From positions 203,249,750-203,313,749 of the forward strand of contig NC_134570.1 in the NCBI RefSeq assembly GCF_050947875.1: a stretch of DNA of 64,000 bases, written 5' to 3'. The translations under genes and the position numbers were made by a program. This document shows, piece by piece, positions 1 through 64,000 of the stretch (positions are counted from its first letter, which is position 1; each line of letters opens with the position of its first letter). Below the pieces are notes generated by a model. The model had not been told where the DNA came from, did not search any database, and worked only from the letters and a program-made list of their open reading frames with translations. Origin of the DNA: Dermacentor variabilis (Eukaryota > Arthropoda > Arachnida > Ixodida > Ixodidae).

Positions 1-9
1 CTGCCGCGG

Positions 10-45
10 CCGACACAACTTTTGGTGACGAGGATGGGATCCCCG
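10..45 (+). promoter_or_regulatory. LTR/leader junction with probable primer-binding site
   Basis: Directly after the LTR end (about position 20) comes TTGGTGACGAGGATGGGA. Ty3/gypsy elements place a TGG-starting tRNA primer-binding site here. The tRNA was not identified. Confidence 0.4.
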
Positions 46-288
46 CTCTAGTTCCGACTGAAGCTTTGGGGGGATCTACGAACTTCGTGAGTGAAGCGTT
101 TTCTGCCCCCGAGTCTGCACGGCATGCAAACGCCGCCGACGCACTTGGCGTCGCGAGGCTCCAGCGCCTAAGCCTTCTTTGACCCCTTTGCTCTTGCCTG
201 CTATGTTGTTGCTGCAAGCTCCGGCTTGTGTCCTGCACTCCTACATGGCATGGCTTCTTTCCCTATGAACCTACCTGTCTTCATTTAG

Positions 289-771
289 TTGCCTGGCCCG
301 CCGTCTATTCCGTGGTACCGATGGAAAAAAAAATTTCCGGGCCACCTTGAAGCGGCCGGCGGTAGCGACTGGACGGACGCGCGGCGAGCGTCCGCGCTCG
401 TCAGCGTGCTGGGACGAGAAGGACAGCGCAAGTACTTCGCAGAGGAGGAGCAGGAAGCAGCAAGACAATCGACTTGGGCCATTTCAATGGGCCATTTCGC
501 TTCAGTGTGCCGAAAGACACGAACAGCCGTGCAGCATGTCTCTTCCGCAGAGACACTGTCTTCGTCAACTTCCGCAAGGCAGCCGTCCGCGCCTGTCTTG
601 ACGGTAAGCGCTTTTGAAACTAACAGAGATTTGGAAGTTCAGGTCATAGTTAGCGGCGTCTCCATGCGACTGCTCGTGGACACGGAAGCATCTGTGTCAT
701 TGATGACTGCCGAAGATTTTAGAAATCATTTTGGCGGACAGCACACGCTGTCCGAAGCAACAGTGGATTAA
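289..771 (+). pseudogene. gag C-terminus and aspartic protease remnant of gypsy element
   Basis: A 160-codon frame. Around codons 68-76 the text GHFASVCRK is the second half of a CCHC zinc knuckle. Further on, LLVDTEASVSL matches the retropepsin active-site segment, but the usual glycine of D-T/S-G is glutamate, so this copy is inferred to be inactive. The frame ends in a stop at 769-771, after which the protease-RT linker continues in other frames. The apparent ATG start is arbitrary; the real gag start lay further 5' and is degraded. Confidence 0.6.
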
Positions 772-841
772 GAAATTACTCTAAGCAACGCATCGACGTT
801 CAAGGTCTGTTTCAAGCCACTGTCCAGTTTTTGCAAAGGTC

Positions 842-1653
842 GTGATCCGTCACGTTCCACGTAACGACAAAAGGAACATCGCTGCTGGGACTAGACGCCA
901 TCCAACGCCTGGGTATACAGATCGACGGTACATCGCTGACAGGTCGTCTGGCATTGCTTCTTTCAGTACAGAGCCCCGCAGGTTTTCGGGTTTTGATCAC
1001 CTCTTCAGTGGCGAGTTGAGTCTCGTCAAAAATTTTATGCACCGAATTCATCGGCGGCAAGGTGTAACACCAGTATTTTCAAAGTTGCGTACACTACCCC
1101 TGGCTCTCCGTTACCAGGTCACAAATGAACTGCGATGTCTGGAGGACTGCGACGTCATCGAGCGCGTCGAAGGTTCTGAGTGGGTGTCTCCACTTGTGGT
1201 ACGCAAGAAGGATGAAGCCATCCGGCTCTGTGTGGACTTTCGGGAACCAAGTAAGGCAATTGTCATTGATGGGTATCATCTGCCGCATGTAGAGGAATTA
1301 CTAGAGATGTTTCATGGTGCCGCTTATTTTTGTAAGCTAGATCTAGCATCTGATTATCATCAGCTCTTACAGGAAGAAGATAGTAGAGATATCACTACAT
1401 TCATAACCCATGAAGGTTTATTTAGACTCAAACGTGTCTGTTTTGGGTTGGCATCCGCGCCAGCAGTATTTCAGTAAATGATGTGACAAATTTTGAAGAG
1501 TTGTAATAATGTTGTCTGTTACCTTGATGACATTTTGGTGGGGGGTCAGACACAACCTGAGCATGATGCTAACTTGATAGAAGTCCTAGTTTGCATTGCT
1601 AACAGTGATGTGAAAATGAAAAATGCGTTTTCTCAGTTAAAGAACTGACTTTT
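842..1653 (+). pseudogene. Reverse transcriptase remnant of gypsy element
   Basis: The frame 842-1477 covers the RT fingers and palm: WVSPLVVRKKD, then CVDFREPSKA, then FCKLDLASDYHQL (motif A), then FRLKRVCFGLASAPAVFQ (motif B region). It ends at a stop (1475-1477). The catalytic box YLDDILVGG continues at about 1513-1545 in a shifted position beyond further stops. Motif spacing fits Ty3/gypsy RT, with YLDD where YxDD is expected. At least one frameshift or stop lies between motif B and the catalytic box. Confidence 0.8.
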
Positions 1654-2330
1654 CTGGGCCATAGAATTTCAGCTGAAGGCATTTCGCCTTTGGAGAGCAA
1701 GATAAAAGCAATTTTTAATGCGCCTGCTTCTACAGATATTAAGTCATTGCAATCCTTTCAAGGATTAGCTGGTTACTATGCCAAGTTCATTGATCATTAC
1801 GCGGATTCGGTAGGACCGCTTCGCCTGATTCCCAGGCAAGGGAAAAGTTTTGCTTGGTCTGATGATGCCCAACGCAGCTTCAATCAGTTGAAAGCTCGTC
1901 TTACATGTTCTCCTATCATTAAGGTTTTCAATCCTGAATTTCCTGTAGAAGTCACGACTGATGCATCTGATGTTGGTGTTGATGCTGTGTTACAACAACT
2001 GTATGGTTGTAAAAGCTTGGAACTGTAGCATTTGCATCTAGAACTCTGTCGGTTACAGAAAGGAAGTATTCTGAAGGCGAGCGTGATGCTCTAGCTGTCT
2101 GTTCGCGTGCGAAACATGCCACGTTTACCTCTCGAATAGACGTTTCACCCTTAGAACTGACCATCAATCAAGCTGTAGTTGCTTTACTGGCCACTGGTCA
2201 CTCAGGTCGTCAACCTTTTCGCAATTCGATATGGTCAGTAAGGCTCCTGTATTACAACTTTCAATTTGAATATTGCAAAGGATCAGAAAATATAGTAGCT
2301 GATGCCTTGTCCAGACTTCCAGTAGAGGAT
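1654..2330 (+). pseudogene. RT connection and RNase H remnant of gypsy element
   Basis: LTFLGHRISAEGISPL starts the thumb and connection region. The open frame 1690-2028 carries FQGLAGYYAKFI and then VEVTTDASDVGVDAVL, the start of RNase H with its first acidic residue. A frameshift follows near 2010. Later RNase H motifs appear in other frames: FTLRTDHQS near 2150 and GSENIVADALSRLP near 2281-2325. This order is standard for gypsy pol. Confidence 0.75.
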
Positions 2331-3250
2331 TCAGCATGCCAGGATGAAGAAATAGTATCCCTAGTTACATGGGTGGTTGACAAAGAAACAGTGCAACTTG
2401 CAACGAGTACAAATGATACTCTTCAGAAAGTCATTAAATACCTTTCAGAGGGTTGGCCTTATAAGAAAAACATAGGCAATGCTTTAACAGCTTGTTTTCG
2501 TGTAAATGAAGAATTGTCTTTTGTAGTGGATTGCTCATGCGTGATGATTCTGTAGTAATATCCAGTGTTCTTGTACTTACATTTCTTCAGTTGGCACATG
2601 AAAATCATCAGGACATAGTACGTACCGAACAGCTTCTCCTTGAACGCCATTGGTGGCTTCAGATGGATAGTACTGTAGAACAGTATGTAAAGCATTGTCA
2701 TGTATGTCAGCTGGCAGACAAGTAAGCTGGCAAAGCCTCATGTAGCTCCATTACAGCCAGTTGAATGGTCAAACGCGCCTTGGCAGAAATTGGGAATGGA
2801 CATCATCGGTCCATTAAACACGTCCTACCTTAGGTATCCAGTCATTTTAGTTGATTATTACTCAAAGTGGCCAGAAGTACTTGGTACTAATTCCATCTCT
2901 ACAGATGGTGTCATTAAGCTTCTTGACTAGGCTTTCAGCCGTGAAAGGTTACCAGACTCTATAGTTGTTGGGCAATGGTCCGCGGTTTGTCTCAAAAAAA
3001 TTCCAGGATTACTTAAAGGAAAAGGGAACTGCTCACTTTTTCTCTTCGAATCCTCAGGAAAATGGTCAAATAGAACGGATCAACCGAGACATTAAGGAAC
3101 ATTTGCAGGTAGCCAGGCTTGAAGGTCGAGAAGCTTCGAAAAGCATTACAGAATTGTCGGGCTCCTATAGGATTACACCACATGCTACAATAGGTCTCTC
3201 CCAGCTTTCCTACTTCATGGTCGTCAACCTCGTTCAAAGATATTAGTAAC
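2331..3250 (+). pseudogene. Integrase remnant of gypsy element
   Basis: The zinc-binding end is seen as HWWLQMDSTVEQYV followed by HCHVCQLADK (2649-2725). The catalytic core follows: WQKLGMDIIGPL (first Asp), a central segment reading LGNGPRF where DNGP is usual, so the second catalytic Asp is lost, and ENGQIERINRDIKEH with the conserved Glu. Frames are split at about 2725, 2930 and 3246. The family is clear; the enzyme is dead. Confidence 0.8.
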
Positions 3251-4418
3251 TTTAGGTTGCGTAATCATGTAGCGGAACGCCACAGTTTTCTGCCTCAAGT
3301 TCGAGAAAGGGTCTCGCAGAAACATTGGCAAACTAAACCGTATGTATATAAACGTAGAGTTGCTCAGGCAACTCATATCAAGATGAGAGACGCCATCAAA
3401 AATAAGGTTTAACAGGAAAGAATTTTTAAGTACAGTAAACCACGTACAGTTAAGGCCCAGATAGGACCATCTGCTTCGATGGATGGTAAGTATGTAAGTA
3501 TATGATAGTATAAGTATATCTACTTATATACTCAGTGATGGGAAGACGTGGAATGCGTCTAAGTTAACCCTAGTAGTAAAGGATTCAGAAAGTTGTACAT
3601 TCTCTACAAGTGATAAAGACTTTTTGTACTCATATTCCAACTTGGATAGTCACTTCAATGACTCGCTTCATTCTACAGCTTCATCGTCTTCTACAGCTTC
3701 ATCGTCTCTTTATAGTAATAAGGAGCAGTTAAGTAGTTCCTCTGACTGTATCATTTCCGAGTTTGCGCAGTCAGCAGTCATCTCTGATTCCGTGGGGGAA
3801 TCGGTAGCCTCCCAGGACTTGTTGGGACGTCGAGAGGAGCATCCTGGGCAACCCTCTTCAGCTTTGTGGGACGCCAACATTCAAATGTCAAACCAGAGGG
3901 ACGGAAACAATAGTGGGAGGACTGGGTTTTCAAAGTCGACCGACACGCGTCGCAACCCCCAAAGTTCGTCTTAAGTACGCACACATCCTCACCGCAGCAA
4001 GAAACGGCATTTTGTTTCTTAAGTTTAGGGCGTAGTGTCTTCCCTGAGATGCCACGGCTAGAGGCCTTGCCGTGACCTTACAGAGATAGTGTCATGTGTT
4101 CCCTTATTGAATACAGATGTGCAATGTATTTTTCTTCAGGTATTGTGCAGTGAAACTTGTACCCTCTGTTGCTTATCTAGTTCTGTGTTGAATTGTCAGC
4201 AGTGCAGTGTGACCAATGAATATTTCTTTGTGAAGTGCTAACGCACTGGAGGCGCCTAGACACTGGTGCGTCAAAGACTGCCTGTGTTCTTGTGCCTCCG
4301 AAGACTGGTCCGCTTTCTGTGAACTTGGGGGGACGGACAGAAATGATTCTTAACCTTAAGTACGTGCGCCTCGAGTGTTCGTTTCACTGAATAGTTACTC
4401 TTCTTTTCCAGAGGGGGA
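3251..4418 (+). other. 3' part of gypsy element between integrase and 3' LTR
   Basis: The region begins with integrase C-terminal remnants (HWQTKPYVYKRR near 3326-3358). It contains a serine-rich frame at 3624-3974 (116 codons, many TCA/TCT/AGT codons) that I do not recognise and that may be the degraded pol end or chance. There is a short AT-rich repeat (AAGTATATgatagtaTAAGTATAT type) near 3495-3530. It ends at the purine tract next to the LTR. Confidence 0.5.
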
Positions 4419-4707
4419 TGATGCGCTATAGTGTGTCCCTCTGATGGATCTCATATTAACTGCTTAATCATGTTGTTGTCTAGTTTGGCTAGATGGCGCA
4501 CTCCTTTCGGTCACAAGTTTGGCTTCGACCAATGAGGTGGTGACATCTGGCAGGGAACTCTTCGTGCATAAATGACCGCTTGTCGGTCCAGTCCTTTGTG
4601 TGGTTTGCTCAAGAGCGGTCGTCTCCCCGCCTCCCTCTCTCGTGTCGGCGCTCGCCGCGCGCTCTCCGGACGCCGGGCCCCCGCCGCCTGGCGCTGCCGA
4701 CACAACA
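4419..4707 (+). repeat. 3' LTR of gypsy element (about 289 bp)
   Basis: It starts TGATGCGC after the purine tract GAGGGGGA (4411-4418) and ends CCGACACAACA. The last bases match the truncated LTR at the window start. TG...CA ends are typical of LTRs. Only the 3' copy can be measured here. Confidence 0.7.
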
Positions 4708-4844
4708 GCTACCATTGTTAGAGACGCAGTGTGTCGCTGATACGTCTCCCGTGAGTAGTCCGGGAGGGATTACCCCTGTGCACGTACGTACCAGGCGCCA
4801 TCTGCAAGGGCTCGAACCTGAGCACGGTCTTTTGCCCGAGCGTA

Positions 4845-5880
4845 TCCGGACGATGAACCCGAGCCCACCTCCTTTTACTGCAGCTGTTATGCCTACGCAG
4901 TTCATCGTCAACCAGCCGCTGGCACCGATTGTATTCCACGGAAATGCTACTGAAGACGTGCAAAATTGGCTAGACCATTTCTAGCGGGTGGCCGAATACA
5001 ACGGATGGAACGAAGACCGCAAGCTGCGCAACATGTACTTAGCGCTCCAAGACTCTGCGAGGACGTGTTTCGTAACAATGAAACGGCATTGTCATCTTGG
5101 GACGAATTTCGACGACAGCTGAGTGCCACATACTCCAATACGGACAGGAAGAAGAGAGCGGAATTGGCAATACAGGCAAGATTCCAAGCCCCGAACGAGA
5201 GTGTCACCACATATACTGAAGACATGGCTCGGCTTTTCAGACGTGCGGATGCCTCAATGGACGAAGGCAAGAAGGTGCGATATGTGATGCGAGGCGTGAA
5301 GCAAGAGATTTTGCTGGGCTTATTCGAAATCCACCCACTACACTTGAGGACTTCCTTGCTGAAGCGACAGCAAGGGAAAGGGCCCTTCGACAGCGTGTCG
5401 GGCAATAGGACCTCAACGTGATGGAACTTTCAAACAGCCCCCCTACCATGACTTCGAGAAACAACCTCGAGGACCTGCGCGAAATGACCAGGGCTGTGGT
5501 ACGAGAAGAGCTCTAGAAACTGCAGGTAACCGACGCGCCGACAGCACGAATTTATGTGGCAGAGATAGTGCGCGACGAGATAAGGCAAGTCATCCAAGCT
5601 CCTGAACGCTACGACGTACCACAGCGGCGGGAGCGAGTCTGAATGACTTATGCCGACGCGGTACGACGACCGTCGCTGTACGGCCCCTCAAACGTCATTC
5701 GCCCCACCGAGCAAACAGAAGTAGCATTCAGGCGTCGCAGTCCACCGTCCATCCAAGAGTGGAGGCCCTGGAAAAGCGACGTCCGGCGGGCTCCTGACCT
5801 CAGGTCCCTATGCTTTCATTGCGGAGAGGCTGGCCACGTCTACGGGATGTGTCCCTATTGGCTGTGGGTATCAGTGGTTT
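4845..5880 (+). pseudogene. gag (capsid and CCHC zinc knuckle) remnant
   Basis: VFHGNATEDVQNWLDHF starts the retrotransposon gag capsid fold (4932-4981) and is followed by an in-frame stop. The same fold continues after a frameshift near 5055 with SSWDEFRRQLSATYSNTD and RKKRAELAIQARFQ. A CCHC knuckle LCFHCGEAGHVYGMCPY (C-x2-C-x4-H-x4-C) lies at about 5809-5860. Several stops break it. Confidence 0.75.
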
Positions 5881-5959
5881 CCCTCCAGGTGCTCTTCGTC
5901 CACGACCTGGTGGACCGTTTCAGCAGGCTTCAACACCGTTTCAACAACACCGTTTCAAC

Positions 5960-6540
5960 AGGTTGGAATGGATCTTCTCGGTTCAGTCCCTACGTCGTCT
6001 ACAGGCAACAAATGGATAGTCATTGCAACGGACTGCCTAACGCGGTACGCAGAAACAAAAGCTATACTCCGCGGAACATCTACGGATGTCGCCGTGTTTT
6101 TTGTCCATGACATCGTATTACGTCACGGGGCCCTTCCATCTTAATAACAGATCGAGTGACTGTATTTGCTGCTGACTTAATACAGGAGATCATCACACTA
6201 ACCCACACCAATCATCGGAAAATTGGGGCCTATCACCCGCAAACAAATGGACTTACGGAGCACCTCAATATAACTATCGCCGATATGATCACGATGTACG
6301 TTGACAAAGAGCACAAGTTAGGAGACCAAATTTTGCCGTACGTGATATTCGCATACAATACGGCTGTTCAGGAAACCGCCCGAGTCACACCGCCTGAACT
6401 GGTTTATGGGCGCTGCGTAACAACACCTTTAGACGCCATGCTCCCCGTCGACAACCAAAAATGAAGCAACAGTGTTGACGACGTCGTCCAGAAGGCCGAA
6501 GAAGCTCGTATAAGGGGACGTCGCACTAGCGCGTAAAGAA
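5960..6540 (+). pseudogene. Integrase core remnant of deleted gypsy element
   Basis: GMDLLGSVPTSSTGNKWIV and ATDCLTRYAETKAI (about 5964-6055) carry the first catalytic Asp and following strand. After a stop near 6143, the second part reads YHPQTNGLTEHLNIT with the third catalytic acidic residue and then PYVIFAYNTA (about 6231-6360). The second Asp segment (usually DNG/DRG) reads LITDRVTVF. The C-terminal end stops at 6462-6464, with degraded text to about 6536. Confidence 0.75.
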
Positions 6541-7370
6541 GACACGGATAGGAACGTGAAATAACTAATAATAGAGCGTTAATTAATAAAACGTTAATAA
6601 ATACAGTTATTAAAACGACTACGCTATAAATATGTGGGCTCATACACTCGATTTCATCCGTATTAGGCACTCGCCTTTTAATTGCTTCCTGGCACAAAAA
6701 TACTCAGCATCAGGCTGTTTTTCTGCTGTGATCTTTGCAGTATCATGATTTTTCAAAGTGCAACAAGTAAACAGATTCTATTACTTACTTGTAGATTCGC
6801 CAGTACAATTCCGGTGCGCTGGTCCACCTGTCCAGCAATTCCTTACTGAAGGGAAACCTGCAAATAAAAACACCGCTCCGCATGTAAAAAAAATGCTCTA
6901 CTGTGACGCTTCTCAAACGATTGTGATGCATCACAAGAGCTGTCTACTTGCGTGATGTTCTGAACAAGAAGATATATTCGTTTACTTACATGTGAAGGTA
7001 TATGCCAAAGCACTTCGGGGTTTGGGTGGCACAAAAGGCACGAATGTGCCATAGCGTCCGATGCCTCGCGCAATCACATGTCATACCTAAACTGTACGAA
7101 ACTACTACGCATCCAAAAACACAGAGATTTGAAACTGAAATTCGCGCCATGCTTATTGAATGAATGCGATAAATTACACACTTAGAGAGCGCTTTCCGTG
7201 AACTTAACATTCCCACATCACCTTCATAAAGCGATCAGGTATGCGTTTTTTAATGATAAATCATAAAGCGACCTGTACTTGTTTTCAGACCTTTCAGTAG
7301 TAATTGCACTGGCACATTGACAAGTAGCAACAGGGCGGCGCCCTAGTGGTTCCCCCTTTATCGGCCCAGC

Positions 7371-8567
7371 CATAGAGTTTCCCACTATAACACCTGGAAT
7401 CTGGCGCCACCGTCTATGGGAGTTTCCAAAGGGGCGCTGTGCCGTCATGGGAATGACGGTATATGTGTCTGCGAGGATTGTGTTGGCTGGTGTTGTAAGA
7501 GGCTTCGTCTAAAACGTTGATATGGCTGCACAAATAACGCGTTCTTCAAGTAAAAGCTTCATAAAATGTTTCCATTCACACATATTACATCTTCCAGTGA
7601 AGTTTACTCACCTACAAATACATAACCAAGCGAACAAAAGCAAGAACAAACGACAAACTGTTCCAAAGCGAGCACAAATCTTGTCGTCTGTCCTCCAACT
7701 TTAGCGGCCCGCTGATACTTTTTACGTTTAATATAATTGTACGTGCAATAACAAGCTCTCATAGTTAAACAAAACATGATTTGGTGTAATAATAAAGCTA
7801 ACACAGCTTTTAAGTGCTGTTTTAGTAGAAATTTAATCATTGTGACAGACGGAACGGGGCTTGCCTGGCTCTCCGAGAACGACGCCAATCCGAAGTGACA
7901 ATAAAGCGGCATTCCCATAGAGTTTCTCACTACAACACCTAGAGGTAAATATGGCGCCACCGTCTGTGGGAGTTTCTAAAGGGGCGCAGTGCCGTCATGG
8001 CAATGACGGTATCTGTTTCTGCGAAACTCGTGCTGGCTCGTGCTATCCAAGGCTTCCTCTAAAACATGGATATGGCTATACAAATAAGGTGTTCTTAAAG
8101 TAAAATCTAGATAAAATGTTTTCATTCACGCATATTACATCTTCCAGTGAAGTTTACACACCTACATTGCATAACTAAGCGAAGAAAAGCAAGAACAGAT
8201 GACAAACTGTTCCAATGCGAGCACGAATCTTGTCGTCTGTCCTCCAACTTTAGCGGCCCGCTGATACTTTTTACGTAACATATAATTTTACATGCAATAA
8301 CAAGTTTTCATAGTTAAACAAAACAGCTTCTTACGTGCAGTTTTACTAGAAAATGAATCGTTGTTACAGACGGAACGGTGCTTTCCTGGCTCTCCGAGAA
8401 CGATGCCAATCCGAAGTCACGATATACCGGCATTTCCATGCATACCGCAGCGCAACAGCGCCAGATTTCTTTCTAGGTAATATAGTGAGAAACTCTATGG
8501 GTATTCCCATGCACACTACAACGCAGCAGCGCCAGATTTCCCTCTAAGAAATATGAGAAACTCTATG
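7371..8567. mobile_element. CATAGAG-type MITE 1, split by MITE 2
   Basis: It starts CATAGAGTTTCCCACTATAA (7371) and ends ATATGAGAAACTCTATG (8567), an imperfect terminal inverted repeat. It is flanked by GGCCCAGC (7363-7370) and GGCCCAAC (8568-8575), an 8-bp target duplication with one change. The target is the near-terminal sequence GGCCCAGC of the arm-type transposon. After removing MITE 2 the element is about 610 bp. It is non-coding. The 8-bp duplication fits the P or hAT superfamilies; CA-starting ends are P-like. The superfamily is inference. Confidence 0.75.
7916..8499. mobile_element. CATAGAG-type MITE 2, inserted inside MITE 1
   Basis: The element is 584 bp from CATAGAGTTTCTCACTA to TAGTGAGAAACTCTATG, a perfect 17-bp terminal inverted repeat. 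Flanks are GGCATTCC (7908-7915) and GGTATTCC (8500-8507), an 8-bp duplication with one mismatch. The body is a diverged copy of MITE 1. MITE 1's own sequence resumes at 8508 (CATGCACACTACAAC), matching MITE 2's internal CATGCATACCGCAGC, so the nesting order is clear. Non-coding. Confidence 0.8.
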
Positions 8568-8609
8568 GGCCCAACTTTTCCTCTAGAGCTGGTTATGTTA
8601 ACTCTATGG

Positions 8610-8730
8610 GCCCAAGGATGGATGGATGGATGTTATGAGCGTCCCCTTTGGAAGGGGCTGGTGGGTTGCGCCACCAAGCTCTTGCTAGTATACTGTCTAA
8701 TGTCCTATCCATGTTAAAAAAAAAGAAGGA
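8610..8730 (-). mobile_element. 3' end fragment of CR1-like LINE
   Basis: A (GGAT)n run is followed by GTTATGAGCGTCCCCTTTGG and TTGCGCCACCAAGCTCTTGC. The same text forms the minus-strand 3' end of the LINE at 21005-24760. Only the tail survives here. Confidence 0.65.
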
Positions 8731-8876
8731 TCCACGCTCTGCCGCTGAGGTGCTGCATTCGGAAAAAAATTTGCGAGGGCGCTGCGAGTGCACTGGATTA
8801 GGTCTAAGATGCGCTTCGCGGCATATTCAACGTAATTTCGCTGCGGGCGCTGAGACCGATTGCACGCGTACGCTCT
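8731..8876. other. Short unassigned spacer
   Basis: The stretch between the LINE tail and the RTE tail has no recognised feature; it may hold more of either element. Confidence 0.4.
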
Positions 8877-9255
8877 TATCATCATCAGCAGCAGCAGCCT
8901 GGCTCTAAGCCGACTGCAGGGCAAAGGCCTCTCCCATACTTCTCCAACTACCGCGGTCATGGGCTAATTGTGGCCATGTTGTCCCTGCAAACTACCTAAT
9001 CTCATCCGTCCACCTAACTTTCTGCCGCCCCCTGATACGCTTCCCTTCCCTTGGAATCCAGTCCGTAACCCTTAAAGGGAAGCTGAAACACTTTTCGAAA
9101 AAAAAATGAGTTCCCTACGGCATTCTACAGTTTTGGGTCCACTGAACACGAATACCTCGTTTAGAAAGGGCGGAAACAAACGCAAGCAGCTCTTTTTGCA
9201 AGAAAACGCGCACCAGCGCCTCAGGGCATCGCGCGAACGCCGCTGTTGCCCGTGA

Positions 9256-10915
9256 TTGGTCGGGACCGGCTTTGGCGTCACTCACGGGTATCGCCGGTCG
9301 GCATCGCATTTTCAGAGCGTAGCACGCTGTTCTGTTCTGGCTTCACAGCTGAGTTGTAAGCATTATGGAATGTTCTCGCTGTCTTGGAGAGCTTGTGTTT
9401 TCGTCGTACATGTTCGAACGACAGCCCATACAGAAAACGATGGCGGCAACGGGGGCAACGACGATGTTGAGTGTGCCAACAGCGAGAGCGATGTGTGCAC
9501 ATTCTCGCGCGTTGGAAATCTTAGCTGGTACATATGTCTTTTCATGTAGCTGCACGTTCCAATGACGGGAGAAAAAACGCGCTAAAGTGTCACTGGGAAC
9601 TTGCTGCTGGAAGAATGTCGAAGCACTAACATCTCATTAGATTGTAAACACGGGTGCAATTCCGCGATGTCATGCACCTTGCCGCTGCTTGTCTGAAGTT
9701 CCGTGGCTTTTTGCGAGTTGATACGCGATCGCGAACATAAGCGCCGCGTTTGGCTACTTCAATCTCTTCAACATTATCTACCTTGGTCACACTGGCTGCT
9801 TCAAACTCTTCGATTGGTGATGGTAGTGGAACAGCTTTATCAGGGGCTCGGTTCTCAAGGTGCTCTGCTAGAACCTGAAAGAGTGCAAGGCATGGATGTC
9901 ATGAATTTCAGCATATCATGCATATCAGCAAACATGACAACAGTTGGATTACTTACAGTATTTGAAATACTTTTTCAGTAATTTATGTGATGGATTAGTT
10001 GTCTAGTGATTTAGTAATGTGAATTATTTGGTGTCTGTAATTTCATGGCTAAAGTATTTTATTAATTGCGTTAACTATGCACCAGCAAGCTGTGTACGGC
10101 GCCAGAACGTTGGTAGTGTCGTGAGCTGCCGTGGAGGCACAGGGGGGAGGGCATGAAATGTTGGCAAGTGTATGTTACCTTGAATAAAGGTTGGTTTCCC
10201 TTTATACTTTGCTCTTTGCTTCTTGTATGCATGAAAACTTTTTGGAAGCAATCGTAAAGTAATACCATTAGTTTTTTGAAAGCGGTAATTGATAATGTAA
10301 TTCAAATCAATGAGCGGAATAAGAAAGTAATGAGTAATGTATTATATTTACTTTCAAATAATAATTTTGCCATGCGTGATGTATAGCTAGTTAAAGGCAA
10401 GAAAACATTTTTTTGTCCAGCAGCGATGCCTGTATTTGGCTGGACCACGTTGAACATTGACAAGTTCAATACCTCGCAACGTTACTTCATTATTTGATTC
10501 CGTTCGCCTTGCCACGGGCGCGGCTGTGCCGACGCTCGTTTTTGCGGCACTTCGCTGCTGGTATAACAAGCTATGAGTGCGAAATCTACGGAACGAAGTT
10601 TTTACACGCAGGGTTCAACTACTCTAACGCGAGCATGAAAATATTACCGTAACGCCTCATGTCATGCGATTTGAACATGAATGCTGAACAGCTAAACCTG
10701 CGGGCACCGCGCGGTAGGACGAATAGCAAATATCACTGAATGCGCAAGCGTACCCCCGGCCAGTTATTTCACCGTAACAAAACAGCGCCGTAGTACAGTG
10801 TTCCGTGACAAAGCGGAGTGGAAAAGCAGGATGAAAAGGGCAAGCACATTGCACGCATGTGCATATTCCCGGCTGTGCCTCCACCTCGCTTCGTCAAAGG
10901 CCGCTGTAAGGCCGT
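9256..10915. other. Interior of Kolobok-like element without recognised gene
   Basis: The longest frames are under 100 codons with no motif I recognise (for example 9256-9549 and 9703-9981, plus strand). Bases 9960-10380 are AT-rich. Any transposase catalytic region has been lost or is beyond recognition. Confidence 0.5.
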
Positions 10916-11071
10916 TTGTTCGACACTCAGGTGATCATACGTTTAAAGAATTGCCCGTGTGCACATGAAAAACCTTACCTCACCCTTTCTCCTCTTTGCG
11001 AAGGGCGCTCTTGGAAGTGGCGAGGTGTTTCTATTGTGGGTGAATATAGACGGAACAACGCCGGCCGTCAG

Positions 11072-11308
11072 TCACGCCGATTTAATTGGAATACCGATTG
11101 CCCCCATCGTTGTCAAGCTCCGATGATAATCACTGTCGCGGAAATGGTCCGAACACAGTACAGTTGATCTCGTCGGCAAGACATTATCTCTGCTCACCGC
11201 GCGGACCCACTGCGCTGCAAGTTTCTTGTCCTTTGGGAACATGTGAAACACCACATCGTATCGCCCGCCTGTGTTCGCACAGCCGAATGCTGCACAGAAC
11301 GAGGCCAT
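11072..11308 (-). CDS. THAP-domain peptide of Kolobok-like transposon
   Basis: From the methionine at 11308 the frame encodes about 78 residues and ends at a stop. It is a nearly complete THAP zinc-finger: CAAFGC (C-x4-C), HMFPKDKKL, the conserved Trp in QWVRAV, then LCSDHF (C-x2-H) and a C-terminal IGIPIKSA resembling the AVPTIF box. THAP domains bind DNA, and in P and Kolobok transposases they recognise the transposon ends. The frame also stays open upstream to 11488, but the THAP start is the more likely one. It lies about 400 bp from the right end, pointing inward. No catalytic domain follows, so on its own it could at most bind DNA. It might be the first exon of a larger transposase. Confidence 0.7.
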
Positions 11309-11702
11309 GTTGGGCGCCCTTGGCTGTAGGCACTCACGCAGCACAGAAAGGAGGCACAGTTCATGAAAATCGCAAAAGAAAACAAACGTGAGCGGCGGCA
11401 GACCTCTCGTAGCGCCGTTTAGTAAAGCGCAGGACGGAAAGAAATATGCCAGCACATGCCAGTACGCCGGTCTGGCAGTACGGTCCACGCGAATGACGTC
11501 ACTCTCGCTGGCTCTCTTCCGGCTGCCTCCTCACCCGGCACTCCGGGAAGCGACGGTGGCGTGTCCGCGAGGGGGATTTAGAAAGCGATTTCTGCCCCTT
11601 ATATTGACAATACAAAGAAAAAATTTCAGAACCGTAAATGAATAGGTCTGTTCTTCCCAACCCCACCAATTCATGCAAATTGAAAAGCGTTTCAGCTTCC
11701 CT

Positions 11703-13080
11703 TTAATGACCACCGGTTACCTTCCCTCCTCATTACATGCCCTGCCCATGCCCACTTCTTGTTCTTGATTTCAGCAAAGATGTCATTAACTCGCGTTTGT
11801 TCCCTCACCCAATCTGCTCTCTTCTTATCCCTTAACGTTACACCCATCATTCTTCTTTCCATAGCTCGTTGCGCCGTCCTCAATATAAGTAGAACACTTT
11901 TGGTAAGCCCCCATGTTTTTGGCCCGTAGGTGAGTATTCGTAAAACACAGCTGTTATACACTTTTCTCTTGAGAGATAATGGCAACCTGCTGTTCATGAT
12001 CTGAGAATGCCTGCCAAAAGCGCCCCAGCCCATTCGTATTGTTCTGATTATTTCAGTCTCATAATCCGGATCGGCGGTCACTTCCTTTCCTAAGTAGATG
12101 TATTCCCTTACCATTTCCAGTGCCTCGCTACCTATCGTAAACTTCTGTTCTCTTTCGAGACTGTAAAACATTATTTTAGTTTTCAGTAGATAAATTTTTA
12201 GACCCACCCTTCTGCTTTGCCTCTCCAGGTCAGTGAGCATGTATTGCAATTGATCCCCTGAGTTACTAAGCAAGGCAATATCATCAACGAATCGCAAGTT
12301 ACTAAGGTACTCTCCATTAACTCTTATCCCCAGTTCTTCCCAATCCAGGTCTCTGAATAGCTGCTGTAAACACGCTGTGAATAGCATTGCAGAGATTGTA
12401 TCTCCTTGCCTGACGCCCTTCTTTGTTGGGATTTTGTTGCTTTCTTCTTGGAGGACTACGGTGGCGGTGGAGCCGCTATAGATATATTTCAGTATTTTTA
12501 CATACGGCTCGTCTACACCCTGATTCCGTAATGCCTGCATGACTGCTGAGGGTTCGTCTGAATCAAACGCTTTCACGTAATCAATGAACGCTATATATTA
12601 GGGTTGGTTATATTCCGCACATTTCTCTATCACCTGATTAATAGTGTGAATATGGTCTATTGTTGAGTAGCCTTTACGGAATCCTGCCTGCTCCTTTGGT
12701 TGACAGAAGTCTAAGGTGTTCCTGATTCTATTTGCGATTACCTTAGTAAATACTTTGTAGACAACGGACAGTAAGCTGATCGGTCTATAATTTTTTCAAG
12801 TCTTTGGCCTGCCCTTTCTTAAGAATTAAGATTATGTTGGCGTTCTTCCAAGATTCCGGTACGCTCGAAGTCATGAGGCATTGCGTATACAGGTTGGCAC
12901 ATTTTTCTAGAACAATCTGGTAACCATCCTTCAACAAATCTGCTGTTACCTGATCCTCCGTAGCTGCCTTCCCCATTTGCATAGCTCCCAAGGCTTTCTT
13001 TACTTCTTCTGGTGTTACTTGTGGGATGTCAAATTCCTGCAGACTATTCCCTCTTTCATTATCTTCGTGTGCCACTGGTA
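11703..13080 (-). pseudogene. RTE reverse transcriptase remnant
   Basis: Fingers and palm start at 13075 ([36 protein letters not shown]). The long frame 12576-11692 carries [37 protein letters not shown] where FADD is usual, and the RTE C-terminal segment [20 protein letters not shown]. Between 12785 and 12576 the frame is broken; motif A (ALIDYVKAFDSD type) is near 12600-12550. The last few codons run into the Kolobok-like insertion. The copy is related to 48750-50210 on the plus strand. Confidence 0.85.
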
Positions 13081-13479
13081 CTGTATAAATATCTATAGAA
13101 CTCCTCGGCCACTTGAACTATCTTATCCATATTAGTAATGATATTGCCGGCTTTGTCTATTAACGCATACCTCTTATTCTTGCCTATTCTTAGTTTCTTC
13201 TTCACTGCTTTTAGGCTTGCTCCGTTCCTGAGAGCATGCTCAATTCAATCTATATTATACTTGCTTATACTTCAGCTATCTTACGCTTGTTGATTAACTT
13301 CGAAAGTTCTGCCAGTTCTATTCTAGCTGTAGGGTTAGAGGCTTTCATACACTGGCGTTTCTTGATCAGATCTTTTGTCTCCCGCAATAGTTTGCCGATA
13401 TCCTGTCTAACGGAGTTACCACCGACTTCTATTGCACACTCTTTAATGATGTCCATAAGATTCTCCTTCATTGCTTCAA

Positions 13480-14446
13480 CACTAAGGTCCTCTTCCTGAG
13501 TTAAATCCGAATACCTGTTCTGTAGCTTGATCCAGAGTTCTCTATTTTCCCTCTTACCGCTACCTCATTGATCGGTTTCTTATATGCCAGTTTCTTCTGT
13601 TCCCTCCTCAGGTCTAGGTTAATTCGAGTCCTTACCATCCTATGGTCACTGCAGCGCACCTTGCTGAGCACGTGCACGTCTTGTATGATGCCAGGGTTAG
13701 CGCAGAGTATGAGGTTTATTTCATTTCTTGTCTCGCCATTCGGGCTTATCCACCGTCCAGTTTCGGCTATCCTGCTTGCAGAAGAAGGTATTCATAATCT
13801 GTATATTATTCCGTTCTGCAAACTCTACGAATAGCTCTCCCCTGCCATTCCTAGAACCTATGCCGTATTCCCCCACTGACTTGACTCCAGCCTGCTTCTT
13901 GCCTACCCTGGCATTGAACGTACCCATCAGTATAGTGTATTTCGTTTTGACTTTACCCGTCGCCGATTCTACGTCTTCATAGAAGCTTTAGACTTTCTGG
14001 TCATCATGACTGGATGTAGGGGCGCATACCTGCACAACCTTCATTTTGTACCTCTTATTAAGTTTCACAACAAGACCTGACACCGTCTCGTTAATGCTGT
14101 ATAATTCATGTGTGTTACCAGCTATATCCTTATTAATCAGGAAACCGACTCCTAGTTCTCGTCTCTCTGCTAAGCCCCGGTAGCACAGGACGTGCCCGCT
14201 TTTGAGCACTTTATATGCTTCCTTTGTCCTTCTAACCTCACTGAGCCCTACTAAATCCTATTTACTGCCCGCTAATTTCTCCAATAGCACTGCTAGACTC
14301 GCCTCACTAGATAACGTTCTAACATTAAACATTGCCAGGTTCAGATTCCAATGGAGGCCTGTCTGGACCCGGAGATTCTTAGCACCCTCTGCTGCGTCAC
14401 AGGTCTGACAACCGCCTGTTACGGCTGGCGTGTAGCACCGCGTCAA
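13480..14446 (-). pseudogene. RTE apurinic-like endonuclease remnant
   Basis: NLAMFNVRTLSSEASLAVLL (from about 14350), then [20 protein letters not shown] (14200-14140), then MGTFNARVGKKQAGVKSVGE (13927-13870) and NNIQIMNTFF. The canonical GDFNA catalytic Asp is replaced by Thr (GTFNA). Stops separate the pieces. Family identity is shown by the plus-strand copy, which has the same blocks in the same order. Confidence 0.8.
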
Positions 14447-15199
14447 AAAGGGATGCTCGACCAGCAGGCTTCATCGAACCGAAGGGTGAATTCTTAATTC
14501 GCTCTGGTTGTCTCCAGTGGGTGCCGGTCTGGCGGACGCCCCGCAGTGCTCACAGGCCCCTTTGTGTGTGTGCACCCTTTCCGCGAACTAGACAGGACCC
14601 CCGGACTGCCGCCAGTGGAGACATGCTCGTAAATTCAAGCCGCCCATCCCAGACCTACAGGCTCACTGAAAGTGAGAGTAGCTGCAAATCCACGACGAGG
14701 GCTTACCACGCCAACTGGGAGAATGGACCAGGCGCCCTTTCCGCGTACAAACTTCGCCTAGAAAAAAGGATAAGCGCCTCCAATCCCGGACCTGCGGGTT
14801 GGTACCTGCGGAGGCGGGCCCGTAGGGGCTCACGGAAAGTGGGATACGCCCATCCACAAATCAGACTCAGTGCCTGTCACGTGACGTTGACGTGAGCAAG
14901 ATCCCGCCCACGATTTTAGAGAGCCTATTTCAACGGGCTCTGCAATATACTTTTTCACTTCATTCTCTTCTTCTCATCTTTCACTATCCATTGAATAAAC
15001 CCTGCAAGTTACGCACTAGAAATCGTCTCGTCCTTGCCTGGTCGCCATGGTCTACCCGATGCCTGCAGCCCGCCGACAACGCCACGCTACCCGATAGTAA
15101 CGTCGGTCGAGATTCGAGAAACAGGCGTCGCAACAACTCGGCAGCGGTGGGGTACGCTACCCTGGAGTGCGCAACAACGCCGTGGTCAGTTGCTTCGCA
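14447..15199 (-). other. RTE 5' region between tRNA-like head and endonuclease
   Basis: About 750 bp, read on the minus strand, lies between the head module and the endonuclease. Most of it is absent from the plus-strand RTE copy, where the two modules are joined at about 47340, so it is a deletion there or an insertion here. No coding motif was recognised. Confidence 0.45.
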
Positions 15200-15465
15200 G
15201 CTGCTGGGGACTGAGGGCCGGGGTTTGATTATTATATTCATACAGGAGGTCGTGGCCAAGTATTGCACCGGGGTGGCCAATCTTGCTCTGGTGAAGGAGT
15301 GCGTTACTGGTTCTGGTCACCGGGATCAGGCCGCACTCCAGGCCTGTTTATGCAATTTTATCAATACGCAGATTTTCTTTTTAGTCCGTTGGAAAATTGC
15401 GCGGCACCGGGATTTGAACCACGGTCCTCTTGCGCGTGAGGCCACCTCTACGCCACCGCTGGAAA
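15200..15465 (-). promoter_or_regulatory. tRNA-like (pol III box A/B) head module of RTE copy
   Basis: On the minus strand the text contains TGGCGTAGAGG, fitting a box A, and about 40 bases later GTGGTTCAAATCCCGG, an excellent box B (GGTTCRANNCC). The same module occurs at 47090-47340 on the plus strand, also at the 5' side of an RTE copy. Such heads are usual in SINEs. Either a SINE lies next to both RTE copies or the RTE family has acquired one. Confidence 0.6.
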
Positions 15466-15489
15466 TTTCGAGTGCAAATTTATATTGAC

Positions 15490-16974
15490 ATCTTTTTGAT
15501 ACGTATACATATTTGAGGCATGGGTTATGCAACATGGCGTCTTCAAATTTGCTTTTGTTGTCAAGTGCGTCGTCTGCTAGCGAGAGCCCGTTCGTTGCGC
15601 GGACGTTGGCGGAGGCCCAGGTTTTCTTGCAAAACGTCTGGGCAGTACAATTGTTTATGGTTTTACTTGCTTTGGCGCGCCCGCGACTCTTGTCGACCGG
15701 TACCAATTGTGGTTTTAGCCAGGTGAACTGCTATTTTTAGCATTGTTTTCTAAAAGTAACGCGTAACTTCTGCCACAGAAGCCGCCTATATATCTGCAGC
15801 ATGAAGCTACGTAAAAAAATTTTATTGTTATTGTGTCATTTTACGCGCACTTTTTGTTGGTGGAATATTGATCCGGGAAAATGACCAAAGAAAACAATAT
15901 TATAGTGAAATAAACGATGTTTAATAATTGCGTGGCGCGAAGAGATGCAGATGACCAATGCACTTTTAGGTAAGCTTACATATAGGAAAAAACATATATA
16001 TATAAATTAAACTACTTAATAAACATATATATCCACTACATATATGTAACAGAAAAATTCTCAAATATTCTAAATGCACTGACGGAAAAATTGATAACTC
16101 CCGAGCGGAATAAGCGTGTTTCTTTCAAAAGCTGCGCCAAGCCCAGGTGAACTATCCGACTGTCCGAGGAAACGAATCAAGGCAATTATTGGTCTTTAAT
16201 ATTAACAACAGCGTTATGGACAAGATATTGCCTATGTATTCAGACGGAATCGGCGAGACCGGGAAGTCTTTAGCAAAGTAATCTCCGTGGCCTGTCTGGC
16301 GATCTTCTTCAACCTGCCAGCAGGCGACATGAAGCAGAAACATGTAATCTAACTGAATGGTATTTGCTATTCAGATCGTATTCGACTTCAGAATTCACTA
16401 TTAAAAAATGTCGAACAGCCATTCCCGTTACAATATAATTCATACCGCACTTTTGAAGTCTCGAAGGTGAGAGGCCGATGTAAGTAAGGACTCTTATTCC
16501 GAATGATTGTGCTGCTGGAGAGTCGCGGCTGTCGCGCAGAGGCGCACCATGCAGTTCCTGACAGAATTAATGCACAGGTGCTAATCGGCTCTGCTGAACA
16601 AGTTCCTAAATTGTAATTCAATATAAACGCCTCATTTTGGGGCAGCCTGTAAATGTGTTAGCTTTATTCAAGCAAGGGAAATATTTTTTAACCGTCTCAC
16701 CATGTCTGCAACCCATTGAAGCTGGGTGCCCGATGTGATACCACGCTTATCTTCTTCAACGAACATAGCAGATCTACAAATATCGCTACATGTAAGGCAT
16801 GCTGTTCCTTTAATTGCTTCACTGTTGTTCTTATGATTGTGCACCGGATAACTGAAAGCAACCGTTTATAATACAGAAGTTGCTTAGTTGAGCGGACGTA
16901 CAGTTGGGAACGGAATTATATTAAGGTATGAAATGTAAGATAAGCATAACATGTTTTTATCAGAAATCAGACTC
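15490..16974. other. No gene recognised
   Basis: The stretch is AT-rich, with a tract of ATATAT repeats around 15985-16050. Frames are below 80 codons and show no motif. Confidence 0.5.
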
Positions 16975-16997
16975 GAGAGAGAGAGAGAGAGAGAGAT
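16975..16997. repeat. (GA)n microsatellite at LINE 3' end
   Basis: GAGAGAGA repeats immediately beyond the LINE's AATAAA-containing 3' region, probably its tail. Confidence 0.8.
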
Positions 16998-19466
16998 AAA
17001 CTTTATTTGGTTCCTTCAAGGACTTAGCGTCTCGAGGTCTCGGTCGTCTTGGGCGCCGGCGACTTGGAGCCTCTTCCGGCAAGGGTGGGCCCCTATTCCA
17101 GGGCTCCACTGAGCCTAGCTACCTCACTAGCGTGCTGCACTAAGGCCCTTTGGGCCGTGAGCTCGCAGCTGGTAAGCAGACTCTCCCATTGCTCCGCACT
17201 CGGGTTATTGTGTTGGTGGAATGATTTATTGTGTTTACATTCCCATGTGACATGATATAGTGTGGGTGTGGCCCCACACCATGGGCAGGTGTCTCTGTAT
17301 TGTGTTGGGTACATTTTGTTTAGGATGTATAAATTTGGGAAGGAGTTTGTCTGCAATCTGCGCCAACTCGTTGCTTCCTCCTGCGTTAGAGCTTTGTGCG
17401 GTGGGGGATATTTGGCTCTCGTCCCTCTGTATAAGTTTAAGATTTCTGTGTATCCTCCTTCACAAGCGTGTGGGTGATACTCCGGGGCGCGCGACAGCTC
17501 TGCTCGGAACGTGGTCTCTCGAGCTAGGCTGTCTGCCCTTTCGTTACCCTCTATGCCTGCGTGGGCCGGAATCCAAATTAACTTGTGTGTAACGTTCCTC
17601 TCGGCGAAGTTGGCTCCGCCAAGAATTCTGAGGGCGGCTTTGCTAATCCTGCCCCTCGTGTAATTTCTGCACGCTTCCTTCGAGTCTGTTAAAATGTTCA
17701 GAGGCCTGCCTGTCCTATATCCTTCTACTGCCGCCAGCGCCACGGCAATTTCTTCGGCCTCCGCTGTGTCGGCTGCCTTTGCCGTCGCACATGTGATCAG
17801 ATTTCCGTCGCCGTCCACCACCACCGCCGTGGCCGTGCGCTTCCCTTCTCGCGGGTACGTGGCAGCATCCGTGTACACCATGTTCTCTAGTAGCGCTAGT
17901 GTCTTTTCCACGTATTCGGCTCGCGCCTGCCTTCTGCTCTCGTGGAGGTTGGGGTCCATGTTCTTAGGCACTGGCCTAACGCTTATTGTTTTTCTTAAGC
18001 AGTCGGGCACGTCTGCGTATCTATCCACGTGTCCGCTCGTGTCCCGTCCCAGCCTAGTCAGGAGCGCTCTCCCTGCAGGGGTGCTTTTGAGTCTGGCGTT
18101 TTGCGTTTCAAGCAGGGCTTCCGCCAGTTCGCTGAAAGTGTTGCTGATGCCCAGTTGGAGCAGTTTTTCGTTTGACGTGTTTTTTGGCAGATGGAGAGCC
18201 GTCTTGTATGCTTTCCTGAGTATCGTGTCCGCCTGTTCCCTCTCTCCTTTGGTCATCGCGTGGTACGGTAGCGAGTAGATGACTCGGCTGACGACCAGGC
18301 TGCCGACGAGTTTGAGTGTGTCTTCCTCTTTCATGCCGTATCTTTTTTGGGAGACCCTGTTGATCATCCGGCCCACCTGCTCCGTCACTTTGCTCAGCAG
18401 GCTGATGGTGTGGCTGCATTTTCTGCTGCCCTGTAGCCACATGCCCAGGATTTTGATCATATTCTTTTCCGGGATGTTTTGACCGTCAAGCGTTACTTCC
18501 AGTGTTGCTTGGGTGGGGTGTCTACCTACTCTCAGTAGTTCGGATTTTTCTGTGGAGCACACCAGTCCCCTCTCTCTGGTGTACTTTTCGACACAGCGCG
18601 CAGCCTCTTGTAGCTTCTCTTGTTTTTCTCCCAGTGAACCTTGCGTGACCCAAACCGTGACGTCGTCCGCGTACATCGCGTGTTGGATGCCCTGAATCTC
18701 GCCGAGTCGTTTTGCCAGGCCGATCATCGCCACATTAAATAGCACGGGCGATATCACGGAGCCTTGGGGTGTGCCTTTACACGGTGTGGAGAAGGTGTCG
18801 CTTCTCAACTCCCCCAGCCCTACCGTTGCCGTTCTGTCGGTTAGGAAGTCCTTGACGTAGTCGTGTACTTTCCTTCCGCAGTTGGTGTTGTTGAGGCCCT
18901 CCATTATGGCCGCGTGGCTGACGTTGTCGAAGGCGCCTTTAATGTCGAGCGCCATCACAACGTTTTCACCCGCCTTGGGCATTGTGTCGAGTACCTCCTC
19001 TTTGAGTTGCAGGAGGACGTCCTGCGTCGATAGGTTGGCCCTGAAGCCATACATGCTGTCAGGGTACCACCTCCCGTTCTCCAGGTGCTGCTGGATCCTT
19101 CTGGTGACTATTCTCTCATACAGTTTTCCCAGGCACGACGTAAGCGAGATCGGCCTGAGATTCTCGATCTGTAGTTTCTTGCCCGGCTTGGGTATCATGA
19201 CCACGACGGCGTGTTTCCATTCCGCCGGTACCTTCCCCTCTTGCCAGAGCGTGTTGAGGTATGACGTCAGCTGATCGACTGCCTCGTCGCTTAGGTTTCT
19301 TATGAGCGAGTTTCGAATCTTGTCCGCTCCCGCCGCTGTATTCTTCGTGGCCGCTCTCACGGCCTCGGTGACCTCCTCTCTCGTGATGGGTCGGTCCATT
19401 TTCGGGTTTTCCTCACCGAGATAACCTCCTTTGTAACTCGAAGATAATTTCTTTCGTTTACATCCC
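16977..19466 (-). mobile_element. I-group LINE with RNase H, 5'-truncated, minus strand
   Basis: The long frame 19399-17093 stays open upstream to a stop near 19466. After its stop, a short 3' region contains AATAAA (in CCAAATAAAGTTTATC) and ends in a (CT)n tract, which on the plus strand is the (GA)n run at 16977-16996. The endonuclease half is absent, so the insertion is 5'-truncated, as is usual for LINEs. An RT followed by RNase H and a CCHC finger in one frame points to the I group. Confidence 0.85.
17093..19399 (-). CDS. LINE polyprotein fragment: reverse transcriptase, RNase H, zinc finger
   Basis: An uninterrupted 768-codon frame. RT motifs: LRPISLTSCLGKLYERIVTR (81-100), motif A MALDIKGAFDNV (149-160), motif B KGTPQGSVISPVLFN (208-222) and the catalytic box YADD (243-246). 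RNase H: YTDAATY with Asp511, a Glu pair at 549-550, LTDSKEA with Asp572, and WIPAHAGIEGNERADSLA with Asp623. C-terminal finger: C705-x2-C708-x7-H716-x4-C721. All catalytic acids are present, so this is the best preserved retroelement protein in the window and a young insertion. The N-terminal endonuclease is missing, so it should not move by itself. The first Met is nominal; the frame is open further 5'. Confidence 0.9.
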   Translation of the reverse strand: MDRPITREEVTEAVRAATKNTAAGADKIRNSLIRNLSDEAVDQLTSYLNTLWQEGKVPAEWKHAVVVMIPKPGKKLQIENLRPISLTSCLGKLYERIVTRRIQQHLENGRWYPDSMYGFRANLSTQDVLLQLKEEVLDTMPKAGENVVMALDIKGAFDNVSHAAIMEGLNNTNCGRKVHDYVKDFLTDRTATVGLGELRSDTFSTPCKGTPQGSVISPVLFNVAMIGLAKRLGEIQGIQHAMYADDVTVWVTQGSLGEKQEKLQEAARCVEKYTRERGLVCSTEKSELLRVGRHPTQATLEVTLDGQNIPEKNMIKILGMWLQGSRKCSHTISLLSKVTEQVGRMINRVSQKRYGMKEEDTLKLVGSLVVSRVIYSLPYHAMTKGEREQADTILRKAYKTALHLPKNTSNEKLLQLGISNTFSELAEALLETQNARLKSTPAGRALLTRLGRDTSGHVDRYADVPDCLRKTISVRPVPKNMDPNLHESRRQARAEYVEKTLALLENMVYTDAATYPREGKRTATAVVVDGDGNLITCATAKAADTAEAEEIAVALAAVEGYRTGRPLNILTDSKEACRNYTRGRISKAALRILGGANFAERNVTHKLIWIPAHAGIEGNERADSLARETTFRAELSRAPEYHPHACEGGYTEILNLYRGTRAKYPPPHKALTQEEATSWRRLQTNSFPNLYILNKMYPTQYRDTCPWCGATPTLYHVTWECKHNKSFHQHNNPSAEQWESLLTSCELTAQRALVQHASEVARLSGALE

Positions 19467-19504
19467 TAAAAAAAGCCGAAGGAAGCAGCTTATACTTTCC
19501 TTTC

Positions 19505-19740
19505 TTTTTTACTTAAACAAATTTTGGCGTTTTACGTCTGGCGATATGAGGCTCCTTGTTCGGTTCTCATGACCTGGAGTTCTTTAACGTGCACCTAAAC
19601 ATAAATACACGACTGTTTTTTTTTTTCATTTCGTTCCCTTAGAATTTCGCGACCTAGTTTGATCATGTGCCCTTGAACCTGTCAGCAGCGCAACGCCATA
19701 TTCACTGTGTAGCCACTAATTAGGCTGCCGCGCGGCTTTT
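19505..19740 (-). mobile_element. tRNA-derived SINE, diverged, minus strand
   Basis: Read on the minus strand: a head with GTGGCTACACAGTGAATATG and GGCGTTGCGCTGCTGA, a poly-A-rich segment, then GTCGTGTATTTATGTTTAGG and GTGCACGTTAAAGAACTCCA. This body is what I recall of the abundant ixodid tick SINE; a second diverged copy is at 59665-59850. The box B part is decayed. Confidence 0.6.
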
Positions 19741-19849
19741 TTTTTTCTTTTTTGTTAAGCATGGACTGGGAGAGGGGGGCACACGAAAAATTGGCAGTGG
19801 CTTAGCTCAGCTATGCCAGGATATACGTAGCCGAAAGGTACGGTTATGC

Positions 19850-20400
19850 TTGGTTATTCTCTTGCCTTGCTTGCTAACCTTAGCTTATCCGGCTAGGCGT
19901 TCTTCGCGTTGCTCCGGTGTCTCGACCTCATGTTTTGCCTTGGCATGCTCGCTCTTTCAACGCTCGACGGCCAACTGCCAAGCGACGACCTCGGGCTTTG
20001 AAGAATTTAGGTTTTCCAGTATTTTGCGCCGAATGGCAGCGGCTCGACTCCCCTTGACCTCCATGTCGAGCGCGCTGCATCAACCGTCATGGTGCGCCCT
20101 CCTCGCGCATGCGCACTGCTCGCGGCGCCGCAATCGTAAATGCAGCAGCGGGCGCACACGGCGCCGGCGCGTCTGCGGAGACTGCGACGTCACACCTCTG
20201 GAATGCGCCGCAGTCGGCGGCGGCGAGGAGCGCGCGCTGGCTGCGACCGCGGCGGCGGTGCGGGCGACGCAGCTGCGCATGCAGCTGCGGCTCTCGTGAC
20301 GTCACGCGGCTTTCGCGCATGCGCGGTATGGCAGGCGTAGAAGCACGCGAAGCTCGGCTCCAACCCGCGTAGCGTGGCTTTACGCTACAAAACATCACAC
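19850..20400. promoter_or_regulatory. CpG-rich island with NRF1-like and CRE-like sites
   Basis: Bases 20040-20340 are strongly GC- and CpG-rich, unlike the surroundings. They contain GCGCATGCGC (20105-20114, and again near 20315), the NRF1 palindrome, and TGACGTCA-type CRE cores (GACGTCAC near 20190 and TGACGTCACG near 20300). Open frames on both strands here are composition artefacts. It could be an orphan promoter, a transposon promoter or a GC-rich repeat; no downstream gene was recognised. Confidence 0.35.
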
Positions 20401-21000
20401 GATTTACGGGCCAAAGATTAGCATATATAATGGCTGCCTAAACCTGTTTTCGGCGCCCGAGGTCCAACCGCAATAAAAGAACCCGTACCAATTAATGCGC
20501 ATTCTGTTACGCGAGGAACACGGAAACATGAATGGAATGTTACACTGTAGTTTCTTTTCTTTCTTTTTCTTTAAGAGCACTTCCCGTAATTGTGAGTAAA
20601 AGGGTGCCGGATGTGGCAGTTTTCTTTGTTTCAAGCGGCAAACAGGAAAGTTGCATGTGTTTTTTCGTCTACGTTTCGCAAGACCTACAGACGGAAAACT
20701 ATATATGCAGAAACACACGCGGATATATATGCTGCTTGAAGAACAAGAAAACTACTTGTTCTCCGAAGGGAACCGTACACTAACGTAGTAGAATGAAAGC
20801 CGACACTGCGGCCGCAATGCACGCGCAATCACCAAGCAGCATTAAAAAACGAAATAAAGAAAAGAAAGAAAGGCATCTATTTCGAAGGCATAAATACATG
20901 TCATATGCAAATATAGATACTGTTTGAGCGGTCTGAACGCATATACCAGCGCGCGAAGTAGTACGAATGACCCTTCTGACAAGTATCGCCAGCAGTTACG
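20401..21000. other. No gene recognised
   Basis: Mixed sequence with TATATA stretches near 20700-20730. No frame over about 100 codons and no motif. Confidence 0.5.
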
Positions 21001-21174
21001 ACCTTGATGCGGCCCAATGGATGGATCGATGGATGTTATGAGCGTCCCCTTTGGAACGTCCCCTTTGTGGGTTGCGCCACCAAGCTCTTGCTATTATACT
21101 GCCTAATGTCCTACCTGGGTTAAACAATAAAAAAAGAAACACTATGAACTCCCACAACCAAATTTCTTTATCCC

Positions 21175-21519
21175 CTACTGTGAACTGTGCTTTTGTACGT
21201 CTCCGTCTCTCGTCGCTTCCCCACTTTTCCCCCACCAATCCTCCAGTCGCCTCTTACTAATGTCTATTGCGGACATGTTTGCTTTACCACTGCTCCCTCT
21301 GAACCCAAGGGCTTCAAGGAGGCCAGTGGTGCATAAATCGACTGCTGGGTAGACGTCTTCACGTTCTAATAAAACATGATCCATAGTTTCCCTTGTTTTA
21401 CCGCAGCAAGCACATGCTTCTTCTTCTTCCTTCTTATATCTCGCTTTATAGGTGCGTGTTCTAAGGCATCCCACCCAATCTCGCTTCAAAAAGTGATGAG
21501 CTTCCTTTTGAGTTATCAT
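21175..21519 (-). pseudogene. C-terminal Cys-rich part of CR1-like LINE ORF2
   Basis: EEEACACCGKTRETMDHVLL gives C-x2-C-x7-H, with the expected last Cys replaced (LEREDVYP where a C is usual). The copy at 28381-29257 has the fuller form CTVCAKSVETIEHLILKCES, confirming the motif. A typical LINE C-terminal finger. Confidence 0.65.
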
Positions 21520-21713
21520 AAATTGTTTCTTTCCTGATTTCCTTTTTTCCTCTTAAGTAGTTAGTCATTGCAAGTTTTTTTTTTTTCCATTGCCGCCATC
21601 CACGAGATTATTTCAGCCTCTCCGACTTTCCGCTTGACCTTCTTTGTTGCTGTGTTGGCCACCCTACAGGCAGCATACTTGCTGGTAAGCTTCCTAATTC
21701 TTTTCACCCACTG

Positions 21714-22951
21714 TTAATCAATGTTTTTCCTGTACAGACACCTCAACACTCTCCCAGCCCATTTACTATCTTCCATATTCCTCAGTCGTTCTTCATACTC
21801 GATTTTACTGCGAGCTTCCGTCACTTCAAAACTAGTCCAGCCCATATCACCCTGCACAGCTTCATTTGTAGTCTTCCCGTGAGCGCCCAATGCAAGGCGG
21901 CCTATTGACCTCTGGTTCACATCGAGTCTTGATTGTACCCCTGATTTAAAGCAAACTGCATTTCCAAAAGTAAGTCCTGGAACCATTACACCTTTCCACA
22001 TACCTCGGAGCACATCGTACCTAATGTATCCCCATAGCGCTCTGTGCTTCATTATGGCTGCGTTTCTCTTCCCCTTCACTGTTATTGTTTTTTTTCTGTG
22101 TTTCCATATCTCTATTGCCTTCGTTTACCCATATACCAAGGTATTTATATTCTGTTACCCGAAGTAGTTCCTGGCCCTGTATCGCCACTCTCTGTTCACT
22201 GTTTTCATTGAATACTATAACACCTGGTTTTCTTACACTAAATTTCAAACCTAAATTGTTGCCTTCATGTCTACAGACATTAGCCAGCCGTTGCAAATCA
22301 CTTTGCTTGTTAGCTAGCAACCCAATATCGTCCGCATAAAATAAACCTGGAAGCTGCTGCTCTACTACTGTACCCGGCTGTTTGTATAAGAGATTAAAAC
22401 CGATATTACTTCCTTCTAGCGCCCTCTCCATCATCACCATGTACATCATAAACAGCAGCGGGGATAAAGGGCACCCCTGCCTCAGTCCCTTGTTGATATG
22501 AACTTTCCCCTCGCTCCCCATCCCTTCCAATTCAACGCAAACGGTATTTTCTAGGTAAATCTCTCTCAAAAGCTGTATACAATCGTCACGTAAGCCTTTC
22601 CCTTTCGAAATATCCCATAAAATGTTGCGGTCTACATTGTCGTAGGCTCCTGTAATGTCTAAAAAGGCCACATATAACGGTCTGCTTTCTACTTTTGATA
22701 TTTCAATACACGGAGTAAGAACAAATAAGTTATCATCTAAACGCCTACCTATTCTGAAGCCACTAATTCTGAAGTTCGCCCAAAATGCCATTATTATCTG
22801 CCCATGCTTGCAGCTTTAATATGATTGGCTGCATTGCTAGCCTGTATATTACCGATGTAATGGTCAACGGCCTATACGATTGAATTCTATCTTTGTCCCC
22901 CTTACCTTTATAAATTAAATTCATTCCACCTTGTCGCCAACTGTCCCGCAT
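21714..22951 (-). pseudogene. CR1-like LINE reverse transcriptase remnant
   Basis: NLIYKGKGDKDRIQSYRPLT (from about 22920), a frameshift near 22790, then RPLYVAFLDITGAYDNVDR (motif A), KGLRQGCPLSPLLFMMYM (motif B), LFYADDIGLLANKQ (catalytic YADD) and VTEYKYLGIWV. A second frameshift near 22040 leads to the terminal part GVQSRLDVNQRSIGRLALG. Catalytic residues remain but the frame is broken at least twice. Confidence 0.85.
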
Positions 22952-23154
22952 TCGTGTATATTTTAAAGTTTTTTTCCACTGCTTTCAGCAGAGCTTCCTT
23001 ACTTTTTGGTCCTAGTTCATTAATCATGCAGCCTAACGGGAACCTCGTCTAGCCCTGTGACTGTGCGCTTAGGAATTTTCGCTTCGGCTTTCTTCCAGTT
23101 GAAATTTGTCAGCACCAGCTCCTTCTCCACCTGGGTGTCTTTCATGTTCTTTCT

Positions 23155-23776
23155 TTACTCAAATACAACCTCGTCAATGCCTTGGAAAGATTCGGCTGTT
23201 ATTTTTCGGATGTAATTTATTGCCGCTTCTCCTTCCGGTCTGTTTTCGTCTTCGTCTAGGATATGTTGTTGTATTGTTGTTGACTTCCTGCCTAATAATC
23301 TTGTGTGGTTCCAAAATATTCCAGGTGCGGCCTTCTTTTTCTCACGTATTTCTGACAACCAACGTTCACTTTAACCTTTTAATTTTGCTTGCACCACTAT
23401 TTGAACCATGGACTTTTTCTCCCGGTATATTTCCCATTTACTGTTTACTTCATCCTGAGGCAACTGCGCCTTCTTTGCCTGCCTATGCTCTTGGGATGCT
23501 TTCGGTAGTTCGGCGATCGCTTCTCGTATCTCCCTGTTCCACCAGCTTTTTGGTTTGTTTTTTTCTTTTGCAACGAACATGTTGTTTCTCTTTCCGTATT
23601 TCTGTCGCTATTACACTTAGAAGCTCACTATATTCCCACTCTATATTTGGCCATTTGCCAAGTTCTTCCTCGACTCTAGTGACTGTATTTGTTATCTGTT
23701 CAGCGTTCAAATTCGTACTGGCCATTTCGCACTCTTTGCTCTCTTTCCCAACTACATATCCAATATTCAAAATCAT
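23155..23776 (-). pseudogene. Linker between endonuclease and RT of CR1-like LINE
   Basis: The overlapping frames 23776-23483, 23580-23371 and 23358-23155 encode highly charged sequence (KPKSWWNREIREAIAE is typical of LINE ORF2 linkers), broken by shifts. No enzymatic domain. The long plus-strand frame 23106-23903 over the same bases is its shadow. Confidence 0.6.
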
Positions 23777-23820
23777 GCGTTTATGGTCACTCCCTATGCA
23801 GCTATACCCTTCATCAACGA

Positions 23821-24429
23821 CTATTTCTCACAACTTACCATTATTCCTTCTGTCATCAGAGAGTAATCAATGGTTGATTGCCGGTTTCCCACATCCCACG
23901 TGATCTGCCCTTCACACTTACGCCCTGTATTCACAATAACGAGGTTATGTTGCTCACAAAGGTCTAGCATTGACTTCCCGTTGTTGTCGGTATAGCTATC
24001 TAAATCCTGTATGTGGGCATTCATGTCACCTAATAGGATAATTTCAGCACCATTGCCGAAACCTTTAATATCAGCGCTTATGCATTCCACTAACTCCTTA
24101 TTCTTCTCTGTGCAATTATTTCCGGTCCGCAAATACGTAACGCCCAGCCAAGTTTTTTTCCCTCTCATTGTACCTGATAAACAAAGATGCTCTTGACATT
24201 TCGAATTTACTCTTTTCCATTCGGCTCCCTGATGGATGAGCATTCTGACTCCCCCTCCCTTTCTTTTCGACTTAGTTCTGTTGCACCCTTCCCAAACATA
24301 ATTCTCAATCACTGGCGACTCTTCTGAGTCTCCAAGGTGCGTTGCTGTCACCGCATACACTCCTATTTGTTCTCTATTTAACTGCTCCTCAATCTCTGCC
24401 CACTTTTCCTTTCTTCTGCCGCCATGCAT
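23821..24429 (-). pseudogene. CR1-like LINE apurinic-like endonuclease
   Basis: A 202-codon frame with AVTATHLGD (where the E-x-H-L segment normally lies), GGGVRMLIHQGAEW, IILLGDMNAHIQDLD (the conserved GDxNAH catalytic block) and QSTIDYSLMTE (the S/T-x-IDY block). The extreme N-terminal strand and the SDH end are missing or shifted (the next frame follows at 23776). The best preserved endonuclease of the window. Confidence 0.8.
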
Positions 24430-24537
24430 GTTTTTGTAGTCTATTGCATGGCGCGCTCTCTTTCTTGCTTTACTCCTTTTTGTTATCGAAGGCGACGCTC
24501 TTCTAAGGTTCCCCTAGCGGACCTTCGTCATTATTAC

Positions 24538-24744
24538 CTACTCTGGCCTCCTGAGCGCCCGTGGGCCCCCTAAAAAGGCAACAGCGCGACCACCCAGTCG
24601 CCAGCCGACTTCTTGTGCCAGCCTGTAATTGAAGTGGATCCCGTCTCGTTTAAAATCCCCACACCTTCTCACTTCCCTGTTTACTTCGACAACCTCGAAG
24701 CCTTTCTCTCGGGTTATTTTCCATATCGCCTCATTAGCAGCCAA
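24538..24744 (-). pseudogene. ORF1 SGNH-esterase-like C-terminus of CR1-like LINE
   Basis: FKRDGIHFNYRLAQEVGWRL shows the D-x-x-H block (DGIH) at the C-terminal end of SGNH hydrolases, followed by AVAFLGGPRALRRPE. Esterase domains at this place are known from ORF1 of CR1-type LINEs. The N-terminal block with the serine is missing, so this is a remnant. It lies upstream of the endonuclease frame in the same orientation. Confidence 0.55.
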
Positions 24745-24898
24745 TACGACTCTTTGTAAGTGACTTTTCCCGATTCACTTCGGTAGCAGCGCCGCCATAG
24801 TATTTTTCGTCGTCGCGCGCATGACTGCATGCGCCGCCCCAGCCGCTTGTCCCACTGAACCATAGAAGGATCGACATTTGGGCGAGTTGGTGCTGGTT

Positions 24899-25042
24899 GA
24901 ACATCTCGAAGGGGCAGCGCAATAAGACGAAGACAGAAGGCAGGAACACACAGGACATCGGGCTCTTTTACTCGTCCTAACAACGTCCTGTGTGTTCCTG
25001 CCTTCTGTCTTCGTCTTATTGCGCTGCCCCTTCAAGATGTTC
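24899..25042. repeat. Long near-perfect hairpin, 58-bp arms, 28-nt loop
   Basis: Bases 24899-24956 pair with 24985-25042; one mismatch seen (CTCGAAG against CTTCAAG). A direct repeat CCACTGA(A/G)CCATA occurs just outside (about 24851-24864 and 25042-25054) and may be a target duplication. This is a fold-back MITE or the residue of two abutting element ends. Confidence 0.75.
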
Positions 25043-25044
25043 CA

Positions 25045-26350
25045 CTGAGCCATATTCTAGTACCAATGTAAAAAAGGCATTGCTAGTACTACACTGTACT
25101 AGTACTGGCTAGTATACTCTAGTGGCAACCTGCGCCAAGGCACCGCAGCGCCGCATTGCGGCCGAGTTTCAGTTCATACCGTAGAGTTCACTGATCTGTG
25201 CTATAGGGGCCTGGATGGCGCTTCGAGCGCGCGCAACTGAAGCTACCGGAAGTGAGAGGCCTTGTCCCGGAAGTCGCCCATTTGGCCGGAAGTCGCCCAT
25301 TTGGCTCGATGAACATAAAACCGGCAAACTGTCATCGACTACAACTCGGGTATGCAGCAAGCACAGACGCGAGGAAGATTTCTGCTACGGCGCCGGGTCT
25401 GCAATGTTCGGAAAACGTGCGCTGAGACGCTCGCCCGAGTCCGCTGCCCGACTAATGTCATGACGGCTTGGTCTATGAATTGTCGATGCTATAGGTACTG
25501 GCAAGTTCACTGGAGTGGAAATGGAGTGGTAAGAAGCGCATTAAAAAAAAGCATGGCATATGGTCATGCTTGCGTTATGAATTATAATGCACTGGATTAC
25601 AAAAAAGAAGCAGCGGGAAATCGCACGCTGAGAACACCGATAAACATACAGTGCGACGCAACTCGAGAAATAATATTGACACGTCCAAGAATTTAGAAGA
25701 AAAAAAAAGATTGAATCGTCGCGGAGGCACATCACAGTCCCCGTAGGCGTCGAACTCTTTACAATGAAATTATTTTTGAACAGCTCTGATAGCGCCCACG
25801 CAACAATGGTTGCTTGTATACTGTCAAATGCTCATATTCTGCGGCCTAAAGCTCATGGCACGGTGCGAAAATGCGCACGCGGCGCAATCGAAACAATGAG
25901 TGGAAAAGTATTCAGACGCACAGTCGGTCGCTGCGAATCTGTGCGATCGCTGCATTGAGGCTTCATTAGATTACGCTCCACTTAGTTATACAAACACAAA
26001 GAACATATCTCACATAGTTTGCTGTCAGCGTATACCTACCTTTCACGCATGAAGTCGGTTCTGGAGACTCCATCGCGGCGACCGCGCGCAGTGGCGTTCA
26101 CTGTACGTATTCGGTAAAGAGATAGCGTCTGTAAATGATTCTGTGCTTTCAGTTTGCCCAAGACTATAATTTAGACAGTAAAAAACTTCTCTCGTTTCGA
26201 AAGCACTTACAGAAATGTCCGGTAGAGCTCGCGCGTGGTGTTTTCAGTGATCGCTGACAGCAAAACCTATGAGGAGCGCTCCGCGTCGTCCCTCATACTA
26301 CGCCAGCGAGGCGCTTCCGATAGATGGCGACTCCGTAACTCCTCGCCGCC
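25045..26350. other. No gene recognised; one 19-bp tandem pair
   Basis: CCGGAAGTCGCCCATTTGG occurs twice in tandem at 25267-25304. The rest has only short frames. A G-rich run and TGTGTG repeat near 26368-26410 begins the next transposon fragment. Confidence 0.5.
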
Positions 26351-26351
26351 A

Positions 26352-27262
26352 ATACATAGAGAAAAAGAAGGGGGGGGGTGTATGTGTGTGTGTTTGTAGG
26401 GGGGGGGTATATGATTAGGGCGGTAGGAAAAAACGTACTAACACCGTCCTCTAAACCCATTCCTTTAAGGTACCGTAACAAAACGTATTATGCATCAAGT
26501 TCATACAACTAACTCTGATATTACTACACACGCAAGGCGACGCAAGCTACATTTGCCATGACTCGCATTCGCGACTGCACCGGATTCTCTCCATATTATT
26601 CTGGTTAATCTTGCTCACTGCACCGAGGCAAAAGAAAGAACATGGGCGCATGTGCCTTTAAAGTACCTCGACCTTGCGAGGCACCGCTGCGCGTGCCAGG
26701 GGAGCTGTCCGTGCGAACACTCCCTGGCACACACCTGCCTAGGCGGCCCCAACCTACGTACCGTTCTGCTTCGAGTTTTGATCCCCCCCACTGTCCCTTG
26801 GGTGCCCTGGAGTTCCTGCGCCGCCGGCTTTATTATAACCTTCGGTGCTCTCCTGAGACTTCCGTTTGTCGGTTATATGTACCCTACCAGTTGGATCACT
26901 ACTTTTAATTAAAAAAAAAACGATTTATCGTCGCAACGACAGATCGCGAGAGCGGCTTCTGCAACATACCGCGCCCGTGCGAATAGAATTACGGAACGCC
27001 AACGAGGAATCTGACCACAGCTTCGAAGCTCCTAACTCGTAACTTCGTTGAGTGACACTCGTGCAACAGGCGTGACCGCCGAAAACCGCATACCGCCGGA
27101 AACTTCAACAGGATCATCCTTCGGTTGCATAATTGCCACCTGCACGGCCAACATGAACCACACTCACACCATCCCGCAACATAGAATAATGAACCAACTT
27201 ATAAAGCCCAACCCACGGCTGCACGCACACCACATCACCACACTAGAAGCGAGACACCATAC
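26352..27262 (+). mobile_element. Diverged fragment of the palindrome-arm transposon (inner part)
   Basis: Bases from the G-rich/TGTG tract through GGCGGTA, GGTACCGTAACAAA, GCGCATGTGCCTTTAAAGTA and on to GCGAGACACCATACTAC match the left arm at about 37430-38315 in the same order with substitutions and small indels. The terminal part next to the palindrome centre is missing. It shows that the arm sequence is a dispersed repeat and that the two palindrome arms are far closer to each other than to this copy. Confidence 0.75.
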
Positions 27263-27277
27263 TACAGTGAACTGGAA

Positions 27278-27317
27278 GGTTACAGTGCACTAGAATATTT
27301 TCTAGTGCACTGTAACC
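27278..27317. repeat. Perfect 18-bp hairpin, 4-nt loop
   Basis: GGTTACAGTGCACTAGAA at 27278-27295 pairs perfectly with 27300-27317. The core ACAGTGCACTAG resembles the hairpin at 32681-32708 (ACAGTGTACTAG), so both look like two element ends fused head to head. Confidence 0.75.
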
Positions 27318-28380
27318 ATACCATAGAATGACCATACTGTTTTACTGGAATCGGGTAGTGTGTCATCCGACCGCGCCAACGTGCCTCTTTTTGCGATGAC
27401 GGCCGGGAGTGCTGTAGCACGCTGGTTTACTGCAGCGCCATCTGTCGCTGCAGCCTGGAGTCATTGCTGGCAAGAGCAAAAATAATGGTGCAACTCCGGG
27501 ATTGGCAGTTATGGTTGTCGCGGAGGTCATGCATGTACGTTTCGAGCTTGCCGATTGCTTGCGGTGGTCTTTCCTGCCGCGTTCGCACATCCTTTGTGTG
27601 CACGGCACGCGCTGTGTTTGCAAATGTACTTTTTGTATGTGCGTGCGTGTGCGTGCGCGTGCGCGCGCATTGAGGTTCCTGCATAACGATCACAACTCCG
27701 GGCTGCTTCAGATCGGACACATTTCGAGCATTGGCTGTATTGGCCCTTTTACGGAGCGAAATATCTAAACGTTAGCAGCTGCATTCGTCACAGAGCAGTA
27801 TTTTTTTTTTTCTTCAGTGAAACCTAGCTACCGCTTTTCTGACTGATACAAAATGAAAGGCATCCCGTGCAACTGACCAGGCACAGTGGAGGTGCTCTTT
27901 CCGGGGTTTTTATCCTCGTGTCTTTCGAAATACTAAAAACATATGCGTGCTTACCGAACGGAACGAGCAGACGGGCGTTTATCTTCTGCAACTGAAACGC
28001 GGAGCCATTGGCTGAACAGACGATCAGGAACACTGTATAATCTGTGCTCGGAAACGTGCAAACATAGACGGCGTTATTGATGTATCTTAACAATTTGCAA
28101 ATTATAAGAATTCCAGTTGTGTTTTGAGAGTGTTCTTATAGTTTAAAAATGCAGGAAGTTTTGCGCAACATGTTTAAATTTCGCGCGCTAGGCACGCCGG
28201 TCGTTCGCAGCGTCCTGCTGGTGGCGTCATCGCAGAAGTGTCCCCGGTACTCCCATTGTTTTTCTCACGACCTACTGGAACTCCAGACCTGCACATATAT
28301 CCGGTTTCTATGGGAGCCTCTTGCGCCCACTCTCGTTCAACCATTGGCCGTTGGTGTCGCTTTTATAACCTGTTCTGCTT
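27318..28380. other. No gene recognised; TG/CG repeat
   Basis: A GTGCGTGTGCGTGCGCGTGC tract lies at about 27638-27668. A short segment near 28262-28280 (CTCACGACCTACTGGA) recurs at 30461-30476. No coding motif. Confidence 0.5.
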
Positions 28381-29257
28381 AAGGGCAGAAGTTCAGTCGA
28401 GACTAGAAGTAAATCAGAGAGCTGTTAGAAGATTAGCACTATATGTACCCACGGGAAAACTACAAACGAAGCAGTACAGTTGGATATGGGCTGGGCGTCG
28501 TTCGAAGCACGGGAAGCTCAGAGTAAAATCCTATACGAAAAACGCCTGAGAAAATTGGGCGATAACAGGTGGACAGCTAAGGTATTTAAATACCTATACA
28601 GAAAGAGCGTTGACTCACAAATGCGGAAAAGAGCTAGGAAGCTAACCAGTAAGTATGCCAGACATGAGGACGGAGAAAGACAAATCATTAAACAAAAGGT
28701 TAAAAACGCGGAAGGTAAAAATTAGATAAATTCAATGGAAAAGAAGCATAGTGTTGAACTATATCGATACTGGAAACAGTAGATCAGGAAGGAAGCGTTT
28801 TGTGATAACTCAAGAGGCAGTGCCCTACTCTTTAAAGCTAGGTCAGGATGTCTTAGAACGCGGTGCTATAAAAAGAAATTTAACGAAGAAGAAGACACAT
28901 GTACTGTGTGTGCTAAATCTGTAGAAACAATAGAACACCTCATACTAAAATGTGAGAGTATCCATCACGATGTCGATGCGGGCACAGTCACGCTTCCTGA
29001 GGCCCTAGGGTTCAGAGACAACAATATAGTCATGTAAATAAATATGCGTTGGAAATTAGCAAAAAGCGATAGGAGGATTGGTGGCAGCAGAGAGGTGACA
29101 TAAGGTTAAACGTGTAGGAAGACGTATTTAAAAAAATGGTGAATTTTAATAACTTACAACACAGTTACACAAAAATAGAAAGCTGATCATGGTGGCAACT
29201 GCATCACCCCGTTCAAAGGGGACGCTCTTACCTTCCATCCATCCATCCATCCGTATG
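28381..29257 (+). mobile_element. 5'-truncated CR1-like LINE copy, plus strand
   Basis: It starts with AEVQSRLEVNQRAVRRLALY, corresponding to the RT C-terminal region of the element at 21005-24760. The frame 28480-28725 continues, and a later segment encodes CTVCAKSVETIEHLILKCES. It ends with CAAAGGGGACGCTCTTACC and (CCAT)n at 29236-29257. Typical 5'-truncated LINE insertion; non-functional. Confidence 0.8.
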
Positions 29258-30440
29258 CTACTCTACGGTTGACTGGTGCGGCGTTGTAATAGTACGGCAG
29301 CTGTTGTGTTGTAACGAACTACTTGTCTAGTTGATTTTTTCTAATACACTGACAGCGGTGTCACAAGGCTTTGACCGGTCACTTGGCTCCAAAAGTTGAC
29401 TGCCCGAACCTAAAAAAAGTCGGAGCTTGTAGTCCGCTGCTCTCTAATATAGCGTTAAATAGCCGCTCCTATTGCCTTTCTTCAAGCAGGTTACTATAAA
29501 TCACATTGTTTATAGAGTTCGTAACATACCCAAAAGTTTCATTGTATACGTTGTAAAATTCGCTTGTGCGCTCTTTAGAAACTTGAAACCACCGTAATGT
29601 TCGACGACAGAAGGATTACCACTCATTTTAACTCTTAAAAGTCCGTGATTGCGTCGTGAGTTCAAAAAGAGAATTACGCAAACAGCTTCACTGCGTACGT
29701 ATCTTAAGTACCACCGTTATGCTGCCGCCGTACCGCGCAGAAGAGCTAGCTTTACAGTTTGAAAAGAGTTCCGGGACACGATTTAAGGACTTCAGTGCAG
29801 CACGTTTTAAAGCACTGGGGTCGCTTTTGCAATCTTTCTACTGAGCTAGACAGCCGACTGCATTAAAAACAAGATATGCTCATCACCTTTCCTTGAAACA
29901 TAATCGATCAACCTATTGCACATATCGGGCGGAGGACTTACTCATGAATACTTTTAACAGATCATCTGCCTTTCACAATGGCACACAGCAGTAAATCCTA
30001 ATGTCATCTACGACATTAGGCTATCTGTAATCAACTCAAAAAGGCTAGATTATCCTATGAATCTTTTAAAACAATTTTTCCAGTCTCTTACGGAGGCCAG
30101 GAAAGCGAAATTTATGCCGCCGATCTAGCATTGCAGCTGTCACCTATGCTCGTTGTTTACATTTCTTGCACCGCTCCTCCTCTTCTAGTTTCACTATTCA
30201 AGCACAAAGCATTCGCAAATTTCTGTTTTCTTTTTATATTTGTGAATTTATTCATTTACCGCCAATACAAGCGCTTTGTGCTGCCGAAATGGCAGCACGG
30301 GCGCTGAACAGATCGCAGAAGCAGACGACAGCGAACAGGTTATAACTAGCGCCACTCTGCTCGTATGTTCTGTCCCTAGCGGCAGAAGGGGCGAACTGGA
30401 GAAGGCTTGCTGGACCAGGGAGATCTGTGCAGGTCTAGAG
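29258..30440. other. No gene recognised
   Basis: Mixed composition with frames below 85 codons and no motif. A short palindrome ATGTCATCTACGACATTAGG region (about 30000-30025) is minor. Confidence 0.5.
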
Positions 30441-30442
30441 TT

Positions 30443-30522
30443 CAGTAGGTCGTGGTTTTTCTCACGACCTACTGGAGTAGGTCGTGCTCTAGAGTATTCT
30501 ATTCTATTCTATTCTAGAGCAC
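30443..30522. repeat. Two adjacent hairpins around (ATTCT)n
   Basis: CAGTAGGTCGTG (30443-30454) pairs with 30463-30474. Next, GTGCTCTAGA (30484-30493) pairs with TCTAGAGCAC (30513-30522), enclosing ATTCT repeats. Both look like fused or fold-back element ends. Confidence 0.7.
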
Positions 30523-32026
30523 TGTAGTATGGGCGCCTTGCGCTGGAGTTTGCAGTATTAGCACCGAGAACGAGCTACAGGGGCGCTGCTCGTGTGACGT
30601 CAGGGCAAGGACCCGCGCCTGTCGTTTGCTACAGTTCGGGCGGTGTCCGGGAGCTTTCTGCGGTGTTTTCGTTCGTTCGCCGTCGTTCTCTCTGCTTGTA
30701 TAATTATGGCAGTCGTCTCAAATATATTTTTACGACGTCTTCATTCGCGAAAACTTATTTAAAGAGCTCATTTCTTAGACGACAATGCAGCTCTCAAAGG
30801 CAACGCCACAGTGCCAGCCGAAGGAGCGCAGACCAGCCCATTGCGGGTTTTTTATGCGCGGATCGACAACCGCAATAACGTAGCATATAAGAATCCAGTT
30901 ATGATAGCATACCTGCTGCGGTGCAACAAGTTTGTCACAAATGCTGGCTATATATGACTTCTACAGCAGTTAGTTTGATTTTAAACCGCTAAAGCAGGTT
31001 TGCTCACGACGAGTGGTTCACGCTATAATATAGAATTTTTTTAATTTCTTCAGAGAAACGCTCAGCAGTAACACGAGGACTTAACTAACACTGCTGTTTA
31101 GATTCTACAAGCACCACTTGCTTCTTTATCTGCTTCTCAAAATTAGGCGGTTCTACATGTGTTTATTTTAAGTGGCGGTAATTACAGCTATTTGCAGAAT
31201 ACGAAAAGGAATGTACCAATATATATTCGCTTTTCCGTGCTACACGTTCAACTCGATCACTTGAGAAATTTTCTGGTGCTTATTGCTTGAGGAATATACA
31301 TGACGAATCTGTTTGGCGAGCTGACGCAGGCTGCCGGGCCCAAATTTTTTAGTGATATATGCCTTTTGGACCGTATGGTTGCAGCCAGAAAGAAGTCGAA
31401 GCGTCAATCATGCGTAGTACGGGACATATTGAAAATATCATAATTCTCCGGTAGAGGGTCAAAAATCAAGTGAAGTATATGTAGGGCCTGTGGTGTTTTC
31501 TTTATGAAGGTTTGCGAAGTTTTCTTTTATGTACCAACGAAGCGAATATTTCTCCGTTTGTATAATTAAACAACGGGGAACCGAGACATGGTAACGCAGA
31601 AGGTGCCTGAATTTTCATTTTCTGGGCACTCTAAGCTGCGCTGTAGTACCATCGAGAATACTTTAAGCATTCCAATTCGCGCTGTAAATGCTTTACGGTT
31701 GAAGTTGCAGTGAACTGATGGGTTTCGCGAACAAAGGGTGCCTCGCCTTACCGACAGTCGGGTACTACCGTTGCGTGAGGGTTGTGCCATACTGTCGGGA
31801 AGGGCTACTGAGGGCCACCATGAAACCTTTCATCGCTTGCAATTGATTGGTTCTCGATCCTAACCACGAAACTTTTCTCTCAAGTCATTGCTACTATGGT
31901 ATTTGTGAATTAACTATGTAAATACTCTACATGACGCGCCGTCGTGTTAGCAGCCATGAGCAACTCGTTTTTTGGGGGCCTCTTTCAGAGAGGGTTTGTG
32001 ATAGTAGCAGACTTTTCCATAAGAAA
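30523..32026. other. No gene recognised
   Basis: AT-rich stretch with no frame above 95 codons and no motif on either strand. Confidence 0.5.
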
Positions 32027-32128
32027 TAGTCAAGTATGGCCATTTATTGATGCGTAAAAGAAAGAGATAGGCGCGCATTAATGTGCGCCTCTTTCCTTTA
32101 CGCATTAATAAATGGCCATACTTGACTA
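32027..32128. repeat. Fold-back element, about 49-bp arms
   Basis: TAGTCAAGTATGGCCATTTA at 32027 pairs with its complement ending at 32128. The arms continue through ATGCGTAAA and AAAGAG with small bulges to a central GCGCGCATTAATGTGCGC. It is too perfect for decay of an old repeat and resembles a palindromic MITE. Confidence 0.75.
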
Positions 32129-32680
32129 TAACGACTCGCCAGAGTAATAAGAATCATGATGACAGCTCCGCTGGGCAGTGTCTTTCTAACACGGATAACA
32201 TGCTGACGCCAGTTACTAAGATTTTTTTTCGTGTAAAATGCAATGTCTCTCATAGCTAAATACTAAGGGAGTGTTAAGTGCTTAGTGAAGCATCATGCAC
32301 AACTTCGCGTGTTGAATTTGCAGACATTCTTTTTACGCAAAATTTATGGACAGACACGGCGTATATATATGCATTGTAAAATCAGTAGACCCCTTCAACG
32401 CTACGCAGCTTGCGATATCCAAGCCGCGAATTTTATCGACTCACGCGCTTTTGAAGAAGAAACTGTGGTTGAGGCATGGCAGCGGAAAGAAGCCGACATA
32501 CCCTTCCATAAGCACGGCTCGAGCCACCGATACCCCAGACATGCACGCAGGGAACGAGCGCGAGCCGCAGCGAGCGGCGTCCTGGACGCGACGCCAGTCG
32601 CAAGAGGGCGCCACTCCAAATTCTCGCCGCGGCGCGCGAAACGTTATCTGAGTAGTACCAGCTTAGCCCTGGCCGCAATT

Positions 32681-32708
32681 ACAGTGTACTAGCTATCTAG
32701 TACACTGT
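32681..32708. repeat. Perfect 12-bp hairpin with 4-nt loop
   Basis: ACAGTGTACTAG, loop CTAT, then CTAGTACACTGT. It is related to the hairpin at 27278-27317. Confidence 0.65.
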
Positions 32709-32853
32709 TCCGCGGTGAAGCATGTTTCTAGCCCGAGTTTTGCGTCGATTCGCGCTTTTTTTGTACCGCGTTGCGAGTGCCAAAAAGCTCGTCACTTCTC
32801 ACAGACCACGCTGCGAGCGGACCGCAACGAAAACGGACTCTCCGTGAGACGTA

Positions 32854-33053
32854 ATGCTGGAAGCAGAAGGAATCGGCGACGCCGATCCGGAGAGACGTAG
32901 CTCAGCCTCGAAAAAGCGTCAACGTCGTTACTTCTGCGCCGTGGGCTGCCATGAAGGCCTAAGCCCAACATCAGATTCTACCGTTTTCCTTCAAGGCCTC
33001 ACGAAGCGGATCGAGCGTCGGGCGCGCTGGATAGCTGCAATTCGTCGCGCTGG
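32854..33053 (+). CDS. Possible THAP-domain first exon
   Basis: From the ATG at 32854 the frame reads a basic leader (SSASKKRQRR) and then YFCAVGCHEGL, resembling the first half of a THAP finger (C28, C32 and a Trp at 59 in RARWIAAIRRAG). The frame reaches a stop at 33055-33057, but a good splice donor GG|GTAAGC lies at 33053/33054 just before it, so the coding part may continue in another exon. The second half (C-x2-H-F) was not found nearby. A transposase 5' exon (P or Kolobok type) is as likely as a host gene. It sits about 1 kb left of the palindrome. Confidence 0.45.
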
Positions 33054-33708
33054 GTAAGCGAAACTTCGCGCCATGCTGACTGTTCCGCATGTCTTGAAAT
33101 TCGCTTCATTATCGGCGTTCTAAAATTCGGTCTTTTGTACCCACAATCCTCACGGTAGACCGACATAGCAGCAGGCATGGCTGGTGATTCACGATTCGAG
33201 ACCCGGCCGTAGCGACAACTAACAATTCGACCGATGCGAAGTGGTGAAGTGTCCAGGTCTGTGCAAATGAGCACAAATGGTCGGGCTGATTCGGTGACAA
33301 TTCACTACCCCACTACGAGCAGCACAGCAAGGTAGTATTGATTGCAGCACATCGATGTTCGAGCGCTGTTATTAAAAGCTACATCAAGCGAGCAGCGCAC
33401 GAGCTTGCGCTGCAGTGCGATTCGCACGTACGTTACTACGAGCTCATATGCATTGCATCAGTTATTTATCAGTTGCTAAAGGGACAGACGGCCACTACTA
33501 CAGTGCAGGCATAACTACTTGTCTAGCGGCATGCAGTCAACAAAAATTGCAGGAGGCCCGCTGTTTCGCGGTATGTCGAAAGACCGCTGCCGTCGTGCGC
33601 TCGAGCTGTTCCGTGCACATTATGTCTGCTTGTCGCTGATGTGAATTCATTTATAGCAAGCATTTCCTTGCGTTTGTGCGCCTGAATCTAGCAGCGTGCA
33701 AACCTTAC

Positions 33709-33830
33709 CTGAAGTTCAACTTCGTATACGCAACTCGCTTCACTTGCGATTGACACCGCGCTAAAATTTCACCGCTTATTTCTTGAACGGCGTACAGGTA
33801 TTCAGCATTGCATAATTTATTGCCTTTACG
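33709..33830 (-). CDS. Possible exon resembling the start of a SWIM zinc-finger region
   Basis: The minus strand reads AEYLYAVQEISGEILARCQS then KRVAYTKLNF and meets a strong donor CAG|GTAAGG at 33709. The pattern (GH-x-V, then A-x-C-x-S-Q, then Y-x-V) resembles the segment before the CxC...CxH of SWIM proteins common in arthropod repeats. The cysteine core was not found. Weak. Confidence 0.2.
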
Positions 33831-34036
33831 CAGCGTGCCACCCCTAAAAAAATCTTCGGCGCCCGATATTCGCTGCGAGCCGTGGTACAACAAAACCGAA
33901 AGTGGTGGGTCCATTTTGTAAACGTGCTTTCCGAAGCAGACGACCGAGCTTGGTACTACCCAGTTCCAGACAGAGGGCGCTCTTTAGCTCCATTTCCGCA
34001 GCGCCCCCTGAGCAATACAAGAGCGCCATAGTAACT

Positions 34037-34044
34037 TTATGGTG
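34037..34044 (+). repeat. 8-bp direct repeat TTATGGTG (left target duplication of palindromic element)
   Basis: TTATGGTG ends exactly where the left terminus CATAGAGTTAG begins; an identical octamer starts exactly after the right terminus CTCTATG (42939-42946). Confidence 0.8.
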
Positions 34045-34833
34045 CATAGAGTTAGTAGAACAACTCTAGAGGAAAAGCTGGGCCGGAAAAGTGGGAACCT
34101 CTAGGGCGCCGCCCTGTTGCTACTGGTCAATGTGGCCAGCGCAATTACTATTGAAAGAGCTGAAAGCAAGTACAGGTCACCTTATGCTTTCTCATCTAAA
34201 ATCGCATACCTGATGGCTTTATGAAGGTGGTACGTTAATATGAAGTTTACAGAAAGAGCTCGCTAAGTCCGCGACTTATGTAAATCACGATGTACGCTTT
34301 CTTGCAATAAAGGATGACACGAATTTAGGTTTCGGATCTGTTTTTTGGATGCGTAGTAGTTTCGTACAGTTTGGGTTTGACATGCGATCGCGCGTCGACA
34401 TCGGACGCTATGGCACACCAATGCATTGGGCACACACACTCGTGCCTTGTGTGCCACCGAAGTGCTCTGGCATATACCTTGACATGTAAGTAAACGAATG
34501 TATCTCCTTGTTGAGAATATCACGCGAGTAGGCAGCTCTTGTGGTGCATCGCAATCGTTTGAGAAGCGTCACAGTAGAGCATTTTTCTGCATGCGGAGCG
34601 GTGTTTTTGTTTGCAAGTTTCCCTTCAGTAGGAAATTGCTGGACAGGCGGACCAGCGCACCGGAATTGTACTGGCGAAGCCGCAAGCAACTCAAAGAATC
34701 TGTTTAATTGTTGCACTTTGTACAATCATGCTTCTACAAAGGCCACAGCAGACAAACAGTCTGATGCCGAGTATATCTCTGCCACGAAGTAATCAAGAGG
34801 CGAGTGCCTAATGCGGACGAAATCGAGTGCATC

Positions 34834-35007
34834 GAGACTTAGAACAGCAGAAAGCTCAGCTACTTGGTAAGGATTCATTATGCAAAACAGAGGTGAGGCG
34901 TGCAGACAGGACACAAGAGTAGAGAAGTGGGCGGCGCTCGTGTTGTTTGTTTGTAAATACTCTACTCTTTGTGTCCTGTCTGCACGCCTCACCTCCGTTT
35001 TGCATAA
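34834..35007 (+). mobile_element. 174-bp hairpin-ended insertion in left arm, 10-bp target duplication
   Basis: It is the mirror of 41953-42126. Within it, 34878-35007 folds into a hairpin of about 46-bp arms (TTATGCAAAAC...GTTTTGCATAA) around a loop of about 36 nt. The copy at 6608-7370 lacks the insertion. The 10-mer that stands once there stands on both sides here (CGAGTGCATC at 34824-34833 and 35008-35017). Confidence 0.75.
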
Positions 35008-35142
35008 CGAGTGCATCAACCCACATATTAATAGCGTAGGCGTTTTATTAACTGTGCAATATTTTCAACACTTCCTTGCATGCCATTTCATGTGGAATAT
35101 CTTTTCTGGTCACAAATTTGTGCAGCGAATCTATTTGCATGA

Positions 35143-35345
35143 TTGACTCCGGGCCTGCGGGAACGTTCACTTGCACTTGATGCTGAGTCTTTTACATGTA
35201 TCCATAAACTGAAGATATGCACATCGGATCCCTGCGAGCATTTTCAAAATTTAATTATTTTAGACAACAGGCACATATGCAATACTGACATAATCCCGAG
35301 CACCACTAAGCAGCTGGGACACATTTTTGTTGTCCATACTCGCAG
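35143..35345 (+). CDS. Candidate exon in left arm, unknown product
   Basis: The 67-codon frame ends HIFVVHTR at a good donor, CGCAG|GTAAAAT (35345/35346). About 300 bp downstream a small segment, 35641-35675, is bounded by TTTATGCAG and CCAAAG|GTAAAA, and the phases allow joining. The product is not recognised. It is mirrored in the right arm (41615-41817, minus). A conserved small spliced gene inside the arm is possible; chance is not excluded. Confidence 0.25.
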
Positions 35346-36253
35346 GTAAAATAAGTAGATCATGTGGACAGCTCCAGCTCATTCTCCTTAAAACAGTGTG
35401 TACAAGGGGTATGCAAAGATAATTTTTTTCTCGCGCACCGATTATTTTGCTGTATAAGCAAGAGAACCCACCACGTTAGTGTAACGTATCTTGCACATCA
35501 CACTAATATGTGCTTTAATTTACCAAGTGAGATGAGTTACTTTTATGGCTCATTCAGTCATATCACACTGCAAGCTGCATTCATCAATCTTCAATTGGAT
35601 TTTGGAAATGTTTAATGAAACATGTTTCCCTTTTATGCAGATATGCAATGGCAAGCCCTTCCGTGTGTTCCAAAGGTAAAATTTAAGCTCTAAATTAAAA
35701 AAGACATTTTTAGTCAGAAACAAGCAAAAATGGTGAATGCAGAGTATCGAAGCCCAAGGTACAGAAATTATGAGAAGTGTCGAATGGTTTTAAGGAAAGA
35801 GTCGTATTTGCAAATGCAACTCTTTAGTGGAGGTCAAGCAAGTCAGTATAGGTAGAATACTCTGCAAGATTATGCGAGTGAGGGGATGTCAAACAATGGG
35901 TCAGGAAATGCGTTGTTTTTCTGCAAAACAAAAGCTATGATTGTCATTACATAAGTCATTTTAGCATCATGAGACTGGTGCTTGATAAATTCAGAAATAA
36001 ACCGAAAAACAAGACAAGCAAAAATAAAAAAAACAATTTAATGATGCTCTCTCCACTCTGGGATAAATAAAAATAAACACATCACATCTAATGTGGACAT
36101 ATCAGACGCCTTGTGAAACACGAAAGGAAAAATTCAGTTTCGAGCTATGGAACTTGCCGCATAGATGTGGGGGGCCTTGCACTAATAGTGATAGTTACCA
36201 CTGCATTTAGAAATTGAAAGCATTTGTGCAGACAAGGATGATTCTTTATATTT

Positions 36254-36556
36254 TTGGCTACCACTTCAAATACCTCCACCAAGTGTTACAATGCTGCACG
36301 CAGCCATACTAAGGATCTCGCAGCAACACCTGCAGCTAAAAAGCAGAAGCAGTCAAAGTCCTGGTGTGTACTGGACACCATATTTGAAAATTTTTGGGCA
36401 AGAAGAATGCAAGAAGCAGACATAACTGCATTGATTTCAATAATTTCCCATTTGAATGGCCTTTTCTTTTTGTTTAGACAATGCCTACGCCTAGCCACAG
36501 CAGCTCCCTCATACAGACTCCGCAAGCCAAGAGGCCGTGGAGGCAAATGCAGGTAA
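36254..36556 (+). CDS. Unknown ORF in left arm with possible splice signals
   Basis: A 100-codon frame with a basic stretch AAKKQKQSK and the text LDTIFENFWARRMQEADI, not recognised. A polypyrimidine tract and TTTAG at 36465-36478 and a donor CAAATGCAG|GTAAGAGG at 36550/36551 suggest that the true exon is 36479-36550. The next acceptor, TTTCGTTTAG, precedes 36622 and a short tail to a stop follows. Poly-A signals AATAAA lie at 36952 and 36979. Mirrored at 40404-40706. Function unknown. Confidence 0.3.
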   Translation: MATTSNTSTKCYNAARSHTKDLAATPAAKKQKQSKSWCVLDTIFENFWARRMQEADITALISIISHLNGLFFLFRQCLRLATAAPSYRLRKPRGRGGKCR

Positions 36557-36924
36557 GAGGCAAGAAGCAATAGCACTGGTGTCGACAGTCATCTAATTTC
36601 TTTCTTTTTCTTTCGTTTAGGCAGCCAGCACACCTCGAATAGCCACCTTGACTGTGGGTGTGTCACCCTAGTCGTAAAGGAAACATTTGAGGGAAAGCGG
36701 CAGGCAATGTGAACAGCCACTTCTCCATGTAAACGATACTCTTTCTCTCGGATGACTCCTACGCCTCTCCACGCCACCACACTTGTGCACAAAGATGCCG
36801 CGGAGGCACATGCAGGTCAGAGGCAAGAAGCAGTGGCACTGGTGTCGACATTCACCCAATTTCTTTTTCTTACACTGAGACAGCCAGCACACCTCGAACA
36901 GCCACCTTGACTGTGGGTGTGTCA
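36484..36924 (+). repeat. Diverged tandem duplication (about 260-275 bp) in left arm
   Basis: CCTACGCCT at 36484 and 36758, GGCAAGAAGCA at 36559 and 36821, and CCACCTTGACTGTGGGTGTG at 36645 and 36903 occur in the same order. Each copy has an exon-like block, a GT donor and a pyrimidine-rich acceptor. Mirrored at 40036-40476. Confidence 0.7.
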
Positions 36925-38460
36925 GTAGATTCCTGTTGTACATATGCTCATAATAAACTTCAGTAAACTTGAACTTGATAATAAACTTGAAGGCAAATGG
37001 GACATGGATGCATTGTATTTTTGAACATTTATTGTACACATACAATATATGTTACACTTTGCAGTGCTACAGAGTGTATTTTGAAGCTTCCCCCTATATT
37101 TTGCACCTTTAATTACGTATGTGTTGTGTGGCCCTCAATGCAGTTCATGTTGTAGCAGCTGCTTTGTGTGTGTATCGCACATTGGCTTAAGCTCGTGATA
37201 TCCACATACTTCTCTCACATATACAAAATAAAGTTCTATGTAGTCCTCAGTGTTACAACAAAAAATGAAAGTAAACAATCCGATCGTGGAATTGTGTTTA
37301 ATACAGTGATTCCTATGACAGTTACTGAGAAGTTGACAACTTGAACTGGTCAATTGGTCCATAGCCTCCTCTATTTTTCAAAAATAAAGGAGGCAATGGA
37401 TCCGTCATGGCAAGGAATTGTATGTATACATAAAAAGAGGGGGGTATGTGTGTGTGTGTTTGTAGTAGGGGGTATAGGATTAGGGCGGTACGAAAAAATG
37501 TACCAACACCGTCCTCTAGACCCATTGCGTTAAGGTACCGTAACAAAGCGTATTATGCATAAAGTTCACACAACCAACTCTGATATTACTGCACACGCCA
37601 GGCGACACGAGCTACATTTGTCATGACGCATTCGCGACTGCACCGGATGCCCTCCATATTATTCTCTTTAATCGTGCACACTGCACCGAGGCAAAAGAAA
37701 GATCATGGGCGCAGGTGCCTTTTCTCGACCTTGCGAGGCTCTGCTGCGCGTGCCAGGGTAGCTGTCTGTGCGAACACTCCCTGGCACACACACCTGCCTT
37801 GGCGGCCCCAACCTACGTACCGTTCTGCTTCGAGCTTTGATCCGCCCACTGTTACTTCGATGCCCTGGAGTTCTTGCGCCGCCTGCTTTATTATAATCTC
37901 AGGTGCTCTCCTGATACTTCCGTTTGTCGGTTACATGTGCCCTACAGCTGGATCAGTACTCATAATAATAAAAAAAAAACGATCTATCGTCGCGACGATA
38001 GATCGCGAAAGCGGCTTTTGCAACGTACCGCGCCCGTGCGAAGAGAATTACGGAACGCCAACGAGGAATCTGACCACAGCTTCGAGCTCGTAATCTCGTC
38101 GAGTAACACTCCTGCAACAGGCGTGACCGCTGAAACCCGCATACCGCCGGAAACTTCAACAGGATCATCCCTCGGTTGCATAACTGCCACCTGTACGGCC
38201 AACATGGACCACACCCGCACCGTCCCGCAAGATAGAATAAAGAACCAACTTGTAAAGCCCAAACACACGGCTGCACGCACACATCACGAACGTACAAGCG
38301 AGACGCCATGCTGCTACGCTGCTACTGTTGCCGGATTAAAACTGACTACTGTCACCAAGTCTAGCAAGCGTCTCAGGAGCTGGCAACCTCGGCGCGTAGC
38401 AACATGGCGGCGCTCTTGCGGTTCCCGATTTCAATGCATGGGCCCTATGGGTAGCTTGTC

Positions 38461-38500
38461 CTCTAGAGTCAGCATAGAGTTACTATGCTGACTCTAGAGG
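38461..38500. repeat. Palindrome centre: two inner transposon ends sharing CATAG-AGTTA-CTATG
   Basis: Reading rightwards from 38473, CATAGAGTTACTATG runs into CTGACTCTAGAGGACAAGCT; reading leftwards gives the same except for the inverted AGTTA core. Five bases (38478-38482, AGTTA) are the only ones not in the stem. So two copies of the same terminus meet with no spacer. Confidence 0.85.
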
Positions 38501-40035
38501 ACAAGCTACCCATAGGGCCCATGCATTGAAATCGGGAACCGCAAGAGCGCCGCCATGTTGCTACGCGCCGAGGTTGCCAGCTCCTGAGACGCTTGCTAGA
38601 CTTGGTGACAGTAGTCAGTTTTAATCCGGCAACAGTAGCAGCGTAGCAGCATGGCGTCTCGCTTGTACGTTCGTGATGTGTGCGTGCAGCCGTGTGTTTG
38701 GGCTTTACAAGTTGGTTCTTTATTCTATCTTGCGGGACGGTGCGGGTGTGGTCCATGTTGGCCGTACAGGTGGCAGTTATGCAACCGAGGGATGATCCTG
38801 TTGAAGTTTCCGGCGGTATGCGGTTTTCAGCGGTCACGCCTGTTGCAGGAGTGTTACTCGACGAGATTACGAGCTCGAAGCTGTGGTCAGATTCCTCGTT
38901 GGCGTTCCGTAATTCTCTTCGCACGGGCGCGGTACGTTGCAAAAGCCGCTTTCGCGATCTATCGTCGCGACGATAGATCGTTTTTTTTTTATTATTATGA
39001 GTACTGATCCAGCTGTAGGGCACATGTAACCGACAAACGGAAGTATCAGGAGAGCACCTGAGATTATAATAAAGCAGGCGGCGCAAGAACTCCAGGGCAT
39101 CGAAGTAACAGTGGGCGGATCAAAGCTCGAAGCAGAACGGTACGTAGGTTGGGGCCGCCAAGGCAGGTGTGTGTGCCAGGGAGTGTTCGCACAGACAGCT
39201 ACCCTGGCACGCGCAGCAGAGCCTCGCAAGGTCGAGAAAAGGCACCTGCGCCCATGATCTTTCTTTTGCCTCGGTGCAGTGTGCACGATTAAAGAGAATA
39301 ATATGGAGGGCATCCGGTGCAGTCGCGAATGCGTCATGACAAATGTAGCTCGTGTCGCCTGGCGTGTGCAGTAATATCAGAGTTGGTTGTGTGAACTTTA
39401 TGCATAATACGCTTTGTTACGGTACCTTAACGCAATGGGTCTAGAGGACGGTGTTGGTACATTTTTTCGTACCGCCCTAATCCTATACCCCCTACTACAA
39501 ACACACACACACATACCCCCCTCTTTTTATGTATACATACAATTCCTTGCCATGACGGATCCATTGCCTCCTTTATTTTTGAAAAATAGAGGAGGCTATG
39601 GACCAATTGACCAGTTCAAGTTGTCAACTTCTCAGTAACTGTCATAGGAATCACTGTATTAAACACAATTCCACGATCGGATTGTTTACTTTCATTTTTT
39701 GTTGTAACACTGAGGACTACATAGAACTTTATTTTGTATATGTGAGAGAAGTATGTGGATATCACGAGCTTAAGCCAATGTGCGATACACACACAAAGCA
39801 GCTGCTACAACATGAACTGCATTGAGGGCCACACAACACATACGTAATTAAAGGTGCAAAATATAGGGGGAAGCTTCAAAATACACTCTGTAGCACTGCA
39901 AAGTGTAACATATATTGTATGTGTACAATAAATGTTCAAAAATACAATGCATCCATGTCCCATTTGCCTTCAAGTTTATTATCAAGTTCAAGTTTACTGA
40001 AGTTTATTATGAGCATATGTACAACAGGAATCTAC

Positions 40036-40476
40036 TGACACACCCACAGTCAAGGTGGCTGTTCGAGGTGTGCTGGCTGTCTCAGTGTAAGAAAAAGAAA
40101 TTGGGTGAATGTCGACACCAGTGCCACTGCTTCTTGCCTCTGACCTGCACGTGCCTCCGCGGCATCTTTGTGCACAAGTGTGGTGGCGTGGAGAGGCGTA
40201 GGAGTCATCCGAGAGAAAGAGTATCGTTTACATGGAGAAGTGGCTGTTCACATTGCCTGCCGCTTTCCCTCAAATGTTTCCTTTACGACTAGGGTGACAC
40301 ACCCACAGTCAAGGTGGCTATTCGAGGTGTGCTGGCTGCCTAAACGAAAGAAAAAGAAAGAAATTAGATGACTGTCGACACCAGTGCTATTGCTTCTTGC
40401 CTCTTACCTGCATTTGCCTCCACGGCCTCTTGGCTTGCGGAGTCTGTATGAGGGAGCTGCTGTGGCTAGGCGTAGG
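40036..40476 (-). repeat. Mirror of the tandem duplication in right arm
   Basis: The same two units by symmetry, with one arm-specific substitution near 40148. Confidence 0.7.
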
Positions 40477-40706
40477 CATTGTCTAAACAAAAAGAAAAGG
40501 CCATTCAAATGGGAAATTATTGAAATCAATGCAGTTATGTCTGCTTCTTGCATTCTTCTTGCCCAAAAATTTTCAAATATGGTGTCCAGTACACACCAGG
40601 ACTTTGACTGCTTCTGCTTTTTAGCTGCAGGTGTTGCTGCGAGATCCTTAGTATGGCTGCGTGCAGCATTGTAACACTTGGTGGAGGTATTTGAAGTGGT
40701 AGCCAA
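40404..40706 (-). CDS. Mirror copy of the unknown ORF in right arm
   Basis: Translation identical to 36254-36556; all splice-like signals are mirrored. Confidence 0.3.
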   Translation of the reverse strand: MATTSNTSTKCYNAARSHTKDLAATPAAKKQKQSKSWCVLDTIFENFWARRMQEADITALISIISHLNGLFFLFRQCLRLATAAPSYRLRKPRGRGGKCR

Positions 40707-41614
40707 AAATATAAAGAATCATCCTTGTCTGCACAAATGCTTTCAATTTCTAAATGCAGTGGTAACTATCACTATTAGTGCAAGGCCCCCCACATCTATG
40801 CGGCAAGTTCCATAGCTCGAAACTGAATTTTTCCTTTCGTGTTTCACAAGGCGTCTGATATGTCCACATTAGATGTGATGTGTTTATTTTTATTTATCCC
40901 AGAGTGGAGAGAGCATCATTAAATTGTTTTTTTTATTTTTGCTTGTCTTGTTTTTCGGTTTATTTCTGAATTTATCAAGCACCAGTCTCATGATGCTAAA
41001 ATGACTTATGTAATGACAATCATAGCTTTTGTTTTGCAGAAAAACAACGCATTTCCTGACCCATTGTTTGACATCCCCTCACTCGCATAATCTTGCAGAG
41101 TATTCTACCTATACTGACTTGCTTGACCTCCACTAAAGAGTTGCATTTGCAAATACGACTCTTTCCTTAAAACCATTCGACACTTCTCATAATTTCTGTA
41201 CCTTGGGCTTCGATACTCTGCATTCACCATTTTTGCTTGTTTCTGACTAAAAATGTCTTTTTTAATTTAGAGCTTAAATTTTACCTTTGGAACACACGGA
41301 AGGGCTTGCCATTGCATATCTGCATAAAAGGGAAACATGTTTCATTAAACATTTCCAAAATCCAATTGAAGATTGATGAATGCAGCTTGCAGTGTGATAT
41401 GACTGAATGAGCCATAAAAGTAACTCATCTCACTTGGTAAATTAAAGCACATATTAGTGTGATGTGCAAGATACGTTACACTAACGTGGTGGGTTCTCTT
41501 GCTTATACAGCAAAATAATCGGTGCGCGAGAAAAAAATTATCTTTGCATACCCCTTGTACACACTGTTTTAAGGAGAATGAGCTGGAGCTGTCCACATGA
41601 TCTACTTATTTTAC

Positions 41615-41817
41615 CTGCGAGTATGGACAACAAAAATGTGTCCCAGCTGCTTAGTGGTGCTCGGGATTATGTCAGTATTGCATATGTGCCTGTTGTCTAA
41701 AATAATTAAATTTTGAAAATGCTCGCAGGGATCCGATGTGCATATCTTCAGTTTATGGATACATGTAAAAGACTCAGCATCAAGTGCAAGTGAACGTTCC
41801 CGCAGGCCCGGAGTCAA
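41615..41817 (-). CDS. Mirror copy of the candidate exon in right arm
   Basis: Identical in translation to 35143-35345 by palindrome symmetry, with the same donor. Confidence 0.25.
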
Positions 41818-41952
41818 TCATGCAAATAGATTCGCTGCACAAATTTGTGACCAGAAAAGATATTCCACATGAAATGGCATGCAAGGAAGTGTTGAAAATA
41901 TTGCACAGTTAATAAAACGCCTACGCTATTAATATGTGGGTTGATGCACTCG

Positions 41953-42126
41953 TTATGCAAAACGGAGGTGAGGCGTGCAGACAGGACACAAAGAGTAGAG
42001 TATTTACAAACAAACAACACGAGCGCCGCCCACTTCTCTACTCTTGTGTCCTGTCTGCACGCCTCACCTCTGTTTTGCATAATGAATCCTTACCAAGTAG
42101 CTGAGCTTTCTGCTGTTCTAAGTCTC
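41953..42126 (-). mobile_element. 174-bp hairpin-ended insertion in right arm, GATGCACTCG duplicated
   Basis: GATGCACTCG stands at 41943-41952 and 42127-42136 on both sides. The uninterrupted relative near 6643-6655 reads CTCATACACTCGATTTC. The insertion occurs at the mirrored place in the left arm, so it predates formation of the palindrome. Confidence 0.75.
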
Positions 42127-42915
42127 GATGCACTCGATTTCGTCCGCATTAGGCACTCGCCTCTTGATTACTTCGTGGCAGAGATATACTCGGCATCAGA
42201 CTGTTTGTCTGCTGTGGCCTTTGTAGAAGCATGATTGTACAAAGTGCAACAATTAAACAGATTCTTTGAGTTGCTTGCGGCTTCGCCAGTACAATTCCGG
42301 TGCGCTGGTCCGCCTGTCCAGCAATTTCCTACTGAAGGGAAACTTGCAAACAAAAACACCGCTCCGCATGCAGAAAAATGCTCTACTGTGACGCTTCTCA
42401 AACGATTGCGATGCACCACAAGAGCTGCCTACTCGCGTGATATTCTCAACAAGGAGATACATTCGTTTACTTACATGTCAAGGTATATGCCAGAGCACTT
42501 CGGTGGCACACAAGGCACGAGTGTGTGTGCCCAATGCATTGGTGTGCCATAGCGTCCGATGTCGACGCGCGATCGCATGTCAAACCCAAACTGTACGAAA
42601 CTACTACGCATCCAAAAAACAGATCCGAAACCTAAATTCGTGTCATCCTTTATTGCAAGAAAGCGTACATCGTGATTTACATAAGTCGCGGACTTAGCGA
42701 GCTCTTTCTGTAAACTTCATATTAACGTACCACCTTCATAAAGCCATCAGGTATGCGATTTTAGATGAGAAAGCATAAGGTGACCTGTACTTGCTTTCAG
42801 CTCTTTCAATAGTAATTGCGCTGGCCACATTGACCAGTAGCAACAGGGCGGCGCCCTAGAGGTTCCCACTTTTCCGGCCCAGCTTTTCCTCTAGAGTTGT
42901 TCTACTAACTCTATG

Positions 42916-42938
42916 AGAGTCAGTATAGTAACTCTATG
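42916..42938. repeat. Extra terminus-like segment at right end of palindromic element
   Basis: Read inward it starts CATAGAGTTACTATACTGAC, matching the inner (centre) terminus CATAGAGTTACTATGCTGAC with one change, not the outer terminus. It lies between the palindrome and the right target duplication. Confidence 0.7.
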
Positions 42939-42946
42939 TTATGGTG
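42939..42946 (+). repeat. 8-bp direct repeat TTATGGTG (right target duplication)
   Basis: The partner of 34037-34044. CATA also follows on both sides by chance or overlap. Confidence 0.8.
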
Positions 42947-43669
42947 CATACACCCTATAGGAAGTTCGCATTTGCAGAAATCGTAGCTGTTAAAAACGCA
43001 GTGTAAATTCGCTCCATGGGAGCCGGGCTTGATACAATTTTCTTATGTGTATACGTTCCGTTATAACTTTAAAAACTCGAATACAGGTGCGCAACTGCAA
43101 TGCGTCAAATAGCAGCGTCGCACCAAGCAACAATGATCCTTAAAGGTGTTTTTTTTTTATTACTTGTTTTTGAAGGTTTTGTTTTGGTTGCCGTGACCGT
43201 GGCGGGACGCTGTTGCTGACTTCATTGGCTTCGCTCGCAGCATCGCTCTCTGGGCCGCTGGAGGAAGCGCGTAACAATGGCCTTTAAATGACCCAGCGCG
43301 GAACGTTGCAAGTCGGCTAAAATGCAAGCGTTAGGCCTTTTCTGAGAGCACGGCGGCTGCAAGACAGCCAGACCGAAGGCTACTACGACGCTTAACAACT
43401 CGCAACTGTATCTCGCTGCTCGAGGGAGGAGGCGACCACTGACCATCAACGATGCCGAGCACTGATCTGCGCCACTCCCCGTGTCCATCTGAGGCGAGCT
43501 TCACACTCTCGTTTCCTTTGCCCAGCGCATTAGCCTGACCTTCCTTAAGTTTCAGTACAATTAATACTTGGTGCAAGTAGTCGGGCGCTGTCTTCTTGTC
43601 AGCTTTGCCGGGTGAATGATGCTCGCGATGAGCGTGTAAGCTATCCTATGTTTGGCTTCGCCGGTACAG
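42947..43669 (+). other. Region upstream of first recognised septin exon
   Basis: No coding exon was recognised; the frames 43222-43488 and 43331-43576 (minus) lack motifs. Bases 43190-43500 are more CpG-rich and might hold the promoter or a 5' non-coding exon, but no clear promoter element was seen. The reading frame of the first septin exon is closed by a TAA at 43637-43639, so the exon must begin after that. Confidence 0.4.
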
Positions 43670-43754
43670 GGAGAAATCGGCTTCGCGACGCTGCCGGAGC
43701 AAGTACACAGGAAATCCGTCAAGCGGGGCTTTGATTTCACCCTGATGGTCGTAG
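43670..43754 (+). CDS. Septin exon A (polybasic segment)
   Basis: After CCGGTACAG the exon encodes [20 protein letters not shown] and ends VV plus the first base of a Gly codon at GTAG|GTACGT. An upstream exon must supply the start codon. Confidence 0.88.
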
Positions 43755-46700
43755 GTACGTGCGTCGTTTAGTGCAGTGAGATTTTAGTGTACCTTTTTAT
43801 TTATTTTTGATCTCACTCTTTCACCTTCTCTTTTTCCGGAAAGCATTGTCTTACATTTGACTTGCGCCGTCTGGTTTTATTCGCCAGGCGAATCCGGCCT
43901 AGGAAAGTCAACGCTCATAAACAGCCTGTTTCTTACCGACTTGTACGAAGATCGCAAGATCCCCAACGCCGAAGGTATGACGTTTACTATGCTTTTGCTT
44001 CCTAAAACGTACCCTCAACTGCTTACCACAATTACGTCGCGGCACCCCCCCCCCCTTCCGCCCCATTTATTCACCTGTGAACGTGCTGCTTGTTTATTCA
44101 ATATTGATAAGGTGTTTTCTTGTTTTATTTAAGAAACCCTTATCTCGTTGCGGTGATTTCAGTCGTGGTGGTTCTTGTTCTGATTATCGCAAGCATTCTC
44201 ATAACTAGGAGTTTAACATTAGCGCATTTATGTAATCATACCTCATAAGCCTCATTTGGGGCACATTGGCCAGACAGCTCTTACAAGTGCTCAAAGAAAA
44301 AGGGGAAAACTTGTAAAAACTGACATTTAGAAAATAAGCATCATGGCCGGTTCAAAAAGAGAACACACATACATAACTGGCTAGGAAAAGCAAGGAGCAT
44401 CAGAAAATTGCAAGAACAACACCAAACCATGATAATAAAACAGGACACTATACTAAACTAGCAATGGTTTAACAGAGTGTGAAAGCAAGTTATAATCAGC
44501 AATAAATGCAGTGCATCAGCTCAAAAAAGACCATTGGATTAGATGTGACACTTGCTGGCCAAACATTTGCACCCTAACAAGCTCTTATTCAAATGACATT
44601 AACAGGAAGTTATATGCTTACTGCTACCATGTTATCACTCAAATTTAACAACATGATTGCATTTTTTATCCTGATTTGTCGGTAAAACACTTGATATCAT
44701 TGCTTCCCCGGTTTGTCTGGATGTATCCAACACACAGTTGAACCAATCCACATCTCTGGGGCAGCTCACCTCTCCAATGGTAAGATGCATATACTATGGT
44801 GTTCTTTTTTTTTTTTTTTTTGCGCAGGCTGAAGATACTTTGTGTGTGTTTCTGAGTGATGCAGATCAATAAATTCAATCTGTTTATACAAAGCAGACAC
44901 TGTTGCAAAAGCCTTGCAAGGCAGCTGTGTGTTCTGTAGTGCAGTCGGTTGTTTCTGATTTGCGACACCTTATATGGAATAACTACTTCATATATTTCAG
45001 CTACAACTTGTGGACATAAGTTCATGTCAGGTGTATTATTTGTGCACTGTTATGCTTCTGATATGCAACTTTCTGTGGTTTGGCTGCAAGCGCTGCGCTG
45101 CAGCCACTGACTGTTGAAAGGTGTCACTTTCCTCGTTTGGTGGTAGTTTCAGATCTGTGATGGCTTTCATGTGGTAAATACATCACAATTTGCAATATAA
45201 GAATATGAGCCTTAATGGTACGTTGAATAACAGTATGCCTGCCTTTATAATTTTGTATTTGACATACCAATTTCTGCTGGCAAATGCAAGCAGTGAGACA
45301 AGTCTCTCTATCCTTCAGAGTGTTGCCTGCTGTCTATGAAACAGAGCATATCATATTTATTCGAATATGAGGCGAGGCTTTTTTCCCAGAGTCCTTAGCC
45401 TCAATGTTACTCCACTACTTATATGCAAGGAACAGTAAAGGCAGAGTGCAAGTTATATGCAAATTTCACCTTATAGTGTGGCTTTACGGCAGCATGCGAT
45501 GCAATGTTGTGAAGCTACACTTAAAGGCAAAATTTACTTATAACTTGCACTCCATTTGTTGAAGCTCCCTTCTCCCTTACTTCACGGTCACCATTTTGCA
45601 TTTTGGCTGTGCTAGTGATTCTGTACTTCGGGCAGCCCCTGCCAAGTTTGAATTCTATCTGCCGGCGACTCTATCGCCAGGTGTTTGTGCGCATACTCAA
45701 ATTTTTTTTCTTGATTCCTCCAACTAGACACTCACCTTATTATCTTGACCACCTTATAATCAAACAGTTATGGTAGTTCAAAAGTTATAGCAATAACGAA
45801 GCAGTGGTAAGTGAAAAATCGCTTTGCTTTGACAATGTCAGGCTAAGAACGTGGGTCACTGTGTTGTGGGAATGTTGTCCCCTTGCACTCCTCTGCAAGC
45901 TTCTTGCTTGTTTGCCATATGCGGTTTCATTTTGTTGCTCTGCGAATTAACACAATGTGGTGCCCTCGGCCTTCCATTTTCGTCTACAGAAAAGATTGAC
46001 AGAACAGTCCAGATCGAGCGAAAAACTATGGAGATAGAGGAAAAGGGAGTCCGGCTACGGCTGACTGTGGTGGACACACCAGGATTTGGCGACTCTGTAA
46101 ACTGCGAGGAGAGGTACGTTGCTGCACTAGATGTTGGTGATTGACGCACACCTGACGTAAGCTCATCTTTCAAAGGAGAAACATATCAAATTAAGCATGC
46201 AGTTGCCAGGAATGAAAGGAGTAAAAAGTCAAGTGTTGTTTCAAAGGCCGACATGAATCCGTTGTTCCACTGTCTCAGGGAAAAGCCATTGACAATGCTG
46301 CGTTCAGTGGTGCTGTGAACAAGGGACCTATGTGCACCAAAATGTCACAGTTTCTATTCATTTACAGTTAAACCTCGATATAATGAACTTCAACATAATG
46401 AAGTCTCAATATAACAGCGTATTTAACTTTTCATAACCTCTTGTCTATGGAACACCCTGTATTTAGAACCTCAATATAAAGAACTGCTTTTGTATGCAGT
46501 TTCAATATAACGAAATTTCACTGCCACCGCAAAGGAATGTCAAGGCAGTAAATGGAAACTTCGGCAGACGCAGATGGTCAAATGATGAAATTACAAGTGG
46601 CTGCTTGCAAACGCACCTCTCAAACCGGGCACCACACAATCAGAGCACAAGTTGAAGTGGGGCCGCATCATTTTCCGTATAAAGTCCAAGTGCAATGAGA

Positions 46701-49700
46701 TCCTATTGCACCCTGTGCACTGTGTGCTTTGGGTGCGAATGAAAGTTTGCGAGGGTGAGACAATAAAGATGGTGCCTTCACGAGTGCAGCCTTCCTGTGC
46801 GAGCAAAGGGGAAGAGGGGGAGGGGAGTGAGCTCACGATAATGCAATGAAAACATTCATGAGGAGGCCAGGCGGAGTGGGTGGTAAGTTGGCGTGCGTCT
46901 CTGCTGTGGCTGCGCGTGGCTATAAGTACAGCTGAGCACATACAGAGCCACGCACCCTGCTTCAGAGGTAATCTGCCATGTGTGCAAAGAGTGGGCACGT
47001 TTGGAAAGTGTGGCACCATGTAAGCTGTCTTCCTGCATGTTTAGTATTTGAGGCTGCATAGTATATGAGGCTACGCCACCGCTGCACCTGCAGCGTGGTT
47101 CAAATCCCGGTGCCGGCAATTTTCCACCGGATTAAAAAAAAAATCCGCGTATTGATAAAATTGCGTAAACAGGCCTGGAGTGTGGCCTGATCCCGGTGAC
47201 CAGAACTGGTAGTGCACTCACTCACCAGAGCAGGATTGGCCACCCTGGTGCAGTACTTGGCCACAACCTCCTATATGAACACAACGATCAAACCCCGGCC
47301 CTCAGTCCCCAGCAGCTGTGAAGAAACTGACCACGGCGGTGGTCAGACCTGCGACACAGCAGAGGGTGCTAAGAATCCCTGGCTCCGGACAGGCCGCCAT
47401 TGGAATATGAACCTGGCAACATTTAACGCTAGAACGTTATCTAGTGAGACGAGTCTAGCGGTGCTATTGGAGGAATTAGAGGGCAGTAAATGGGATATAA
47501 TAGGGCTCAGTGAAGCTAGGAGGCCAAAAGAAGCATATACAGTGATAAAAAGCGGGCACGTCCTGTGCTACCGGGGCTTAGCGGAGAGATGAGAACTAGG
47601 AGTTGGATTCTTGATTAATAAGAATATAGCTGGTAACAGGAATTAAACAGGAGCAGGAAATGGAACAGGAATACAGGAACTCTATAGCATTAACGAGAGG
47701 GTGGCAGCTCTTGTTGTGAAACTTCATAAGAGGTACAAAATGAAGGTTGTACAGGTCTACGCCTCTACATCCAGTAATGATGACCAGGAAGTCGAAAGCT
47801 TCTATGAAGACGTGGAATCGGCAATGGGTAGAGTGAAAACAAAATACACTGTACTAATGGGCAACTTTAATGCCAAGGCAGGCAAGAAGCAGGCTAGAGA
47901 CAAGGCAGTGGGGGAATATGGCATACCCACTAGGAATAGCAGGGGAGAATTATTAGTAGAGTTTGTGGAACAGAATAATATGCGGATAATGAATACCTTC
48001 TTCCGCAAGCGGGATAGCCAAAAGTGGACGTGGAGGAGCCTGAACGGCGAGACTAGAAATGAAATAAACCGCATACTCTGCGCTAACCCTGGCATCATAC
48101 AAGATGTGCACGTGCTCAGCAAGGTGCGCTGCAGTGACCATAGGATGGTAAGGACTCGAATTAACCTAGACCTGAGGAGGGAACAGAAGAAACTGGCATA
48201 TAAGAAGCCGATCAATGAGTTAGCAGTAAGAGGGAAAATAGAGGAGTTCCAGATCAAGGTACAGAACAGGTATTCGGCTTTAACTCAGGAAGAGGACCTT
48301 AGTGTTAAAGCAGTGAAGGACAATCTTATGAGCATCTTAAGGAGTGTGCAATAGAAGTCGGTGGTAACTCCGTTAGACAGGATATCGGTAAACTATTGCA
48401 GGAGACGAAAGATCTGACCAAGAAACATCAATGTATGAAAGCCTCTAACCCTAGAGCTAGAATAGAACTGCCAGAACTTTCGAAGTTAATCAACAAGCGT
48501 AAGACAGCTGACATAAGGAAGTATAATATGGACAGAATTGAACATGCTCTCAGGAACGGAGGAAGCCTAAAAGCGGTGAAGAAGAAACTAGGAATTGGCA
48601 AGAATCAGATGTATGCGTTAAGAGACAAAGCCGGCAATATCATTACTAATTTGGATGAGATAGTTCAAGTGGCTGAGGAGTTCTATAGAGATTTATACAG
48701 TACCAGTGGCACCCACGACAATAATGGACCAGAAAATAGTCTAGAAGAATTCTAAATCCCACAGGTAACGCCGGAAGAAGTAAAGAAAGCCTTGGGAGCT
48801 ATGCAAAGGGGGAAGGCAGCTGGGGAGGATCAGGTAACCGCAGATTTGTTGAAGGATAGTGGGCAGATTGTTCTAGAGAAACTGGCCACCCTGTATACGC
48901 AATGCCTCATGACCTCGAGCGTACCGGAATCTTGGAAGAACGCTAACATAATCCTAATCCATAAGAAAGGGGACACCAAGGACTTGAAAAATTATAGATC
49001 GACCAGCTTACTGTCCGCTGCCTACAAAGTATTTACTAAGGTAATTGCAAATAGAATCAGGAACACCTTAGACTTCCGTCAACCAAAGGACCAGGCAGGA
49101 TTCCGTAAAGGCTACGCAACAATAGACCATATTCACACTATCAATCAGGTGATAGAGAAATGTGTGGAATATAACCAACCCTTATATATAGCTTTCATTG
49201 ATTACGAGAAAGCGTTTCATTCTGTCTAAACCTCAGCAGTCATGGAGGCATTACGGAATCAGGGTATAGACGAGCCGTAGGTAAAAATACTGAAAGATAT
49301 ATATCGTGGCTCCACAGCCACCGTAGTCCTCCATAAGGAAAGCAACAAAATCCCAATAAAGAAAGGCATCAGGCAGGGAGATACAATCTCTCCAATGCTA
49401 TTCACAGCGTGTTTACAGGAGGTACAGCAGGTATATGGAGAATACCTTAGTAACTTGCGATTCGCTGATGATATTGCCTTGCTTAGTAACTCAGGGGACC
49501 AATTGCAATGCATGCTCACTGACCTGGAGAAGCAAAGCAGAAGAGTGGGTCTAAAAATTAATCTGCAGAAAACTAAAGTAATGTTTAACAGTCTCGGAAG
49601 AGAACAGCAATTTACAATAGGTAGCGAGACACTGTAAGTGGTAAAGGAATACATCTACTTAGGGCAGGTAGTGACGGCGGATCCGGATCATGAGACGGAA

Positions 49701-50213
49701 ATAATCAGAAGAATAAGAATAGGCTGGGGTGCGTTTGGCAGGCATTCTCAGATCATGAACAGCAGGTTGCCGTTATCCCTCAAGAGAATAGCGTGTAATA
49801 GCTGTGTCTTACCAGTACTCACCTACAGGGCAGAAAGCTGGAGGCTCACGAAAAGGGTTCTACTCAAATTGAGGACGACACAACGAGATATGGAAAGCAG
49901 AATGATAGGTGTAACTTTAAGGGATAAAAGCAGATTGGTTGAGGGAACAAACGCGAGTTAATGACATCTTAGTTGAAATCAAGAAAAAGAAATGGGCATG
50001 GGCAGGACATGTAATGAGGAGGGAGGATAACCGATGGTCATTAAGGGTTACGGACTGGATTCCAAGGGAAGGGAAGCGTAGCAGGGGGCGGAAGAAAGTT
50101 AGGTGGGCGGATGAGAATAAGAAGTTTGCAGGGACGACATGGCCACAATTAGTGCATGACCGGGGTTGTTTGAGATGTATGGGAGAGGCCTTTGCCCTGC
50201 AGTGGGCGTAACC

Positions 50214-50251
<38 letters not shown>

Positions 50252-53200
50252 TTTCGAGTGTTAGTGACCCGTTCGAGTGAGAGGCTCATGAGGCATTTGC
50301 TCCCCGCTGCCGGCACTTTTCCTGATTGTGTCGTCCCAGTGCAGGCAACGCTATCAGCCATGGGGGCAGAGTGCACGCGAAAGCGCGGCTGACTTACTTA
50401 ATTCATACCGCCAATGTGAAAATATCATCAGCATACATGGCATGAAACCGTATTCGTTGCCGACTCCCAAATTATTCAAGATGAATTGTTTTCTCATTCA
50501 AGTTTGCTTTCTTCAATTGCCCGATAATTCAGAAAATTGTGTGGCCCCTTTCCATGTAAGAAAAATTTACCGGTGACTGTACTTATTGACTAAGAGGTCG
50601 AATTTCAGTAGAACAAAGTTTCTATATAATGAAGCAAATTGCCAATTTTACCGAATTGGTTATATCGGGGTTTAACTGTATTTTATCTGAGGGTGCTCAG
50701 ATTTCTGTAAGGCTATATGCAGTCAAATTTCGTTACAACGGACCCTGATAATCCAACAAAAAACTTCTGTTTTACCCGAAGTCCGTAATATCCGAGACGA
50801 CTCACTTCCGAATCTTTCATCACAATACCTAACAACTTTGTTGCAAAGAGTGAATGACGAATGTCCAAAGCAAGAAAACAAACAAAAAAGTCGCAGTTTT
50901 GTCCGAAAGGCAAAGCATCGATTGTGATAGCAAATTAAGATAAGCATGACAGCAGCAGCGAGCAAATTGACCTTCGTGCCGTCTCTCGCTTCAACGCAAA
51001 GCACGGCACATACAAAGCTACTTGCACTGGGCACACTGTCCACATCGCAGATTGCTTTGAACATGAGGCCCGTGCGGGCGCACACTTTGTTGACATCGCA
51101 GGTCACTTTCAAGATATGGCGCCCGTATGGTCGCACCGTTAACAGCAGCCACCGGAACAGAACTCCCTTCCTACCCTTGCCTCCTCCCCCCCCCCTCCCC
51201 GTGCCTTGCGCGCGTAAGATGGCGTACTTTTGCCCGGCTTTCCTCCCTCCCTCAGGCACACGATATTAAGCTGCAATTGCCGCCTGACCCTCGCAAGTCG
51301 GTTGCCAGCCCATATTGACACGGCAAAAGTCCATTTTCTATGCCCGGTTTTGATAAAAATTGCCGCTAATTTCACCCCCTGTAGCCGATAGTTCGTTGTA
51401 GCATAGTTCGTTAAAAGCAAACTTCGTTGCATTAATAATATAACCAGACCAAACTAAGGTTGAAAAATCGTCCGTTATATCCAAAAGTCTATTGTACGCG
51501 GGTCCATTGTAATGAGCGTAGACTGTGTGTCTTTCAGTATTTGTAAATGTTAGCCTTCAAAGTTATGCAGTAGTGATCTAGCAATAATAAATAAATACTG
51601 GCACCAAATTGCTCTACTACAATTACTAATCATGGTAGTGTAGTTTATTGTGAGCAGACCTCGCTTTGATTTAAGATTAACACTGCGAACTTGCATGCAA
51701 CTGCTGACCATTTGAGCTTGTAAACCAGCCAATGTATAGGGTTAGTGCTCCAGTTCTTGAAGTCGATTGCTAGCCACATGCTTCATATGCCATACCGTCA
51801 CTTTATGAGTTGTCAAGTAAGGCCAGTGATTTTCTTGTAGATTGTAATCATCACTTTTCCAGGTAAAGCAAATAATTTGCAATTCACAGGCCCGGCCCAG
51901 TTGCCGAGGCCCAGTCTGGCCTCAGCCACTCCCCTGTTTCGGTGCAGTCTTAGCTGACAGAGGTAATTACGCGATCCATCAAGCTGGCGGGAAAGTAAAT
52001 CCGCTTCCCTTCCATCCTTCCTCGTAACTACACTCCCCTCGCCCTCCCTCTCAACACCCTCGTAACTCTCTCACCTTTGACAGTCTTCACGCATGCACGC
52101 CTCAGCACCAGTGCCGCCAGCCTGGCGCCAGCTTAGCCTGCTCCCTAAGTTTCGTTTTCCGCCGTTATCGGCAAGCTAGCATGGGCCAGCGTGGGCAGTT
52201 TCGTGGTCCTCGCTCACTGTGTTTGTATGCCGCTATTTCATGACTCACACTGCTCGTGTATCGTGCTATGGTGCACAGATACTTCAAGAACAAGTCCTTC
52301 TTTTAATTTAAACTTCTTTTATTTTGAAAAAATTTTGAGGCCCCTTAAAGTTCAAATTATCGAGATTGGACTGTAGTTCTTTTCTGGTTGGAAAGTCTAT
52401 AGCTGCTCATCTGTCATTGTCAGTTAATTAGTACATCATTTAGTGCGTACATGATCCACATTCCCTGCCAACTACGTATTAACGAGATTTTACTATAGTT
52501 TGGTTATGTGTCTCTGTAACAGGGGTATAAGAAGCTTGCAGGCGTTGAATTTACTTGGCTTATTCAAAACGGATAGTAAGTGTACATTGCTGGGGGAGGC
52601 TTTCATTCTGTAAGGTGCCCACAGGTCCTTGAAAACCGTTGAAATTGAAAAGTATGTTTTCAAGGCCCTTGAACGTCCTGGTATTCTTTTCTTCCCTTGG
52701 AAACACCTGAATTCGTTTAGTAATAAAGTCCAAGGTTGATTATGCAAGCCACTTTCTGTGGCAGATTAGCATGGGCCCAGCAGACTTTTCATTTCAGACA
52801 CATTGGTACAGTTGAAACCCCTTATAACAATACCTGTTTTAAGAGTATATCGCATATAAGATTGAGCAGTTGAAACAGCGTGACCTTCGTGTGTGTGTTC
52901 TGTGCTAAAATGAGACACCTACTACAATTTTTCCATGCCGCATGGCCGGTTATCCACAGGCAGCATGCAAGAACACTTTTCTCTTTCTTCCTAAGCTTCA
53001 GTGTTGAGCACGGAAGTTTTTAGCTGTCTTCGGCCAACATTGACTGGCAGGCAGCAAGCGCCATTTGTTGGTTGAGAGCAGGGACACAGGAGAAGGTAGA
53101 AGTGAGGCAGATGACTAGCTTGCTTTGGAAAGCAAGGTCAGGGGAGACAGGTATGCAAGTGCTCCAGCTTCACTGGTGTCACAGATGTGATGGAAAACAT

Positions 53201-56200
53201 CATGTGTGATGCCTGTGGCTCACGTATGGCAAGAGCTGTCTGTACAAATTTCAAACAATGCCATAGGTGGCTTGAGGTGAAGCTCACTTCCAGTTTTCTG
53301 CCTGTGGTTTCCCCCTATTGCTGAAAAAGTTTCAGCAGATTATTTTTTCTTTTCATTGATTATGCTTATTCTCAATGTGTGTTGCAAATTAAATTGAAAA
53401 TAACCATTTTTTTTTTCAGGCAGTAATATGTTTATTCCTTCAACATGCTGCTGATTTATTGATTACTAATGATTATTGATTGTCAACATCACAGAGCCCT
53501 CCAGTCCTTGGAACACATCACATTTATGTGTGCCTCGAAATGCTGCTTTATGGCAAACTGTATGGTCTTTAAAAATTTATTTTTATTTTACGACAGTGTT
53601 TACAATCAACATTTGGTCAGAGAAGTTATATTGAAACAGCATAGTAAAACGAAGATAGAAAACATACATAACAATATTAGTACCGGCCTGTTGATGCTTT
53701 TGTGTTCCATTGTTCTGCTCCAATGTAACTTCAACATGAACTAACTCAGACTTCTATATGTGCAGAGGAATCAGTGCAAGCACCTGAAGCATGAAATAAT
53801 GGTTACAGGTTGTCCACTTACAGCATGGTTCACTGCTAAACGGAATGTGCTAGTGTAAAGCATTAGCTAATTTCTCAATGTGGTAAGTCTGGAACTAGCA
53901 GCCTTGCTGCAGCCAACTTGTACTAGATGGTCTTCGGCGCTTTGTACACTGTTGTACTATGTTGGTGCTGCTTCGGCTGGTACACATAGGTAGAATGGCA
54001 ACAATCTGCAAGCTGCATGATGGTACATTGCTTTTAAGGGGAGATGCTAGTCGAAGACCTCTGTTTTTTTTTTTTTTTTGAGCAAGTGTCTTAGAGCAAT
54101 AAAAGTTTGTGTGCTTATTAGAATTTTGCTGCCCATTCCATTACACTAATTAGATATTCTGTAGCTTCAATAGTTTATGTTCACTGTTGCCGAAAAGTAG
54201 AAAATGAACGGATATTTGTGCACACCTTTGTTTTAATGTTATATTCAACTTCTTCAAGCAACATTAGGTAATTGGTAATTGCAATATTTGTGTGATATCA
54301 TTATGCAAATTTGAGCTAACTTCTGAAAAGCATAGAAGAAAAAAGTGAAGCATTACAACCTTGCAATTTTTTGCAATATTGATTACTTTTACGGGAACAT
54401 TCCAGCTAGTTTTAAAGTTATTAAAGAGTAGATTAAGCTGTTTTCTTGTGTTTCCTACAAAAAATTACTTAAAGTGTGCACAAGAATCCCTTTGCTTACT
54501 AATTTTAGCAACACGGAACAAAAACTATTCAAGCTACAGAAGATATAATTAGTGTAATCGAGTAGGCAGAAAAAGCCTTACAAGCACACAAAATTGCATT
54601 GCTGTATAACATTTATTAAAAACAAGGGTCTTCGACTAGCATCTACACTTAACAGTTCACTGTACTGCGCATGGAGGAACGAAAGACTACAAACCACTCT
54701 GGCTTGACACTTTAGGTGGTGCTGCTTCTTTAGGATGACCACACATAGCTGCCTATTATGGTCACCTGAACATATATTTTCTTATATGCAGTTGGAGGTC
54801 CATTGATCGGTACATTGATGAACAGTTCAACCAGTTCTTCAAGGATGAGAGTGGTCTCAATCGCAAGAACATTGTGGACAACAGGGTTCACTGCTGCTTG
54901 TACTTCATCCCACCATGGGGACATGGGTGCGTTGTTCCTTTTTCCTGCTGCATTTTAATGTGAAAGCATTATATTTCCCATGAAGCAGAATATTGGGCAT
55001 GATCAAGCAATGGTACCAAAAATCGCTGGTGGCACAAAGAGTAAAAACAGTTCAAAAAATGCTCAAATTGGTGTCACATTTCTCAGGGAGGTTCCTGTAA
55101 ACAAAGTAGATTAATGCCCTTGAAAAGAAAATTTGGCAAATTTTGGTCTGAGTGGGAATCGAGCCCAGGTTTCCAGGGTGTGAAACAAGCACGCTTCCTA
55201 GACGCCATGGCAGCTCCAGAGTTCTGGTTGATCAAAGTTCGGCCTAGTGTGTCAAAGTTTGACCTAGTTTGTGCGTCATTGCGCAATCATGTAGCAGTCA
55301 TCAGGCTGAGCAAACATGTGGCCTGGTGCATGCGTCATTCGGCACCTGACTGCACAGCCAGTGAAGAGGAGGTGACATCATCAGTATCTTGTACGACCTC
55401 GGTAGTAATGCAGAAGATAGTAAATGCAGGGTGTCTACCAACCGGGAAAACTGGGAATTCTCAGGGATTTTGAATAGTCTGGAAAAACTCAGGGAAAACT
55501 CTGGGAATTTTCGCCTCTATCAGGGAAAGTTAGCTGTAATTTTATTGAAATGGTCGAAAGTTGTGGTAATGCTGACTCGAATAACAGATAGGAATTGTAA
55601 TGAATCGTCTTTGATGTCCTGTCGTCGGCTGGAGGAGTTGCCAGTGTACTGTAAATGACCGACTTTCCGGATTCCCAATGATTTGGACGGCTCCGCGGCA
55701 TCACCACATACCCCATAGAGTCAATGTATCAGAACGTCTGAAATTTCGGACTCAAGAACTCTTTGCCATCCAAATTTCTGGATGCTTTGCCGTGACTGCA
55801 GGTCCAAAATGGCATTAATCAAAGCCACCACTGCTGCCATTTTGATTACCTCGCCGCTTTAAACCCGCGCTCTCGCACCAGATCCGCTGGCAGCCACGGC
55901 CACCTCTGCGGCAACGCTAGGCCTAGCTGCTTCGACGTTCACTATGAAGCTTCTTGCCATTGGGTGGTGTGTTTTTTATTGAAAGAATTCGCTGCTGTCA
56001 GCAATGGCACAGACGCCGCCGTTGTGTTCCTCGCGATTGACTTACAAGCTTGGAAAGCACGGTGCATTGCATAATGCCGGTTCCCGAAAGTCAGCTTTGC
56101 CTCTTTACAGAAATGTTACTTGGTGAAGCATGTGCAAAAGTATTGCAGTGAAGCATAACAAGCTTAAAAAGGGGCTATTGCCACGTGACACAGTATGTAT

Positions 56201-59200
56201 TGCTTAATTATACACGCATGCACCCGGTATTTCCTGTCACAGTACGAGCACCAATATGCCTAATATGTGTATCGACAAGCCTTCAGAGCGTTTTTGAATG
56301 TGCCTGTAGCGGTTTGAGCCCTTAAGGGCAGTAAATGACATGCATTTATTTTTTCCAGCTGGCCAATTTTTCGGATGTTCTCACAGCCCCTAGGGAGTTA
56401 AAAAAAAATTGGACGTGAACTGTGAAACTGACCAAGATGTTTCAACCCCTCTTGACATAAAACATAGTTCTGTATCACTCAGGGAATTTTGCAATGGCGC
56501 TCAGAGAAAACCTGGAAAACTCAGGGATCTTGGAAATGTCAACTAGATCAGCCATCTTCCGTTTCGACAGCAAGTCAAACGACGCTGAACCACATAGCCA
56601 GGAACATTTCGACGCAGACAACAAAGACGAATGCAAGGGATTAAGCCGTTTGCAGAACTGCGCTGAATGAGGAGCCAGCGAGCAATCTGGGAGCAATGCA
56701 TGCTCCATTCGTGTTTCAGAGGGTGGCGCGGCATAGAGCTATAAAGTGCAGCCTATTCGTGTTCCGAGAGGTGGACAGGCGACGGGAGAGAGGCATGCAG
56801 AGAAGGCTGGAAAATGAGCGCGTGGCAGCTGTTGGGGGCAGCGGTCCATCGAGCAGCGGCTCGAGTTTTGCATTTTCTTTTTTTTTTTTTCAAGGATTTC
56901 ACATTTCACTGCCTTTCAGCACAGGCTCCCAGCAGCTAGATTTCATCGTTTTAACCAATTATGCACCATCAGAACATTGTAGTAAGTAGGTTTTTTTCAC
57001 CATGGAAAACATGCAAAAGTTCACGGTGCAGCAGCTTCTTATTGTTGTAACCGATACATTGTTAAAACCGGTATCTTTATAAGTGGGTTCGACTGTATAT
57101 CAATTTTTTTTTTTCATCGTTTTAACCAATTATGCACCATCAGAACATTGTAGTAAGTAGGTTTTTTTCACCATGGAAAACATGCAAAAGTTCACGGTGC
57201 AGCAGCTTCTTATTGTTGTAACCGATACATTGTTAAAACCGGTATCTTTATAAGTGGGTTCGACTGTATATCAATTTTTTGCCTAAGAAATTGCCATTGC
57301 AGGTCCCGCTGCTGCTTCTCAATTTGAACTGCACGCACCATAGTGGAGGATTTAACGTCATCTCCATGTGACCACCCGCTATGCCGTTATGTCTTTTGTA
57401 GACTCTTTAGTTAGCTCTGTATATGAAGCATACGCTTGGCAGGTGTAGGTGTTCAGCTTGCGTGAGTCACTCTGTGGCTCTGCTTGGGTTGAGGTTGCCA
57501 GATACGGTCCCTCTGCTGCAGGAGCCGGCAGGGTGGTTCATTGCCACACATTGCCGCCTCGGCCATTGCAACCAGAGAAAAACGATGCCACTCGCAGTGG
57601 TGGGTCGCGGCCACTCTCTAGAGTTGCTGATGTCGCACATAAGAGGTACCACAGTCAACAACAGATGGCACCACTCCAATTTTATATTTTCTTCATTTTC
57701 TCGCCTTCAGAAGCTCTGTTTTCATTAAAATTCGTTATTACAGAAGCATAATCTTTCAATCTAGCTTGACCTAACATTTGCCTTTAATGTCTCTTTAAGG
57801 TGTAGTAAAGTGAATTAAGGTGAGGTAAAGCGAGTGAAGGTGAATTAAAGTGTATTAAGGTGTATTTCACATTCAAACCACATAAGGATACTTAAGTGAC
57901 TGTCACTTTTATTGCTTTTATGGCAGCTAGCTTTCAGGACACACATTACACATTAAAATGTTTAATGTGACACACATTAAAATGTTTCTCGCTATTCACA
58001 AGCTGCACATGGTAAACAAGAAGGGCACAGTGCAAAAAATAAGAGAGCAAACGATAACGTCAGCTCTCCTTCACTGATTGTCTCCTTGAACAACATTCTC
58101 TGCCATGCAACTTTTGAAGACTTGGCCACAGATAGTATTAATCTTATATTCTTAAAAAATTTGCACTGCTAAGACTGTGTCAATCCTTGTGACATCACGC
58201 TCTGCAGTTGCTTGGGGAAGCCATCATAGTGGAAGCAAAATGGAAACAAGGAACAGAAGATGGGACAGCAGCATGTATCACCTGTGCTGTCCGGTCATCA
58301 ATTCTTTCTATTGGCCTTGTTTGCATCACAGTGACTTCCCCAAGTACCTGTCAACTCACCTAACAACAAGATCCTTCAGCACAAACAGTGTGTCTTACAT
58401 GTTTAGTCTCTTCACATTGTTCAGGTTGAGGCAGCTGGACATTGAGTTCATGAAGCGGCTTCACCAGAAGGTCAACATTGTGCCCGTCATTGCCAAGGCT
58501 GACACATTGACCCCCGTCGAAGTTCGACAGATGAAGGACCGAGTGAGTTGGCATGCCTCTGCTTTTGTTTTCATGTTCCTGTGTAGTGCGCGATGCGGTA
58601 GAACAAAATTGTGCAACTACTGTCAGAGGTAGCCTGTGTAGCAGTTGTATTGGAAAGTTGTAACATGTGCATACCTTTCTTCGCCATAAAACCCGATATA
58701 TCATCACATGCCTTTGTTGCAGCAACCACCGGCGAATTTTTTTTGCATTAAGCGAACAGAACTCTGTGATATCGCTTTCAGGCACTACTTGTACAGCTAC
58801 TGTCAGATTTCAACAGAATAAGAAAGGCACATCTATTGCGGCTTAACTAAACAGATGCTGTTAGGAACAGGCGTAAAATACTTTGGAAGGAATTCGTATT
58901 AAGCTAGTACATTCAAGGTGTTTCAATATGAAATCTCCAGCACCCTCCACAGGAGATCCAAAATGGTGCTCAAGGTGTGTTTGGGGCAACTGTGCCGTGC
59001 CGGTGACTGTGCCGGGATAGCTCCTCAAAATCAAGAGCTGTATGGAAGGTAAAATGCTGTTCAAGATGCGTGCATATTCAGAAACAGCAGAATGACAGAA
59101 AGCTTAATGAGCTAATAGAGATTTACAGCTTGAAAGTTTAGCATAGAAAACATGAACTCCACAGAAAGAATTGTTTTTCTTTTTGTTCCTCTTGTGCCTG

Positions 59201-61859
59201 TTTTCTACCCTTAACTTTTCAAACCATAACTCTTTAGGCATCACTTAGTTGGCCTGTGCTGCAGAACTGAATAAAGTGCATGTATTGTTCCAGAGAACTA
59301 AAGCGCAGTCATTGTCAGACATTAAGAAGAACATGAAAGCACATCTATCACGGCTTAACTAAATGTGGGCCATTAGGAGCAAACTTCAAATTTTCTGTGA
59401 GATGGAAAATTTGTGATTTGTTAGAATGTTGCATGTTTGTAATTTTGAGAGAGTGATTGTGGAGAGGAAGATGCGCTATTTTCTGTAGCCCCTTAGGTAC
59501 AAGAAATGTGTCATTACAGATTTCAGCAGAGAAAGTTACTTGGTGCCTAAAGGGGATACAATTAACAGGGTGTTACAAGACTTTTGGAGGGCTATAGGAA
59601 GGAGCCCATGGCTTTGTCATCCAGTGAAAGAACTCTGTCTTGGCCATGTAGATGTTGCAGAAGCTGCTATGGTAGCTTAGTGGCTATGACGTTTATCTGC
59701 TAAACATGAGGTTCAACTTTGGTTCCCAGCCGCCACGGCAACACTGTGATAGGAACAAAATGCAAAAACGCTTGTACATTTATATATAGGTGCACATAAA
59801 GAAAAACCCAAAGAGTCTGATTTACCACCTTCCTGTCCGCAAGAAAATAGGCAGTCTTTGGGTTATCTAGTAAACAATTTTTTTACTGCTACAGAAAATG
59901 TTTGATATTAGAATGTATGGTATCAATTTTAGAAGGAATGTTCTTTCTAATAACATATTTTTTGAAGCAAACATTTATTAACAGTTCTTTGGAAAAGATT
60001 ATTTAATAAAAAAACTTGTACGAGAAAACTCTGTAAAAACATCGATGCTGCTTTACATCAAGAGAACGTAAAAAACTTTCGAAATATTAGAGAGTTTTAG
60101 AATAGGGGCCCCAAACCTTTTGGGGCCCCAAAAATATAGCGTCGAAGCCACTGCGCATGCGCAAGACGCAAACTGCCTTTGGGTTTTGCGTTGGGAACGC
60201 TATTTCACCGATTTAGCGGGAGCCCAAATAGCGGCCCCTAAAGTTTTGCGTCGGCGAACATGGCGGCACCCATCGAAGCAACGGCTCTAACCTAGCACCA
60301 AACTGGGTTCGATTCGCGGCAACGCGTGAAGTTCGCAAGCTAGGAGAAGTGACTGCGGTTATCGCTTTCTCTCAACTAGCGTGTGTTATGAAGACTGACT
60401 CATTAGACGCCGCTGATTTTGAATTCGATTGTGGATTTTATGGCTCGTAGGCCTAACACGGCTAAGCTTGGCTGGTGAAGGCTAGTAAAGTTTTGTTTGC
60501 TCAAAACTAAGCGCAACTAATTGTTTGTTGCTTACAGAATAGCCTCTAAATTGTAATTAAATGCGAATACACGCAAGTCAAAATTATTATTCCTATCATA
60601 AAATGGTATATTTTATTTAATTATTTCTAATAGCTTTTCTTTGACGCCGTAGTGGCGCTGTCAGCGCAAGACGCTATCCGCAAACGTAAAACCCTATTCT
60701 AAAACTCTTCACTCCTACGTGTCCCAACGCTAACACCCGCAAAGCTCTTTGGGGCCCCAAACTATTGGGGCCCCTATTCTAAAACTCCCTAATCATTTTG
60801 CACGAAAAGGCTATATGCAACATTCGTGCAAATATAAGCTTTCTGTCTGTAGAAGTTCTTTATATAGGAAGGAGAATGTTAGCCCCAGTGGCTATTGTGC
60901 TCGTGCGGCGCGACACTAACGGACTGCCGTGCAACACTGCAGAGCGCAATAATTACGCAGTGCTGAGGTCCACACTCCTGGCTGCCTTCTTGTGCAAAAC
61001 TACACTCCTTGCCCCTTGCACCGCCACTGGCAAGTGGTCCTTCTCAAGTGACGTTGACACCCTGCAGATAATAACTGTGACTTTTAGAACACACCGGATA
61101 CCTTCAGATCTAAGCACGACAGTGAGAAAACGGTTCAGAGTCGAAAAAAACCTTTTGGCGGATACCTGTTGACGTTCTGGGGCTATTTGACACACATTCG
61201 CCTTCCTAGCTGAAGTCCGAGGGATCAAAATCATCTTCCGAGTCTGTGCTGCTACCACTATCAAAAAATTATGATGTAGACTCACCGTAGTGCGTCAAAA
61301 TTTGCCAATTCTGAAGGGCATCCGCGCGCGACGTTGACACCATGTTGGAAGCTACGAGCACTTGTCACGCCCAGCTATAAGGCACTCTAAAAATACCCCC
61401 CCCCCCCCCCACAGTAAAAAAAAAAAAAACGAAAATGACACTAGAAAAACAGTTCCCCTTTTATATGCTAGATGATGCTATCTGCCCGAAAGCAACCCCA
61501 AGTGTGGCAAAATTTGTAGCTGAAACCATCGATAACGGGCTATCAATGGGTGTAGGTGCGGACAGGAAAGCGTTCATGAGGAGCCTTCCACTGAGCTATC
61601 TGTCATAGGTTTGAGATCAATCAATAGCTGTTGCAGGCAGTATTGCTATGCTCTGAATGTGATAAATATTGAGATGCTAAGCTGATTGTGACAGCATAGG
61701 GTGAAGTCAATCACCTCTGGATTTTTACGGTGCCTGAATGACCTGCACTGTACGCAGATATTACGGGAACTTGAGGAGCATCAAGTGACTGTCTACCAGT
61801 TGCCAGAGTGTGACAGCGACGAGGACGACGATATCAAGCTGCAAGACAGAGAACTGAAG
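43670..61859 (+). CDS. Septin GTPase (SEPT4/5-like, Drosophila Sep4-like), partial gene of six exons
   Basis: Septins are membrane-associated GTP-binding proteins that form hetero-oligomeric filaments in cytokinesis and cortical organisation. The exons 43670-43754, 43888-43974, 45990-46113, 54792-54926, 58425-58542 and 61758-61859 have AG/GT splice borders with compatible phases and give 217 codons without a stop. Seen in order: a [12 protein letters not shown] segment with the polybasic region (5-20), P-loop GESGLGKST (29-37), DTPG (86-89), the septin signature [20 protein letters not shown] and AKAD (167-170). The last exon reads [20 protein letters not shown], typical of the SEPT4/5 group. 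N-terminal exons, the end of the G domain, the septin-unique element and the coiled coil are not found; they lie outside or were missed. Introns of 133 to 8,678 bp are filled with transposons. Paralogue assignment is from recalled family patterns. Confidence 0.92.
43888..43974 (+). CDS. Septin exon B (P-loop)
   Basis: After TTCGCCAG the exon completes the Gly codon and encodes [20 protein letters not shown], ending at GAAG|GTATGA. The P-loop codon is split by the intron 43755-43887. Confidence 0.95.
43975..45989 (+). other. Septin intron, no gene recognised
   Basis: Contains a poly-C run at 44045-44056 and a poly-T run at 44806-44821. No motif-bearing frame was found. Confidence 0.5.
45990..46113 (+). 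CDS. Septin exon C (switch region and DTPG)
   Basis: After GTCTACAG the exon encodes [20 protein letters not shown] and [16 protein letters not shown], ending at GAGAG|GTACGT (phase 2). Confidence 0.95.
47090..47345 (+). promoter_or_regulatory. tRNA-like head of RTE copy (box B)
   Basis: GCGTGGTTCAAATCCCGGTG gives a strong pol III box B. The rest parallels 15465-15200 minus, up to CAGCAGCTGTGAAGAAACTG. Confidence 0.55.
47347..48354 (+). pseudogene. RTE endonuclease remnant
   Basis: [20 protein letters not shown] (first catalytic Asn segment), [24 protein letters not shown], then a break. After it, 47701-48354 carries [50 protein letters not shown] and [10 protein letters not shown]. In GNFNA the catalytic Asp of GDFNA is Asn. 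The SDH end block is intact. An in-frame stop lies near 47590. Confidence 0.8.
48396..50211 (+). pseudogene. RTE reverse transcriptase remnant
   Basis: The frame 48396-48755 is the linker. 48792-49229 carries [36 protein letters not shown] and [12 protein letters not shown] (motif A). Motif B ([16 protein letters not shown]) is near 49371-49418. [17 protein letters not shown] (FADD box) is near 49458-49510. A short deletion removed the segment before GEYLSNLRF. The C-terminal RTE region [20 protein letters not shown] and [19 protein letters not shown] follow, in frames changing at 49260, 49637 and 49945. Confidence 0.85.
50215..50250 (+). repeat. (ATG)n tail of RTE copy
   Basis: About eleven ATG/GAT units directly after the RTE 3' end; a typical RTE microsatellite tail. 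Confidence 0.85.
50720..51525. mobile_element. CAGTC-ended MITE, mariner-like
   Basis: The left end CAGTCAAATTTCGTTACAAC and the right end, read inward, CAGTCTACGCTCATTACAAT match at 19 of 26 bases. The flanking dinucleotide is TG on both sides (TA decayed, or another target). Frames on both strands (50946-51269, 50723-51259) show no transposase. Confidence 0.55.
51526..54791 (+). other. Septin intron part with fragmentary repeats
   Basis: TTAACGAGATTTTACTATAG near 52481-52500 and ACAGTTGAAACCCCTTATAA at 52809-52828 resemble mariner-like element ends. A CCTTGAAA-rich segment at 52620-52700 resembles a widespread repeat. Long T runs occur at 53406-53419 and 54064-54079. The rest is plain AT-rich intron without recognised exon. 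Confidence 0.45.
54792..54926 (+). CDS. Septin exon D (septin signature)
   Basis: After TATATGCAG the exon encodes [20 protein letters not shown], then [18 protein letters not shown], and ends IPPWGH plus GG at the donor GTGCGT. Confidence 0.95.
54927..55110 (+). other. Septin intron, nothing recognised
   Basis: Short AT-rich intron stretch. Confidence 0.5.
55111..55260 (-). mobile_element. tRNA-derived SINE fragment, minus strand
   Basis: The minus strand reads GCCATGGCGTCTAGGAAGCG (box A-like), then CCTGGGCTCGATTCCCACTC (a good box B), then CAGACCAAAATTTGCC. A tRNA-like head with a short body. It causes the spurious 119-codon plus-strand frame 55114-55473. Confidence 0.6.
55433..56545. 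repeat. Dispersed repeat rich in CTCAGGGA / GGAAAACT
   Basis: It begins GTGTCTACCAACCGGGAAAA and ends near AAAACCTGGAAAACTCAGGG at about 56507-56526, with CTCAGGGAAAACTCTGGG-type motifs at both edges. The edges look like related, imperfect repeats; the class is unknown. The interior (55640-56440) has no recognised gene. Confidence 0.4.
56546..56940 (+). other. Septin intron, nothing recognised
   Basis: Only a poly-T run near 56878-56890 and short frames without motif. Confidence 0.45.
56941..57281 (+). repeat. Perfect 171-bp tandem duplication
   Basis: TTTCATCGTTTTAACCAATT starts at 56941 and again at 57112. The two units read identically through GGGTTCGACTGTATATCAAT, except for the length of the closing T run. 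The unit ends with a mariner-like terminus (read inward: CAGTCGAACCCACTTATAAA). The duplication is either very recent or an assembly duplication. Confidence 0.85.
57282..57785 (+). other. Septin intron, nothing recognised
   Basis: Overlapping frames 57423-57728 and 57449-57751 have no motif or homology I recognise. Confidence 0.45.
57790..57872 (+). repeat. Short minisatellite, 10-11-bp units
   Basis: Variants of AAGGTGTAGTA / AAGTGAATTA / AAGGTGAGGTA are repeated about eight times. Confidence 0.65.
57873..58424 (+). other. Septin intron, nothing recognised
   Basis: Contains a near repeat of CACACATTA(CA)ATTAAAATGTTT at about 57940-57985. The pyrimidine-rich end at 58400-58424 is the acceptor of exon E. 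Confidence 0.45.
58425..58542 (+). CDS. Septin exon E (AKAD)
   Basis: After TTGTTCAG the exon encodes [20 protein letters not shown] and [19 protein letters not shown], ending at CGA|GTGAGT in phase 0. Confidence 0.95.
58543..59660 (+). other. Septin intron with a diverged local duplication
   Basis: GTCAGATTTCAACAGAATAA with GGCACATCTATTGCGGCTTA at 58803-58850 is echoed at 59316-59360 (AAAGCACATCTATCACGGCT), followed in both by TTAACTAAA and ATTAGGA/GTTAGGA. An old duplication or two copies of one repeat. Confidence 0.4.
59665..59850 (+). mobile_element. tRNA-derived SINE, tick-type, plus strand
   Basis: GGTAGCTTAGTGGCTATGAC (box A TAGCTTAGTGG) opens the tRNA-like head; the box B region is decayed (GGTTCAACTTTGGTTCCCAG). 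The body reads AAATGCAAAAACGCTTGTAC and TAGGTGCACATAAAGAAAAA, matching the body of the SINE on the minus strand at 19505-19740. From memory this is the abundant ixodid SINE type. Bases 59851-60087 after it are plain AT-rich intron. Confidence 0.7.
60090..60789. mobile_element. GGGGCCCC-ended MITE, 700 bp
   Basis: The left end GAGAGTTTTAGAATAGGGGC and the right end, read inward, GGGAGTTTTAGAATAGGGGC match at 22 of 23 bases including CCC. TA flanks both sides (60088-60089, 60790-60791). Each end carries GGGGCCCC twice, about 20 bp apart. The interior has a GCGCATGCGC palindrome near 60153-60162 and short frames (for example at 60260, ATGGCGGCACCC) without recognisable domain. Confidence 0.8.
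60792..61757 (+). other. Septin intron, no gene recognised
   Basis: The frame 60798-61172 (124 codons, plus) and the opposite 61285-60953 have no recognised motif. A poly-C run at 61396-61411 is followed by a poly-A run. Confidence 0.45.
61758..61859 (+). CDS. Septin exon F
   Basis: After TGTACGCAG the exon encodes [20 protein letters not shown] and [14 protein letters not shown], ending AAG|GTCTGT. The donor is weaker than the others. The next exon (usually S-x-PFAV...) was not found before position 64000. Confidence 0.9.
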
Positions 61860-61906
61860 GTCTGTGCCTGTGACAATACATTACACTGCGCCCTCGCTAA
61901 CATGTA

Positions 61907-62749
61907 CAGTGAATCCCACTTGTAACAGCATTCGTAGCAAGAAAATTCTTTATAACCAATACTCATTACATCTGTGCTGACTTGAGCTAGCAAAATGTAT
62001 TTATTTTGATTTTAAATCACTAAATGAAGTTCTACATTCAGCATAATGCAAGGAAAATAGTCTCAAATCAGTATGTCATTCCATGTCTGGTGGCCCCCAA
62101 TGGTCATTGTGTGTCAATGGTCAAATAGCTTTTCGTGTAAGCCAACAGCAGTCTTTAGAACTGCATAAAATTGCGTGCCGAATTTTAGAGCATGCTCATG
62201 CGATCATCAAGCTTGTGCATGCTAAGAGGGATGACTGATGTCCACATTCACAAAACATATGATGGATCACCAAGCTTGAATACAATTGCTGTCAACGCAA
62301 TCATAGATGGCGACTACGCAGTTTAGAAGGAACGCGGCCGATACCTGCATTGAATCAAAATGAAACTATGGCTTGCCACAACTTCTGTGGGCATAACTGT
62401 GGTGGTTATCAACGCGATCATGCATTGTGGCTATGGCGTTATGAAGGCACGTGGCCGATGCAGTACCCGTCACAGGGGTAAACGCTAGAATGAATAAAGG
62501 CTTTAAAGGCACAATTTCCTCTGACGACTTTGGCGATGCCGACTGCACCGCTTTGTTTTGGTTCGGCGCTAGCGTTGGTTCTCGCTCGTTTGCGGCACTC
62601 TGCATTTGCCAAGCTCTGAGAGCTGTCCGAATTAACCGGTGTGAGGCCTATTACATCCGGCCTATTCCATATACTTGCCAAGACCAGAAAACGAGTCTTA
62701 GTTGTCCGATTTTCTGAGTTAACGAAGGTTAAATAATGAGGTTTTACTG
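61907..62749. mobile_element. CAGT-ended MITE, mariner-like, in septin intron
   Basis: The left end reads CAGTGAATCCCACTTGTAAC; the right end, read inward, CAGTAAAACCTCATTATTTA. TA flanks both ends (61905-61906, 62750-62751). The ends match only moderately, so it is old. It lies 47 bp after septin exon F. The frames inside (62366-62605 minus and 62451-62717 plus) are unrecognised. Confidence 0.55.
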
Positions 62750-62751
62750 TA

Positions 62752-64000
62752 TTACTCCCACTGCTATTGCTTTGTCTTCCATTTGAGATTTGACGGTGAG
62801 CTGCCCAATTTTAATGCAAAGCTTTCTTTTTGGCCAACTACCCCAGGTTTTGTGTCATTCTGTGCTATATTGCAGATTAGGGCTTTGTAGAAGTGAAAAA
62901 AATACAAACATGAGAACAGCAGTGAAAAAGAAAACATTTCCAGATGTTTGGGAGACGCTTGGGTGAGAAACAAGGGACAGTGGTGCTGTGTGTTGGGGAG
63001 GGAAATGCGATGAATTGTGTTACATTGTTATAGGATTTGCAGTTTGATATGCATGTCAATGGACGACAGTATTTAAAGCAAAGCTTCTTTTGCCCACTGC
63101 GCATCTCTCATCGGGATGTGCAGTCCAGTCTGTGTCCTTTACCAGGGTGCACCTAAAGCATGGGTTCTCAAAGTGAGTTCCGTGGAACTCGGGGGTTTCA
63201 CAGGCCCCTCCTCGGGCTTCCATGAGCTACTGATAAATTTTCCCTGGTTCCGCACTCGCCAAGTAGCTAAGACGGTGAACACAAAGTGCACTCGGTGCAA
63301 GGAAGTTCAATTACCCATGCCTGAGTGTCAAAAAGCACATCACAGTGAAATGCACGAACTGCGCCATAAATTCACCAGCAGCTTGTAGCCACCCAGCCCC
63401 CAAAAACGAGCAGCATGCCTAAGCTCTTGGACTTAAATCTTATAGAGGCCTTAACTTACCACCAGGGGCATTTCTCCTGGAGATAGGTGCCATTAGCGTG
63501 TGCTGACTTTGCACTGACGTATATATCGAAGGATTAAAAAAAAAAAGAAATGCACGAACCAGCACAACCCAGTTGGTTCTAGTACAGTAGCTTGGCAAGT
63601 ATGGAGCACCATCAATGCACGACACAAAAGAGCAAGAACGGCACCAGCGTCCAGCCAAAATGAAGTGGTGGTCATCACCATCGTCATCAGCGGAAATTAT
63701 ACAAGATACATGGCTGACATCAACACCGGAACGCTTCATGCCTCATTGTGCTCTTAAAGCTTTTATTCTTGCAGTTATCACCACACATAACACCGTGTTG
63801 GCAGCTGGCTGCGTGCCTTCATAAGTGCTTCATAAGTTGATAGCCACGACGGTTTCGTCTGTAACGGTTGCGGCAAACAGTAATTTCATTTTGACTTGGT
63901 GCGCACATTGGCCACATGCCTTAAAAACTGCATAGTCGCCATGCATGATCAACTAAGAAGCGACGCAGCTTTCGCATCACGAAAAATGGCCGAAAAGTCT
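62752..64000 (+). other. Presumed septin intron to window end, no exon recognised
   Basis: I searched for the expected remaining septin G-domain end and coiled coil and found none. Frames 63116-63388 and 63440-63739 carry no motif. Confidence 0.45.

Follow-up and report, generated by a model that had tools for sequence, protein, structure and literature searches.

A near-perfect palindrome of about 8.9 kb is located within the analyzed window, a stretch of 64,000 nucleotides from the genome of Dermacentor variabilis. Base i pairs with base 76960-i across positions 34045-42915. The arms occupy 34045-38477 and 38483-42915, with 4433 bp each, and five central bases (38478-38482) lie between them. 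The arms differ by two substitutions (36810/40150 and 38136/38824), and no indels were found. A preliminary description of this DNA had reported the mirror as spanning 34045-42915 without length change, with two substitutions noticed and about five central bases. The same coordinates were recovered here, and the arm alignment that it had proposed for counting all substitutions gave a total of two over the 4433-bp arms. An inverted repeat of 4.4 kb is far beyond what is expected by chance.

The 8-bp sequence TTATGGTG was present on the two outer sides (34037-34044 and 42939-42946), as previously described. Between the end of the mirror and the right TTATGGTG, 23 bp at 42916-42938 remain outside the mirror, and they are composed of AGAGTCAG followed by TATAGTAACTCTATG. 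This 23-bp tail was overlooked in the preliminary description, as was a second AGAGTCAG at 38465-38472.

Two nested copies of one element

Read from left to right, the locus starts with the left outer target-site duplication, TTATGGTG (34037-34044). The first 4428 bp of element 1 follow on the forward strand (34045-38472), running from its left end up to the insertion point of element 2. The last eight of these bases, element 1 bases 4421-4428, are the left inner target-site duplication, AGAGTCAG (38465-38472). Element 2 is complete, with a length of 4443 bp, and lies on the reverse strand (38473-42915), inverted relative to element 1. Its right end carries a 15-bp tip, which on the forward strand reads CATAGAGTTACTATG (38473-38487) and is itself an inverted repeat of the form CATAG-AGTTA-CTATG. 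Beyond element 2 are the right inner duplication, AGAGTCAG (42916-42923), the last 15 bp of element 1, TATAGTAACTCTATG, on the forward strand (42924-42938), which element 2 separates from the remainder of element 1, and the right outer duplication, TTATGGTG (42939-42946).

On the other strand, TATAGTAACTCTATG reads CATAGAGTTACTATA, and 14 of its 15 bases are identical to the element 2 tip CATAGAGTTACTATG. Both elements measure 4443 bp and belong to a single family, with differences at 3 of 4443 positions (element positions 2766, 4092, and 4429). Element 2 has its own target duplication, with AGAGTCAG on both of its sides. Similarly, element 1 resumes past element 2 with its 15-bp tip and is enclosed by its own duplication, TTATGGTG. 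Because the 23-bp tail is made of AGAGTCAG and the last 15 bp of element 1, and AGAGTCAG is also found at the inner boundary, the locus is read as two nested insertions.

The placement of the inner boundary was controlled with 4026 pairs of positions (38440-38500 by 42880-42945), each examined for a direct repeat of 6 to 15 bp on its two sides. A flanking repeat was found for 38 of the 4026 pairs, and 12 of these 38 had a repeat of at least 8 bp. The pair 38473/42915 was the only one among the 38 to combine an 8-bp repeat with CATAG and CTATG ends. The other 11 pairs, with repeats of 8 to 11 bp, were all located inside TCCTCTAGAGT, a sequence common to the terminal repeats, and were without the tips. 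As a measure of the chance level, random 8-mer pairs from the window were identical in 5 of 200,000 cases.

The palindrome centre falls within the tip of element 2 and not at the junction between the elements. The 15-bp tip forms a small inverted repeat of its own, and this makes the centre seamless. At the junction, GTCAG of element 1 precedes the tip and CTGAC of element 2 comes after it. The mirror continues across the junction because an inverted insertion just inside the tip of element 1 sets these two sequences on either side. The near-perfect 8.9-kb palindrome with its five-base centre is thus due to a tip that is an inverted repeat, to the eight preceding bases being the duplicated target, and to the exact site and orientation of the insertion.

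Terminal repeats, coding capacity, and classification

The two ends of the element are mutually inverted. Their first 35 bp agree at 29 of 35 positions without gaps, and a weaker similarity is present further inward. The local alignment of the two ends, using the outer 200 bp, had a score of 96, versus a maximum of 42 in 300 shuffles. Since the ends are inverted repeats of one another, the terminal repeats of each element are of the ordinary kind, short and imperfect instead of giant.

The 29/35 match is in line with the terminal inverted repeats of about 30 bp of the P superfamily, and the 8-bp target duplication of this superfamily was found in two exact cases. The duplication length is not diagnostic of the P superfamily because it is common to other superfamilies; 8-bp duplications suit P, hAT, and a few others. 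An 8-bp duplication is also what a hAT element would leave. hAT elements have termini of the CAGNG type, and the element fits poorly among them because its ends are CATAG. As a candidate assignment, the P superfamily is likelier than hAT.

A six-frame Pfam scan of the arm found no transposase, THAP, or P transposase domain. The single match up to an E value of 1 was a sub-threshold, CBM13-like one (E 0.15). The 4443-bp element is probably non-autonomous because no recognized protein domain or transposase is present in the arm. When element 1 is joined, its longest frame without a stop has 215 amino acids, a length reached by 0 of 200 base shuffles (mean 116, maximum 205). This frame was compared with the related copy at 26356-27263 over 469 aligned bases (37841-38312), about three quarters of the frame. 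The substitutions numbered 17, 18, and 15 by codon position, and five of the six indels were not multiples of three. The frame has no sign of coding constraint, because the substitutions are even over the codon positions and most of the indels are out of frame. A coding gene in the arm was rejected on these grounds and on the lack of an above-threshold Pfam match.

Relatives and tip-like sequences in the window

An older partial copy of the family, representing the left-end part, is located on the reverse strand at 6603-8608, with 663 of 773 aligned bases identical. An older fragment of the right part is located on the forward strand at 26356-27263 and matches arm bases 3382-4268 with 87% identity. 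The copy at 6603-8608 is broken by a CATAG-tipped insertion (7371-8567) flanked by GGCCCAGC and GGCCCAAC, which are identical at 7 of 8 positions. The family left end is interrupted at bases 34-41 from the tip. Within the insertion are internal repeats and additional CATAGAGTTTC tips, and it may in turn be compound.

A tip-like 15-mer, CATAAAGTTACTATG, is present on the reverse strand at 34027-34041; it overlaps the outer target site and has one mismatch to the tip pattern. The pattern had three matches in the window, two being the tips from which it was derived, and the mean in 100 window shuffles was 0.02. The 15-mer is a candidate for the terminus of an earlier, related element. A second end for this putative element, with the expected duplication, was sought and not found (5 matches versus 4.69 expected). 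With BLAST, the left flank gave no convincing partner; its best remaining match was 31 bp long (E 0.023). Further tip-like 9-mers also occur in the window.

All three of the CATAG-tipped insertions that are delimited on both sides in the window sit in or at a related tip or a tip-like sequence, in a sample of three whose pattern was noticed after the fact. Besides the insertion at 7371-8567, element 2 entered bases 16-23 of the right end of element 1, and element 1 entered at the tip-like 15-mer 34027-34041. CATAG-tipped elements in this genome might prefer ends of their own kind and repeatedly make giant seamless palindromes, some of which would later be mobilized as long-armed units; we regard so general a habit as rather unlikely.

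The exact tip pattern had no match in a prokaryote contig collection and none in a viral contig collection, which is not surprising because the collections scanned are prokaryote and viral. The repeat analysis of the window identified 24 direct families, of which 20 were covered, and 37 inverted pairs, of which 25 were covered. No RNA family was found in the window at gathering score. Among the 15 of 20 window ORFs that were scanned with Pfam, a septin match and several reverse-transcriptase matches were identified, and these are indicative of a eukaryotic host.

Origin of the palindrome

The palindrome very probably arose in two successive steps, each the insertion of a copy of one 4443-bp transposon that has terminal inverted repeats and is probably non-autonomous. 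Two ordinary copies suffice, and therefore no new kind of element is needed. Element 1 would have inserted at this site and duplicated TTATGGTG; it is the earlier of the two because element 2 interrupts it. The near-identical element 2 would then have landed, inverted, in the right terminal repeat of element 1 at 15 bp from its end, with duplication of AGAGTCAG. Both steps are likely to have been cut-and-paste transposition, with a transposase presumably supplied from elsewhere. Element 2 would be derived from a close copy, perhaps the sister copy of element 1 itself, for which a local hop is an attractive candidate route. That the arms differ so little could mean a recent insertion, or later exchange or gene conversion between them.

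The preliminary description held that a CATAG...CTATG element had transposed here with an 8-bp duplication, and TTATGGTG on both sides supports this. It further proposed a head-to-head dimer that moved as one. Two head-to-head 4.4-kb copies are indeed present; the movement as a single unit is not supported, as the second duplication, AGAGTCAG, flanks the inner copy alone and the last 15 bp of the outer copy lie beyond it. An inner copy with its own duplication and 15 bp of the outer copy beyond is the signature of two successive insertions.

It is very unlikely that the composite was formed elsewhere by self-insertion and then moved as an 8.9-kb unit, via the left end of element 1 and the 15-bp right tip. 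The presence of TTATGGTG around the whole composite agrees with such a movement, but is equally predicted by the insertion of element 1 alone, and nothing seen at the locus makes the movement necessary. The outer right end retains only 15 bp of its own repeat and the eight duplicated bases before the left end of element 2. The ends of the Drosophila P element are unlike each other in how their internal transposase-binding sites are spaced (PMC7776569). By analogy, such a short right end would probably work poorly if the family resembles P. The near identity of the arms could also be produced if a single inserted element were duplicated in place and in inverted orientation, through template switching or hairpin replication. 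This event predicts no 8-bp direct repeat exactly flanking the second copy, and under it there is no reason for the second copy to stop exactly at its CATAG tip or for 15 bp of the tip of element 1 to remain beyond it. We give it almost no probability.

Near-perfect palindromes are a recognized class of artefact, and an inverted chimera of a long read could bring one into a library or an assembly. Here, transposon tips lie at both outer breaks and at the centre, and two distinct 8-bp duplications exist; for these reasons an artefact is unlikely. The arms also bear substitutions, and the outer flanks beyond the mirror differ, which makes a chimera highly improbable. The overall shape of the locus is that of a foldback-type element with 4.4-kb inverted repeats as its normal form, and the preliminary description had considered a family with giant inverted repeats. 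Each 4443-bp half, however, ends in short, imperfect terminal repeats of its own and is flanked by a separate 8-bp duplication. The partial copy at 6603-8608, which is truncated, has its left end in single form, and no mirror partner for it in the window was among the BLAST matches listed for the arm. A foldback origin is thus exceedingly improbable. In Galileo, a foldback-like element of the P superfamily, the long repeats belong to a single element and the duplications measure 7 bp (PMC2775673). The likeness to Galileo is that of a DNA transposon with terminal inverted repeats. The difference is that the repeats here are short, the duplications are 8 bp at both levels, and the long mirror is made of two complete elements with separate duplications.

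Nested self-insertion of transposons is a known phenomenon. One report mentions three self-insertions of P{lacW} in Drosophila and places one of them in the internal mini-white marker (PMC4744444). Similarly, a copy of the transposon here lies inside another copy of itself and is recognized by element-element junctions. The mini-white insertion is internal, whereas the insertion here is inverted and lies in the terminal repeat, 15 bp from its end, which gives rise to a giant palindrome. Drosophila P elements leave 8-bp duplications and favour nearby targets (PMC7776569). The P superfamily and the P-MITEs resemble the family in our reading in that their target duplications are 8 bp long, their terminal repeats measure about 30 bp, non-autonomous relatives occur, and nearby targets are preferred (PMC7776569, PMC1562414). 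Autonomous copies of the P superfamily carry a THAP-domain transposase; a difference is that the arm here yielded neither a THAP domain nor a P transposase. Plant MULEs with multiple terminal repeats also have additional ends at one locus, and nested insertion is discussed as one possible origin (PMC3310237). The extra repeats of those MULEs are described there as mostly tandem, not head-to-head, and some such MULEs were amplified as units (PMC3310237). Among the titles and abstracts listed from the open-licence literature, no self-insertion was recognized as yielding a seamless kilobase palindrome.

The finding reduces what looked like a giant-armed transposon to a simple and checkable event. 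When a long palindrome carries a target duplication, a second, inner duplication should be sought before the palindrome is called one element. One self-insertion into a terminal repeat with an inverted-repeat tip can yield an almost spacerless palindrome of 8.9 kb. Palindromes of this type are fragile, and in other organisms they can promote rearrangement. If the tip-targeting habit were true genome-wide, it would be a steady source of such palindromes.

Repeats and a tip-like sequence at the palindrome

An imperfect inverted repeat of ~136 bp with 76% identity is located at 34875-35010 and was found in both arms, the mirror halves of the palindrome; it is perhaps a small older insertion. The arm also contains a pair of direct repeats of ~135 bp each (36529-36665 and 36792-36924; 86% identity), and their borders are splice-like when viewed by eye. 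The 15-mer CATAAAGTTACTATG at 34027-34041 resembles the transposon tip and overlaps the outer target site, the 8-bp duplication around the first of the two nested elements. This 15-mer may represent one terminus of a related element that is older.

A further CATAG-tipped insertion

Besides the palindrome elements, another CATAG-tipped insertion with internal repeats was identified at 7371-8567, where it interrupts an old copy from the palindrome's transposon family inside that copy's left end. Its tips are CATAGAGTTTC, and it is flanked by GGCCCAGC/GGCCCAAC.

Other features of the window

A tandem duplication (unit ~170 bp, 2.0 copies, 100% identity) is present at 56941-57280, and the open reading frame at 58177-58632 partially matches septin (Pfam E 8.3e-15), a hint that the DNA is eukaryotic. 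The regions 11700-15400 and 47116-50047 form an inverted pair spaced by ~32-38 kb, with pieces 86-95% complementary among the matches listed. Both are apparent retroelement copies, and a reverse-transcriptase match was detected within 11692-12576, in the region of the first copy.
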